NCBI RefSeq assembly: GCF_020283565.1
Contig: NC_060059.1
Location: forward strand, 35,394,338 to 35,458,337
DNA: 64,000 bases
Direction: 5' to 3'
Source: Trifolium pratense
Taxonomy: Eukaryota > Streptophyta > Magnoliopsida > Fabales > Fabaceae
Below are positions 1 through 64,000 of the stretch, one piece after another (position 1 is the stretch's first letter; each line of letters starts with the position of its first letter). The notes beneath the pieces are model-generated. The model saw only the letters and a list, made by a program, of their open reading frames with translations, did not search any database and had not been told where the DNA came from. Both the position numbers and the translations under genes were made by a program.

Positions 1-486
1 AAAATGAAATGGAAATGAAATTTGAAGAGAATTTATGAAGAATTTGAGTTAGAGTTTTTCTAGGGTTTGTTTCTTTGTTTTTCTTCTTCTTCTTTCTTTT
101 TTCTTCTTAGTAGTGAAAGAAGAAACTAAGACCCTATGGTTCTGTTATTATCTCACTGAGTTTTTTTTTAGAGAGAGAAAGTAGAGAGAGAGAGAAAGTT
201 ATGTGTGTGTAGCGGACGTGAAAATAGAATTAGATCTGATTTATTTTTTGCTTTTTATTTTATTTTAATTTAATTTTTTGTTATCGTTGTTGTTGTGTTG
301 TTAATGTAACACTTGCACACACATAGACACACACTCTGTCTTCTGAAAACAAGTCAAATCTTATTCTTCTTTGTGGCCTGTCTGTCTTCACCACATGTAT
401 TTATGTATGTATATCATGCCTTTATTATCCATATATACATGCATACATACATACCATGTACTCTTTAACTTAAATCGGGAGTATTT

Positions 487-664
487 ACCAACGTAGTGTG
501 GCACAAGTGGTAGTAGATACTTAGATTTCTTAATTATTTGGTTCTTGGTTCGATCTCTGATCAGTGCGTATGGAGAAAACATTTGTTAGAAGAGGTCAAC
601 CTCTTCAATGGATCTCAGTTATCTCGATTAATCTCTGCAGCTGCGCGCGGAGAATACCTTTGGT
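487..664 (+). mobile_element. tRNA-derived SINE
   Basis: A pol III-like A box (GTGGCACAAGTGG, about 499-511) is followed by a B box (GGTTCGATCTC, about 548-558). The downstream part, ending near CTGCAGCTGCGCGCGGAG, matches in style the 3' body of SINEs I know from legume genomes. No coding potential. I could not fix a target-site duplication, so the ends are approximate. Confidence 0.6.
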
Positions 665-1907
665 TTACCAATAAAACAAAATAAATTGGGAGTAATTAAA
701 TCCTCCTGATAGTCCTTAATGTAGATTCGTTGCAAATCTATGTATCTAGTCAATTATATGGACTAGATACATTAGATTTTTAATGAATATATAAAGTAAA
801 ATTTCTCTTATATTAAGGACTTGAGGGATCATACACTTAAAATTTATTGAATAATTAATACTATACTTTATCTGTATTAAAGATTATATTAAAGAGTAAA
901 TACATCGATTATTGAATAAATCTAAAGAAAAAAATTATGTTTGATAAATATTCATGTATAGGGTATTAGATGGTCACTGTCATTAGAAAAGGATGACATA
1001 ACATAAATAACATATAACATATTAACATACATCATCTATCTTGGTATCCATCCATACAACATGTATGCATCGTACAAATAGACATACATGTATGATATAT
1101 GCATACAACATGCATGCTTAAGTGGCATGTATGGTCTTAAATTATTATTAAAACATGTGGGATAAGAGACCCGAATAAAAAGGGTAAAAGTAATGTAAAC
1201 ATCATAAATTCTTATTCATGTGTTTCCTTTTCTTCTTTTTTTTATTTAACATGTTACGTATAAAATTATTACATTTGCTTAATAGTGATTCATTTTTGTC
1301 TTAAAATTATAAGATACCGTGTATATAAAATGTGATGTTCTTAGGTACATGTTAATAAGATTTTAAGAAGAAAACATTTAGTTGTAAAATGTTAGAAATA
1401 AATTAGCAAGTCAAAAGTTCAATAAAATATAAATTCGCAAGTCAAAGTAATTTAAATACAATACACTAAATTTATAATTTGCTAGATAAAAAAATATATA
1501 ATTTGATCTCATGCTGATCTTCAACTTTTTTTTTCTTTTTGACTAAATGTTGATCTTCAGGTTAATTAATAGAAACAATCAAAATACATCTGCAGCATAG
1601 AACCACATGGTAAAAAACATCATTTTCATCCTAAAATTACGTTCTTTGTATTTGATGGCATTATGGCATAGTTGTACATAAATGAAGTTATTTTATTTTA
1701 TTTTTTTCTTGTTTATGTTATAGTTTTTGCTAGTACATGTATAATAGTTTTACATGCATTGAATTTGTACGCTCTAAAATTTAATTTTGCATTATCACAA
1801 AGAAATAGTAAAATACATTGTGTTTGATGTCATAGTTGTAAATAAATGAAGTTGTTTTATGTTTTGTTTTGTTATATATGACCAATAAAGATATAAAAAC
1901 CAATTTT

Positions 1908-1985
1908 CATGAGTATAGTTCAGTTAGTAAATACATTGTTACATGTAAGGATCGAAATTCGAACTTCAAACTCCTTACTTATTTA
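1908..1985 (+). mobile_element. Degenerate tRNA-derived SINE head
   Basis: The stretch has an A-box-like TAGTTCAGTTAGT and a degenerate B box around GAAATTCGAACTT, with the spacing of a tRNA-like SINE head. It resembles the common legume SINE whose head reads like a tRNA with 'GCTCAGTTGGTAG'. It lacks a clear tail and duplication, so it is probably an old fragment. Confidence 0.45.
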
Positions 1986-2336
1986 TTTTAAAGTTAAAAT
2001 TATAACCAATACTTGAGAGGAAAAAAAAAAAAAAACATAAGAACCAAAAAGTGCATGTACATTTGCTAAAAACCAAGTCAATATAAGATCACATATCTCA
2101 TCTAGAACCATTGAGCATACAAAGAAAGTTTGGAATGAACTAATGAAACAAATTGTAGGCGGTGCTTGATATTTGGATAAAAGCTTTCTTAAATTTATGC
2201 ATCTTATTATGAGATCCGAATAAACTACATACACGAAAAACATCTATCAATGAGCAAGTAGCAAACTTTTTTTTTATAATGAAATGCAATAGCAGTAGTT
2301 TATAAAAAAATACAAAAAAGCATCAGTAGTTAGTAC

Positions 2337-3654
2337 TGATAAGTGCCAAAAAGTGGTAATTTTACTTATATATTTTAAGTACTTATTCACTTATTTTAAA
2401 AGTAATTTCATATAAAAAACCCAACTAATTGTAAATATTAGTTTTAATGAAAAAATTAGTTATATTTACTATTTCTATCTAATTCCAACATTTTTTGTAG
2501 GAAAATTTGGATTGAATGAAATTTGGAACGAAGAGATAAAGATTTTGAGTATGAGTTGTTGGCTAAGCGACGACAAAGCGACAGACAAAGCGACACAAGA
2601 TGTCAGAAAATGCAGAAAAATCAGTGTCGTCGCTAAGCGAGGGATAGCGAGTCAAGTCAGTGGTAGGATGCGCTTTAGCGAGAGATAGCAAGGGATAGCG
2701 AGAGGTCGTCGCTGGGCTAGCCGTAGCGAGAGCCAGCGAAGCTGTGGTGGCTAAAAAGTACTTCAGGGACAGGGTGAAGAAACCTCCGTCGCTAAGCAAA
2801 CAGTTTCGTCGCTAAGCGAAGATCCACTTTTCTGTCACTTATAAAAGGCCATCAGACTTTATTTTTTCATATCCAATTCACTTTCAACCACTCAAAAACA
2901 CGTCCATAAGCAGAGAGAGACCCCAGGAGCCAGAATCAAGGAGATTTGATGGTGGATCTACAATTTTTGTTTGGAAATCATCATTGATGTTTGTTCATCT
3001 CTCTTTTCTTCTTATCTTTTATAAAGCTATCATGAATATGAATAGTTAATCTCTCTTTTGTTGGGATTAGGTGTAAATTACTCTATTAGTATGTATTTAT
3101 CTTGATCTTGTTATATATGTTTTAGTTTATCTATCAATATTGATATTATCTTTGAATCTCACCATGTTTTATTTTAATATTTGAATTGTTATAGACATAT
3201 ACTCTTTGAATCTAAAAGAACTAAGATGATATCTATTAAAACTTAAATTCTAGACATAGATTTAGGTTTAATGTTCACTTTTTGTATCGGATCTTAATGT
3301 TATTGTGTTGATTGACTTTCCGAGACATCAGAGGTTAATAGGTATAATAGATATACCGGCGTTATCTGGACACGGAAACGTACGACGAGTGATACGTGAT
3401 AATATTGGTAGATGACTAAAATCTATATAATTGATTAGGGAAATACAAATGAATGAGTTAATGAAATCTAATCCCAGCAAACTTATCTCTCTGTGATTTC
3501 GATCATTTCTCCACCATCACCATATTTTCATACTTTCTCATAAACAAACACTTTCAATCACTTTACTTAAAATTATATTAATTGTTGAACGGCATTGATA
3601 TCGCATCAGCCTCTGTGGAGACGATAAAAATATACTTACTTTTGTACTTCAACA
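2337..3654 (+). mobile_element. Solo LTR (Tat/Ogre-like guess) with 5-bp TSD AGTAC
   Basis: The unit begins TGATAAGTGCC and ends CTTCAACA, the TG...CA ends of an LTR, and is flanked by AGTAC at 2332-2336 and 3655-3659. There is no internal coding region and no second LTR, so a solo LTR left by recombination fits. A TATA box (CTTATAAAAGG, near 2841) lies in the middle, as for a U3/R border. The segment before it (about 2555-2830) is packed with short GCTAAGCGA/TAGCGAG words. The 3' part with 'CTGTGGAGACGATA' recalls LTR ends of Ty3-type Tat elements; that lineage is inference. A second copy lies at 4264-5519. Confidence 0.75.
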
Positions 3655-3730
3655 AGTACTAGCTTATTAAAAAAAATGTATAGAAAAGAAAAATGCACCA
3701 CCAAAAAAAAAATTATATATATATATGAAG

Positions 3731-4121
3731 AGGGATCAAATTACACCGGTGTAACATTTGAGTAATGTTACACCGCTCAATAACGCTTTAACGAATACAA
3801 ATTTTACAAAATCCACCGTTGGATTGAAAACTTATATCGTATAGATCATCCATATTAAATTTTACAAAAATCTAAAATCGTTTGACATGTTATTGAGACC
3901 GGGAAAGATTAATGGTTCATGCGCTTTTATCAAATACCGTTAATCTTGATCTATCTTAATAACATATCAAACGATTTTAAATTTTTATAAAACTTAACAT
4001 ATATGATCTATACAATATAAACTTTCAATCAAACGATAGATTTTGTAAAATTTGTATTCATTAAAGCGTTATTGAGCGGTGTAACATTACTCAAATGTTA
4101 CACCGGTGTAATTTGATCCCT
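3731..4121. mobile_element. MITE with long terminal inverted repeats (391 bp)
   Basis: The left end AGGGATCAAATTACACCGG is mirrored by the right end near 4121, and pairing continues through most of the element, so it folds into one long hairpin around a centre near 3925. TA-rich microsatellite flanks it (3715-3725 and 4126-4152), which hides the target duplication. It lies between the two LTR units. Part of its inner arm (GAATACGAATTTTACAAAA-type wording) recurs in the element at 16862-17200. Confidence 0.8.
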
Positions 4122-4125
4122 CCCC

Positions 4126-4157
<32 letters not shown>

Positions 4158-4245
4158 TATATTTTTCTCTTCTCTCTCCATTATAACCAAACTATATAAA
4201 ATTAAACTATAGAAGAAAACAAAAAAGGCTCAAATTAATTATCGG

Positions 4246-5690
4246 TCATGCTAAACAGTGCCTTGATAAGTGCCAAAAAGTAGTTGAATTATATTATGAA
4301 TTAAGGCAATTATTGACTTATTTTGCAAGATTTGTGTATATAAGTCCCCAAGAACTTGTACATATATGTGTTGGTCTAATTTTGGTTAGTTTATCTTTAA
4401 TCCCAACCATTTTGACAGGTTTTTGTAATTAAAGTTGAATTTTTGATGAAAAATTAATGTTTGAACTGATATATGCTGGCTGGGCTAAAGAAAGCCAGAG
4501 AAAGCTAGAAATCTGGTTGAATTGGCAGAGAGTTTCTGGCTTAAGTCAGAGAAAGCTACCGACCCTGTTGAATTGGCAAAATGTTTCTGGCTGGACCAGA
4601 GAAAGCCAGAAGAGCTGAGAGGTGACTCAGAGGGCTAGTGGGACACGTGTTAGCAAACTCATCTATGAAGTAAGGAAGCTGGCTGAGCCAGCTTAAAAAT
4701 CCAGTTCCACTATATAAGGCCACCATATGCAGAAAAAACAGAGAAAATACCATTCCCACCACTCAAATTCGTCTAGGAGAGACCTAAGAGGCAGATTCAA
4801 GGGTTTTGGAGGTGGATACACAACAATAGTTGAGGAATCATCATTGTAATGTTTGTTCATCTCTTTTCTTCTTAATCTTTTGTAAAGTTCTCATCATGAA
4901 TATGGGTAACTAATTTCTCTTGTTGTTGGGATTGAATGTAAATTACTCTATTAGTATGTGTTGATCTTGATCATGGTGTTATATATGTTCTAGTTACAAA
5001 TCAATATTGATGTTATCGTTGTTGTTATTGTTTTCATCTTTGGATTTAAAATGGTATAGGAATATATGTTTTGAATCTTGCTCTAGGATAACATCTATTA
5101 AAAGCTAAGATTTAGGAATATACTTAGATTTAATATTCACTTAAGGTATTGGCACTTAATGCTATTTGGATCGATTAAGCATCTGAGGGATCGGGGTTTG
5201 ATAGGTTTAATAGATTTCTCGACGTTATCTGGGGACCGAAACGTTCGATGAGTAAATACGTGATGATATTGATAAGTAGTTTGAATATGTATAATTGATT
5301 AAGGAAATATGTATGAATGCGTAGTTGAAGTTTAATCCTAGCAATTTAATCTCTCTGTCAACGTACTCATTGTTACTACTTTTATGTTTTCACACGTTTT
5401 TGTAATCAAACATCTTTGAAACCACTTTACTTGAAATTATATTAATTGTTGAAAAGCATCGGTATCGCATCAGTCCCTGTGGAGACGATAAAAACAATAC
5501 TTACTTTTGTACTTCAACATGCCCCGGCCCCAGGGCACTTGTTAAACATGACAAAAAAGGAAATAAAATACAAAATTAATGGTGATAAGATAATTTTTTA
5601 CACTTTCAATGCATTGAATTCGAAATTTTCAAAACAAAATTTCCATATTAATATGTTTAACTAGTGTCCCAGGGGCACTGTTTAACATAT
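4246..5690. mobile_element. Small GC-tipped inverted-repeat element split by an LTR unit
   Basis: The bases just left of the LTR unit (ATGCTAAACAGTGCC, about 4248-4262) and just right of it (CCAGGGCACTTGTTAAACAT, about 5530-5549) form the two arms of a palindrome. A related palindromic end occurs at 5653-5690 (ATGTTTAACTAGTGTCCC...GGGGCAC). This suggests an older short inverted-repeat element that the LTR entered. A similar motif stands alone near 62488-62523. Boundaries are approximate. Confidence 0.4.
4264..5519 (+). mobile_element. Second solo LTR of the same family
   Basis: It starts TGATAAGTGCCAAAAAGTAG and ends TTTGTACTTCAACA like the unit at 2337-3654, and shares its 3' half (the GATTGAATGTAAATTACTCTA-type block and the 'CTGTGGAGACGATAAAAA' end). 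The flanks are TGCCT (4259-4263) and TGCCC (5520-5524), a probable 5-bp duplication with one change. TATA box ACTATATAAGG lies near 4711. Its U3 carries different repeated words (CTGGCT / GAAAGCCAGA) from the first copy. No coding region. Confidence 0.7.
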
Positions 5691-6102
5691 TAATAATACT
5701 ATCCATCTGGGTAAGGAGACAACAAAAAATATTGTTTCACTTGAAGACGATAGCAATATTGTTTCAGTGTTTAGCATTTTCCATAAATTATTAGATTGTG
5801 ATTTTTGGTTTAGAATGTAATTGGTTAGAACTAAGAAGTGGACAAAGAAAGAACCTTCCCCTGAGAAATCAAAGTCATTGAAAATTTTGCTCTCTATTCA
5901 TTTCTTTCATTGGAGAGTGGATTCTCTCATGTTAATTTAGGATAAATTTTGTTTTGAACCATTGATTTGAGTGGAGAGAGAAAAAGAAAAGAAGAAAAAA
6001 GTGAATTGAAAGGTAGAGATTAAAGAAATTGAGGAATATGAGGAAAATTAAATGGAAAGAATCCATTCTCCTTTCATTGCAAATTTGCAATATTTATATT
6101 AA

Positions 6103-7053
6103 AGGCTTAATTAGTTAAACGGTCTCTTAAAGAAATTTTAGGTTTTATAATGGTCCCTTAAAGAAAAAAGGTATGAATTGGTCCCTTATTGATATCACGT
6201 TCGCCACATTGGTCCCTTCCGTTAATTTATTAAAACCAAATATATTAGGTGGACTAACATTACATGTGGTCCACCATAGATCTTAATAAATCATTTAATT
6301 TTAACCTTTAATTCTTTTGTCAAAATAGTAACCATTGGATTTTGTATGTCTACCACATCTAGCAATACACCATCAACAACTATTTTTTCTCTCCATTTTT
6401 CCATCTTCTTCAATGGACTCACCGTGAACACACCATTGAAGCTCCAATGGAGCTTTCACAAAAAAAACTCAAACCGGTCTCAAAAATCACAAAAGAATAC
6501 ACATATTCGCTTGATTTTTTGCACTGGTCATGAATCTATGCTTAGATTTCATGATGGAGGCTTATATTTTGAAAATCGAAACAACTTAAGAACATAAAAA
6601 TGACCAAAACATGATTCAAGCAAACCAACACAAAATTAACGGTTGGAAAAGCTTCAGAACGTGATATTGAACATAAATCAACTAATACTTACTTGGTTTA
6701 AACTTCAGAAGGAAATTGAAGAGACAAATTGAGGAAGAAGATGATGTTGGAAAATTGAGGAAAAAGATGAATTTTTGGATTTGTTTGAAGGTTGATTGAA
6801 GATTTGAGTATATTTTTTATGATATTTATGAAGAAGATGAAAAAGAATGGAGGAAGAATATGAAGAAGAGATGAGGAAGAAGATGAACAGTGTTTTTTTG
6901 TACAATTTAACGTTTTTTGTCAAAAACTAACGGAAATGACCAAAATGATTAACGGAGATGTCTTTAAGGGACTAATCCAGACATTTTTGTTTCTTTAAAT
7001 GAGCATTGTAAAACCTAAAATGTCTTTAAGAGACTATTTTGACTAATTAAACC
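6103..7053. mobile_element. Foldback DNA transposon (about 950 bp), non-autonomous
   Basis: The ends are inverted copies of each other: AGGCTTAATTAGTTAAACGG on the left and the reverse of it, with TTAAGAGAC...ACTAATTAAACCT, on the right. The 7-8 bp ATATTAA(A) occurs immediately outside both ends and is a likely target duplication. Inside are lines such as 'GGTCCCTTAAAG' and 'GGTGGACTAACATTA' that recur, truncated, at about 28030-28360. Open frames inside do not look like proteins. Confidence 0.65.
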
Positions 7054-8764
7054 TATATTAAAATATACTATTCTCTCCGTCCCAAAGTGGTAAACCAAAT
7101 ACATCCACTTTGATTGATCACTTTTTGCTTATATTTTGGGACGAATGGAATACATACTATGTTTTGGGGTATTTTGATGTTTTAACATCTGTTGTACCGG
7201 AGGTAGCATTGTAATAGTTGAATGATTTTGCATTTGTAAAAAAAAAGTATATTGTATGAAGAATGTGTAAATTATTGGAACGCATAGATTTATGCATTCT
7301 AAACATCACTATCAGAAATAGAGGAAAAAAATTCAATGAAAAATTAGATGGTAAATACTAATTTTTGCCATAAACTTGATAGAGTTAATACAAATTATCA
7401 ACATATATTCTTGATTTTATAACAAATAACACTGTAATAATTCATTGAGGTTCATTCTGGGCCTACACCTTAATATAGCCCATAAAACTCCAATATGGGC
7501 TTAGTATCCATAGAATTGGGTTTAAGCAAAATTTCAACGTGGGTAGGAATTTAGCTACAAACCAAGTTCATTTACTCAAGATTTTCCTCATCCCACCCCT
7601 TGTGTTTCTTTTCTACCTTTGTTATTCCATTTTTGTTCTTGTATAAAAATTTTGGAGCGCGTTTTTCGAATTTTTTATAGTTCAAATTCGGGAAAAATTT
7701 GGAAAACACATTCCGAAGTTTTTTCGAAGGAAAAAAGAATTCGGAAAACGTGTTCCGAAATATTTATTCAGGGCAAAAATAGAAAAACATGGTTAGAACA
7801 GAAACATGGGGGGAGGGGAGAGATTTGATTAATTAAACAGTCAGATATTCGATCTATTCAAAAATCGAAAGAACTTTGGAAGATATAACAGATCAATGTT
7901 TCAAGACCATAAAAGAGGGAAATGTCACATCTTTTATTCAAAATCTTAAGATATACTATGAGTCCACCTTCTTATAAATCTAATATATTTTTCATTCATA
8001 ACTAATGTAAGATTTAACCACTCATAATTCATCTCAGAGAATGGTGTGAGTAAGGGTAATTGAATGAAAAGTTGAAAACAAACCCATACACAATGAGAGG
8101 TTTGGATATAGATATAGATACGATTCACTTTTCCAATCTAATATTGTCTCCATCTCTTACTAGGAACCACTTGAACTGATCATGATAACGTGAAAGATGA
8201 TGACATTAACATACATGAATTAATTGATAACGTATTTTGTCCTTCCTGTTTGGATCATGTCATCCTCAAATCATATTTTTTCATTGCAACACCTATGTCC
8301 TTTTCCACTAATTTTTTCATTGCAACAAGACAATTTTTCAGATTCTTTTACCTTAATTTAGTTACACTTACGCATTTTAGCTTTTCACTTTTCACCCAAC
8401 TATATATACATAAGTAATAGAATTAAAAGGGTATCAAAAGTAACTTTCAATATGAGACTTGACCAATGCATGTAGATAATTTGTTCTAATTAAATTTCAA
8501 AACATACATCATTGGATAAACTAGAAATCTAAATCATAACGATTGCCATAACAAAGAAGTAAAAATTACAAACAAACCATTGATGAACATCATCATCATC
8601 AATATCACAAACATATATAGAAAACAAAATAAAAGTGCTACGTACTACATTAATTGGTGTGAGACAAATAGTGACAAACATAACCGAGGATTATTATTAT
8701 GTTGATCTAATTTGTGTCATGAGTATGAAGAATGATCTTTGTAAACTAACACACGTGTCCTTAA
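7054..8764. other. Intergenic stretch, no recognisable gene
   Basis: AT-rich spacer upstream (in + coordinates) of the SWEET 3' end. Around 7650-7790 there is an imperfect short repetition of the words TTCGG/GGAAAA/TTCCGAA, giving a short open frame with a repeating Lys-rich pattern. I take this as a degenerate repeat rather than a gene. Nothing else is supportable. Confidence 0.5.
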
Positions 8765-11017
8765 CTAAGACGTGTCCCCTTTGAGTTCTTCTTCATCTCC
8801 CATTGCATTTTTGGATGGTTTTGCGGTGCCCATTTCCATTGATTCTTCTTGTGTTGTTTTTGTTTTTGCATTTCCTTTATTCTTACGATATATGAAATAC
8901 AATATTAGTTGCAATGTCCCTAATGCTGACCCTACACCATTTGGTACCTACAATTAACAAAATTAACCCATCATTTTGTCACTTTCAATGCCAAATATAA
9001 TAATGCAATACGAAATAATCACTCATAAGTCATTTCAATATTCCAATTGAAGTGATTATTGTGTACTTACTGCAATAAATGGGTCACGACCCAATAGACC
9101 AAAGACAAACCATGAGGTACCACAAAGAAACACAAATAGTGAAAGGAAGAATGGCATGAACTCCACACTTTTGGTTCTGATCACTAATCTCTGCACACAT
9201 CAAAATTAAGAAATTTAATACATATTCATAAAAAATAATTATGCATATGGACATATTTATAAAATTAACTTTGTATATATATAGGTTAGATGCACATAAG
9301 AGTAGATTATTTTAAAAGTGAATGAATTGTACAGTAATAATGAAAATAATAGGAAACAGATTCCATGCACTAAACTAAGCATAATGCTTTATTTAGCTAA
9401 ACACTCAAACTTAGATGTCTCATTCATATTAAATTACTCTTATTTTCACATTGTAAAACAGTTAAAAGTCCAAATGTACATCACTTGATAATTTCATCAT
9501 AAATTAGTCGGCAACTCGATGATTAGTTTCATAGCGAAACAAAATAACTTAAGACATATAGATACTTCGAAACGTCTACTAAATTAAAGATCCTAAATTA
9601 CGTCTAAAGCGAACCAAAATGACTTAAGACATGTAGATACTTCAAAACGTCTACTAAGACTAGATAGAAAATAAAAAATAACATTTTTTAAGTATTATTT
9701 TCTATAGTAAAGATAAGGAAAAGTAAATAATTTCAAATCCAATGACAAGATAAGGATAAGAAAAACAAAACACACAAAATAATTAAAATAGAAAGTATGA
9801 ACATAACTTACCATAATTGAGAGTGGTGAACCATACATAATGATGGAAAATATTGCAGCAGCAAAACCACAAAACACTTTCCTTGAATTACCATGAAGAG
9901 CAAACAGAGAGATGAAAACAACAGCAGAGAAAATTGTCATCACAATGGCAAATAAGCCACTTATTTTCAACTTCTCCTTTTTAGGTGCAAACAAGATGAA
10001 AGTGAAAACATATATGATTTCAATAACTGCTCCTGCTCCATTGATGATTGTTACAAGCATGTTGTCTGGTGACACAAATGGTAAACCATACCTATAAATT
10101 GTAAAATTAATTAATACTCAAATTAGAAACATGTTCTATATAAGTTAATTATATAATTAATAAATAACTAAACTAATAGAAATTAAAATTAAATTAACAT
10201 TTTCTTTTTGCACATGAATGAAAATTAAAATTAATCTTGTATAAAGAATATATAGAATCAACCCACTTGAAATTTCTCTTATTCAAATTCAAATGAACTT
10301 GTTAATTTGAAAATTAAGAAAAAATTTTGTCAAGAAAAAAATTAAGAAAAAAGAATGTACCATGTAGTAATTAGAATAGTGTGTCTAGTTCTAAGCCAAA
10401 ATTTGGAATTTAAAAGAGAAAATTCAACTTTTATAAAAAAAAAGTGAAAATTCAACTACTATTGTATAGTTCTAGAAATTGCACCATTTTATAACATACC
10501 CGCCACAAATATAACATAACCGCCACAAAAAATGAAGAAAATGATAAGTGAATGATGCTAAGAAAGAAGATGAAGAAGGAAAGAAAGTTACCAAGCAGAA
10601 AGAAGACAGTTGAGAAGTGTCATAGTGTAAGGAACACCTGAGAATTTCTCTGTTGATTTGTTCACAATAATTCTCTTGAAAGTGATTCTACAAAAAAGCC
10701 AAATTTCACTTACTCAAAACTTTGTACCACACAGAAAAAGATTAAATTTTTATACATCATAAGGAACAAGAAATGAAAAAGATTAAAAGGGTAACTGTAA
10801 AATGATTCAAAAAGTGGAAAAGTTTGAAGAAATGAATCAATACATTGGAGCCAAGAAGAGAAAAAGACCAAAAGCATTTCCTGCATAAGAAAAAATGAAG
10901 AAAGAAAATGAGAAACAGAGAAAAACAGAATTCTACAAAACCAAGAACTCAAAACAAGAACATTAAGAGGATCATGAAGTTACCAAATAATCCGAATACA
11001 AAATGAGCAATATCCAT
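8765..11017 (-). CDS. SWEET1: SWEET sugar transporter (clade I, SWEET1-like)
   Basis: Bidirectional sugar uniporter of the MtN3/saliva family, which moves hexoses or sucrose across the plasma membrane or internal membranes. Six exons on the minus strand: 11017-10984, 10880-10844, 10687-10592, 10091-9812, 9190-9071 and 8947-8765. All introns are GT-AG and the frame closes to 249 residues, normal for SWEETs. The start [13 protein letters not shown] is the typical N-terminus. The first MtN3 repeat has [14 protein letters not shown] wording (here [15 protein letters not shown]); the second has [20 protein letters not shown] and [13 protein letters not shown]. Seven hydrophobic segments are expected. 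The C-tail is charged and ends GDTS. Residue wording is closest to SWEET1, a glucose carrier in Arabidopsis; substrate is inferred. The large fourth exon joins what are often two exons in relatives. Confidence 0.93.
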
Positions 11018-11188
11018 GATCTTGATGATGATGAAGCTATGAAGATATTTGAGAAGTTGAAGAAACTATAAGAAAGTTTTTGTGAAATTTTTGAGAGAGT
11101 TTTGATGAAAGAATCAATTGGTTTCTTTTTTCTTTTGTGAAATGAAAACTGATACTAGTGAGTGGTAATGTGCAGTTGAAAAAGCAAA

Positions 11189-11196
11189 TATTTATA
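11189..11196 (-). promoter_or_regulatory. TATA box of the SWEET gene
   Basis: TATAAATA on the minus strand, 172 bases upstream of the ATG, in otherwise plain AT-rich sequence. It would give a 5' leader of roughly 140 bases, normal for a plant gene. Assigned by motif and distance only. Confidence 0.5.
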
Positions 11197-11831
11197 GGAA
11201 AAATGGAAAGATTATTTTATATGAAAAATAATCAAATGAAAGAATTGAAACTTGAAAGGTAACTAACTAACAAGTTGTGTTTGTGGGAGTAAAATATAGA
11301 GAAGTGTGTGTAGTGTATATAGTGAGAAAGGTTTATATATTTTTTTTATTAGGTTCATTTGAATGCTTTTATTGTTTTTAAGGTTATTTATTTTTTCAAC
11401 TTTTTTTCCTTAGTAATATACATGTCAATATTATCAATATATAGAAATAAATTTTTTTACGCCGTTTAACAGCAACTAAATTCTGTCAGACGTAAAAGGT
11501 ACCAATTTTTTTTTTTGAGGTTAAGAATTGAATTCCTAATGGCTTATTTGAGACGATAGTATACATATATTCCTTTCGATTATTATTATTAGACTTAATT
11601 GCATTTTTTATTCTGCTATTTTGCAAGATCTGCGATTTTGATCCTCCTATTTTAAAATCAAACATTCTTGCCCCTATTTTGATTTTTTTTTTCACTTTTT
11701 AATTAGTCACATAGCAAAAGATATAGAGTAAGCAAAAAGTCAATTAGACATGATGCATCATTAAAATATTACTAGTGGTTTATGAGTCAAACACATGAGA
11801 CAAAATATAGAACATTGGATGATTTTAGAAA

Positions 11832-12015
11832 GAATTTAATTTATATGCACCGTCGGTGTAAAATTATTTTGCACATGCGTCCAATAATATACCGACACAT
11901 CATGTATGGTCATTAAAAACACATAATGTGTCACATTCATTAAATAATGTGGCAACGCGTCATTGGATGTATGTGTAAAAAAAATTTACACCGACGGTGC
12001 ACAACAATTAAACTC
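11832..12015. mobile_element. Mutator-type MITE with 9-bp TSD
   Basis: The 184-bp unit begins GAATTTAATT and ends AATTAAACTC, with a second, inner inverted block ATGCACCGTCGGTGTAAA / TTTACACCGACGGTGCA. The 9-bp TTTTAGAAA stands directly outside both ends (11823-11831 and 12016-12024). A 9-bp duplication and G...C ends fit Mutator-like elements. It has no coding capacity. Confidence 0.85.
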
Positions 12016-12276
12016 TTTTAGAAAACTAAAATGGAACCTTAAGACCTTTATTTTTGTACTTCGTGTGAGACACTCCTAGCTACTACTAGTATCTCATCAA
12101 CTCATAGTCTCAAACTCAAATAAATGCAATCTTACGTAATTTAAATCTTATATTCATATTTTTAGTACTTAATACCTGTTCAATTATCAATCACAAAACA
12201 TAGACTATAAAATACTTCCATACATATATAGCGAGGCTTATATGTCTCAACTACATGCAACTATACGGAAACGGAT

Positions 12277-12450
12277 TTGATGCAGCACCCTGCTGTAACA
12301 GATCTACACCGTCCGATCTGAATTGACGGTTCAGATTGTTTAATTTAGAAAATTGTGTTTGAAATGTGTACCGTCTGATCATAAATGAATGGTCCAGATT
12401 AACTACAGCAGGAAATTGTGTTAAAAATTTACTGTAGGGAATCCAGGTCC
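12277..12450. mobile_element. MITE-like palindromic fragment
   Basis: The words CCCTGCTGTAACAGAT and ACTACAGCAGGAAA at the two sides form an imperfect inverted repeat. Between them, ACCGTCCGATCTGAAT and ACCGTCTGATCATAAAT form a direct repeat with nearby ATGGTCCAGATT/ACGGTTCAGATT. I know this wording as a frequent legume repeat. The ends are not fixed. Confidence 0.4.
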
Positions 12451-13683
12451 CAACTATACAAGTAACTAAAACATTTTGAAAATACCTTAATCTACTACAT
12501 GGATCATCAACATAACCTTAAAAGGAATAGTAATGGTTAGTTAGAGTTTTAATTAGCTAGTTAGAATTTGTTAATTAGTTAGTTAGTTTTTTTGACATAA
12601 GTTAGTTAGTTAGTTAATTATACACTAACTCTATACTATATATGAAAATCACATATTCGTTTTACTATCTTTTATCAAAATAATTCCATATGAATTTTAC
12701 TATCATTCAAGTTTTTCAAAACTCTTATCATTCAATTTCTCCGAAATCTCATTCAATAAATTTTAAAAATTAGATTTTCTACGATCACATATTTGCTGCA
12801 TGCATTTGGCACATATTCATTAGAACAATATCATCTAAGTCTAAATTTTAATGCAATTTTTAATTTATTTTAAAATAAAATCATTAGAACTAGAAATTGA
12901 TATGTATTAGGTTTATTTTTATCAATATAATAAAAAGATATAGATAAATGACGGGGTGAAGCCTTTCTTCCTCCCCTGATGTCTAGATTTTTTTCGTCTT
13001 CTAAAAAAAAAAGTCATTAAACTTAAAATTTAGATCATTCAATTTTAACAATTAAAAATGTCCTAAATATGTGAATGCGGCAATTTGTTACCAGGAACTC
13101 TGGTCCCAAATTTCATCATATAGAGACTGGAGTTTTGGGTATGTGACTGAAAAAAGTGACGGAACAAGTTTGTGTATAATTTGTATCCTTCAAAAATAAA
13201 TATACTTGTATTTGTATTGTGTATCTATAAATTTATGTAACGTCTTAATACATTATAAATGTTGGCACATATACCTAAAATGAATCCTCAATACTAGCGG
13301 TGCACTTCCAACATGCCTTCAGGGGAGGGCACCCTTCTCAATGTCCACGGCATATATATATATATGCCCATCTCATACACTAAAATATATGATACTATGA
13401 ATGTAAATACTAAATACTCTTATATGATCATGTAGTATATATCCGTTTCGAAGCATGAATATATATACTCTTAAAATATTGAAGAATTTGTATATGATAC
13501 TCGTATAGTATTCATGTCTTGCATGTTGATATGTATTCATTTTTATCTGTTTTATTCCGTGGTGAATACGGCAATATCATGGAGCGGTGAAAAAGTAGCA
13601 TAAATATTGTTTTTTTAAGTATATTTATCCATCGACCAATAAAAATAGATTTAAAAAATATTATATTCTATACCGCATCTATA

Positions 13684-13716
<33 letters not shown>
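12451..13716. other. AT-rich spacer
   Basis: No gene, RNA or clear element. About 12537-12615 repeats TTAGTTAG words, and 13691-13716 is a (TA)n microsatellite that abuts the foldback element. Confidence 0.5.
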
Positions 13717-13719
<3 letters not shown>

Positions 13720-15739
13720 GTTTTCTAACTTAGACCCTAGTTAGGTCTAAGTTAGCAAGGTGCACCTTTTGAGTTGGACCAAAATACCCATTCTTTTAAT
13801 TTTTGAAAGAATAGAGCAACAGGGGCATTTCTGTAATTTTACATAAAAAAAAAAAATAACAACACGCGCCCCACCTTCTTAAACAATTAATAGACGTGGA
13901 TCCAGTGTCGCGCGCGTACGGAAGGACCATGGTTACAGACCGTTGATTTCCATCAGACAGCCAAGATGTGATCTCATTAAGACTGTCTGATCAATCAGAC
14001 AGCCCATATCATCCTGATCTATCAGATCATCTTGTCTGCGCCACACTAGATTATATTCTGGAGAGAGAAAATTTTGCTTTTGAAAAAGGCAGCCACGTGT
14101 CAGCATATGAATGGGTCTGCGTGATTTTTTTCATTTTATAATTTAAACTCGATTATTTCGTCGTAAATTAATTTTTTATTTTTTATTTTTTATACCAAAA
14201 TTCAAAATTTTTTTTTCTCTACAAATAGAGACTTGGTTCGTTTGATTTGGACACCGAAAAAAAAACGCAATTTTTCACTACTTTAAACTCGATTATTTCG
14301 TCGTAAATTAATTTTTTATTTTTTATTTTTTATACCAAAATTCATAATTTTTTTTTTCCTACAAATAGAGACTTGGTTCGTTTGATTTGGACACCGAAAT
14401 CCTTCTGAAACCATTTATATGGTAGAATGGTTTCAGAGAGTTGTAATCTGAAACCATTTTGCTGGTAAAATGGTTTCAGAAGCAAATAACTAATAATCAA
14501 CTTACTGAAACCATTTTACCAGCAAAATGGTTTCAGATTACAACTCTCTAAAACCATTCTACCAGATAAATGGTTTCAGAAGCAAACACAATTAATAAAT
14601 TACTCACTGAAACCATTTTGCTGGTAGAATTGTTTCAGTAAGTTGATTATTAGTTATTTGCTTCTGAAACCATTTAGCTTGTAGAATGGTTTCAGAGAGT
14701 TGTAATCTGAAACCATTTTGCTGGTAAAATGGTTTCAGAAGCAAATAACTAATAATCAACTTACTGAAACCATTTTACCAGCAAAATGGTTTCAGATTAC
14801 AACTCTCTGAAACCATTCTACCAGATAAATGGTTTCAGAAGCAAACACAATTAATAAATTACTCACTGAAACCATTTTGCTGGTAGAATGGTTTCAGTAA
14901 GTTGATTATTAGTTATTTGCTTCTGAAACCATTTAGCTTGTAGAATGGTTGCACATAGTTGTATTCTGAAACCATTTTACTGGTAGAATGGTTTCAGTGA
15001 GTAATTTATTAATTGTGTTTGCTTCTGAAACCATTTAGCTTGTAGAATGGTTTCAGAGATTTGTACTCCGAAACCATTTTTCTGGTAGAATGGTTTCAGT
15101 GAGTTGATGTAAGGTAGTGAAAAATGAGATTAAGTTAGTGAAAAATTGGGTTTTTTTTTCTGTGTCCAAATCAAACGAACCAAGTCTCTATTTGTAGAGA
15201 AAAAAAAATTATGAATTTTGGTATAAAAAATAAAAAATAAAAAATTAATTTACGACGAAATAATCGAGTTTAAAGTAGTGAAAAATTGCGTTTTTTTTTC
15301 GGTGTCCAAATCAAACAAACCAAGTCTCTATTTGTAGAGAAAAAAAAATTATGAATTTTGGTATAAAAATTAAAAAATAAAAAATTAATTTACGACGAAA
15401 TAATCGAGTTTAAAGTATTAAATGGAAAAAAATTAACGCAGCCAATCATTGTGTGACACGTGGCCTGCCTTTTCAAAAAGCTTTCTCTCTCCGCGTCATC
15501 CTGTCCACCACGCGCACCTGTCGGCGCGTGTCATGCACGCGCGTGATTTTTGTCAAATGAGAAGCTGTCACGTGTCCTGGGGGGGGAAAAAGAAGTGGGG
15601 GCGCGTGTACTGTTGCATAAAATTACAGAAATGCCCCTGTTGCTCTATTCTTCCAAAAAATTAAAAAATGGGTATTTTTGTCCAACTCAAAAGGTGCACC
15701 TTGCTAATTTAGACCCAACTGGGTCTAAGTTAGCAGCCC

Positions 15740-15741
<2 letters not shown>
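13717..15741. mobile_element. 2-kb foldback transposon with nested inverted repeats
   Basis: The ends are GGGGTTTTCTAACTTAGACC on the left and its inverse (GGTCTAAGTTAGCAGCCCCC) on the right. Matching continues inward for at least 120 bases (GGTGCACCTT, CAACAGGGGCATTTCTGTAA, ACGCGCCCC) and further in patches such as GGCAGCCACGTGTCA / CACGTGGCCTGCC. Each arm then has two tandem copies of a roughly 139-bp unit (ACTCGATTATTTCGTCGTAAA...GAGACTTGGTTCG; 14142-14400 and, inverted, 15145-15418). The centre is an array of small hairpins. Each terminus also contains its own short palindrome (CTAACTTAGACC...GGTCTAAGTTAG). (TA)n flanks both sides, so the duplication cannot be read. No transposase; class unproven, Mutator-like foldback is a guess. 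Confidence 0.8.
14404..15101. repeat. Array of 14 hairpin units (CTGAAACCATT...AATGGTTTCAG)
   Basis: Fourteen 32-bp units each start CTGAAACCATT and end AATGGTTTCAG or a close variant, so each unit is its own inverted repeat with a loop such as TTGCTGGTAA or TACCAGCA. The spacers also come in inverted pairs (GAGAGTTGTAAT / ATTACAACTCTC; AAGCAAATAACTAATAATC / its reverse). A larger direct period of 259 bases is visible: the word TTTCAGAGAGTTGTAATC occurs at 14431 and 14690. Unit 11 has a damaged right half (GGTTGCAC). Confidence 0.85.
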
Positions 15742-15785
<44 letters not shown>

Positions 15786-16006
15786 GTACATATATCTGAT
15801 ATCATATCTATATTTATGCATTATAGATATTTAGCCACAAATCATACAAAAAAATTCAGTGGTTCTGGTCATGCATATACAAACAATGTCTATACCAATT
15901 AAGTTATGTTCACGGAGATTAATTTTTGTGATTGATTATTACTTAGACATATACAAAATTTAAAAATACAAGTGAATGCCCATTTATCACCATCCTCGGG
16001 ATACGG

Positions 16007-16160
16007 GAGTGGATTGTCTCCAATATACTATCCACTGTATTCCCTTTAGTTTTGATCTCAGCTATTAAATCCTCTTCTCTCTTCTTTTTATATTTTTTAA
16101 TTTGTTTATTAGAAGACCATGATTTCAGTGGATGTACTGTTCATGGGAGAGAATCCACTC
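16007..16160. mobile_element. Short MITE (about 154 bp)
   Basis: The left end GAGTGGATTGTCTCC is mirrored by the right end GGGAGAGAATCCACTC. Inner sequence pairs loosely (CCACTGTAT / GTGGATGTACTGTTC). No coding potential and no duplication that I can defend. Confidence 0.5.
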
Positions 16161-16624
16161 GCCATGGGATACAACTAACAGCAAAGGTATGTAATGTATG
16201 ACAGTAGGGTTAAAAGGCTCTAACATAATCTTAGCTACAAAGTTATAAGACAAAAAATCTTACCTACAAAAACAAGGACGGATTCAAAAATTTGGCTAGT
16301 GGGGACGATATGATTATAAGATTTTCATACAAATATGCATGATTGCAAAAATTTACTTTTATATTTAATTAATTTAGATTCATAAATTGAATATGATGAT
16401 GATTTGTTAATTTGTTTTGCATCTAATGGCCAAAATTAGGCATGTCACCGACACAAGGAAACTAACATACAAAATAGATTCCCTAACTATAAGTGACTAT
16501 AGAGATTATTTCATCACTTAACAAAAATTAGAGGTTCCGATTTAGTAGATTTATGGTGACCTATATTTTTTCAAATTTTAATGTAAATAAGTGGAAAATT
16601 TCATATTTAAGCCTGATCTCTATC

Positions 16625-16790
16625 AACCGATCGTTAGTTGGTTTATTGATAATTGACGCTGAACTTGATAGGGAGGACCACGGTTCGATTTCCCGCAATT
16701 GTGATCGGGAAATGACTGAAACCACTTGATGTCATAACTCATAACTGATCCTCAAACTAGATTAGATGATCTAGTGGGTCCTTTTTTTAC
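16625..16790 (+). mobile_element. tRNA-derived SINE
   Basis: An A-box-like GTTAGTTGGTTTA near 16635 and a B box GGTTCGATTTC near 16683 have SINE spacing. The body (GGGAAATGACTGAAACCACTTG, then CTAGATTAGATGATCTAGTGGG) resembles a well-populated legume SINE family. Ends are approximate. Confidence 0.55.
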
Positions 16791-16861
16791 AACGTGAATT
16801 TAGGATTCATGCCTTTAGGAATCCGAGTTTACTAATACCATCTTCAAGGCAAGTTTAACAT

Positions 16862-17200
16862 GCACAAGTGGAGAAAATCTTCCACGGTGCACGAGTGAAT
16901 GATAATATTATAACGAATACGAATTTTACAAAATTCACTGTTGGATTGAAAGTTTATATCGTATAGATCATCCATAAATTTTTTGAAAATCAGTTGATAT
17001 GTTATTGAGACCCATCAAAATTAACGGTTTATGGTTTTTTATTGACTACCGTTAATTTTGACCGGGCTCCATGACATATCAAATGATTTTTAATTTTTTT
17101 CAAATTTTTTATAGATGATCTATACAACATAAACTTTCAATCCAACAGTGAATTTTGTAAAATTCGTATTCATTATAGTATAATTGTTAACTTGTGCCCC
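16862..17200. mobile_element. MITE related to the one at 3731-4121
   Basis: Arms AACGAATACGAATTTTACAA (16913 on) and TTGTAAAATTCGTATTCATT (to about 17175) are inverse copies, and pairing continues through GATTGAAAGTTTATATCG / AACATAAACTTTCAATCC. Outermost, GCACAAGT and ACTTGTGC are mirrored. Its inner arms share long stretches with the element at 3731-4121, but the termini differ, so the two are relatives with different ends. Confidence 0.65.
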
Positions 17201-17968
17201 GATTAAGTGATACATATTAGACAAAGCCCCATGTTCAATTCTTTTTGTTCATATTTTCAAATAATCTTTTTATGTAATAAAGTGAATCCTCAAGTACTGT
17301 AAAACTTAGTTTTTCTTTTCTTAGAAGTTAAATCGTGTAGTTTGCCAAAGAAAAAAGTGTTCATATCAGGTCCCACGAAATAAGATACCTAAATTTGTTT
17401 GTTTCTAATTTTTATCATTTTTCTTTCCTAACTGTCAAGTACATATACTTTTCAGCTGCTCTCTGGTTTTCTTCACCTGGTGCTGGTGGGGTTTGTGAAC
17501 AAGAATGAGAAGGTTTCATTCACCAAAATAATTATCATGTTGATTTTGTGTGCAATAAAAATTAAGAGCAAGTAGGATCATCACTGTGCAGTAACATAAT
17601 CACCAGTTTTTTAATGTAAAAATATTAATTAATAAATATAATAGAAGTATAGAAAGTGGGTGGTTTGGTCTGGTTGGCACTTGGTGGTTTTCAATAATCA
17701 ATTATATCACTGCCAACAGATAAGAGAAATAAACTTTCAACTTGGAGCAACATGTTGGATAAAATTATTCACAGCAGAGGAAAACAAACAAATCTTTGTT
17801 AATATCACATGTGTATTAATCAATGAAAAGTTATTCTGTTTTATATATACTATATAGATAGATTACTAGACGACAATGATTAACTAATATATGCTTGTGA
17901 AGAATCAAGACTAGAATAATAGTGATACAAAAATTACTTTATACAAGAAAAACTACATGCCAAGCTTA

Positions 17969-20900
17969 TCAAGGCAAAGGTACAGGGAGTTTCCATTTAG
18001 AAAATTCGACCAAGTTTCTGTTTACAAATGATCCATTGTGCAGCCAAAATGTTTCAGCTGATTGGTGAAACTGCCTTACTTTCCTTTGCAGTTCCCACAT
18101 GATTCCACGCATTGCCGAACAAGATTCTGAATCTGAAGCATAGACCCACATGCACCTAACTTGTCGACCACGAGCTATTATTGCCTCTATGTCTTTATCT
18201 GCACAGATCAATCAATACATTCGAAGGTAAAAAAAAGGGCATGATGGGTATTGGGTATTGGTTATTGAAACTTGGAGGTAAATGGTTGACGATTTTTACC
18301 TGGAATGGATTCCAAATACTCCAATAGTTCTGGACCTATTCGACTGGATGGCCACTTTATTGATATTTGACTGTAATCGATGACATTCTGGAACGGCAAT
18401 TCTATTTGATCTGACAATATAACTGGAACACATTCCTTTGAAATGGAAAAATATATGGTTATTTCTTTTCATTTAAACCAGTCTTTAGGGTGAAGAACAA
18501 ATAGGAAGGGGAGAAACATACCACAAAAAAGGACTCATAAAAGCGAAGGGTCCAAGATGACTCCCCACGTGGAGCGAGGCAAAACTTGGAGTTGCGCAGG
18601 TGTTCAAAATAATCTTTCCTTCCCAGCTTTTCACCTCCACTAAATTTCAAATCTGGACATTCCAACTGTTTATACCATCAATATATGTTTCATAAATTTT
18701 TTTGTATGATCGCACAATATTAAGTATAATTCTCCTGTTAAAACAATGGTGGGAGAAATTGCTGGGAAATATCAGAACAACTAACATGTAATCTGAAGAA
18801 ACTAAAGAAGTGTGCAATAGCCAATGGAAGTAAATTACCAAACAATGGACACGATGTAATTAGATCTTTGCGTGTTCTAATAAACCAAACTGTTTAAATA
18901 ACTGAACTTATGAACAAAGTTCTCGAACCGAACAGGATTTTTAGAAACAAGTTCACGTGAACACAAGTTCGGTACAAACTGACCAAATCATTTCACAATA
19001 CAGTTCGGTGAACACAAGTTTTCTGCAAAAAACTGTTGCACGAGAAAAACCATGTCAGAGAATTATTCTCTCCAATTTCGGCAAGAACGACGAAAACCTA
19101 AATCCCAAATATCATAATTTTAATTGTGGAATCTCCTTCACTATCACTCATGTAGGTCCCAAATCCACAAAATAGGGACCACCACCAAGATGGAATGAAT
19201 TGTTCCTAATTTATACTATGTGAATCACTCCCCTACAAATTGAGTCTCTTTTACTTTGTTTTTGCCTTTAGGAGCTGATGATCATCTCAAACTTCAAAAA
19301 CCTGCTCTCTCTCTCCAACTCGGTTAAGGAGTTAGTGTTTCCCTCTGATATCTAAATCTCTGTTGCTTCTTTGTGTATGTGTTAATTATTTGTGTGATTT
19401 TTTAATTTGTTTATAATAATCACAATTGATTTCCCATTTCTTCCAAATTTTCTAGTTACAACTCTTCATTGTTTCTGCCGGATTTAGTAAGCAGTTGCGG
19501 ACTTGCCAATAATAGATTTAACATTTAATTTTATTATATAACTTAAGTTCTATCAAAATAATCTCATGGACAAGTAGCTGTTTCTCATAATTACCTAGGT
19601 ACTTGGCCAAGTATTTATTGTTAGGATCTCCGTTGTTTTGAAACTCAGCGCACAATGTGTCTAAAGATACTGCTTCAAGTTAGCAATACCAAGGTAGTCA
19701 AGATCAAGTGTCAACTCGTAGGATCGTACGATCCAACATGCTCCGATCTGGTCAAGATTGTTTTCGCCACCGGCGCATGTGGTCAAGATTGAGCATTTTC
19801 GGGCAAGATCGTAACATGCTGGATAATTCGCAACTTTTTTCCCGCGCTTGTTAACTGGGTCAGGTTTTGTTAAAAAACCCAGTTTACTTAAAACACACAC
19901 ATTTCCTTTACTTTTCTCATCAACAATGGAATTGGAAACCCTGCAATGCCGTCCACCTCTAATTCTGGCGACGTCGTGCCTGTTTCCTACCTTCATCGCC
20001 TCTGTTTCCTTACTGTTGTTCTGTTTCCGGCTGTAGAATGAAGACCGACCTAGCATGGCAATACCGTATTCTTGTTGAAGCTTAAAGAAAAGTGAAGCGT
20101 GACTTCTGTCAACAAGAATTTGCATATGTGCTTGATTGAAGCATCATCTGGCTGGAACTAGATAGATGCTAAGCCTTGTTTAACGGTTCCAGATGATATC
20201 AAGAAAGCTATGGTGGATATTGTGAATGGCTTACAAAAAAAGTTGCTGAAAAAGTTTTCTGCTTTTGACATTGAAAGTGACAACAATGTTGAAGCTGATC
20301 ATGAGGTTGCTGCTGATTCAAGTGGAAAGAGGAAAAGTTTAAGGGAGATACCACACAAGGATATGTTCAAAAGAGGAATCACTACACTTACACAACAAAC
20401 CACAATCAATGGTGTCTAGCAGTGTCCTTACATGTGTCTAGCAGTTTCGAACCATGATTGTGGTTTGTGTAAGTGTAGTGACTTCTCTTTTGAACATATC
20501 CTTGTGTAAGTGTAGTGACTTCTCTTTTGAACATATCCTTGCGTGGTATTTCCCCTAAACTTTTCTCTTTCCACTTCAATCAGCAGCAACCTCATGAACA
20601 ACTTTAGAATCATTGTCACCTTCAATGTCAAAAGCATATGACTTTTTCAGCAACTTTTTTTGTAAGCCATGAACAATATCCATCATAGCTTTCTTGATAC
20701 TATCAGGAACCATTAAACAAGGCTTAGCATCTCTACTAGTTCAAGCCAAATGATGCTCCAATCGATAAGCACCTCCTGTAAATTCTTGTTGACAGACGTT
20801 ACACCTCACTTTTCTTGAAGCTTCATCAACAAGGACACAATATTGCCATTCTGGGCCAGTCTTCATTCCACGGCCATTCTTTGCAACCCTAATTGAGGCA

Positions 20901-23900
20901 GAAGCTACAGAGGCTGAACATTCTGAGACCCACCACCTGAAGCCATTACTATCTTGTGAAAGAAAAAAAAATGAAAGAGAATTTGGGGAAACAAGACCGA
21001 TGACACAGAACAAAAGCAAGGAAACAGAGGCAATGACGATGAAGGAAAGAGGGGTGGCGAAGGAAGGAAACAGGCACGACATCGCCGAAATTAGAGGTAG
21101 ACGGCGTCGCATGGAGGAGAGGAATCGCAGATTAGGGTTTCCAATTCCATCGTTTGTAAGAAAAGTGAAGGAAACACGCGTGTTCTCAGTGTTCGAACGC
21201 AACCTGGTTAGGAAGCCCAGGAAAACAGGTCACGAAAATACCCAGGCCAGCATGTTACGATCTTGCCCGAAAAAGCTTGATCTTGACCACAAGTGACGAA
21301 AACAATCTTGACCAGATTGGGGCACAATGACACGTTGGATCGTATGATCCTACGATTTGACACTCGATCTTGACTATTTTGATGTCATGCAACCAAAATG
21401 TTATTTTCCGAGGGCTACACTGTATATTGACTGATAGCAATTTAGTCTGTAAAGAATCTTAAGTGCTAGTCTTCAGAATTTTAAATATTGATATGAATTT
21501 ATTTTGATATTGAACTGTGATATGATTTGTCGACTTTTAATTGACATATGTTGTAGAGGCTAGTTGACAAAAACAGTTTTTGAACTAGTTTTGAGTTTTA
21601 ACCACTTCGTAAAATCAGTTCAGAACAGTTCAAGAAACCACTTAATAAAACAGTTTGGTTCGACAATTCAAAACTGGTCCACTGAACCAAAGTTCCAGTG
21701 CATCAAAAAGAGTTTGGTTTGACCATACTGGTTTCTAATTCAATTCAATTTTCACTTGTGAACTAAACAATGACCAAGTAAATGGATTACTATCTATCAG
21801 CCATTGCATTCGCTTTAGCATAACAACATTCTGAATGTAGGTAACAAAATCACTATTAGAACTCAAATTAAAACAAAATAATGAAAGAAAGTATTCTGCC
21901 AATAAGATAACTTCACTAATAGAACTAACCAGTCACTGTTTCAGATGACATACCTTCTCTGGGAATTGTTTTGAAAGCTCTATTAGCTGCAGACGGCCAG
22001 CTTTTCCTTGTGCACGTCCTAAATAATTTGCCAAGTACTTCCGCTTAGACAGAGGCAAAGGCTGGATCATGGGAGACCCAGTCTTGGTCATACCATCTTC
22101 GACATTACCTGGAATGATTATATCTTTCCATGTATTAAAAGCACTAGTATCTCTCTTATCAGTGCGATCCCCCTACATTGAATTGCAAAAGAACAAACTT
22201 TAAAAACAATAACCTTTCATTTCATGACAACTTCATGAATTTAACCTTTCATTCTTGGATGATTCAAGCCCCAATAGTTAAAGATATGAAAATATAGAGG
22301 TTTTTCAACAAACAAATATGAAGGGCAAGTTTGGAAGAATAAAAATAAAGGTTTTTCAATTTGATCTCTCTTTTTTGTTCCGAAATGGTCTCTTGTTTTT
22401 CAAAGTTACACCAATATGGTCCCTCTTTTATTTTTTATTCCAAAATGGTCTACTGTTTTACAAAATTTGTACCAAAATAGACATTTTTTTGGTTCTAGAA
22501 TGGTCCATTATTTTGTAGAATTTATACCATAGTGATACTCTCAATACCACAATTTAAATGGAAAGAACCAAATTGATATATGAACTAATGTGTAGTTTCT
22601 GCTGTACCGGAATACTACTTCTGTTGATCAGTAGGGCTTATGTAGTCTCGGTTGTACAAAGATGACCGCTATTGTGAAGATGAAAAAACCATGTACAAAA
22701 TATAAAGATGACTTAGAAAGAAATATTAAAAAAAAATTGTTTATCATCCTTCAACTTTTGAACAATGGGTATCCATGATTGAGAGCAGGAATAAGAATCA
22801 ACGGTGTCTTCCTGAATGAGAGAACCTAAACTAACTTACTAATCATCTAACTCCTTGTATCTTCTCTGCTTTTGTTTATAACAGCCTAACAAAACAACAT
22901 ATTCAATCAGATTTCCTTACAAGGCTGTCTCTTATGTCTTAAATAAATTCCAATGTGTATTGTAACAAAGTCTGCCAACTTGATTCCTTGGCCCATCTTG
23001 ATGTAATCGATTCTTTCCTAATTAAGGGCCGAACCTAGCAAACAAAAGAGTGCGGGATTTAAACTTTACTTCTCAATTACTCCAATGCTTATTTTTTATA
23101 AATGTAACATTGCTAACAAAATATCAATACAATATTCTAGAATGAAATCCTCCAGGGCTTTCACGTTCATGGCCAGGACAGAGGATTGTTAAATTCATTT
23201 AATCAAAGGTGAATGACTACAGGACAGAGGAATGTTAAATTCTTTTAATCAAAGGTGAGTAATCACTACTCAGTTCACGGAAACTTTTAACTTTTACCCC
23301 TAGTTGGCCAGTTCAACAAAAAGAAAGGAAAAATCAAAATGAAAACCAACACTGTAAAAATTAAGGTTGAGATATGTTCAAGTTTTGCCTCATTGTTATT
23401 CCCTGCTGTTTCACATCACATACATTACATTTGGTACTTCTTTCCTCAGCTTGTTCCAAACTTCACATAATTCCATCTCCTAATTACTAAAGACATTATT
23501 ACACCAAACAGTAACACACAGTTTGGTTTACAATTGTCATTTCAGTGTTTCTGGTAAACATACAAAACCAACAATTTAAGTTGTGGTTCACAACCAAAAT
23601 TGCGACCAAAACACCTAGATTTCTCATCTTCACAACTACAATTGCAGCCTAACTAACCACATTTTCGATTATTTTCATAAAGCAAGCAACCATAACTTAA
23701 AACCTTTGATAAAACCTATAAAACTATGAGGAAAAGTAAAAGTTCACCTCAGGTGTAAGAATAATGGAGCGATTTATATATGTTGCCCAAGACTTGAACA
23801 AGTGAGCACCAGCTCCACTAAAAACAAAGCAATTAACAAAGCATGTATATTAGCTAATAGGAAACCTTACCAATGTCTAAATTCATATAAAGAAACATAA

Positions 23901-25411
23901 CATTGATACTCGTATTAACCTATTAAACACAAATGCCACATGCTTTTCACAATGCAAAAAATAAAACCATCACCAGCATTATTACCTTGGGAAAACAAAT
24001 ATGTGGTTCCTGCCTCCAGATAACCGAAAATAAGGCATTTGGCTAATAACCTAATCATCACATAAACAGAATTTCAGCTAAGTAATTCCTAAGATTCATT
24101 TAGAACATTAGCAATACACTTTAAATTGAAACGAAAGAGTTTTTTACTTTAACAAAAGTGTTATTAATTTCTTTGTCGTTAAGTCCGCCCATCATACGTG
24201 CACATTTAACATAAGATGGAACAAAAAACAGATCTGCTTCCTCCTTCTTTTTCGTCCTGAATCTTGATTCTAAAAGTAACTTGTGTATTTTTACCTGCAA
24301 AACAAAAGTAGTAATTAGTAGGGTTTTAGAAAATTATAAATGATCCCAAACACAACATTTAGGTTTTTAATGTCGAGTTGCGTTACTTGATCATCAAAAT
24401 ACATACTATTGTATGTGATACTCAAACGCAGTATGTGATACTTTATCGTCTTTCTTTCAGGATGCATACCGTTGGCCAGTATGAGAGTCACACTGCTTTT
24501 ACTCTTCCTGGGCTCTATAGAGTTGTTCATGGCATTGATGTTTTTGATATGTTTATCTCTATCTCTCTTATTTTTTTACTTCAACAACTTACACACATTT
24601 CAAAAATACATATAAAAAACAAAGAACACCGTACTTGACATCAAAATTTTGATGTCAAAAATATCATTTCTCTTAACGTCTCAACAACTACAGCCACAAT
24701 TGAAGCTACGATGCTAAATCAAATTCAAGATGTATCAACTACATTTGAGCGTAATTTTCCACAATATCCGGACACTAACACAATACTGACCTAGTTATAT
24801 TCAATCACTTTCATTTTCATAAATTATACTCCATCCGCCTTAATTATAAACAAATATTCACTTATCAGATTCATTGAATAACTAATGTATCAGTATCATG
24901 TCAGTGTCTAGGCGTGCTAGACACGAAAGCAACACCGACACATGAGATTACATTTCATCACTACCATTTTCACAAATTGCATAAGCAGTTACATTCAGTC
25001 ACTTCCACTTTTACCAATGCACATATGTCTAATATCTATGCCGGTACTTCGATGATAAAAAAAGGCGGTATGGTGTGAAATTACCTGACTACCCCACTGG
25101 CCTTTCAAGCAAGCTTCAGGAGCAATCTTACCATCTCTTCCTTTCAAAAGTTCATTCAATCCATCGATCTCATTAACATCATAAACATAGATCTTAATCG
25201 AAACTTCTTGAGATTCCGGTAACAGAAGGAATTTCCGTTGCGACGACACGGTGGGGGAGATTCTACAAGGAGCGTCTAAGAGTCTCGTGAAGAAGAAGGT
25301 TGCGATAACTAAGAGTAAGGCGCCGATCTGGTGCGTGCGTGTGCATAGTGGATGATGTTGATGATGATGATGCATTGTTCTTGATTTGTTGTTACTGTTT
25401 GAACTCCACAT
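17969..25411 (-). CDS. GT47 exostosin-family glycosyltransferase
   Basis: Type II Golgi membrane glycosyltransferase of the GT47 exostosin family, which builds cell-wall polysaccharides or glycoproteins; the exact substrate is unknown to me. Eight exons: 25411-25085, 24294-24148, 24050-23986, 23817-23748, 22172-21954, 18665-18522, 18435-18300 and 18198-17969. All introns are GT-AG and the model closes to 445 residues. The N-terminus is His/Asn-rich, followed by one membrane segment (about residues 28-46, [17 protein letters not shown]). The lumenal part opens with IKIYVYDV and has the exostosin core [28 protein letters not shown] and, near the C-terminus, [25 protein letters not shown] with DSES and WELQRKVR. 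The sixth intron (18666-21953) is 3.3 kb because it houses an inverted hAT-derived element. Family assignment is firm; the member is not. Confidence 0.9.
19685..21390. mobile_element. Inverted hAT-derived element inside the GT47 intron
   Basis: The outer arms (19690-19830, wording GTCAAGATCAAGTGTCAAC and GGGCAAGATCGTAACATGCTGG) recur inverted at 21230-21385. Further in, a decayed transposase start is present twice, plus strand about 19925-20430 and minus strand about 21200-20430. The better minus copy (20741-21202) encodes a BED-type zinc finger region with [20 protein letters not shown], typical of hAT transposases. The two arms meet near 20431 and look roughly 85% alike by eye. The minus-arm copy has a direct duplication of about 38 bases at 20466-20541. 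There are many stops and no catalytic domain, so it cannot move itself. Confidence 0.75.
22318..22560. repeat. Decayed repeat (TGGTCTCT/TGGTCCCT words) in GT47 intron 5
   Basis: Within the intron just upstream of exon 5 (minus strand), four spaced words AATGGTCTCTTG, ATATGGTCCCTC, AATGGTCTACTG and AATGGTCCATTA each follow TTCC/TTCT and precede TTTTTCAAA or TTTTACAAA. This is the wording of a common plant foldback MITE family in truncated form. No partner arm was found nearby. Confidence 0.4.
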
Positions 25412-26052
25412 TAGATTTAGTGAATGAAGAAGAAGAAGAATGAAGGTATGAGAAGAAGTAGCGAGTCCGAGGGAGATTCTAGTTCTAGTTCTAAGAATGC
25501 ATCGTTTTCGAAAATAGTTTATACAAATAAAAAATGAATTATGTTAATTAAGTTCTTATCGATAAAATTTTTATTTTTATAATTTGTTTTTTCATAAATT
25601 ACTTTTAAAAAATTTATAATAATACATAAAAACTTATTTATTTGCATAAGTTGTTTTACATAAACTTAAAAATAAGTCAATCCAAACAAATCGTAACTAT
25701 ATTTGTAATTTTATAAACATCTTAAATTTTGTTTTTAGTTCTTATAAAATATTTCAGTAAGTTTTGGTCTCAAATATTTTCTGTCATGATTTTTGGTCAT
25801 GCTTTTTAATCAACCACTCTCATAAAAACTTAGAATTTTTTAACATAAAATGAATTATTTATGATTTTTTAGTGCAAAAAGCTTAAAAATTCATATTTAA
25901 TTTATTAATTGTTAAAAAATTTAAACTTTTATAAGAGAGATTTTGATAATGTATTAAACATGACCGTAGAAAAAATTTAAAATTTTGAATGATATACATA
26001 AATTAACTGAAAAGTAGAGATAACAAATTTATAGGGATCAAAAACATATTTA
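25412..26052. other. Intergenic spacer upstream of the GT47 gene
   Basis: It holds the GT47 5' leader and promoter on its left side (a GAAGAAGAAG stretch at 25425-25445 would read CTT repeats in the transcript). No convincing TATA box. The rest is AT-rich without features. Confidence 0.4.
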
Positions 26053-26659
26053 GAGGCCGTTTGTTACGGATTAAAAATAGGACAAAACTTATATGCATTT
26101 CTTTAGATGCAGTTTTTGCTGTTCCTCTCACAAAAAGGTAGTTATTTATATTTTTTAATTAAAAAAAGAAAAAGAAAATTGTTTTTAAATAAAAATAACT
26201 TCCCTCATGTATCTAGCACAGTAAGAACTGTGTATATGAAACTGTACATAAGTTTGGTCCTTAAAAAAATAGTGATTTTGATGTAAAATAATTTAGAGAT
26301 TAGTTTTTAGAGATTTTTAGAAAAGTTGAATTTTGCTTTGTGTTTGTTTATCATAGTAAAAATCACTTTTTTTAAATAAAATAATCTTTAGTTTGTTTGG
26401 ATAGAACTTATAAAAATGATTTTTTTAATTATAAATAACTTTCTTCTTTTAACGTTTATTTTCTCTCTCCTCTAAAAAAAATCTATTATTTTATAAGCTA
26501 CTCTTAGTAGCTTCTCATTTTTAGCTGTTTTCTGATTATTTTTAGCTTCTGATTATTATAAAAATCTGTAACAAACAGATGCAAAACAATTAAAAGTGAT
26601 TATTTTTATAAAAAAAGTGATTTTTTTTTCTTCTAAAATAAGCTATAACAAACGGCCTC
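26053..26659. mobile_element. Tourist/PIF-Harbinger-like MITE with TTA TSD
   Basis: The ends GAGGCCGTTTGTTA and TAACAAACGGCCTC are exact inverses, and the 3-bp TTA is present immediately outside each (26050-26052 and 26660-26662). Both features are typical of PIF/Harbinger MITEs. The 607-bp interior is AT-rich with no frame. Confidence 0.75.
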
Positions 26660-26889
26660 TTAATCATATATTATAAAGCTCTTTGAAAAAACAATAGCGG
26701 ATAACTAGCGTATATTTGACGAGCTTATAAATTATGGTGGATATATTAGCTTATAGTTTATAGAAGATAAGTTAGCAGATTAAAATTGTAATATTTGATA
26801 TGACATTATCAAATAAGTCATTGAGATTATGAGGATTTTTAAAAAGTGTCGGATTTTATTAAACTGTTAGATTGATCCATATATTTAAT

Positions 26890-27235
26890 GAGTGAACAAC
26901 CATTTTAGTCACTTAAAGTGTCACTCGTTATCATGATAATCTATCAAAAAACATTTTAAAGTCTCTGAATTTAACTTCTGTTAGTCATACTAGTCCTTAA
27001 CGTTAAGTTTTGTCACTAAACCGTTTATTGTTGTTGAGGTGGAGAGTGGAGACTTTGTTGACTATGTTGACCATGACATGTCATTTGACTTTTAAAAACT
27101 TATGCCACGTAGCCAGGGACCAAAATGAAGGTAAACTAGACAAAAAAGAAAGAAGAACGCTGAGCGACTAAAATGACGAAAAAGATGAACGTTGAGTGAC
27201 TAAAACGACCAAAGTGAAGATAAACTTGACATTGT
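26890..27235. repeat. Probable foldback element
   Basis: Words such as CCATTTTAGTCACTTAAAGTG on the left and GTTGAGTGACTAAAACGACC on the right are loosely mirrored, and the centre has a CATGACATGTCATTTGACTTTT palindrome flanked by CCACGTAGCCAGGGACC. The wording 'gggaccaaaatg' belongs to a widespread plant MITE type. Ends are not fixed. Confidence 0.4.
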
Positions 27236-27829
27236 CTTTTTTTTCTTTTCAATATGTGATTCTTTCATTGTAAGGATTTCAATGGAGGTAGTGGTGTTCT
27301 TCACTTCAAGATTAGGAATATATAGGCTATAACTTCACCTAATCACCTTGACCTAATGATATAACTGCACTGGTTGTATGTGCAATGATATAGATGGATT
27401 AAAACCACATGTAACTGCTCAGAAGATAGCAACATTGGCTCAACAGCGGGCACTTGACAAGAACTGGATTTCACCATTTTCAGCTGCTGCTCGCGAGAAT
27501 GGATACCACCGTTGTGGCGGAAAACCGGACGACATATATAACAGTTGTTGTGTCTTACATTTCCAGCTCAGTGAACGAGTGAGTGATAGTTTTGCCAATT
27601 TCATTATACAAAGGTTATTAGGATTAGGACGTACTTCTTTGCATTGAACAACAACCAATTATGGTTGGCTCAAATTATTGAACTTCACTGTGATATTGAC
27701 ATGGGTTCAAGTATGGAATTCCTTAATTGGTAGATTATACTAAAATTCTATTGAAAATCTTCAATGAGATATTGGTGCTTCTCTTTAATGTTTATGATAT
27801 ATTTGGAAGTTGTAGAGTAGAGTACAAAT

Positions 27830-28022
27830 GCTAATTCGTTCATGAACCAACATACATAGGTAAATTCATGAACTATATAAAACAAAGTCAAAATGTTGAC
27901 AATGTAGTCCTTGCATCTGGTTACTAGTTTCTTGTCACTACTAATTCATGAACTATATAAAACAAAGTCAAATGCTAATTCGTTCATGAACCAACATACA
28001 TAGATAAATTCATGAACTATAT
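27830..28022. repeat. Direct repeat, about 142-bp period
   Basis: The block GCTAATTCGTTCATGAACC followed by AACATACATAG(G/A)TAAATTCATGAACTATATA occurs at about 27830 and again at about 27973. Between the copies, AATTCATGAACTATATAAAACAAAGTC is itself repeated. It looks like a local tandem duplication in non-coding DNA. Confidence 0.7.
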
Positions 28023-28029
28023 ACCATTA

Positions 28030-28360
28030 ATAATTGTATATTTATTGAGATATATGGTGGACTATCTATGGTGAACCACATATAATGTTGGTCCACCTAA
28101 TACATTTGGTGTTAAAAGCTAATGGAGAGGACTTTTTTTTGAACGATAAATATATTATTATTAATAACCGGTCTCTGACAAGACAAACAGAGACCGAGAA
28201 AAACGGAACTACAAAACAAAGGTGTCGTATATAACGGAGAGGACCATTGTGACTAACGGTCATATAGTTAAGGGACGAAAACATACATTTTTCTTTCTTT
28301 AAGGACCATTGTAAAACCTAAAATGTCTTTAAGGAACCATTAAACTAATTAAACCTTTAT
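28030..28360. mobile_element. Truncated relative of the 6103-7053 element
   Basis: GGTGGACTATCTATGGTG and GGTCCACCTAATACATTTGG are followed by a right end GGACCATTGTAAAACCTAAAATGTC...ACTAATTAAACC, the same wording as the right half of the element at 6103-7053. The left terminal repeat is missing, so this is a fragment. A short block at 28132-28205 inside may be a further insertion. Confidence 0.5.
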
Positions 28361-29791
28361 TTTTGTATCAGAATATACTCCCTCCAGTCCTTTTTATAAG
28401 GAACAATTTGAAAAAAACATACGAACCAAGAAACTTATATTTCTTATTAAAAATTCTAAAACTTTACGATCTATTCCAAAACAAAACTCGGTGTATTAAT
28501 TTATTCTTGTCTATTGTAAATTGTAATTAAAATTTCATATAGCAAATTGTAATTTCGGTTGAACTTAATGAAAATTGTAATTAAAATTTCATATAGCAAA
28601 TCTTCGATGAAGATGCCTCTAGCTGAATTTCTTTTCTTCATTGTCATGTTTCCTGCACAGATTTATTAATTAAGACATTAATCAATGGTATTATTGTTAA
28701 AAAATCCACCAAGAGATCCTTTTATTTACTCAAGCAAAATATACTTTTAAGATAACACAATTTAATCAAGCAGTCCTCCAATAAATATCCATGCAATTAA
28801 CATAAAATTTGGTTGTTGCTTTTACTAGATAAAGAGCAAGTTGGCATGAAATTATGTTTATGTGTGCAAGTCTAAGATTTACATTATGTCAACTTATAAT
28901 TTGGTCATATTTGAATCAATAATGAAAAACTAATTATTAGCATCTATTTAATTGAACTTTGCGACCCGGACATATTTTTTAATCTATTTTTTTTTGGTAA
29001 GGTCTTTTTTTAATCTAAATTGATCGATGCAACTATAGCTCAAAACAAATTATAACAATAAAAAGAAAACAATTTTTTATGATCTATTTTGTTTGAAAAA
29101 AAATTATGTTAGCAAAAATATTTTTAAAAGAGCATAATATTTTTGAAAAAAGAGATAGCAATAACTAACAAGTAAATTACATATATAGGATAAATGAAAT
29201 GATTTAGACACACCTCTTATCCTCAACTTTTAACGAAAGTTGAATATGGGTATGAACGAATTAATGATTTAAATTACTCTGCTTTGAAAAATATATCCAA
29301 GAAGGGTTTGACTAATATGGACCTCTAAAATAATAGTCAAAACTAATATGGGTTTGACTAATAATTATTTGACTAATATTTTAAATCACTAGTCATCATA
29401 ATTAAGAGTTTGGCTAATATGGTTGATATAAAAGTTAAAATGTAAATAACTTTATAATTATGATAGTTTTTACTAAAATTATTTTATGACTATTATTTTG
29501 TTCATATTATCAACTTTTTAGTCAAAATAATTAAGGGTTTGACTAATATCTCTAAAAAAATGTAAAATCATTTTTAGTAAATTTATTAAAATATTTTTAA
29601 AAAATTATATTTCCTTTTAATATTGTAAAATTCACATTCTGAAGCAACGTTTCGTTTTCTCTAATCATTACATTTCTTAATATTGAAATAATTCAGTATG
29701 GATTATTTTTTATTTAAAGGGATTATGGTTTCGCTTATTATAATCATTCCAGTCTAAACAATTTCCTCTCCTTTTCTCTTAAATTGCAAAA
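28361..29791. other. AT-rich spacer with repeated TTTGACTAATAT words
   Basis: No gene. About 29300-29560 contains at least five scattered copies of (G)TTTGACTAATA(T/A), suggesting an expanded simple motif or a decayed repeat. Confidence 0.4.
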
Positions 29792-30040
29792 ATGAAAAAC
29801 TCTGGCAGTCATTCAAACGAGAATAACAAACAACAGAGTGTCATTGAAAACAACTATGATGATTTGGAAAAATCATTAGAGTCTTTACACGTAAATCTCC
29901 AACAATTCATGGAAAAGATGTTTATGAAGATGAATAATTTGGAGAAATCTGCGAATGAAGCTAACCTGAAGATTAAGACTCTGGGTGAAGAAGTTGCATT
30001 TTTATCTGAATTAATCAAGGAAGCTATTAGAAGGACTTAG
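29792..30040 (+). CDS. Small putative coiled-coil protein (82 aa), function unknown
   Basis: I do not recognise this protein. The frame begins MKNSGSHSNENN and runs to a TAG at 30038-30040. After an Asn/Gln/Ser-rich start of about 20 residues, the rest (about 22-80) has hydrophobic residues at heptad-like spacing (LEKSLESLHVNLQQFMEKMF, then LEKSANEANLKIKTLGEEVAFL), so a helical coiled coil is expected. Codon use looks coding-like, and an AT-rich, CT-containing leader precedes the ATG. It may be a small lineage-specific gene or a broken piece of a larger one. No homology evidence available to me. Confidence 0.4.
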   Translation: MKNSGSHSNENNKQQSVIENNYDDLEKSLESLHVNLQQFMEKMFMKMNNLEKSANEANLKIKTLGEEVAFLSELIKEAIRRT

Positions 30041-30363
30041 TTCCTTTATGATTTTATTAATCTTTATTAGCATTCATGTAACAATGGTTTGAAAAGGAAT
30101 TAATAAAATATAGTTATCATATTTTTTGTGTTCATATCTCCTTGCTTCTCTTCTCCTTTTGTGTGATCAATTTCTTATTTATTTTCACTTTGTATCTTAT
30201 TTTTTAACTTTTCGTACCAAATAACCTTCTAAACTCGTGTTAAAAAAATATTTGACTAAATTGCACTTTGGACCTGTTAGAGTCACATAGCTTGCAAGCC
30301 AAGGCATTTGTATAGCAGGCCAAGGCATTGTATAGCAGGCCTTAGTGGCGCGCGCTAGTGGGC

Positions 30364-30549
30364 TTGCTTTCTCATTAATCATTCCAATCATACAAGCTCT
30401 CTATATATAGAGAGATACACATACACAAGCCTAACAACTTGGCCCAATGTCAAGGCAAGCCCACTAGCGCGCGCGCCACTAAGGCCTGCTATACAATGCC
30501 TTGGCCTGCTATACAAATGCCTTGGCTTGCAAGCTATGTGACTCTAACA
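30364..30549 (-). repeat. Minus-oriented LTR of the left arm (lacks its last 18 bases)
   Basis: Read on the minus strand it begins TGTTAGAGTCACATAGC at 30549 and matches the right LTR through GAGAAAGCAA, then breaks at 30364. The final ATCCCC...ACAACA part of the complete LTR is mostly missing. The break shares TTGC (30364-30367) with the plus-oriented LTR fragment that follows to its left. The CTCTCTATATATAGAGAG palindrome contains the TATA region. Confidence 0.85.
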
Positions 30550-30638
30550 TACACTCCCCTAAACTGAACATCCCATACAGTTTACATCAAACAAAAATGC
30601 AAAAGACAATGCTAAACAAACTGAAAGAACCACAGGAC

Positions 30639-33600
30639 TTAAGCCAAACTGTGAACATCACAAAGTCCAAGCCTTTCTCTGAATCTGCAAAATGACTCAA
30701 GCTTCAAAGCCTTGGTCATAATGTCTGCTATCTGATCTTGAGTGCTGCAATGAATGAGCTTCACCACTCCATCCTTGGTCAAGTCTCTCAGAAAATAGAA
30801 CCTCACATCAATGTGTTTAGATCTGCCATGTAACACTGGATTCATAGAAAGCTTGATGGAGGAGCTATTGTCACAATGTATAACAGTACAACCTTGCTGT
30901 TGATTCAATTGCTCAAGAATTCTTCTTAGCCAAATTCCTTGACAGGCACAAGCAGTGGCTGCCACAAATTCTGCTTCAGTAGTTGACAATGTAACAATAG
31001 CTTGCTTTTTTGATGACCATGATATAGGGCTTGAGCCAAGCATAAAGACATACCCAGATGTACTTTTCCTATCATCAAAGTCTCCTGCATAATCACTATC
31101 AGACCATCCTTGTAACTTCAAATCATCACCCCTTTTGTACAAAATGCCAAGACTCAGTGTCCCTTTCAGATATCTCATCACTCTTTTTGCAGCCATCAAA
31201 TGAGCTTCCTTAGGCTTTTCCATGTATCTTGCAATTAAGCAGACTGAGAAAGTGAGGTCAGGCCTAGTAGCTAACAAATACATCAGACAACCAATGATCT
31301 GCCTGTAGTTTGTAGCATCAACAATAGATCCATCTTGATCCCTAGTCAACTTGTTACCAGGCACTATAGGGCTGTTCACACTATTACATTGTGCCATGTT
31401 AAACCTCATCAAAAGATCTCTTGCATACTTTTGCTGATAGATAAAAATTCCATGATCAGTTTGCATGACTTCCACTCCAAGAAAAAACCTCATCCTTCCT
31501 AAGTTTGTCATAGAGAACTTTCTTTCCATAGAATGTTTAAATTCTTCAAACATTAGGGCACTACTCCCAGTGTAAATCAAGTCATCTACATATATGCTCA
31601 CAATTAGCATATTTCCCTTTCCATCAAATTTCATAAACAATGTATGTTCATGAGGACATTTCTCAAACTTTTCTTCTGCAAAATAGGATTCTATCTTGCT
31701 GTACCAAGCCCTTGGTGCTTGTTTAAGACCATACAATGCCTTTTTAAGTTTATACACCTTACCATCTTGCTTATCATAACCTGGAGGTTGATCAACAAAC
31801 ACATTTTCAACTAACTCTCCATGCAAAAAGGCACTTTTCACATCAAGTTGGTACACAGGCCAACCTTTTGAAGCTGCAACAGCAAGTATTGTTCTAATAG
31901 TATCCCATCTAGCAACAGGAGCAAATACCTCATTAAAGTCAATTCCATATTGCTGAGTATACCCTTTGGCCACTAACCTGGCTTTAAGCTTCTCAACCTC
32001 TCCATGTTCATTATACTTTGTCTTGTAGACCCATTTCACACCAATTTTCTTAACTCCTTTTGGAAGATCTACCAGCTCCCAAGTATTGTTTTTCTCAATG
32101 GACTCAATTTCTTGATCCATAGCTTGTTTCCAGCCCTCAACTTTAGCTGCTTCATCATAAGAAATTGGATCTTCATTATTGCAAAAAGCAGCTAAATTCT
32201 GCAATTCCTCTTGACTGTTTAAATCTGTGACATAGTCTCTAGTCCAACCAGGTGGCTTTCTGGTTCTTGGAGGTAATGAAGTCTCATCTGCTTCAGTACT
32301 ACTATTGTCATCATGATCATCATGATCATTTTCCTCATCAGCATGATTTCCATTGTTCACTGAACTAGTTGGCTCATCTTCTCCAACCATTGGTTCAGTT
32401 ACTTCAAGATCAATGCTTTGATAGTCTTCTACTATCTTTCTTTTGTTCTTATCTTCCCAATTCCATCCTAGATTCTCATCAAACACAACATCTCTACTGA
32501 TGATAATCCTTTTTTGAATGGGATCATAGAGTTTATAGGCTTTTGACTCTTCACTCACACCCAAAAGAACACACTTGATTCCTTTTGCATCTAATTTCTT
32601 TCTTTTAACATCAGGTACATGCACATACCCTATACAACCAAACACTCTAAAGAATGAAACAGAAGGTTTTGTACCTCTCCAAGCTTGCTCAGGTGTCATG
32701 TTCTTCACAGACAAGGTAGGACTTCTGTTGATCACATAAGTAGCCCAAACTACTGCTTCTGGCCAAAACCTCTTAGGGACATTTCTTCCATTCAGCATAC
32801 TCCTGACTACATTCATTAATGTCCTATTCTTCCTCTCAGATACACCATTCTGTTGAGGAGTATAGGCTGCAGTCAATTGCCTTTTTATGCCATACTCACT
32901 GCAAAAATCATTAAAAGTATCAGAAAGGAATTCTCCACCTCTGTCTGTTCTAAGACACTTAATTGACTGATTTGACTCATTTTCAACTAATGCCTTGAAC
33001 CTTTTAAACACAGCAAGAGCACTTGATTTCTCTTTTAAAGGATAGGTCCATGTTTTCCTGCTGTAATCATCTGTAAAGGTAATGAAGTATCTACAACCTC
33101 CATTAGATGTGGGTGTGATGGGACCACATATATCTGAATGAATCAATTCAAGCTTTTCAGTGGCTCTCCATGATGATGTTTTAGGGATTGAATCCCTGTG
33201 TTGCTTGCTGATTACACAATCACTGCACAACTCTTGACTTTCTTGCAGCAGGGGCAATCCATTGACCATATCCTTCTTTGCAAGTGTGTGTAGACCTTTG
33301 AAACTCAAATGGCCATACCTGTGATGCCAAAGAGAACCCTCACTCTCATGAGTTGTCTTTAAGCAGCTTGGAGTGATAACTGGACAAAGTAGAATGTACA
33401 TTCTATTGACTGTCATGGGAGTTGACACAATCAGGCCTCTTTCTTCATGAAATATCTTGCAAGTATCTTTGTTAAAAACAATTGTGAGATTCTTTTGTTG
33501 TAGCTGCCCTATGCTTAACAAATTGTTTCTCAGATTTGGTAAATAGTATACATCAGTGATGACACTAACTTTGCCTTGCAAGCTTATCTTCACACTTCCC

Positions 33601-34343
33601 TTACCCATTACAGACATTGTGGAATTATCACCAAGCTTAACAGTCTCACGAAATGTATCATCATAGTCAAATAACCATTCTTTGGTGCCAATCATATGAT
33701 TGCTACAGCCAGAGTCTAAAAACCAAACCTGATTAGTGTTGACATGTGATTGATCTTGAGCCATCATTAACATTTCTTCATGCTCATCAAATTCAGCAAA
33801 ATTTGCATTTTCCTCCCAAGTTGGACACTCATTCTGATAGTGGCCAAGCTTATGACATCTATAGCATTCTACAAATTCTTTTGAGGTATTTGCAGCTGAT
33901 CTACCACCTCTCCCACGCCCTCTTGAGCTGGTACGACCCCTACCCCTAGAATTTGCAGATCCTCTTCCAAGATTGGAATTAGACACCTTCAGAGCTTGCT
34001 CTTCCTCTTTTACTTTGTGAATCTTCATTCTTCCCTCATGAACAAGTAAACTACTCTGGAGTTCATCTATGGACATGGTGGTCACATCATGTGATTCCTC
34101 AATTGAGCATACAACATACTCAAATTTGGAAGTCATTGATCGCAAGATTTTCTCAACAATGTTGCCATCAGTCAATCTTTCACCATGTGATGTCATTTTG
34201 TTGGCAATAGCAAGAGTTCTTGCAAAGAAATCTGTGACAGATTCATCTTCTTTCATGCAAAGAATTTCAAAATCACGCCTCAATGATTGCAATTGAGCAC
34301 GTTTCACCTTATTAGAACCTTGATACTTTCTTCTCATAGATTC
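30639..34343 (-). CDS. Copia gag-pol, left copy, missing the gag start
   Basis: Open for 1232 residues from an internal Met (34337) to the stop at 30639; sequence match with the plus copy begins at 34343. It lacks the first 96 gag residues because the inverted arm stops there. The rest holds the zinc knuckle CYRCHKLGHYQNEC, protease DSGCS, integrase, reverse transcriptase with YVDD and RNase H. Comparing the two translations I find one change: Glu here and Lys in the plus copy, in RAT(E/K)KLELIHSD, caused by one G/A difference (33158 versus 35946). Without its own start region and 5' LTR it is unlikely to be expressed as a protein. Confidence 0.9.
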   Translation of the reverse strand, partial: ESMRRKYQGSNKVKRAQLQSLRRDFEILCMKEDESVTDFFARTLAIANKMTSHGERLTDGNIVEKILRSMTSKFEYVVCSIEESHDVTTMSIDELQSSLLVHEGRMKIHKVKEEEQALKVSNSNLGRGSANSRGRGRTSSRGRGRGGRSAANTSKEFVECYRCHKLGHYQNECPTWEENANFAEFDEHEEMLMMAQDQSHVNTNQVWFLDSGCSNHMIGTKEWLFDYDDTFRETVKLGDNSTMSVMGKGSVKISLQGKVSVITDVYYLPNLRNNLLSIGQLQQKNLTIVFNKDTCKIFHEERGLIVSTPMTVNRMYILLCPVITPSCLKTTHESEGSLWHHRYGHLSFKGLHTLAKKDMVNGLPLLQESQELCSDCVISKQHRDSIPKTSSWRATEKLELIHSDICGPITPTSNGGCRYFITFTDDYSRKTWTYPLKEKSSALAVFKRFKALVENESNQSIKCLRTDRGGEFLSDTFNDFCSEYGIKRQLTAAYTPQQNGVSERKNRTLMNVVRSMLNGRNVPKRFWPEAVVWATYVINRSPTLSVKNMTPEQAWRGTKPSVSFFRVFGCIGYVHVPDVKRKKLDAKGIKCVLLGVSEESKAYKLYDPIQKRIIISRDVVFDENLGWNWEDKNKRKIVEDYQSIDLEVTEPMVGEDEPTSSVNNGNHADEENDHDDHDDNSSTEADETSLPPRTRKPPGWTRDYVTDLNSQEELQNLAAFCNNEDPISYDEAAKVEGWKQAMDQEIESIEKNNTWELVDLPKGVKKIGVKWVYKTKYNEHGEVEKLKARLVAKGYTQQYGIDFNEVFAPVARWDTIRTILAVAASKGWPVYQLDVKSAFLHGELVENVFVDQPPGYDKQDGKVYKLKKALYGLKQAPRAWYSKIESYFAEEKFEKCPHEHTLFMKFDGKGNMLIVSIYVDDLIYTGSSALMFEEFKHSMERKFSMTNLGRMRFFLGVEVMQTDHGIFIYQQKYARDLLMRFNMAQCNSVNSPIVPGNKLTRDQDGSIVDATNYRQIIGCLMYLLATRPDLTFSVCLIARYMEKPKEAHLMAAKRVMRYLKGTLSLGILYKRGDDLKLQGWSDSDYAGDFDDRKSTSGYVFMLGSSPISWSSKKQAIVTLSTTEAEFVAATACACQGIWLRRILEQLNQQQGCTVIHCDNSSSIKLSMNPVLHGRSKHIDVRFYFLRDLTKDGVVKLIHCSTQDQIADIMTKALKLESFCRFRERLGLCDVHSLA

Positions 34344-34478
34344 TACTTTGGTATCAACGAGCCTTTCACTAAGACTTGTTTGTTAGAAAGTTTGTTACAG
34401 TTTGTTACAACGGTGCAACCGTTTCTGTTACTCTTCTTCCTCGTTCTTTCTTCGTTTCTTGCTCTCTAAGCTTCATCC
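34344..34478 (+). promoter_or_regulatory. Primer binding site and gag leader of the plus copy
   Basis: TGGTATCAACGAGCC (34349-34363) resembles the copia primer binding site complementary to the initiator tRNA-Met 3' end (usual form TGGTATCAGAGC), here with an altered middle. It should lie just after a 5' LTR, but the inverted left arm ends only five bases before it. The pyrimidine-rich leader CTTCTTCCTCGTTCTTTC precedes the gag ATG at 34479. Confidence 0.7.
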
Positions 34479-37400
34479 ATGGCGGATCACCCTTCGTTTA
34501 TGCCTCCTTCCATTCCTAAATTCGACGGATTCTATGATCATTGGGCTGAATTGATGGAAAATCTACTGCGTTCGAAAGAATATTGGAGTTTGATTGAGAA
34601 TGGAGTTGTGGTAGCTCCTGCAAATGCTACACAAGATCAAATCAAAGCTGCTGAGGAAAGTAAATTGAAAGATCTGAAGGTAAAGAACTACCTCTTTCAA
34701 TCTATTGATCGCTCCATCCTTGAAACCATTCTTGTACGAGGCACTTCTAGAGACATTTGGGAATCTATGAGAAGAAAGTATCAAGGTTCTAATAAGGTGA
34801 AACGTGCTCAATTGCAATCATTGAGGCGTGATTTTGAAATTCTTTGCATGAAAGAAGATGAATCTGTCACAGATTTCTTTGCAAGAACTCTTGCTATTGC
34901 CAACAAAATGACATCACATGGTGAAAGATTGACTGATGGCAACATTGTTGAGAAAATCTTGCGATCAATGACTTCCAAATTTGAGTATGTTGTATGCTCA
35001 ATTGAGGAATCACATGATGTGACCACCATGTCCATAGATGAACTCCAGAGTAGTTTACTTGTTCATGAGGGAAGAATGAAGATTCACAAAGTAAAAGAGG
35101 AAGAGCAAGCTCTGAAGGTGTCTAATTCCAATCTTGGAAGAGGATCTGCAAATTCTAGGGGTAGGGGTCGTACCAGCTCAAGAGGGCGTGGGAGAGGTGG
35201 TAGATCAGCTGCAAATACCTCAAAAGAATTTGTAGAATGCTATAGATGTCATAAGCTTGGCCACTATCAGAATGAGTGTCCAACTTGGGAGGAAAATGCA
35301 AATTTTGCTGAATTTGATGAGCATGAAGAAATGTTAATGATGGCTCAAGATCAATCACATGTCAACACTAATCAGGTTTGGTTTTTAGACTCTGGCTGTA
35401 GCAATCATATGATTGGCACCAAAGAATGGTTATTTGACTATGATGATACATTTCGTGAGACTGTTAAGCTTGGTGATAATTCCACAATGTCTGTAATGGG
35501 TAAGGGAAGTGTGAAGATAAGCTTGCAAGGCAAAGTTAGTGTCATCACTGATGTATACTATTTACCAAATCTGAGAAACAATTTGTTAAGCATAGGGCAG
35601 CTACAACAAAAGAATCTCACAATTGTTTTTAACAAAGATACTTGCAAGATATTTCATGAAGAAAGAGGCCTGATTGTGTCAACTCCCATGACAGTCAATA
35701 GAATGTACATTCTACTTTGTCCAGTTATCACTCCAAGCTGCTTAAAGACAACTCATGAGAGTGAGGGTTCTCTTTGGCATCACAGGTATGGCCATTTGAG
35801 TTTCAAAGGTCTACACACACTTGCAAAGAAGGATATGGTCAATGGATTGCCCCTGCTGCAAGAAAGTCAAGAGTTGTGCAGTGATTGTGTAATCAGCAAG
35901 CAACACAGGGATTCAATCCCTAAAACATCATCATGGAGAGCCACTAAAAAGCTTGAATTGATTCATTCAGATATATGTGGTCCCATCACACCCACATCTA
36001 ATGGAGGTTGTAGATACTTCATTACCTTTACAGATGATTACAGCAGGAAAACATGGACCTATCCTTTAAAAGAGAAATCAAGTGCTCTTGCTGTGTTTAA
36101 AAGGTTCAAGGCATTAGTTGAAAATGAGTCAAATCAGTCAATTAAGTGTCTTAGAACAGACAGAGGTGGAGAATTCCTTTCTGATACTTTTAATGATTTT
36201 TGCAGTGAGTATGGCATAAAAAGGCAATTGACTGCAGCCTATACTCCTCAACAGAATGGTGTATCTGAGAGGAAGAATAGGACATTAATGAATGTAGTCA
36301 GGAGTATGCTGAATGGAAGAAATGTCCCTAAGAGGTTTTGGCCAGAAGCAGTAGTTTGGGCTACTTATGTGATCAACAGAAGTCCTACCTTGTCTGTGAA
36401 GAACATGACACCTGAGCAAGCTTGGAGAGGTACAAAACCTTCTGTTTCATTCTTTAGAGTGTTTGGTTGTATAGGGTATGTGCATGTACCTGATGTTAAA
36501 AGAAAGAAATTAGATGCAAAAGGAATCAAGTGTGTTCTTTTGGGTGTGAGTGAAGAGTCAAAAGCCTATAAACTCTATGATCCCATTCAAAAAAGGATTA
36601 TCATCAGTAGAGATGTTGTGTTTGATGAGAATCTAGGATGGAATTGGGAAGATAAGAACAAAAGAAAGATAGTAGAAGACTATCAAAGCATTGATCTTGA
36701 AGTAACTGAACCAATGGTTGGAGAAGATGAGCCAACTAGTTCAGTGAACAATGGAAATCATGCTGATGAGGAAAATGATCATGATGATCATGATGACAAT
36801 AGTAGTACTGAAGCAGATGAGACTTCATTACCTCCAAGAACCAGAAAGCCACCTGGTTGGACTAGAGACTATGTCACAGATTTAAACAGTCAAGAGGAAT
36901 TGCAGAATTTAGCTGCTTTTTGCAATAATGAAGATCCAATTTCTTATGATGAAGCAGCTAAAGTTGAGGGCTGGAAACAAGCTATGGATCAAGAAATTGA
37001 GTCCATTGAGAAAAACAATACTTGGGAGCTGGTAGATCTTCCAAAAGGAGTTAAGAAAATTGGTGTGAAATGGGTCTACAAGACAAAGTATAATGAACAT
37101 GGAGAGGTTGAGAAGCTTAAAGCCAGGTTAGTGGCCAAAGGGTATACTCAGCAATATGGAATTGACTTTAATGAGGTATTTGCTCCTGTTGCTAGATGGG
37201 ATACTATTAGAACAATACTTGCTGTTGCAGCTTCAAAAGGTTGGCCTGTGTACCAACTTGATGTGAAAAGTGCCTTTTTGCATGGAGAGTTAGTTGAAAA
37301 TGTGTTTGTTGATCAACCTCCAGGTTATGATAAGCAAGATGGTAAGGTGTATAAACTTAAAAAGGCATTGTATGGTCTTAAACAAGCACCAAGGGCTTGG

Positions 37401-38465
37401 TACAGCAAGATAGAATCCTATTTTGCAGAAGAAAAGTTTGAGAAATGTCCTCATGAACATACATTGTTTATGAAATTTGATGGAAAGGGAAATATGCTAA
37501 TTGTGAGCATATATGTAGATGACTTGATTTACACTGGGAGTAGTGCCCTAATGTTTGAAGAATTTAAACATTCTATGGAAAGAAAGTTCTCTATGACAAA
37601 CTTAGGAAGGATGAGGTTTTTTCTTGGAGTGGAAGTCATGCAAACTGATCATGGAATTTTTATCTATCAGCAAAAGTATGCAAGAGATCTTTTGATGAGG
37701 TTTAACATGGCACAATGTAATAGTGTGAACAGCCCTATAGTGCCTGGTAACAAGTTGACTAGGGATCAAGATGGATCTATTGTTGATGCTACAAACTACA
37801 GGCAGATCATTGGTTGTCTGATGTATTTGTTAGCTACTAGGCCTGACCTCACTTTCTCAGTCTGCTTAATTGCAAGATACATGGAAAAGCCTAAGGAAGC
37901 TCATTTGATGGCTGCAAAAAGAGTGATGAGATATCTGAAAGGGACACTGAGTCTTGGCATTTTGTACAAAAGGGGTGATGATTTGAAGTTACAAGGATGG
38001 TCTGATAGTGATTATGCAGGAGACTTTGATGATAGGAAAAGTACATCTGGGTATGTCTTTATGCTTGGCTCAAGCCCTATATCATGGTCATCAAAAAAGC
38101 AAGCTATTGTTACATTGTCAACTACTGAAGCAGAATTTGTGGCAGCCACTGCTTGTGCCTGTCAAGGAATTTGGCTAAGAAGAATTCTTGAGCAATTGAA
38201 TCAACAGCAAGGTTGTACTGTTATACATTGTGACAATAGCTCCTCCATCAAGCTTTCTATGAATCCAGTGTTACATGGCAGATCTAAACACATTGATGTG
38301 AGGTTCTATTTTCTGAGAGACTTGACCAAGGATGGAGTGGTGAAGCTCATTCATTGCAGCACTCAAGATCAGATAGCAGACATTATGACCAAGGCTTTGA
38401 AGCTTGAGTCATTTTGCAGATTCAGAGAAAGGCTTGGACTTTGTGATGTTCACAGTTTGGCTTAA
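34479..38465 (+). CDS. Copia gag-pol polyprotein, complete right copy
   Basis: A single frame of 1328 residues for particle formation, cDNA synthesis and integration. The order is that of Ty1/copia: gag with zinc knuckle CX2CX4HX4C (from residue 254), protease with DSGCS (Asp at about 304), integrase with HHCC zinc site (LWHHRYGHLS...CSDC) and catalytic D498, D561, E597 (spacing D35E), reverse transcriptase with QLDVKSAFLHG and YVDD (about 1012-1015), RNase H with SDSDYAGD and STTEAE, ending IADIMTKAL. No stop or frameshift, so the insertion is young or selected. Lys 490 replaces the Glu of the left copy. Family lineage within copia is not assigned. Confidence 0.95.
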   Translation: MADHPSFMPPSIPKFDGFYDHWAELMENLLRSKEYWSLIENGVVVAPANATQDQIKAAEESKLKDLKVKNYLFQSIDRSILETILVRGTSRDIWESMRRKYQGSNKVKRAQLQSLRRDFEILCMKEDESVTDFFARTLAIANKMTSHGERLTDGNIVEKILRSMTSKFEYVVCSIEESHDVTTMSIDELQSSLLVHEGRMKIHKVKEEEQALKVSNSNLGRGSANSRGRGRTSSRGRGRGGRSAANTSKEFVECYRCHKLGHYQNECPTWEENANFAEFDEHEEMLMMAQDQSHVNTNQVWFLDSGCSNHMIGTKEWLFDYDDTFRETVKLGDNSTMSVMGKGSVKISLQGKVSVITDVYYLPNLRNNLLSIGQLQQKNLTIVFNKDTCKIFHEERGLIVSTPMTVNRMYILLCPVITPSCLKTTHESEGSLWHHRYGHLSFKGLHTLAKKDMVNGLPLLQESQELCSDCVISKQHRDSIPKTSSWRATKKLELIHSDICGPITPTSNGGCRYFITFTDDYSRKTWTYPLKEKSSALAVFKRFKALVENESNQSIKCLRTDRGGEFLSDTFNDFCSEYGIKRQLTAAYTPQQNGVSERKNRTLMNVVRSMLNGRNVPKRFWPEAVVWATYVINRSPTLSVKNMTPEQAWRGTKPSVSFFRVFGCIGYVHVPDVKRKKLDAKGIKCVLLGVSEESKAYKLYDPIQKRIIISRDVVFDENLGWNWEDKNKRKIVEDYQSIDLEVTEPMVGEDEPTSSVNNGNHADEENDHDDHDDNSSTEADETSLPPRTRKPPGWTRDYVTDLNSQEELQNLAAFCNNEDPISYDEAAKVEGWKQAMDQEIESIEKNNTWELVDLPKGVKKIGVKWVYKTKYNEHGEVEKLKARLVAKGYTQQYGIDFNEVFAPVARWDTIRTILAVAASKGWPVYQLDVKSAFLHGELVENVFVDQPPGYDKQDGKVYKLKKALYGLKQAPRAWYSKIESYFAEEKFEKCPHEHTLFMKFDGKGNMLIVSIYVDDLIYTGSSALMFEEFKHSMERKFSMTNLGRMRFFLGVEVMQTDHGIFIYQQKYARDLLMRFNMAQCNSVNSPIVPGNKLTRDQDGSIVDATNYRQIIGCLMYLLATRPDLTFSVCLIARYMEKPKEAHLMAAKRVMRYLKGTLSLGILYKRGDDLKLQGWSDSDYAGDFDDRKSTSGYVFMLGSSPISWSSKKQAIVTLSTTEAEFVAATACACQGIWLRRILEQLNQQQGCTVIHCDNSSSIKLSMNPVLHGRSKHIDVRFYFLRDLTKDGVVKLIHCSTQDQIADIMTKALKLESFCRFRERLGLCDVHSLA

Positions 38466-38554
38466 GTCCTGTGGTTCTTTCAGTTTGTTTAGCATTGTCT
38501 TTTGCATTTTTGTTTGATGTAAACTGTATGGGATGTTCAGTTTAGGGGAGTGTA

Positions 38555-38758
38555 TGTTAGAGTCACATAGCTTGCAAGCCAAGGCATTTGTATAGCAGGC
38601 CAAGGCATTGTATAGCAGGCCTTAGTGGCGCGCGCGCTAGTGGGCTTGCCTTGACATTGGGCCAAGTTGTTAGGCTTGTGTATGTGTATCTCTCTATATA
38701 TAGAGAGCTTGTATGATTGGAATGATTAATGAGAAAGCAATCCCCTTTGTTTACAACA
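38555..38758 (+). repeat. Complete 204-bp LTR at the right end
   Basis: It begins TGTTAGAGTCACATAGC and ends TTTACAACA, so TG...CA. A purine-rich tract AGTTTAGGGGAG lies just before it. It contains the tandem words CAAGGCATT(T)GTATAGCAGGC twice, a (GC)n block and TATATATA near 38693. The right border follows from the GGACC duplication. Because it faces away from the palindrome, any promoter activity would read toward PIN6. Confidence 0.85.
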
Positions 38759-39155
38759 GGACCCCTAACTTTTATAAACTTGCGATTTTATTCCCTACCT
38801 TTCATAATAACACTTTCGACCCCCTAACTTTAGCCCCTTTCGTAAAAGATTGACCCCCCACTAATTTTGACCAAGTCATTGCATATATGACAAGTGACTC
38901 ACATGCAACGTTAACATGTTCTGCCACGTGGACAATGACTGACTCGCATGCTACGTCAGCATATGTGGCAAGACATGCAAACATGACGTGTTAGTCACTT
39001 GCCACATATGCATTTACTTGATCAAAATTAATGAGGACCAACATTTTACAAAATGGACTAATTTATGGGGCTAAAAGTGCTATTATGAAAGTTAGTGAAT
39101 CAAAATCGTAAGTTTGTGTAAAAATTAGAGAATAGAAAAAGCAATTTAGTCAAAA

Positions 39156-39670
39156 TATTTTCAAAATGCCAAAAACACAACTCAAACCGTTGCTTGTATT
39201 TTTCTTACCTTCATTTACTCAATGTAATTTTATATTTATCAATGACAAATATTTAAATAGCACAACTTAACAATGAGACTTGTTGCAAGCAATACAAGTC
39301 GATTTCACGTGTCTTATGCTTTGTGTTCGATATTTCCTCCCATATTAGTCACTTTACTATTTAGTATTTCCAACTGACTTTTGCCACACCGAAACGTGTT
39401 ATAAATGACAATCATTAAACGTTATTAACAAACAATAACAACCGCAAATACCACTAACACTAAGCATAATACCACAAAAGTAAATTTAAGAATTTTCAAA
39501 GGGCAAAAAAGTCCTTGAATGTCCTGTAACCCCCATATATATATATCCATTCTCCCCTACCCTTCATTTTCCTAACCATAGCAAAACATTACAATAAACA
39601 AAAAATCTTATAAATATACACATCTCCCTCCCTCTCCCCCCACACATAATTATCTATTTTCAATCAAAAG
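39156..39670 (+). promoter_or_regulatory. Upstream region of PIN6
   Basis: A TATATATATA block at about 39535-39546 lies some 125 bases before the ATG, followed by a pyrimidine-rich leader (CATCTCCCTCCCTCTCCCCCC, near 39620-39640). Position and composition suggest the core promoter. No hormone element is distinct enough to call. Confidence 0.5.
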
Positions 39671-40406
39671 ATGGTGACAGGACAAGATTTATACAACGTG
39701 ATGTGTTCAATGGTACCATTATATTTTGCAATGTTAGTTGCTTACGGTTCAGTAAAGTGTTGCAAAATGTTCACTTCAGATCAATGTTCAGGCATAAACA
39801 GATTTGTGGCAGTTTTTGCTGTTCCAGTTCTATCTTTTCATTTCATTTCTCTCAATAATCCTTATCAAATGGACATTAAATTCATCTTAGCTGATACAAT
39901 TTCTAAGCTTATTGTTCTCTTTTTACTTTCCATTTGGGCTATTTTCTTTACTAAAGGCTCATTGGATTGGGTTATAACTTTGTTCTCAGTTGCTACTTTG
40001 CCTAATACCCTTGTTATGGGTATCCCTTTACTTCAAGCTATGTATGGTGATTTCACTCAAAGTCTCATGGTGCAACTAGTTGTCCTTCAATGCATCATAT
40101 GGTATGTAATATTAGCTAGTGATATTTAATTTCTTTAATTTTTTGTGTGTGTTAATCTTATCGTTTTCAGAGAAAAAGCGTTCTGATAATTCTGAATTCG
40201 ACTACACAGTAAATAAAATTTCTAAGAATTGTTTATCTCAAGAATCAAACTTTTGTTATCCCGAACGAATTCCCAACAAACTTCTATACAATAATATATG
40301 TTTGTACTAGAGGACAAATAAATGGATTGATTGAAATTACTTGTTTGTTTATTTCTTTCTCAAGTTTGTAATTGAAACATAACTTATTTTAGTAAAATTC
40401 TATTAT

Positions 40407-40478
<72 letters not shown>

Positions 40479-43400
40479 TTTCTTTAATTTATGAAAATGA
40501 AGAGAGAAATGACATAAATTCCCAACAATTGATTAAAAGTAAGAACATGTTTTTCAAAACATTTTTAGAGATGTATACCATTGTACAAAATGAAAAATAT
40601 TGAAATGTAAAATGTCCATAAAAATTGAAGAATTTTTTTTAAAAAAATTCTCATACCAATGCTTTAAAGTTTTATTCAACCATGTTCTTCTACTAATTTA
40701 TGAAACAAATGACTTTTTTAAATTAAAGAATGGAAATATTATTATCAACGTGATACAAATGACCCTTTTACAATACTTTTTAAAAAATTTAAATTCCACT
40801 GCTTGAGATTACAAGGTCAAACACCGAATTAACACCTTATAGATCAAGAGATAGATTAAAAAATTACCTGTTATTTAATAAGTTTTTCTCTTTAAAATAA
40901 ATCTTTTTTTTTTCTAAATTTCTTAAAACAAGAAATGACAGGTTGATTACTCGTACTAATTAAGTTAATTTCATAACTGCATTTTCAAATAACAATAAAA
41001 TATTAAACTCATCGGATGTCAATATAAAATTAATTTATGGAAAAAATTGTTATAAAAAATAATTATATCGAAAATGCATATTATCATTTATCTTAATTAA
41101 TTATTCTGGTCAAAATATATTTTTAACATGTAATGATTGTATATTGTATTTTTATTTTACATCTAATTGTTTAAATTATTTAATTTTGGGTTCAGGTATA
41201 CTCTACTTCTCTTCCTATTAGAATACAGAGCAGCCAAACTCTTGATCAAAAACTCATTCCCAGGAACCACAGCAGCCTCCATAGAAAAATTTGAACTCGA
41301 CAGCGACGTAATTTCCCTCTATGGCCATGACGCGCCGCTGACAACCCAATCAGAAACTGATGAAAACGGACGAATCAAAGTTCGAATTCGACGATCAATT
41401 TCCTCAGCACCACCAGGATCAACCTCATCAATAACCAACACCATTACACCTACAAGACTCTCTAATCTTTCCAATGCCGACATTTTCTCCATCAACACAC
41501 CGATGAATTTTCTCGACAATGCCAGTCCACGTCTCTCCGGTTATGCCTCGACCGATGCTTATTCGTTGCAGCCAACACCTCGGAGGTCTAATGTTAATGA
41601 AATGGATGTGATTGGTACACCGATGTTGGGGAGGTCGCCGGTGGGTGGAAGGAGGGGTTTAAGGGGGGATTCGCCGGTGGTGGATCGAGGGAGGGTGGTT
41701 TGGGAGTCACCGGAGAAATGGTGGGATGAAGAGAGACAAGGATGCAAGGACATTACTATGTCAGGTACGTGTTTGTTATTATGTTCCTTAGGACAATATA
41801 GTGAATGAATATGGTGTGGTCCAGCATGCTAACAAAAATACACAAGAGTAAAAGTTATTTTTGTTTGCATGTGAAAAATTAACTTTTATTTTACATTCAA
41901 TCGTTGGTTGTTAGATAAATAACCTGAATCTCTATGTTGTTTTGTCTTGTATTGTTATAATTGTTTTTTACGAATTAAACGAGATCTAGCTGTTTTTCAA
42001 GGTATACATAGTTGGACGCAATTCTAAATAATTTTCATTTAATTACACACAAAAATTTGAAAATATTAATTGAAAAAAAAGATAAAATAGTATTAAATAA
42101 TGTGACTAATTAAATTATTATACATTTTAAATTTTTTCATTTGTGTTTTTCCAAACAGTTTTTCTAATGTGCAGAGACAAACTTAAAGCGAAAACCAAAA
42201 ATTATTGAAGATTATTGTGTATAAAGTTTGTGGAATTATTTACAAATAGGTCCATGTAGATCTGTATAATATTTTTAAAAAAAGTCAAGAAAGGAATAAA
42301 GCCTACCAAATAAAATCGAAAAGATGGATCCATTAAATTATTTCAATTGTCACGTGAATAAATGTTGTCATGTACTAGTAAGAGTGGCATATGAATAAAA
42401 CATTTCCTCCTCTTCATTCGTTTTTTTTTTTTTTTTTTTTTTTTGGTAGAGCTCTTCATTCGTTTTATTATGTGTCACTTCAAATTTAAAATAATGTAAA
42501 TTTCATAAAATTTTGAATAGTTATTAAGTAATAAAGTTAGCACTGTCAATTGTCAACAAATATTTTAGAAATTTTAAACAAATTCAAAATTTGAAACCCC
42601 CTACTTTTGTTTTGAGGCTGTGTTGATCATGGTCAACCCTGGTTGAGGGGATGCCAAAGTCAATCTAAACATAATACTACTACTCTTAAGAATCTAAACA
42701 TAATATATAGTATTTTTAAAATCGAGAGTTGAGTCTAACTCAAACTTACATAACATGTTTGTAAAGTGAAAATTACCTCTTATTAATAAACACATATTTA
42801 AGTCATCTCGCAATCGATATAAATTTTTTTAACAAGTACGGTACTCCATAAGATTACGTTAAGACTACTTCACATATTCATTTAGCCATCCTAACATCAT
42901 AATAAATCAGCCCTTAACTCGACCACTTGACCACACGCAAACATAATTTATATACTCACTCGGCTATATCGCTGCGTAGTATGAGTTGGGTTCGGTCTTA
43001 TAGACCAAAATACTTGAGATTTGGATCATCTCCTTTTCTTTTTCTCTCCAAAACCAAACACAGCCCCGCGCCCGACCCCAAATGGTGAAGTACGTCATCA
43101 GTTTGAATTACTGTAGTTTTTCCAGGGAGTATCCGAATGGCAGTGTTTTGGCAATAACACAGTATATGTGTTTGTTCTGTAGCGCATGCCCATGCGGCCT
43201 TTCAGGTATAGGGTGTACCTTTTGTCCCCGACCATTGCCTATGTCTTTGTCCTATTCTCATCCATTCATTGCTATCATTTCTTCACCACGTTTAGTAATT
43301 TCTGAATTTGAACCTAAAACTAAACCATTACACCTTTGATGATCTTATGAATTGTAGCATGGATTTTTCTTATATTGATACATGCAAGTGTAGAGACTAG

Positions 43401-46400
43401 TTTATTGAGCTAGTTGCACAATGAATAGCAAAACTCTCTCTTAAGAGATTTAACACTGCTACATTATCATGACTGAATTCAAACCTAAAATCTCTGGTTA
43501 AATTAGAAGAGATATTTTACCATCTCATCTGACCGATTGCGGCATGGACTTTAACTGAGGAAATAATAATTATCATTTCTATATATGTTTCATCATAACA
43601 CAATTGCACGTGAGAAATGAATATACATACATGTAAACACTGCAAAATGATTTAATAAGATAGCATCATAATTTCTTTCATAAAAGATGGCTTTATAATT
43701 GATTTTTTGAATCTATAGATACTGCAGAACACTAGACAAGTGGTCCCTCCCACCCCCACGCCATCTTCTTAGAATATAAAAAACATTCACCTAATTAAAA
43801 AGTTAAGAAAATAGTAAGTGATAGAAGCAATGTTGAAACATTAAGTTTTATATAAATTTGTTACTTTACTTAGTCTAAGATTTAATTGATAGTAGCCATC
43901 ATTTGGTAGAGAGCACGTGTGTAGTTATGGTCAAGGTAATATATGATTTCTGATTTCCTATTTTGCGGTGAAAATAGAAAATTTATCTCGATTGTTAATT
44001 TGAGATCAAATGATTCAAATTACTCAATAATAAAATCAGTTTTAAACGATTTTTGCTATTAATTTAGATCTAACAGTGATGGTTTAAATTGTGTGATCCA
44101 GTTACATCAAGAAATCTATTTCCCCGAAAATATTAATAGTGCATATTATTTGACTTCCAAGTCATAACACCAAATTATTGATACTATTTTTTTTCAATAT
44201 TTGTTACCCAAGTCTCCTTTCATCATTAATTCACAATCAATTAATTATGTAAGTGGTTGAGAAATGTGAGCTTAATTTACTAGCACTATCTTTTGTCTTT
44301 TATTTGTTTCTTAACTCATTGATTAACATCTTTTGTAATGTTTTTGCTATTATATGATAGATAGGGAAATTAGCTTCAGAGACAGCCTCAAAGTCTCAAT
44401 GGCAGAGGAAGCTGTGGACCCTAAAAATGAAATTGAGAGTAACCAGAAAATGCCATATGCCTTTGTAATGTTAAGGCTTATACTTATTGTAGTTGGAAGA
44501 AAACTTTCTCGTAATCCTAATACATATTCTAGTCTATTAGGACTTCTCTGGTCCCTAATCTCCTTCAAGTAAGTGATATTCTGAAATATAAGTACTAAGC
44601 AGATATATGAATATCAGACAGGACACTGATCCGTAGAAACTACTAATAGTTTAAAAGAAAAAGTGATTAATTGAATATATGTTTCAGTGTTGTGTCAGAT
44701 ACATATGGTGTCAGACACAAAATTAACACGCTTTTAATATGAAATATCAGTGCTATAAAGAAAATAACAATATAACTACACCAATCACTAGTCAATTACC
44801 ACAATCAGTAAGTCGAAACCGCTTAATAAAGATACGATGGTGAGCCATTGATTTTTAACAAACGGTTTTGATTTACTGATTGTTGTACCAATGACCATGT
44901 GATAACTATTTTGTCATATCCTAAATATTTATTTGTAAAAAGATTTTTTCATATATAGTTTTAGGCTATATTTTGCAGTTTGCACATTTTCATACACATT
45001 TTATGATTTGAATTTGCAGATGGAATATAGAAATGCCTAGTTTGATCAAATCATCTATCAAAATCATATCTGATGCAGGTCTTGGGATGGCAATGTTTAG
45101 CTTAGGTAACATAACTACATAACTATACATATACTACAAATATAAAGATTTATTAATCATTTAACACCCACCCACTTGCACACATGGTGTTTCTTCAATA
45201 TATGAATATGAATGTTATACATTAAAATACAAATCCACAAATTGAACTGCACGTTTGATTTGCAAAACAGCAAATACCAGACATAATAGTACAGGACATA
45301 ACAAGATAGTACATGACACGACAAAATTATACCAAAAGAGATAGAGAGATAATATTTTTTATATTAAAAAATAAAATAGATATTTTTCGTTTTTCTATAA
45401 TTGTACTATGGACAAAAAATTATACAGCGAGAGATAAAATTTCTTGTTTTTGTCATGTTCCTTACTACTTATTTTGTCCGGTCTCATAACCGGTTTCTAT
45501 TTTTTAGCATATCAATCAAACTCACCCTTAATGTAGCAATGTGAAAGAAGACAGGAACAGGTGAAAAAAAAAACACATGCATTGTTATGTACTCAGGTGT
45601 TTGAGGCAACCCAAGAAAATAAATGTTATGTCTTGCTAGCACATGATAATGATATATTGTTAGATTGAAAATGGAAAAATGTGAGATCGAAATAATTATT
45701 TTGCTATATTTACTGTTAAGATGAGTACAAAAATGGTTACTATATCAATCTATACAGCAATAGATACTCACTGGAAGTTAATTATGCAGGGCTTTTCATG
45801 GCACTTCAGCCTCATATTATTGCCTGTGGTACTAAAAGAGCAGCAATGGGAATGGGCATCAGATTCCTATGTGGTCCTCTTGTAATGTCATTATCATCCA
45901 TTGCCATTGGATTGAGAGGGAAAAAACTGCATACTGCCATTGTACAGGTACTTGTGTTATCCATATTTGTGGCATGAATTCATATCTTTCTTTTCTTTAT
46001 AGGCAAATATTAGTAAAGTTAGTGGTTATGATAGTTTCTAGGATCGAACTCAGGATCATGGTTTTAAATTGCGGATACGGTTGAAGTCGTTATGATTGCG
46101 GTCATTGCAGTTGCTGCGACGCGCATTGCGGCTGTTGCGAGTGAAATGCTTTTTAATTTTCACAAACTATACTAAGTGGCACCACCGTCCCACTACACTA
46201 TTTATCCACAGTATAGTCTTTTTTTTAGTGGCCCACAATAGAGTCTCAGTTTGCTCCGTAAATACTGATTGAAAGGTGCTTAAATATAGTATTTAGGGTT
46301 TGCGGTTCTGGAATTTTAATATTTTATGAGAAGACTTAAACGAACATGTTTGAAATCTTCTGATGCAGTTACATTACAGTCGTACATGTGATCCACACTG

Positions 46401-47756
46401 CAATGCAGTGCAATGCGGTTGTAGAGACTACTGCATGAACAATATTACGGCCGCATTTGCTGATGTGGACCGAAATTTGAAACAATGCTGGGAAACTCTT
46501 CCTTATAACTCTTTCAATCTCCCTTAACTTACCAACCGGGCTACCTCGTGACCATGATGAATTCATATCTGAATGTACACATGCAGCACATGGAACTTAT
46601 ATCTAATATGTCAGAACAATGTGTGTATGCTTCCTCTGTGATAATTGTTTATAAAGGGAAAATATTAGACATAGATAAAATTGTTGTATATATGTTGGTA
46701 CTTAATTAAGTTTGACTTCAATTGATATTGCTTCTCAGGCTGCTCTTCCACAAGGGATAGTGCCATTTGTATTTGCAAGAGAATATGGGCTGCATCCTGA
46801 TATTTTAAGCACAGGGTAAGTTAATTTCTAAAATTTATAATTGAAATGAAAGTTTTACTAAATTACATTTAATATATAATACTGTGCCAAAGAAATATAA
46901 ATTAGGATGCTTCATAACATAACTTATCAGTGTTCGGTTATAATCCGGAGGGAAGTATCGAGAGTAACAACGGACATGAGAAGCACCATCAAGAGACATT
47001 GACACTATATCTTAATTCAAAATTTTAATTGAGCATATAAGTCACATTTCTTATCGTCATAATTAGCTTATTCCTAGTTATTGTGATACTAATCTACTTA
47101 TTATGAACCCCACTTAATAAGTTGATCAATTATTATGCATCCCTAGCTTGGATACTTGTAATCTATCAAACCGATTATTAATTGTATATAACAACCAGAC
47201 ATTTATAATTTGGACAAGCATAATAATTATGCATATAATGATGTTTCAAAATGGCCACTAATTTGCCTTTTCACTGCAATCTTCTAGCAAAATTGTACCC
47301 TCATTTACCAGTTATTTGCAAGTAATCATTATTAGCATACACTAGTTTTCTATGCTAAAAACATTGTTCTAATTAACCAAACGAATCGTTTGGGAGAACC
47401 TGAGTTTGATTTTTAATAGAAACAATTCTTGGCCAGACTTTATTTACCTCGTAGCCGAACTCTGAATTATCGGGACCCCTTCCCCTGAGAACTAGAAAGT
47501 TAGTATAAAAAAAAGTACTAATAGATGCATTTTTGCAAGGCTGACTACATCACATAGAGGCTACATTTATGGTGATTCATAAATTAAGCTAAGCTAATGG
47601 TACTATATATTGATTAAGCATATTTAATTTCCTTGTAGATGATCCATATATAAATAGATTAAAAAAAGTGCTCTTCTTTTGGTTTGCAGGGTTATCTTTG
47701 GCATGTTAGTTTCCTTGCCAATAACTCTCATTTACTACATATTTCTTGGCTTGTGA
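39671..47756 (+). CDS. PIN6: PIN auxin efflux carrier, PIN6 type
   Basis: Auxin carrier of the PIN family; PIN6 in Arabidopsis acts at both the ER and plasma membrane. Seven exons: 39671-40101, 41196-41764, 44361-44568, 45020-45105, 45790-45947, 46739-46815 and 47690-47756, all GT-AG, giving 531 residues. Five membrane segments open the protein ([21 protein letters not shown], then [12 protein letters not shown]) and five close it ([32 protein letters not shown], ending YYIFLGL). The loop (about 155-380) is shorter than in PIN1-like proteins and has PIN6-type wording: [42 protein letters not shown]. Introns 1 and 2 are long, with a microsatellite and spacer. A copia LTR faces the gene from 0.9 kb upstream. 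Confidence 0.93.
40410..40474. repeat. (AT)n microsatellite in PIN6 intron 1
   Basis: About 65 bases of uninterrupted AT dinucleotides, at some distance from both splice sites. Likely length-polymorphic. Confidence 0.9.
41765..44360 (+). other. PIN6 intron 2, 2.6 kb
   Basis: Starts GTACGT and ends ATATGATAG. AT-rich, with a T24 run at about 42421-42444. A frame at 43082-43339 has a cysteine-rich look but no relative I know and no splice logic to join it. I see no element with clear ends. Confidence 0.7.
46047..46490. mobile_element. hAT-like MITE in PIN6 intron 5
   Basis: The left part GGTTTTAAATTGCGGATACGG and the right part, read inverted (CATTGTTTCAAATTTCGGTCC), match loosely, and both contain repeated TTGCGG/GCGGTTG words (GATTGCGGTCATTGCAG, ACGCGCATTGCGG; CAATGCGGTTGTAG). 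This is the style of a widespread plant hAT MITE. A shorter relative lies at 59168-59260. Confidence 0.55.
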
Positions 47757-48159
47757 AGACTAGGAAAAAAGTACAACTTGAAAGAAGAATCAATGTATTG
47801 AAAAAAGTAAGTATTATCCAAATTCCAAACTATGATAACATGTAAACTAAACCATGTTGTAATTCATCAAAGTAGATTCTAAATTCCCCATAATTATGTC
47901 ATCACCGACCACCATTATATAAGATGGTTTTTCATTATTATAGACACTACTAGCAAAGAAAATGACTTGTGTCTAAAGGCAACATTTCAAAAGCCAAAAG
48001 GGTTGTAAACTTGTGCATGTAAGACAAGGCTGTGACTAGATGACACAAAAACTGATTAATAAATTTTAAATATATCATTGTTTTTTAGGAAAATGTTGGT
48101 TTTGAAAAATAACAATTTCGCAAAAAGTAGTAAATTAGTATGATTTTCGATTTCATTTT

Positions 48160-48830
48160 TATAATGTTATCTTTCGCAATAATAACAATGTTTATGGCAC
48201 GCTAAGGTGAAGATTTTTTTGTCTTCAATGAGATCATATATTTGAAACAGAGGCCTCATTATTAATTGAAACCTTGAAGTGGGAAATATGAGTAGTATTA
48301 TCAAGAGCAAATAAGTAAGCCGTTGAAACTCATGAGTTGTTGAAGCCAAATTTCGATATTCAGCTTCAGAATATGAACATAGACGAGGAAGAAACAATAC
48401 CAAGTGATGTAACGACAAGAAGGGAATAAATAATAGACCACACTCAGGATAGACCTTAAGGTAACGAAGCACGATGATGATTCATAAAAGGTTTTGATAT
48501 AAACTGACTTTTAGTAGCAAAACTAATGTCTAGGTCGTGGTTAAGCATAAAAGACGTTTAACTAAGCTGCGATAAGTAGCAACATCATCGATGGGAGGAC
48601 AATCATCCGATTTGAGGCGACATGCATAGTCATGAGGGATGTTGACCGGTTTGCAAGTTGTCAAACCAACATAAGAAAGTAACTCGAGGCAGTATTTACG
48701 CGGACATAAGGACAAATCGTAGTACAATGAGCACCTCCAGCCCCAAAAAACGCTTAATCTGGCCAAGATTCTTGATGTGAAAATTATCATCAAAGAGTCT
48801 GAGATCAACCATTCTTGATGTTGTAGTGTT
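48160..48830 (-). pseudogene. Decayed copia reverse transcriptase/RNase H fragment
   Basis: Minus-strand frames give wording typical of copia: RKYCLELLSYVGLTTCKPV, then a DDVATYRSLVKRLLCLTTT block, LRYLKVYPECGLLF, and SEAEYRNLASTTHE with LTYLL. Stops, frame changes and a deletion in the early RNase H part separate these pieces. The wording differs from the composite at 30275-38758, so it is another family and much older. No LTRs seen. Confidence 0.75.
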
Positions 48831-48849
48831 TCAATGCAACTTCTTTGAT

Positions 48850-49379
48850 GTAAAATATCTTTGGAGGTAGAAAATTTCTTGAGAATTAACTCAGGACCAT
48901 TTTACATTTCCTTCTTTTTTAGAGTGGGCTACAGGGCCCAATTTCTACACTTTGTTAGGCTGTTTTCGTTGTTATTCAAGAATTTTTCTCTTCCCAACCC
49001 ATGTTTTTTTTCTAACCCAAAACATACAGGAAAATTCAAAAAACGTTTTTCAAATTTTTCTGCGTGTTTTGAGGTAGAAAAGAACACTAGGAGATGGGGA
49101 GAGAATCTGTCTTTGTTCAAAATGTTGATATTCCCACATGCATACATCATCAGGACCAAAACATGCTGATGACATATCATTATTTGTTTTAAAAAATTCC
49201 ATACATTATAGGCTATTTTAACTATCATAAGTCCCACCTATTTTTCATCCACACAAAAAAGTAATATAACATATTGTTCATTCTTGTAGCACCATATTCA
49301 ATACTTCCCAAAGTCCCTTGTTTTGTATTAAGATAAGTTGTTGTGAAAATCTAAAGTCTCAACTAATAAGAAAAAAAAC
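48850..49379. other. Spacer between copia relic and desaturase
   Basis: No gene. 48960-49080 has CAAGAATTTTTC / GAAAATTCAAAAAAC-type words that pair loosely. This stretch should include the desaturase 3' UTR (minus strand). Confidence 0.4.
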
Positions 49380-51494
49380 TTACAAAATAACCTCATTATT
49401 GAAAATCCAACTAAACTTAACCCCATGTGGTTTCATCTTACGAGCGCGTGCATCAGCACGCTCTTGCAGCCTCCTAATCCTCAGCGCTAGCCCACACACG
49501 AAATCCTGCGCCTTTTTCCCCTCGCTCGTTAGTCCTTCCAGCTTCTCCAATCTCCACCGTTCGATTAAAAACTCCAAGATATCAGCATAATCATTGGCCG
49601 TGTACACTCCGGTACGCTGCGCAACGGCCGCAAAGTGCTCAAATAGCTTAGGGTCTTGTCCATCGTACATAAGGTGTGCTGGCATTGTGATTTTTTTCTC
49701 CATCATATCACCAATGGCTAGCATTGCTCCATTAGGGTCCACTTCTAGAAGCTTCTCCACGATTTTTGAGTATGCATTCTCATGACGCTTTTCATCTGCC
49801 GCAATGGTACCGCATATGCGTGCAAGCACGGGATCACCACCTTCTTTCGCTAAGCGAGCCGTGTTACCATGTGATACAAATGTCGCTCGCTCTTGGAATG
49901 ATGTGTATACAAATCCCAAGTATGGGTTGTTTTCTGTCCCTGGGTCCTGTCCAATGCAAACAAAATACAATGTGACATTATTTTCAACTTAGAATAAATC
50001 CATTTTAGAAATTAAAAAAAAAAAGAAGAAAAAATCTGCAAACCAATTGATCAAATTTATTGTGAAATATATAAAATGTTACTCTTAAAAAAAATTAATA
50101 TATCACCTCATTCATGTAACATAGTGAAAAAGTGAACCTAAAAAATGATAGTTTTTTGTACAAACAGATGATTCTCTATGATCAAATGACTTGTGATCAA
50201 ACAAAAACAGAGGATTCTATTTAGATAGATATGTAAACAACATTTCCCCATCATACATTTATTTTTATATAATATGATGATATGACAATTGATACCAATA
50301 GAAAATGACATTGCAAGAGGACAAAAATCATAAGGATCCAAATTAAATACAACACACAAAGTACGGTAAGAGTAGCTAAGTTGGTAACTACTAAAAGACA
50401 TTATTGAAGAGTGCAATTTTTAAAATAATTTTAAGTCTCAATTTTTTAATTAACTTAGAATACCAATACAATGTGTTTTTTTTTTGACAAGAACCAATGC
50501 AATCTTTTTTAATAATACTTACATTGATGTGTCAAAAAATATAACACTTACATTTATTTAAATATAAATCCACCTAAAATATTCCTACAACTACCAACCA
50601 CTTTAATTAATATATGAATATTTTTATTTTCTTTTATCATTATACTTCATTAGAGTTTAATTTCTAGCACTATCAATATAAAAAGTTTCATACTGTTAGT
50701 AAATTAAAATCAGGCAAACATTTTTAATCATGAAACAATTACGATTAATTTGAGAGGATAAAAAAATCATTATTGCTAGAGTATGTATAATATGAATTAA
50801 ATCTTACCGTAGAAAACAATTTATCTAATCATTTTTTTTAATCATCCTACATTACCTTAAAATGTACAATTAAGGAAAATAGGGAAAAAAATCTCACCAT
50901 GCCAGCACCAATGAGGTACTGAACAGTTTTCTCAATCTTCTCCATATCAACCCGACCAGAAAGATACAAATAACTCCTAAGCAAATCTCCATGTCTATTT
51001 TCTTCAGCAGTCCAAGCCCGTGTCCAAATAGCCCACGGACTTGGACTCGAACCAATCTCATCACCAACACCATCAAGACCATTAATCATACTCTGATATG
51101 TCGGAAGTGCGTCTTCCGTCACCATATCACCAACCAACACAACAAAATACTCATCAGGAAGATCCTTTGTACGATCACGAAGGGCCTTCACCTGATCAGT
51201 AAATTCATCGAATTTCAACGAAGGATCCGGGAGAAAATTCTGTGGCTGCCAGCATTGTTCCACAGGCTTAAGCAATGGTAAAACAGATTCAGATGCCCAA
51301 TTTTCTAATGATTTGAAAATTTCAAGTTTTTCTGGTGGCATTGTGTGTGTTTTGGATAGTTTTAGCGACGGTGGTGGTGTGGCAATGATAGTGGATCTTG
51401 GTGGTGGTAATAGGTGGCGATGTATTCGGTGGTTTTTTGGAATGTTCCATGTTGATGGAAGTGTCTTAATGTAGTGACATGTTTCAATATGCAT
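49380..51494 (-). CDS. SAD: Plastid stearoyl-ACP (acyl-ACP) desaturase
   Basis: Soluble stromal di-iron enzyme that puts the delta-9 double bond into stearoyl-ACP with ferredoxin and oxygen, the first step to oleate. Two exons, 51494-50898 and 49946-49380, with a GT-AG intron of 951 bases; 387 residues, close to the usual 390-400. The first 50 or so residues (His/Pro/Ser/Thr-rich) look like a plastid transit peptide, then [16 protein letters not shown]. Iron-binding motifs are intact: EENRH at 164-168 and DEKRH at 250-254, plus SFQERAT near 218. The usual TEEAL is TEDAL here. The end reads [10 protein letters not shown] instead of the commoner SWIFDREV.L. Substrate choice (18:0 versus 16:0) cannot be read from this. 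Confidence 0.95.
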
Positions 51495-53950
51495 TGTTTT
51501 GGTTTTGATTTTGATACTAGCTTATGATAGTGTATACTATGTTGTATTGTACATATGAAAATAATGATGTTTGTGTGAGATATATTTGTAGGAAATTGGA
51601 ATAATAATTACCCTTGTATTTTTAATAATTTACAGAAATGCCATTTTATTTTTTTATTAATATAATGATTTATTGATATGATTAGATGTGAGAGGGTGGA
51701 AATTTGTAAAATTTTCATGAATTTTGCTTATATGGGTTGGGTGTAATTGGTTGAGAAATTAATGTTAACATAGTTTTTGGAAAATTATTGATAGAAAGAA
51801 AAAAGGGTATAAATGTCATTGACTATATATTATGTGGCATTGGGAAGACCATGTTTTGAGTCATAGTAAAAAAAGGGGGATTTGTAAAACAGGGGGTGCT
51901 GTGGTTTTGGTGGAAAGGAAAGGAAAGAACTATTGGAGAATGATAGTACATGTTATAGTGATTCTGTGGATGTAATTGCCAGCACATTTCTTCAACATTT
52001 AATATTTTTTTTTTTGACAAAACATTTATATTAATATTTATTTTTAGATCTTTTCACTTTTTTTGGTAAAAGATTATTTTACTTTTTATTATTACTGAAT
52101 TTTATTTTTCAGGTATGAATTTCTTTTTTGACTCTCATTTATTATTTCTGTTTTTTGACTCTCATTATTAATATTTTTTTTTGAAAAAAAATATACCGGC
52201 ATTTATCATTTTTTTTTTGTTTTTATTCTTAGTTTTTTCATGTAACCTCGACTTAATTTTTTTAAGGTGAATTTAATAAATCGAAAATAAAAAATGGATT
52301 TAGGATCTTCGTTAGCCTCTATTTTTTGCAGGGAACTTCACCTTTTCCATTTTTCTGACTATATATTTTTGGTGCAATTTTTTTTACTCGCTTTAAATCT
52401 TTTCATAGCTCACAGAGTTATTAAAACTTACGGATAATATATTTTAAAAGTAAAATAATAAAGGTGACAATTAAGACGTTCAAATTATGGTATATATATA
52501 AATATTACTCCTTATGTCATAGGAAAAAAATAAGCATACGTGAATTTCGTTCCTTATGTCATTTTCAACATTTAACAATGTCTTTATTTACTAAAGAGTA
52601 TGTTTTCATTCTTCTTTCTATATAAAAATATAATGTTTGTATTATGTTTGTCTTCTCTTAGTTTCAATTTTGCGTTGATTTTATTAAAAAAACAAAAATT
52701 TGCTTCTAATTTTGTCACACTATAAATCATAAAAATTTATTAATCTTCCCTATAACAACATATTAATCCCTATAAAACATAAAAATAATATTATAAAAAC
52801 TTACATCTGATTCATATTCTATGTAACAAAAGAAACAAATTTATTTTTTTGATGACGAATATTCTTGGACCCTGAGGATAACAAAAGCAATGGCTAGAAG
52901 AAAGAAAAAAGAAGTTCTGATTAGTTTTAGTTATTGGTGCAATTTTAATGTTTGTTAAACTATTTTATAGTTGAAAGTACTTGAAAGCTTTCAAAAATTA
53001 CCATATACATAAATTATCCTTATGTATATGGTTTAGGAGGAGTGCAGATATGATAATAGAGTTCGACCGCGAGGTAACAGTAAAATTTTGACAAATATTA
53101 TTTTTATTGGGAATCGATCTCAATTTATTTCATGAAGAACTCATTAATTACTTGAAAACAATAACTTGTTTTTTTTTTTTTACAAAGAATAATTTACTTG
53201 CTTTAATTGTCTTATTTTAAATGAAACGGCATAATATTGATCATGGAATGTATAAATAGTACTATTCTCAAAGGCTCTCTTAAACATGGTCACAAACAAG
53301 TGCAATATCAAAGGGAATACATCTTCGCTAATTCGACGTATTCAAAAGTTGCTCTTCTTTTTTACCAATGAGTTGATCCAAGTAATAAGGATCTTGGGTC
53401 TATTAAGTAAGTGGTCAATGGTTCAATTTTTAGCCGCTCGTGTGCATGGAAATTAAGTTCAGTTAGCCGCTTATGTGATTTACAGGTTCCCCGATGGAGA
53501 TTAGTCACAAAACTTCATACCTATGGTAACCTCAAAAGTCAAAACTAAATTGGGTTTTGCAATTTCTTTCATATAGACTAATTTAAGTCATATTAAGATT
53601 AAAAAGTTTTTAATAAATAAGGGAAAAATATATTAACTTAAATTATCTCGTTCTAAAGAATGCCTATCCTACCGCATCTTTTTTAAACAATATATTTCAA
53701 TGATGCAACTTTTTAAAATTCAAAATTGTTTCACCAATTATATAATTTGAACATTTTTTATTTAAATTTTATTTTGTTGATTTAATATTTATTTCTTAAC
53801 TTAAAACGGTCAACATTTTATGCTAGAATAACATAACATTTATTTTATTCAAATGAAAGTAGTAATTTTATTTCTCCATAATATAATATGTATCATATCA
53901 TATCATGTCCTTATTCTAAAGTATACAAACATAAAATGTTACAACACATT
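51495..53950. other. Intergenic region between desaturase and peroxiredoxin
   Basis: AT-rich, 2.4 kb, with poly-T runs at about 52008 and 53169. Apart from a SINE-like segment (listed) I see nothing. The left end must carry the desaturase promoter (minus strand), but I find no clear TATA box. Confidence 0.4.
53372..53520 (+). mobile_element. SINE-like segment
   Basis: The words AAGTAAGTGGTCAATGGTTCAATTTTTAG, CCGCTCGTGTGCATGGAAA and CCCCGATGGAGATTAGTC follow in the order of a legume SINE family I recognise (tRNA-like head with a B box GGTTCAATTTT). The A box is degenerate and no duplication was found. Confidence 0.5.
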
Positions 53951-54439
53951 TCAAAGCGCTTTTATGATCTTTTGAGCACTAGAGATGGTGAATTGTGCTC
54001 CACCTTCAACTTTTGCAACCTTCACCTTAAGGTCTTCAACAAGAAGACAAAACCTCTTAGAGCGAATGCCGAGGCCAAACTCCGAGAGATCAATCTCCAA
54101 CCCAAGAGCACGAGCATATGCGGCGGAACCATCAGCAAGAAATTTGACATGGTTATTCTCTGGAAATGTTTTGTTCCATGCATTCATCACAAATGGATCA
54201 TTGACACTGATACATATGATTTCATCAACACCCTTTGCTTGCAATACTTCTGATATCTCAATGAAGCTAGGGACATGGCCAGAGATACAAAAGGGGGTGA
54301 AAGCACCAGGAACACCTAAGATGATGACCTTTTTGTTGGCAGCAAAGGAATGAATTGAAACATATTGAATATTGCTTGAGTCGTCTAGGTAGGCTAAGGT
54401 GCCATTTGGAATCACATTTCCCACTTCAATTGGAGCCAT
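53951..54439 (-). CDS. PRXII: Type II peroxiredoxin (thioredoxin-dependent peroxidase)
   Basis: Reduces hydrogen and alkyl peroxides with a catalytic cysteine; reductants are thioredoxin or glutaredoxin. One uninterrupted frame of 162 residues, the exact size of cytosolic plant PrxII, starting MAPIEVGNVIPNG and ending SSAQKIIKAL, with no targeting extension. Peroxidatic Cys51 lies in PGAFTPFC, which keeps the PxxxTxxC pattern, and resolving Cys76 is in VDEIICISVNDPF. Two oddities: the residue before Cys51 is Phe where the family has Thr, and Ser after it is Ile. Related plant genes usually have introns, so this may be a retrocopy, but no poly(A) or duplication is visible. The frame is clean, which suggests it is functional. 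Confidence 0.9.
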   Translation of the reverse strand: MAPIEVGNVIPNGTLAYLDDSSNIQYVSIHSFAANKKVIILGVPGAFTPFCISGHVPSFIEISEVLQAKGVDEIICISVNDPFVMNAWNKTFPENNHVKFLADGSAAYARALGLEIDLSEFGLGIRSKRFCLLVEDLKVKVAKVEGGAQFTISSAQKIIKAL

Positions 54440-54511
54440 TGAAGGTGTTGATATATATTCACAATTTTCTTCAAAATTGAAGTGATAGTGTTACTTATGA
54501 ATGTAAAACAT

Positions 54512-54562
54512 GTTTATATAGACATATTTTATTTCTAGGAAAAATGTCTCACTGCCACGTGG
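54512..54562 (-). promoter_or_regulatory. TATA box and G-box of the peroxiredoxin gene
   Basis: On the minus strand a G-box GCCACGTGG (core CACGTG 54557-54562) stands about 40 bases upstream of TATATAAA (54512-54519), itself about 75 bases before the ATG. G-boxes bind bZIP and bHLH factors and often confer ABA, light or stress response; that response here is inference. Confidence 0.6.
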
Positions 54563-55469
54563 TTTGTAGTGATGAGTGGTGATCCAATAAAAACATAACA
54601 TGTGTATTATTCTATTAATTATTTAAAAGAAATATTGTCCATTTATGTTTTTTGGTTTATTAATATGTTCCCATTTTAATTTTAATCATTTGAATATTTA
54701 TTTATTTTTTTAAAGATTTTATTCCTATAATTTAAAATTTCTCTTCTTTCTTTTTTTTTTAATATATTTTGGTCAAAGATTTTCATTACTTTAGACGATG
54801 ATGCCACTTTCTCATTTAAGTTAGAGATGATGTGGCATAGTGACCTGGCATAATACTATTTTTTCATGCCACATAACACTAAATTGTCAATTAATCATAG
54901 TCATGTCAATATTATATTAAAATGCATGTTTTAGTTTTATGAAAAACGTCGTAATGTAATATGTGAATTAATATTGATGTTACTCTATTATTTATTAAAA
55001 ATAATAAATAATAGATTTATTTAATATGTGAATTACTCTATTATTTATTAAAAAAAAGTTATTCATTTTTTTTTATCTTATTAATACATTCACATTTTAA
55101 TTTCATATTCTCATTATGTTAATATTGATGTTAATTTGTTCGTCTAAAAAAAATATTGATGTTAATTTAATTTAAATCGAGGATTTTTTTTTTCATTTTT
55201 TTATTACGACTCGTTTTTATTATTCCCATATATCAGCTCCAAATAATCGGGGACATCCTGAACTGGATGGGTATATTTAAATTCAAATTATATTTACTTT
55301 GTCAGAAGGAGATTTAATAAACGAAGGGTTAATTTATAATTAAACCGAAATGAACAAACAAAAACAAATTGAGGTTATTTATTCAATGAAATAAATTTAG
55401 ATGAAATAGGATCCTTGTTTGGAGTCCATGTATATAATATCTCTGGGAATATACACACAACATTTCCCA
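54563..55469. other. AT-rich spacer
   Basis: No gene. 54800-54900 contains repeated GATGCCAC / GTGGCATAG words in loose inverted pairs, perhaps a decayed MITE. Confidence 0.4.
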
Positions 55470-56192
55470 TTAAGACTTGTTCTCATGATGATGTTCACGA
55501 CCAGGAGAAGAGGTAGTTGCCACTTCATTGCTACTAGAAATATTGTCTTCATTTGATTCAACTTTTGATGGTTCAGCATGTAAACCATGATCAACTTCTT
55601 CATTCTTCTTAATTACTTCATCAATATGAACATCATCTTCGACCGTAATCACCACGGTTGGTGGTTTTCCAAAAGGACCAGGAACAATTGTTTCCGTAAC
55701 CTTTTTATGTTCATCGATATGAACAATATCGGTTTCTTGTGTCTTTTTCTTCTTCCTCTTCTGAACACAACAAAATAACGCGAAAGCAAGCATGGAAAGT
55801 AAGGCAAAGCCACCAAATCCGATGATCACAATGACAATGACTGTCGGGTGGTATGGAGTGGGAGAGGGTGGAAATGGTGGTGGTGATGGGAGGACGTGTG
55901 GCGGTCGAGGAGGAGCAATGGGATGATGTGGAGATGGTGGGGGGTGGACATGTGGTGGTGGAGGAGAAAATGGATGAGATGGTGGCAGAGGTGGTGGGGG
56001 GTGGACATGTGGTGGTGGAGGAGAAAATAGATGTGATGGTGGCAGAGCTGGTGGAGGGTGTCCATGTGGCGGCGGAGAAGGAAAGGAATGAGGTGGTGGA
56101 GGGTGGAAAGGTGATGGTGGAGGATAGAAGGGGTGGGAAGGTGGTGGGTTGAGGGGGTGTGGAAAGTAGAAGTTGGGTTGAATTGAGGCCAT
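55470..56192 (-). CDS. Proline-rich single-pass membrane protein, TED6/TED7-like
   Basis: Intronless frame of 240 residues. Residues 1-115 are mostly Pro/His/Ser with repeated FSPPPPHVHPPP modules (the block LPPSHxFSPPPPHVHPPP is present twice in tandem). A membrane segment follows (about 117-142, VIVIVIIGFGGFALLSMLAF), then QKRKKKK as a stop-transfer signal and an acidic cytosolic tail with ETDIVHIDEHKKVTE, IVPGPFGKPP, VEDDVHIDE and GLHAEPSK. Tail wording matches my memory of TRACHEARY ELEMENT DIFFERENTIATION-RELATED 6/7, plasma-membrane proteins that associate with cellulose synthase in xylem secondary walls. It could instead be another proline-rich receptor-like remnant, but there is no kinase domain. 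Confidence 0.8.
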   Translation of the reverse strand: MASIQPNFYFPHPLNPPPSHPFYPPPSPFHPPPPHSFPSPPPHGHPPPALPPSHLFSPPPPHVHPPPPLPPSHPFSPPPPHVHPPPSPHHPIAPPRPPHVLPSPPPFPPSPTPYHPTVIVIVIIGFGGFALLSMLAFALFCCVQKRKKKKTQETDIVHIDEHKKVTETIVPGPFGKPPTVVITVEDDVHIDEVIKKNEEVDHGLHAEPSKVESNEDNISSSNEVATTSSPGREHHHENKS

Positions 56193-56279
56193 CTTGGTTC
56201 TTTAGTACGATTAATGATGTTTCTAAAAGTTGTTTGTTTGGAATATGTTGTGTGGAATTAGTGTACTATTGACTTGATT

Positions 56280-56287
56280 TATTTATA
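56280..56287 (-). promoter_or_regulatory. TATA box of the TED6/7-like gene
   Basis: TATAAATA on the minus strand, 88-95 bases before the ATG, in an AT-rich upstream region. The spacing is typical. Confidence 0.55.
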
Positions 56288-56657
56288 AGCAAAAATATGT
56301 TGGTACTTTCTTGCAAAGTTTCTCAAGGGTTGTTTGTAGTAGAAAACACTTCTCATTGGACTTCCTTAGCTTATTTTACTTGTATTGCTTGTTCTTATTT
56401 TTTAGACTTAGCTTATTTTGCTTTATAATGCTTGCTGATCTGTTTTTTATTATTATTTGAAAATTTGGTAGGATCTTTGCTGTATGTGACGTTGGAAAAC
56501 TGTGTATCTTGGGTATAACAAGTCTGATTTTGATAAAATATTGACATGAAATTTGTTAATATTGACTCCAATAAAACTTGCATAGGCACATACAGTTTTT
56601 ATTTCTTTCACATAGGCACACACATACTATTTGGACACGGAAGAGGGAGTAGTATGT

Positions 56658-57188
56658 CAACCTGCTTTCATCTCTATTCTCACCGCTGGTTCTCTCGAAC
56701 GAGATTCACATAAGAGAAGGAAAAATGAGTCGCGGTGGTGTTGCCGGAGCTAAGGGAAAGAAGAAGGGTGCAACCTTCACCATTGACTGTGCTAAACCAG
56801 TGGAAGACAAGATCATGGACATTGCTTCTCTTGAGAAGTTTCTTCAAGAGAGGATTAAGGTCGGTGGCAAAGCCGGTGCTCTCGGTGATTCCGTCACCGT
56901 TACTAGGGACAAGCCAAGATCACTGTTACCTCTGACAGTAACTTTTCCAAGAGATATTTGAAGTATTTGACAAAGAAATACTTGAAGAAACACAATGTAA
57001 GAAACTGGCTCAGAGTGATTGCTTCAAACAAAGATAGGAGTGTCCCTGAGTTGAGGTACTTCAACATTGCCGAGAACGAGGGAGAGGAAGAAGATTAATT
57101 GTATGATCATTTTATTTACTTTAAAACTCTGTATTGTCCTAGAGATAGCTTTCCTTTTGGCAAGATTGCTTAAAAAAAAAACAGAGAG
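56658..57188 (+). pseudogene. RPL22: Processed retropseudogene of ribosomal protein L22 (eL22)
   Basis: A reverse-transcribed copy of an eL22 mRNA. The ATG at 56725 opens a normal N-terminus ([35 protein letters not shown]), and the natural C-terminus follows in another frame to TAA at 57096-57098 (tail EGEEED). One base is missing at about 56911-56916, shifting the frame. There are no introns, although plant RPL22 genes normally have them. A 3' UTR ends in ten A residues (about 57172-57181). The 16-bp AGAGGGAGTAGTATGT stands before (56642-56657) and after (57189-57204) the copy. Full-length cDNA, tail and duplication are hallmarks of LINE-driven retroposition. The frame shown ends after 78 residues. 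Confidence 0.93.
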
Positions 57189-57204
57189 AGAGGGAGTAGT
57201 ATGT

Positions 57205-57595
57205 TGCCGATACATGTTCAAGGTTGACTCTTCTGCAATTGTTTTTAGCACACTTAAACTTTGCTGTCCAGAAATATATTTTTCTAAAAGTTTAAGTGTA
57301 ATGAAAAAACATGGGTCTTACAAAGAAAAAAGGTCACAATACTAACGCACTATATTCACACTTATGAATATCAAATCTTACAAAACTCATTGATTAGTTA
57401 CAAAACAATAATATAATCAGAAACTGTACTCATAATTGTGCATGTCTATAAGATATAAACCTCTGAAAAACTATAATAATGAGCTGTCCATAAAATTTGC
57501 CCAAATACAATTTAGCAATCATATTTTGCACTAACCAGAGAAATCACATTGTGCAAACATGTGAATATGTGTGTGAAGTATAAAGAGAAGTAAAC
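57205..57595. other. Spacer after the retropseudogene, including the GUX 3' UTR
   Basis: AGCACACTTAAACTTT and AAAAGTTTAAGTGTAATG (about 57248-57303) form a hairpin of uncertain meaning. The right part is likely the 3' UTR of the minus-strand GUX gene. Confidence 0.4.
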
Positions 57596-60500
57596 TCATA
57601 AAGAAGATAGAGATTTGGTTTTGACAGCAGGTGGTAAATTGTTAACAGTAGAATTATCTGTCCAATTCTTTTCACCCCAATGCCATAACATACTCTCCCA
57701 GAAGCAGAAATCCTCGAAACATGTTTTCAAACGCGGGTCTTTTATCTTAATTTTCCAGTGACCATCACTGTAGTTTCCTTTCTGGGCTTGTCTACGATCC
57801 CACTCTAATGCCGCCTTCTGCTTCGATCTAAGTAAACAGAACTTCTGCAAATTTTCTGGCATGGCGTCATGAACCTTCCACCACCTTGCATGAGCTACAT
57901 TGCTTGCAAATTCCTGAAGAATGTCCACGTTCCAGTTGCAGTCATAATCTCGGAAACAAAGCCATGGCTTATTACCTAGATAGTGGATGACATAAAGGAT
58001 CGGTGGATCAGCTCCAAAGAGACGAGTTTTTGTTGCCTTCTTCTCTTCCTCATCACCTTCCCAGAAGTGCTTCAAGTAGTTCATGTGTTTTGGAATCCGA
58101 TGCCACCAGGTGAAAATTTCATTTAGATAACCCTGGTCCCCACCGTTGTATGACACAATCTCATTGATGTGATCCATAAGGAGTTGAAATGTACAATTTG
58201 ACGGCTCAACCACCATAACACCTGAGTTGAACAGTGTAGCATTGTTTCCTATGGCTGATATTTCAGGCATTTCAAAAAGGAAATCGATATTTCTGAGTAT
58301 AAGAAGGTCGGCGTCAATAAAAATGATTTTGTCATAATCTGTTAACTGCCAGAGACGGAACTTGCTGTAGTTCCACTCGTTATATGCCTCCGGTTCTGCT
58401 TTCGGATTCCTGATTCTTTTAATCGTGTGGATCTTCCATCCAGCTGCTGCCAAGCCCTCCCTATGATAATCAGTGATTGTTTCATCAACAAGAATTACAA
58501 GATCGCGTGTTGAACCAGACATTCGAATACTTTGAGCTGCAGTGATGGCTCCACAAACATATATATGTGCAGAGTGCAGTATAGTTGCATAAGCTTCTCG
58601 GTGTGCCCTTTCAGAGTGAAAATTTTCTGTTGAAGGTAAGAAGTCTCTGATCAATATATCTAGTTAACTTCATGCATATTGGAACTTCAAAGGAAATGCA
58701 ATAATACACTCCCAAAAGCCATATTGGCTTTTTGGAATACATCAAGATTATAATGTACTAACCTAAGACATGACTATTATGCTTAAATAAATATACCAGA
58801 CAATGGGATTCAATTCATTTTAAATTTCATGCTTGACATTAGGCACTAAACCTGTTGAGATATTATAAGGTAATCAGTTAGTTGAGGTAGTTAGTTAGCG
58901 ACATGGGGTGTGCGGTGTAAATAAATAATAATTGGAAAGGGAAAGTGTGCGGCTTTTAAGATTTTTAGATATTTGGGAGGTAGAGTCCTGATCTCTTGAA
59001 TGAATACCCTTCACTGGTCATTCTCTCATTTAGCAACACCTTTGAGAATTGGGAAAATACTTGCCAATAATACTTTTTTTTCTTCAATAATAAGATCAGG
59101 GACTTAATAGACACCCTGATTAGTATATCTGGTGTTCATTAACATTGAAAAGAGTATTACTCAAGGCATAGTTGTAAATTGCGGTTGCAAAAGGTTTTAG
59201 AGATCTCCGTAACGGCATCCCAATTGCAATTGCGGTCACATCCGCCGCATTTTTTCAAAACATCAAGCTTCGCAATGAGAAGTGCTAAAAGAATAGGGCA
59301 CAAAGTAAACACAACATAGAAATACAAGTTTATTGGAGCCTACCTTTAGCCTTCAGAGGAACTGATAGTTCACATGAACCAATTGGTAACTGCAGCTTCT
59401 CTCTGAGTTTATGCAGGTCGGGTTCGTAAAGCCAGGCATTTCCGTCACGCTGTATAACATCCTTGCAAGTAAAGAGATTTGGAATTGGGAAACAGTCAGT
59501 TACAAAAAGCACACGCACTGGGCGAAACCCTTTGGAAGTGGCAGCAAGTCTTGCTGCTTCAATCTGCAGGTGGAAACGAGCTACATCTCTTGACCAGCGC
59601 CCTGACTTATCGCAGGGAAGCTTAACAGCAATAAGATCAAGCCGTGGTTTTCCTGGTGCCTGAATCCTAGGTAGTGTTGGACACATAGGAAACTCATATT
59701 CTTCTTCTTCATCGATCCATTCTGGATATAAGTCCTCCCATGTAATGTTACTGGAAGCATAGTTCAGGTGAAGGACTACATGCTCTGATTCTGGTACTAG
59801 CTGCTTCCAGTGGTCAATCTCACTATCATTGAAGTTTAATACGCCAACACCCTGATATGTGTCCTTATCCTTCAAATTTTCAAGAACATTAGTTATTTGG
59901 TTCCAGTCGATGTTTAGAAATGACGCATAACGGGGATCAGTTCCATCGAGCTCTCCATTCAAGTTGTTCACAAATGTTGTCCTGCAGTCCAAAAAATAAA
60001 ATCTCCATAATAAGATGCAAATATAAGTACGCAAATAAAAATCACTCTTTACTATTTGGAGAAATCAATTGTCTTTTAGGGTTGTCAATCGCATATCGCA
60101 GAAAATAGTGGTTTCTTCAAATTTGTTATGCTACAGAGCTATAGCTAACTATAGCCTCGGTTTGAAAATACTGTGTACTAAATAGCTTATCGCAGAACAA
60201 CTGTGATTTGTTCATATTCCGCTATGCTATCGCCAGTATTTTACAACACTGCTGTCATTGTATTACAAAGTGAGGAGACAACACATAATCTAACAAGGGA
60301 TGCATGCTTTGAAGAATTGTATTTGCAAGTAAGCAGACAGATACATTCTAACAACTGTAAATTAATGCTCCGTGCTTAAAGGGGATGGATGATATATGAG
60401 AAAGAATACGTGAGCAAACTACATTTTAAATAAAAGACCAAATTTAGAAAAGAAAACGAATGTTCCATCCATCAAATTTAGGCATACCGTGATATATGAT

Positions 60501-62070
60501 CAGTATTATAAACAGCTGGAGGGTGGAAAATGGTAAGCAAGGTTCCCAAGATAATAATAACCAAAACAAATTTCCAATTCGGCCTGCAATTTATACTCCT
60601 TTCTAGGAACGGAACATGTGATGCTTTCTCAACATCTTTAAAGTCCTTATTTTTCTGAGACCTTCTCTTGGTAGTATCTTCACTGCATCCAATAGAGAAG
60701 GAAAAAAGTCAATACTTTATATCTATGAGAGAGTCCAAGTAGCAACAAAGGAAACAGGTGCAAAGTAAGCTTTAAGACGATAAGAATCTATATAAGGACA
60801 GAAAATTTCTTTATTTTTACTCGATAATAACATGGTTTGAGCTAAGGATTGGGTATCTCAACTGATTTGAGCTAAGGATTACTGGAGTTAAAGAACTGGA
60901 ATTCAAACTGATTTGAGCTAAGGGTTACATTACAACTAATATACTAAAATTTGTCTATCAAAAAATAATAATAACATGGATACTAAAACAGAAAACAGAA
61001 CGCCAAATAATTAGACAAAATGCCCATATCCCCTTATAAAGCCACTCTTCTAAACAGTTCTTCAAATGTATATAATTGGATCTAATTCAATTCAAAATCC
61101 TTGATATAACAAGATACAAAACCTCTATGAATCTATTTAACAGCTTTGATCTTGCATCCTAGCACTATTTAGAACTAAAAGTTTGTATTTTCCACGCTTG
61201 TTCTTACAATTCAGATCAATCTCATGATTCATCCAACCAAACAACTTATTCTCACTATTTAGAACTAAAATTTTGTATTTTCCATGCTTATTCTTACTAT
61301 TCGGATCAATCTCATGATTCATCCAATCAAACAACCTCCTTCAAAGATGAAAGTTAGTTGATTTCCACTTACTACAAAGTGCCAAATTCCAAATACGAAT
61401 TAACACTAATAGCATTAGTTTCCATACAAAATTATATAGTGAAAATTATTCAAATAAAACAAGACCGACAATGACAACCATTTAGCATCTCAAATTGCTA
61501 AAAACGATTTTAAGATTCTCTATAACTAAAACTCCTAAACTAGCTCTCATATCTAATAAGGAATTCGCTCGAAACACAAAAATCAAAACAATTACATAAA
61601 TAATAGAACAACAAATCCTACTCTAAAGTAAACAAATATTATAAAGCACAAAAAGATACAAACAATTGATCACAGAGTTCAGCCAATTGTGCCTAGGTCT
61701 CGACAACAGAGTGACCGATGTAGTTTAGTTTTTCGATTGTACAATACTTAGGTTTACATAATATACAATCCAAAGTTTAAATACTTTCAACTCCACTCAC
61801 TCTACTATGCGCTAGAGCGCACATTTATCAGTAACTATGAATCATACTCAGCATATATGCAACAATAAACATGAAATTAAGTAGCTAAGATAAACCAAGT
61901 TATGAAATATAAAGGAATTTCAAGTAAGATAAAATCTAAATAAACAAACCAAAATACAAATCAGGTTTATTCATATTTATCATTTTGGATCAAAAATTGA
62001 ATATAATCAACCTGAATGAAGTTGATAATCGGTGACGTGGCTCAACGGTGTTCGGGGTAGGACCCCTCAT
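57596..62070 (-). CDS. GUX: GUX-type xylan glucuronosyltransferase (GT8; PGSIP family)
   Basis: Golgi enzyme that adds glucuronic acid side groups to xylan in secondary walls; formerly called plant glycogenin-like starch initiation protein. Four exons on the minus strand: 62070-62012, 60682-60488, 59981-59344 and 58626-57596, all GT-AG, closing to 640 residues as expected. A short basic N-terminus is followed by one membrane anchor (about 57-72, KFVLVIIILGTLLTIF), a stem domain with YPEWIDEEEEYEFPMCP and LDLIAVKLPCDKSG, and the GT8 domain from about 305. The DxD metal site is FIDADLLI (Asp402, Asp404); NSGVMVVEPS, GGDQGYLNE and HYLGNKPWLC are further GT8 landmarks. Which GUX subgroup it belongs to is not certain. 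Introns 1 and 2 contain repeats. Confidence 0.94.
59165..59290. mobile_element. hAT MITE fragment in GUX intron 3
   Basis: TAGTTGTAAATTGCGGTTGC and CAATTGCGGTCACATCCGCCGC share wording with the hAT-like MITE in PIN6 intron 5. Only one end is recognisable. Confidence 0.45.
60077..60251. mobile_element. hAT-like MITE in GUX intron 2 (about 175 bp)
   Basis: The ends TAGGGTTGTCAATCGC and, inverted, CAGTGTTGTAAAATACTGGCG mirror each other, with ATATCGCAGAA/AGCTTATCGCAGAAC words inside. The bases outside (TGTCTTTT versus TGTCATTG) could be a decayed 8-bp duplication. Hairpin-forming and non-coding. Confidence 0.6.
61164..61343. repeat. Two tandem copies of a 90-bp unit in GUX intron 1
   Basis: ACTATTTAGAACTAAAA followed by TTTGTATTTTCCA(C/T)GCTT and ATCAATCTCATGATTCATCCA begins at 61164 and again at 61254, with about ten differences. 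Purely intronic. Confidence 0.85.
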
Positions 62071-63170
62071 ATTGGATTCAGGTCAAGCCAAATTCTAATA
62101 GAACGAAATGCGAAGTCAATGCAGAAAGAAAATGCGAGAAAAAAGTTTGATTGGAATGGAAAAGAGAGAGTGAATTGAAAGGGTTGAAGAAAGGAGAAGA
62201 AGGTTGAGATGGATTGGATTAAGAATGAGTGTGGCGGAGAGTGGTGGAAACAACCATCATGACTTGGTGGAGTTGAAGCGGTTATAATTCTCGCTGACCA
62301 GTCAGTAGAAATATTGTTGTACTTGTACTAGTAAGAAGAAGTACCAGTAAGATCTATTTGATCTATTCAATCTTCCGGGCCAGCATATTAATATGGAAAT
62401 TTTACTTTGAAACTTGTGTATTTAATACATTAAAAATATAAAGTTATCTCTCTAACATTAACTTTATTTTTTGATTTCTTTTTTTAGTTTGCTTAACAAA
62501 TGTCCGGGGTCATTGTTTAACATGACTCATATAATAATTAGTTTTCACCACGTTATACAAATTGATTCTTAGACCATTTTCAATGGTGAATACTTATTTT
62601 CAAGTATGAGTACCTAATAGGTACCACCATTTGAGCAAAATACAAATGAGTACCTATATGTATTCTTTCTACAATAAGACATGATACCTATATAATTTTT
62701 GTGGAACCTATTTAAAATAATGTAGAGTTATTGGAGAGATTGTTATTAGTGAGACCAGTTTAGAACTTTTTACGAGGCAGTGAATTGGAGGAATTGAATG
62801 TTTATATTAGAACTGTTTAAGAGGTGCTGAATTTAAGCCACTAGGTTTGGTCTAGTGGTGAGGGGTTTGGATAGTATGTTATAGGTTTTGGGTTCGATCC
62901 TCAGCTGATTGTAAACAAAAAAAGAGATGCTGAATTTAAGAAATTGAGTGCTTATTACTAAAAAAATTATAAATAAGTGATATATACATGTGTGTCCCAA
63001 TTAAGTATTCAAAAATGAGTAAATCATTGTTTCCTTATAAAATACAAATAGAGACAAAAAGATGAATACATTTTTTTAGGGGTTATACTTGAAAACTCAA
63101 AATTTTATAAGGACTTAAACTTAAAATTTATTTATTTTTTACTAAGAAATCCCACTCGGATTTAACTAAG
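62071..63170. other. GUX promoter and spacer
   Basis: 62071-62400 is the 5' leader and proximal promoter of GUX (minus strand); its leader is rich in CTTCTTCTCC-type pyrimidine words. 62488-62523 has a short palindromic motif like those at 4246-5690. Apart from the SINE listed next I see no gene. Confidence 0.45.
62838..62923 (+). mobile_element. Ultra-short SINE with 17-bp TSD
   Basis: The 86-bp unit has an A box (TGGTCTAGTGG, about 62848-62858) and a B box (GGTTCGATCC, about 62891-62900) and ends in GTAAACAAAAAAA. GAGGTGCTGAATTTAAG (62821-62837) and GAGATGCTGAATTTAAG (62924-62940) flank it, a 17-bp target duplication with one change. It is little more than a tRNA-like head plus a short A-rich tail. 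Confidence 0.75.
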
Positions 63171-63177
63171 GTAGAAC

Positions 63178-63254
63178 TGGGCCGTCGTATTGGACCAAAC
63201 ATGGACCGGCCCAATAAAACAAATTAGGGTTTCTTTACCCTTTCCATTATAAAA
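63178..63254 (+). promoter_or_regulatory. Site II / telo-box / TATA promoter of a snoRNA or translation-related gene
   Basis: TGGGCC (63178-63183) and its inverse GGCCCA (63208-63213) are site II elements. TTAGGGTTT (63224-63232) is a telo-box, and TATAAAA (63248-63254) follows. In Arabidopsis this combination marks ribosomal protein and snoRNA cluster promoters. Snorna-like sequences start about 140 bases downstream, which favours a polycistronic snoRNA precursor; a host gene with intronic snoRNAs is the alternative. Confidence 0.7.
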
Positions 63255-63390
63255 GCAACGCCACAACCCTTCTCCTTTCATTGTCTTCTTTTCAGTTTTT
63301 TCAATCTCACAATAATTTTGTTTTTCTTTCACAACCTTCATTTTTTTCTTTCATAATTTCATAATTATTTCATTTTATGCATTAATTTTA

Positions 63391-63474
63391 TGGGCCGTGA
63401 TGATAGAGATCATGCACCACTCTGATTTTCAGTGCTGATAATTTTCTCAAACCCATTATTTTTTTCTGAGCCCT
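63391..63474 (+). ncRNA. Box C/D snoRNA candidate (18S rRNA 2'-O-methylation guide)
   Basis: Perfect box C GTGATGA (63397-63403), box D' CTGA (63422-63425), box C' GTGCTGA (63432-63438) and box D CTGA (63466-63469), closed by the stem GGGC/GCCC. The guide before D' is CATGCACCACT, complementary over 10 bases plus a wobble pair to the conserved 18S stretch GGTGGTGCATG. The fifth base from D' pairs with a G that, in human numbering as I recall it, is Gm1328, the target of U32. The methylation target is inference from this pairing. Confidence 0.75.
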
Positions 63475-63556
63475 TTATATTTTCGCTATCATAAATCTTC
63501 TGTTGAATATTTTTTATTTAATTAATGAATTTATTTTCTTATGTTGTTGAATTTTT

Positions 63557-63651
63557 AGAACCAAATGATGCGGGGTTTTATAACCTCAACCATGATGCGG
63601 ACCGTATAGCTTTATAGCTTCTGGGGATGAAATTTGGTTTCTGATGGTTCT
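63557..63651 (+). ncRNA. Second box C/D snoRNA candidate
   Basis: The ends AGAACCA (63557-63563) and TGGTTCT (63645-63651) form a perfect 7-bp terminal stem. Inside it stand box C ATGATGC (63565-63571, one base from consensus) and box D CTGA (63641-63644). A C'-like GGGATGA lies at about 63624-63630. No rRNA target is assigned. It is 82 bases downstream of the first candidate, typical of plant clusters. Confidence 0.6.
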
Positions 63652-64000
63652 ATTTTCAATCTACATACAATTTTTTTTTCTTTCAATATTTCATATTTAT
63701 TTAGTGCTTCATAAAATTTTTAATTTTGTTAATGTTTTTTATTTTTTGTTAGAATAAAATGTTTTCAGTTAAAATTAAATGTAACAGATTAAGAAAATTG
63801 GGTTTAGCTGCCAAATCAAGTTCAATTGTGTGCGCAAGATAGTGTCACTTGTTTTGGTCCTTGTATCAAACTGATTAAAAAAATGAATTCAGAATGGTTT
63901 TGCAAACGGGATTTTCTGCAATAGCCATCTGATTTAAGTATGAATGACTGATTTTCAGCTTGGGACATTGTTGAATATCGGCCATTGATATCAAATCAGA
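63652..64000 (+). other. Continuation of the snoRNA-like transcription unit, contents unclear
   Basis: At about 63890-63945, ATGGTTTTGC and GCAATAGCCAT form an imperfect hairpin followed by an unpaired AAGTATGA-like stretch, which could be the first half of an H/ACA RNA cut by the window end. I could not confirm an H or ACA box. No protein frame. Confidence 0.3.

What the first reader, a model, noticed from the sequence alone, without database searches (positions are those of the whole stretch)
30275..38758. A whole copia palindrome integrated as one unit
Two copies of the same copia element lie head to head with arms of nearly 4 kb, and one 5-bp duplication (GGACC, 30270-30274 and 38759-38763) flanks the entire structure. 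Two independent or nested insertions would leave separate duplications. The order is LTR start, inverted [LTR to gag codon 95], primer binding site, full gag-pol, LTR. That looks like a reverse-transcription product in which the cDNA switched onto its complementary strand and back, then was integrated by integrase. Seen directly: order, symmetry (x pairs with 69104-x) and duplication. The mechanism is inference.
Basis: partly seen in the sequence, partly recalled or inferred. Interest (0 to 1): 0.9.

Follow-up and report, generated by a model that had tools for sequence, protein, structure and literature searches.

The report
Palindromic copia retrotransposon inserted as unit
A plant jumping gene of the copia type sits here as a nearly perfect 8.5 kb mirror image inside one normal insertion footprint, most likely because its copying enzyme took a wrong turn while making the DNA copy.

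Summary
Window 30275-38758 is a Ty1/copia element in which 30364-34343 is the reverse complement of 34761-38740 (3980 nt, one mismatch, at 33158), bounded by a single 5-bp duplication, GGACC. The host looks like a papilionoid legume. Along the + strand: LTR 1-95, inverted [LTR 186 to gag codon 95], PBS, open 1328-codon gag-pol, full LTR. New here: (i) the left junction has a 4-nt microhomology, TTGC (7 of 8 over GGGNTTGC); (ii) the right junction lies 5 nt upstream of the presumed PBS, near where minus-strand DNA normally ends; (iii) the left LTR lacks positions 96-204; (iv) no target duplication flanks the inverted segment. Best reading: a detoured second-strand transfer. Plus-strand DNA started at LTR position 1, jumped at LTR 95 onto a sense template, copied backwards to gag codon 95, then jumped to the 3' end of minus-strand DNA, and integrase inserted the product. 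Rearrangement after insertion and assembly artefact are not excluded: no reads and no other family copy could be examined (11 of 11 own-genome searches unanswered). A new variant of known template-switch complexes; interest moderate.

The parts
30270..30274 (.). left target-site duplication GGACC
30275..30367 (+). left LTR fragment, LTR positions 1-95 with one GC unit fewer than the 3' LTR; stops short of the TATATA at LTR 141
30364..30367 (.). junction 1: 4-nt microhomology TTGC (LTR 92-95 and, inverted, LTR 186-183); 7 of 8 matches over 30360-30367
30364..30549 (-). inverted LTR, positions 1-186 of 204 exactly (to 190 with one mismatch), including the TATATA; would promote leftward, out of the element (inference)
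30550..34343 (-). inverted internal region from the PPT side down to gag codon 95
30639..34337 (-). open frame of the inverted arm, 1232 aa, lacking the gag N-terminus; residue E where the forward copy has K
34343..34344 (.). junction 2: inverted gag codon 95 joined to the sequence just upstream of the presumed PBS; no match to the known end of the LTR
34344..34760 (+). single-copy centre (TACTT, presumed PBS, leader, gag codons 1-94)
34349..34356 (+). presumed primer binding site TGGTATCA; matches the 3' end of initiator Met tRNA for 8 nt, after which the match breaks (tRNA recalled, not from a call)
   Evidence: sequence
34479..38465 (+). open gag-pol frame, 1328 aa: gag (PF14223), zinc knuckle (below the Pfam cut-off), Pol_BBD, pre-integrase, integrase core, SH3-like, RVT_2
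38544..38550 (+). polypurine-tract-like AGGGGAG before the 3' LTR
   Evidence: sequence; assignment by inspection
38555..38758 (+). complete 3' LTR, 204 nt; TATATA at LTR 141; reads toward the PIN-like gene
38759..38763 (.). right target-site duplication GGACC

Best explanation
A real Ty1/copia insertion whose linear cDNA was already palindromic when integrase inserted it. Proposed steps. (1) Minus-strand DNA was made normally and stopped at or just past the PBS (established retroelement biology). (2) Plus-strand DNA began at the polypurine tract at LTR position 1 as usual, but at LTR 92-95 its 3' end left the minus strand and re-annealed, by TTGC or the imperfect GGGNTTGC, to a sense template at LTR 183-190, for instance the second co-packaged RNA near its 3' end. 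(3) It copied that template backwards through U3, pol and gag to gag codon 95. (4) It then jumped end to end onto the free 3' end of the minus strand beside the PBS, the place it normally reaches directly in second-strand transfer, and copied gag-pol to the end of the LTR. (5) Both ends were normal, so integrase inserted the molecule with one 5-bp duplication. Shown: order, identity, junction sequences, single duplication. Inferred: templates, order of the jumps, stage. The reverse order (the growing minus strand makes both jumps) gives the same sequence and is not excluded.
For: Single GGACC duplication and TG...CA outer ends; no duplication at the inverted segment; arms differ at 1 of 3980 sites, so they were made together or nearly so (245 to about 100,000 years by Poisson limits at two recalled rates). 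The start (LTR 1) and the landing (5 nt from the presumed PBS) of the plus-strand path are both canonical or nearly so, which also explains why LTR 96-204 is missing on the left. A chosen 6-position window at that landing covers 0.13% of a 4619-nt element. Microhomology of 4 nt or more arose in 2.0% of 200,000 random breakpoint pairs; the 7-of-8 form at a fixed register in 0.034% of 400,000. Template switching giving complex insertions with one duplication is described for plant elements (PMC1950507, main text read in two parts).
Against: The natural LTR-to-PBS spacer of this family is unknown, since no other copy could be found, so TACTT at 34344-34348 could be filler rather than element sequence. 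The presumed PBS matches the recalled tRNA end for 8 nt only. Junction 2 has no homology. Two abnormal jumps are needed. The landing window was chosen after seeing the junction. The GC-unit difference between left and right LTR is not explained by the model and would fit later drift as well. No reads were seen. A short-read search for close opposed LTRs in plants with many new EVD insertions found none, though its authors call it limited by fragment size (PMC11624286, passages).
Confidence: 0.66

Rival explanations
1. An ordinary copia element inserted first; later a break or stalled fork in its 5' LTR was repaired with two template switches or by capture of a cDNA piece, replacing LTR 96-204 by an inverted 4-kb copy.
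For: Microhomology at one junction and none at the other is typical of break repair. Capture of transposon cDNA at breaks and foldback inverted insertions, one end primed by microhomology and the other end-joined, are reported in yeast (PMC11724301, passages). It would keep the single duplication and outer LTR ends.
Against: The right edge falls at the LTR/PBS border for no reason in this model. The foldback inverted duplications in that paper are mostly about 5-34 bp, against 3980 nt here. Arms with 1 difference in 3980 need the repair to be very recent.
Confidence: 0.18
2. Assembly or sequencing artefact: a chimeric foldback molecule taken into the consensus over an ordinary element.
For: Long inverted duplications are a known long-read and amplification error (general knowledge); the arms are almost identical; no reads could be checked.
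Against: Two strand changes are needed, the flanks lie outside the mirror image, the centre is a 417-nt single-copy spacer rather than a hairpin tip, and the arms differ by a substitution.
Confidence: 0.12
3. Two separate insertions, nested or adjacent and recombined.
For: An antisense insertion of EVD into another EVD copy is reported in Arabidopsis (PMC11624286, passages).
Against: The inverted segment has no LTR at its right end and lacks 14-18 terminal bases of the LTR at its left end, and no exact duplication of 4-6 nt flanks it; recombination of two insertions would be expected to join different duplications.
Confidence: 0.02
4. Autointegration: integrase joined the element's own ends to its interior and produced an inversion.
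For: Known for retroviruses and Ty1 (recalled; no call).
Against: Neither internal junction has an LTR terminus (TG or CA end) joined to internal sequence, and autointegration would not be expected to duplicate 4 kb.
Confidence: 0.02

Closest known systems
Template-switching complex LTR retrotransposon insertions (Sabot and Schulman 2007, PMC1950507; main text read)
   Same: One 5-bp duplication around a composite of two element copies; highly similar outer LTRs; explained by abnormal template switching in reverse transcription
   Different: There the model has two cores in the same direction sharing an internal LTR (two Angela, one Squiq, one Opie complex); here the second copy is inverted and truncated, and the left LTR is a fragment
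HIV-1 proviruses with inversions or asymmetric LTRs (PMC9278108; passages)
   Same: Integrated products, with asymmetric LTRs attributed to misalignment in reverse transcription; inversions occur (n = 1 with inversion, n = 1 with inversion and deletion; 1.3% each, about 78 proviruses by my reckoning from the printed percentages)
   Different: The passages seen do not describe a palindromic duplication; [quoted passage not shown]
Antisense nested EVD insertion (PMC11624286; passages)
   Same: Same-family copies in opposite orientation at one locus, with possible hairpin RNA
   Different: Read by its authors as a second insertion into an existing copy
Mu killer-type inverted transposon duplication (cited in PMC11624286; original paper not seen)
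   Same: Inverted transposon duplication able to form hairpin RNA if transcribed
   Different: A DNA transposon (recalled); silencing is attributed to it there, not tested here
Foldback templated insertions at breaks (PMC11724301; passages)
   Same: Microhomology-primed inverted copying, other end captured by end joining
   Different: Mostly about 5-34 bp, at nuclear breaks in yeast

Membership tests
Ty1/copia superfamily (by coding homology) | gag, then integrase before reverse transcriptase in one frame | tested here: met
   PF14223, PF00665, PF07727 in that order on three pieces of one open frame
Ty1/copia superfamily (by coding homology) | LTR with TG...CA ends and a 5-bp duplication | tested here: met
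Ty1/copia superfamily (by coding homology) | tRNA primer binding site after the 5' LTR | tested here: inconclusive
   TGGTATCA at 34349 matches the recalled initiator tRNA for 8 nt only; the LTR that should precede it is replaced
Complete canonical LTR retrotransposon insertion | two complete LTRs in direct orientation | tested here: not met
   left LTR is positions 1-95 only
Template-switching complex insertion (Sabot and Schulman) | flanking 5-bp duplication around the whole composite | tested here: met
Template-switching complex insertion (Sabot and Schulman) | outer LTRs highly similar | tested here: met
   over the part present: 93 nt match LTR 1-95 with one 2-nt gap
Template-switching complex insertion (Sabot and Schulman) | two complete cores sharing an internal LTR | tested here: not met
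   second core inverted and truncated, no shared internal LTR; so it works like, but is not, that class
Nested insertion | inner element with its own duplication and both LTR ends | tested here: not met
   junction 2 has no LTR
Hairpin-RNA silencing locus (Mu killer-like) | transcription through the palindrome and small RNAs | not testable with these tools
   no RNA data; neither LTR copy that holds the TATATA points into the palindrome

The most novel reading that the evidence does not exclude
Second-strand transfer of a copia element can detour through an inverted copy of most of the element and still yield an integration-competent cDNA, so reverse transcription itself can plant ready-made kilobase palindromes, possible hairpin-RNA sources, beside genes in a single step.
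Probability: 0.5. Interest if true: 0.68.

Novelty: new variant of a known kind. Interest (0 to 1): 0.5.

Why it matters
The complex LTR insertions attributed to template switching that I could read about (PMC1950507) are composites sharing an internal LTR; an inverted one with a single duplication and a junction at the minus-strand end would record a failed second-strand transfer. If common, such palindromes would be a one-step source of inverted repeats, which can start small-RNA silencing, and would be missed by LTR finders that demand two full direct LTRs (inference). Here the unit lies 912 bp upstream of a PIN-like gene, with a complete LTR facing it.

Tried and rejected
Own-genome search for other family copies and for the LTR-PBS spacer: 11 of 11 identical genome-search requests did not complete, the machine being busy or out of reach. 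Relatives in public contigs: RT piece in viral contigs, 5 pattern matches, no confirmed relative (one search was my own frame error); gag alignment in genome contigs, 28 pattern matches, none confirmed; LTR start 20-mer in viral contigs, 0 matches.

Which arm carries the newer substitution at 33158 (K forward, E inverted): a motif pattern matched 45 of the 360 proteins held (120 of the 360 came from the search with that region); K in 12, E in 8, others in 25; undecided.

A 7-mer (GTATCAA) shared by the PBS and gag near junction 2 looked like a mispriming site, but 16.5% of 20,000 random window pairs share one; rejected. Autointegration, nested insertion and two-insertion recombination rejected on junction sequence.

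Literature: ten searches. Among the papers listed, none reports in its title, or in the start of the abstract shown, an integrated palindromic LTR retrotransposon with one duplication. Four of the lists were cut: 5 of 3,316 papers, 15 of 19, 15 of 123, 15 of 33. Passages of PMC12312487, PMC3187697 and PMC9238239 did not describe one either. The library lacks most subscription papers; one older retroviral strand-transfer paper was not held. Palindromic retroviral DNA forms are recalled from older work and were not found here.

Full report
What is there. The window is plant DNA. A 200-aa gag piece is 86% identical to an unnamed metagenome protein and 85% to one from Trifolium medium; one further protein, P0041 on an 818-nt contig, is identical over 72% of the piece and is listed without a source, as the tool does for proteins the window itself encodes. 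A glucuronosyltransferase exon in the window is 97% identical to Lathyrus oleraceus. At 30275-38758 (8484 nt) lies a Ty1/copia element in mirror-image form. Positions 30364-34343 equal the reverse complement of 34761-38740 over 3980 nt with one mismatch at 33158; extended to 30360 it is 3984 nt with two mismatches. The centre, 34344-34760, is single copy. One 5-bp duplication, GGACC, flanks the whole.

Anatomy. From the left: LTR positions 1-95 (30275-30367), with one GC unit fewer than the other LTR copies; inverted LTR from position 186 (190 with one mismatch) to 1; inverted internal region down to the first base of gag codon 95; then TACTT, TGGTATCA (presumed PBS; it matches the recalled initiator tRNA for 8 nt only), leader, an open 1328-codon gag-pol frame, a polypurine-like AGGGGAG, and a full 204-nt LTR. 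Scanned as three pieces, the frame has gag, integrase core and RVT_2 in copia order; the zinc knuckle is below Pfam's cut-off but its CCHC pattern and a YVDD motif are present. Relative to an ordinary element the left LTR lacks positions 96-204. Neither LTR copy that holds the TATATA (LTR 141) faces the gag-pol frame: the inverted LTR reads leftward and the 3' LTR reads right, toward a gene with a membrane-transport domain (PF03547 above cut-off in the first exon, just below it in the second ORF; the PIN label is my recognition) whose ATG is 912 bp away. The unit is therefore probably unable to transcribe itself (inference).

Junctions. Junction 1 joins LTR 95 to inverted LTR 186 across TTGC; upstream three of four further bases match (GGGCTTGC against GGGATTGC). 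In 200,000 random breakpoint pairs 2.0% had 4 nt or more; the 7-of-8 form at a fixed register came up in 0.034% of 400,000 (allow a few registers). Junction 2 joins gag codon 95 to TACTT, 5 nt before the presumed PBS, and shows no match with the known LTR end. A 6-position window there is 0.13% of a 4619-nt element, a figure computed after the fact. No exact 4-6-nt duplication flanks the inverted segment.

Mechanism. In normal reverse transcription (established knowledge), plus-strand DNA starts at the polypurine tract, copies the LTR and PBS, and is then transferred to the 3' end of the minus strand at the PBS. The sequence here reads as the same journey with a detour: it starts at LTR 1, leaves at LTR 95, copies a sense template backwards from LTR 186 to gag codon 95, and arrives at the same destination, the minus-strand end beside the PBS. 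That accounts in one stroke for the missing LTR 96-204, both natural outer ends, the single duplication and the near identity of the arms. The second RNA in the particle is a natural sense template; this is inference. The opposite order of jumps gives the same product. The arms imply a young event: point estimates of about 9,700 and 17,900 years at 1.3e-8 and 7e-9 per site and year (rates recalled; limits 245 to about 100,000).

Against. The family's natural LTR-PBS spacer could not be seen, because no other copy was found and 11 of 11 own-genome requests did not complete; relatives were sought without success in viral contigs and genome contigs. Later repair of an ordinary insertion would leave the same duplication, and its junctions could look alike; it only fails to explain the landing by the PBS. 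An assembly error cannot be excluded without reads, although it would need two strand changes. Which arm changed at 33158 is undecided. A short-read search for close opposed LTRs among new EVD insertions found none, within the limits its authors state (PMC11624286).

Known relatives. Sabot and Schulman (PMC1950507, main text read) described four composites with one duplication: two Angela complexes in Triticeae, one Squiq in rice and one Opie in maize, with cores sharing an internal LTR. The present case meets the duplication and LTR-similarity features but has an inverted, truncated second core, so it is filed as a variant that works alike. HIV-1 proviruses with inversions are a parallel (PMC9278108, passages). 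An antisense nested EVD insertion is reported (PMC11624286, passages). Ten searches in the open library, four of them with cut lists, listed no integrated palindromic LTR element with one duplication by title or visible abstract; most subscription papers are absent from it.

Verdict. Observation confirmed; interpretation plausible and sharpened, not proven. Interest 0.5.

Noticed in passing
window 39671-41808 (+): Gene with a membrane-transport domain (PF03547; PIN-like auxin carrier by recognition) begins 912 bp right of the palindrome's 3' LTR; a perfect AT run lies at 40411-40475.
   Followed up: partly
window 13677-15781: About 2.1 kb with 91% inverted ends (13677-13841 / 15618-15781, partly simple AT runs), inner inverted 152-nt blocks at 95%, and a tandem core (periods about 100 and 259), like a foldback or non-autonomous DNA transposon.
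   Followed up: partly
window 3778-4074 and 16911-17186: Two copies of a short element that match each other in both orientations (79% and 75%), so each is itself near-palindromic, MITE-like.
   Followed up: partly
window 6090-6228, 6924-7066, 28232-28361: A dispersed 130-140 nt repeat in both orientations at 77-81%.
   Followed up: no
window 2915-3654 and 4777-5519: Direct duplication of about 750 nt at 75% identity.
   Followed up: no
window 30347-30355 / 38627-38637: The left LTR has one GC unit fewer than both the inverted and the 3' LTR; slippage in copying or later drift, not decided.
   Followed up: partly
window 19661-21376: Inverted matches at 70% (19695-20011 / 21042-21376) around a short ORF that looks like a BED-type zinc finger by eye; Pfam gave no match for it.
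   Followed up: partly
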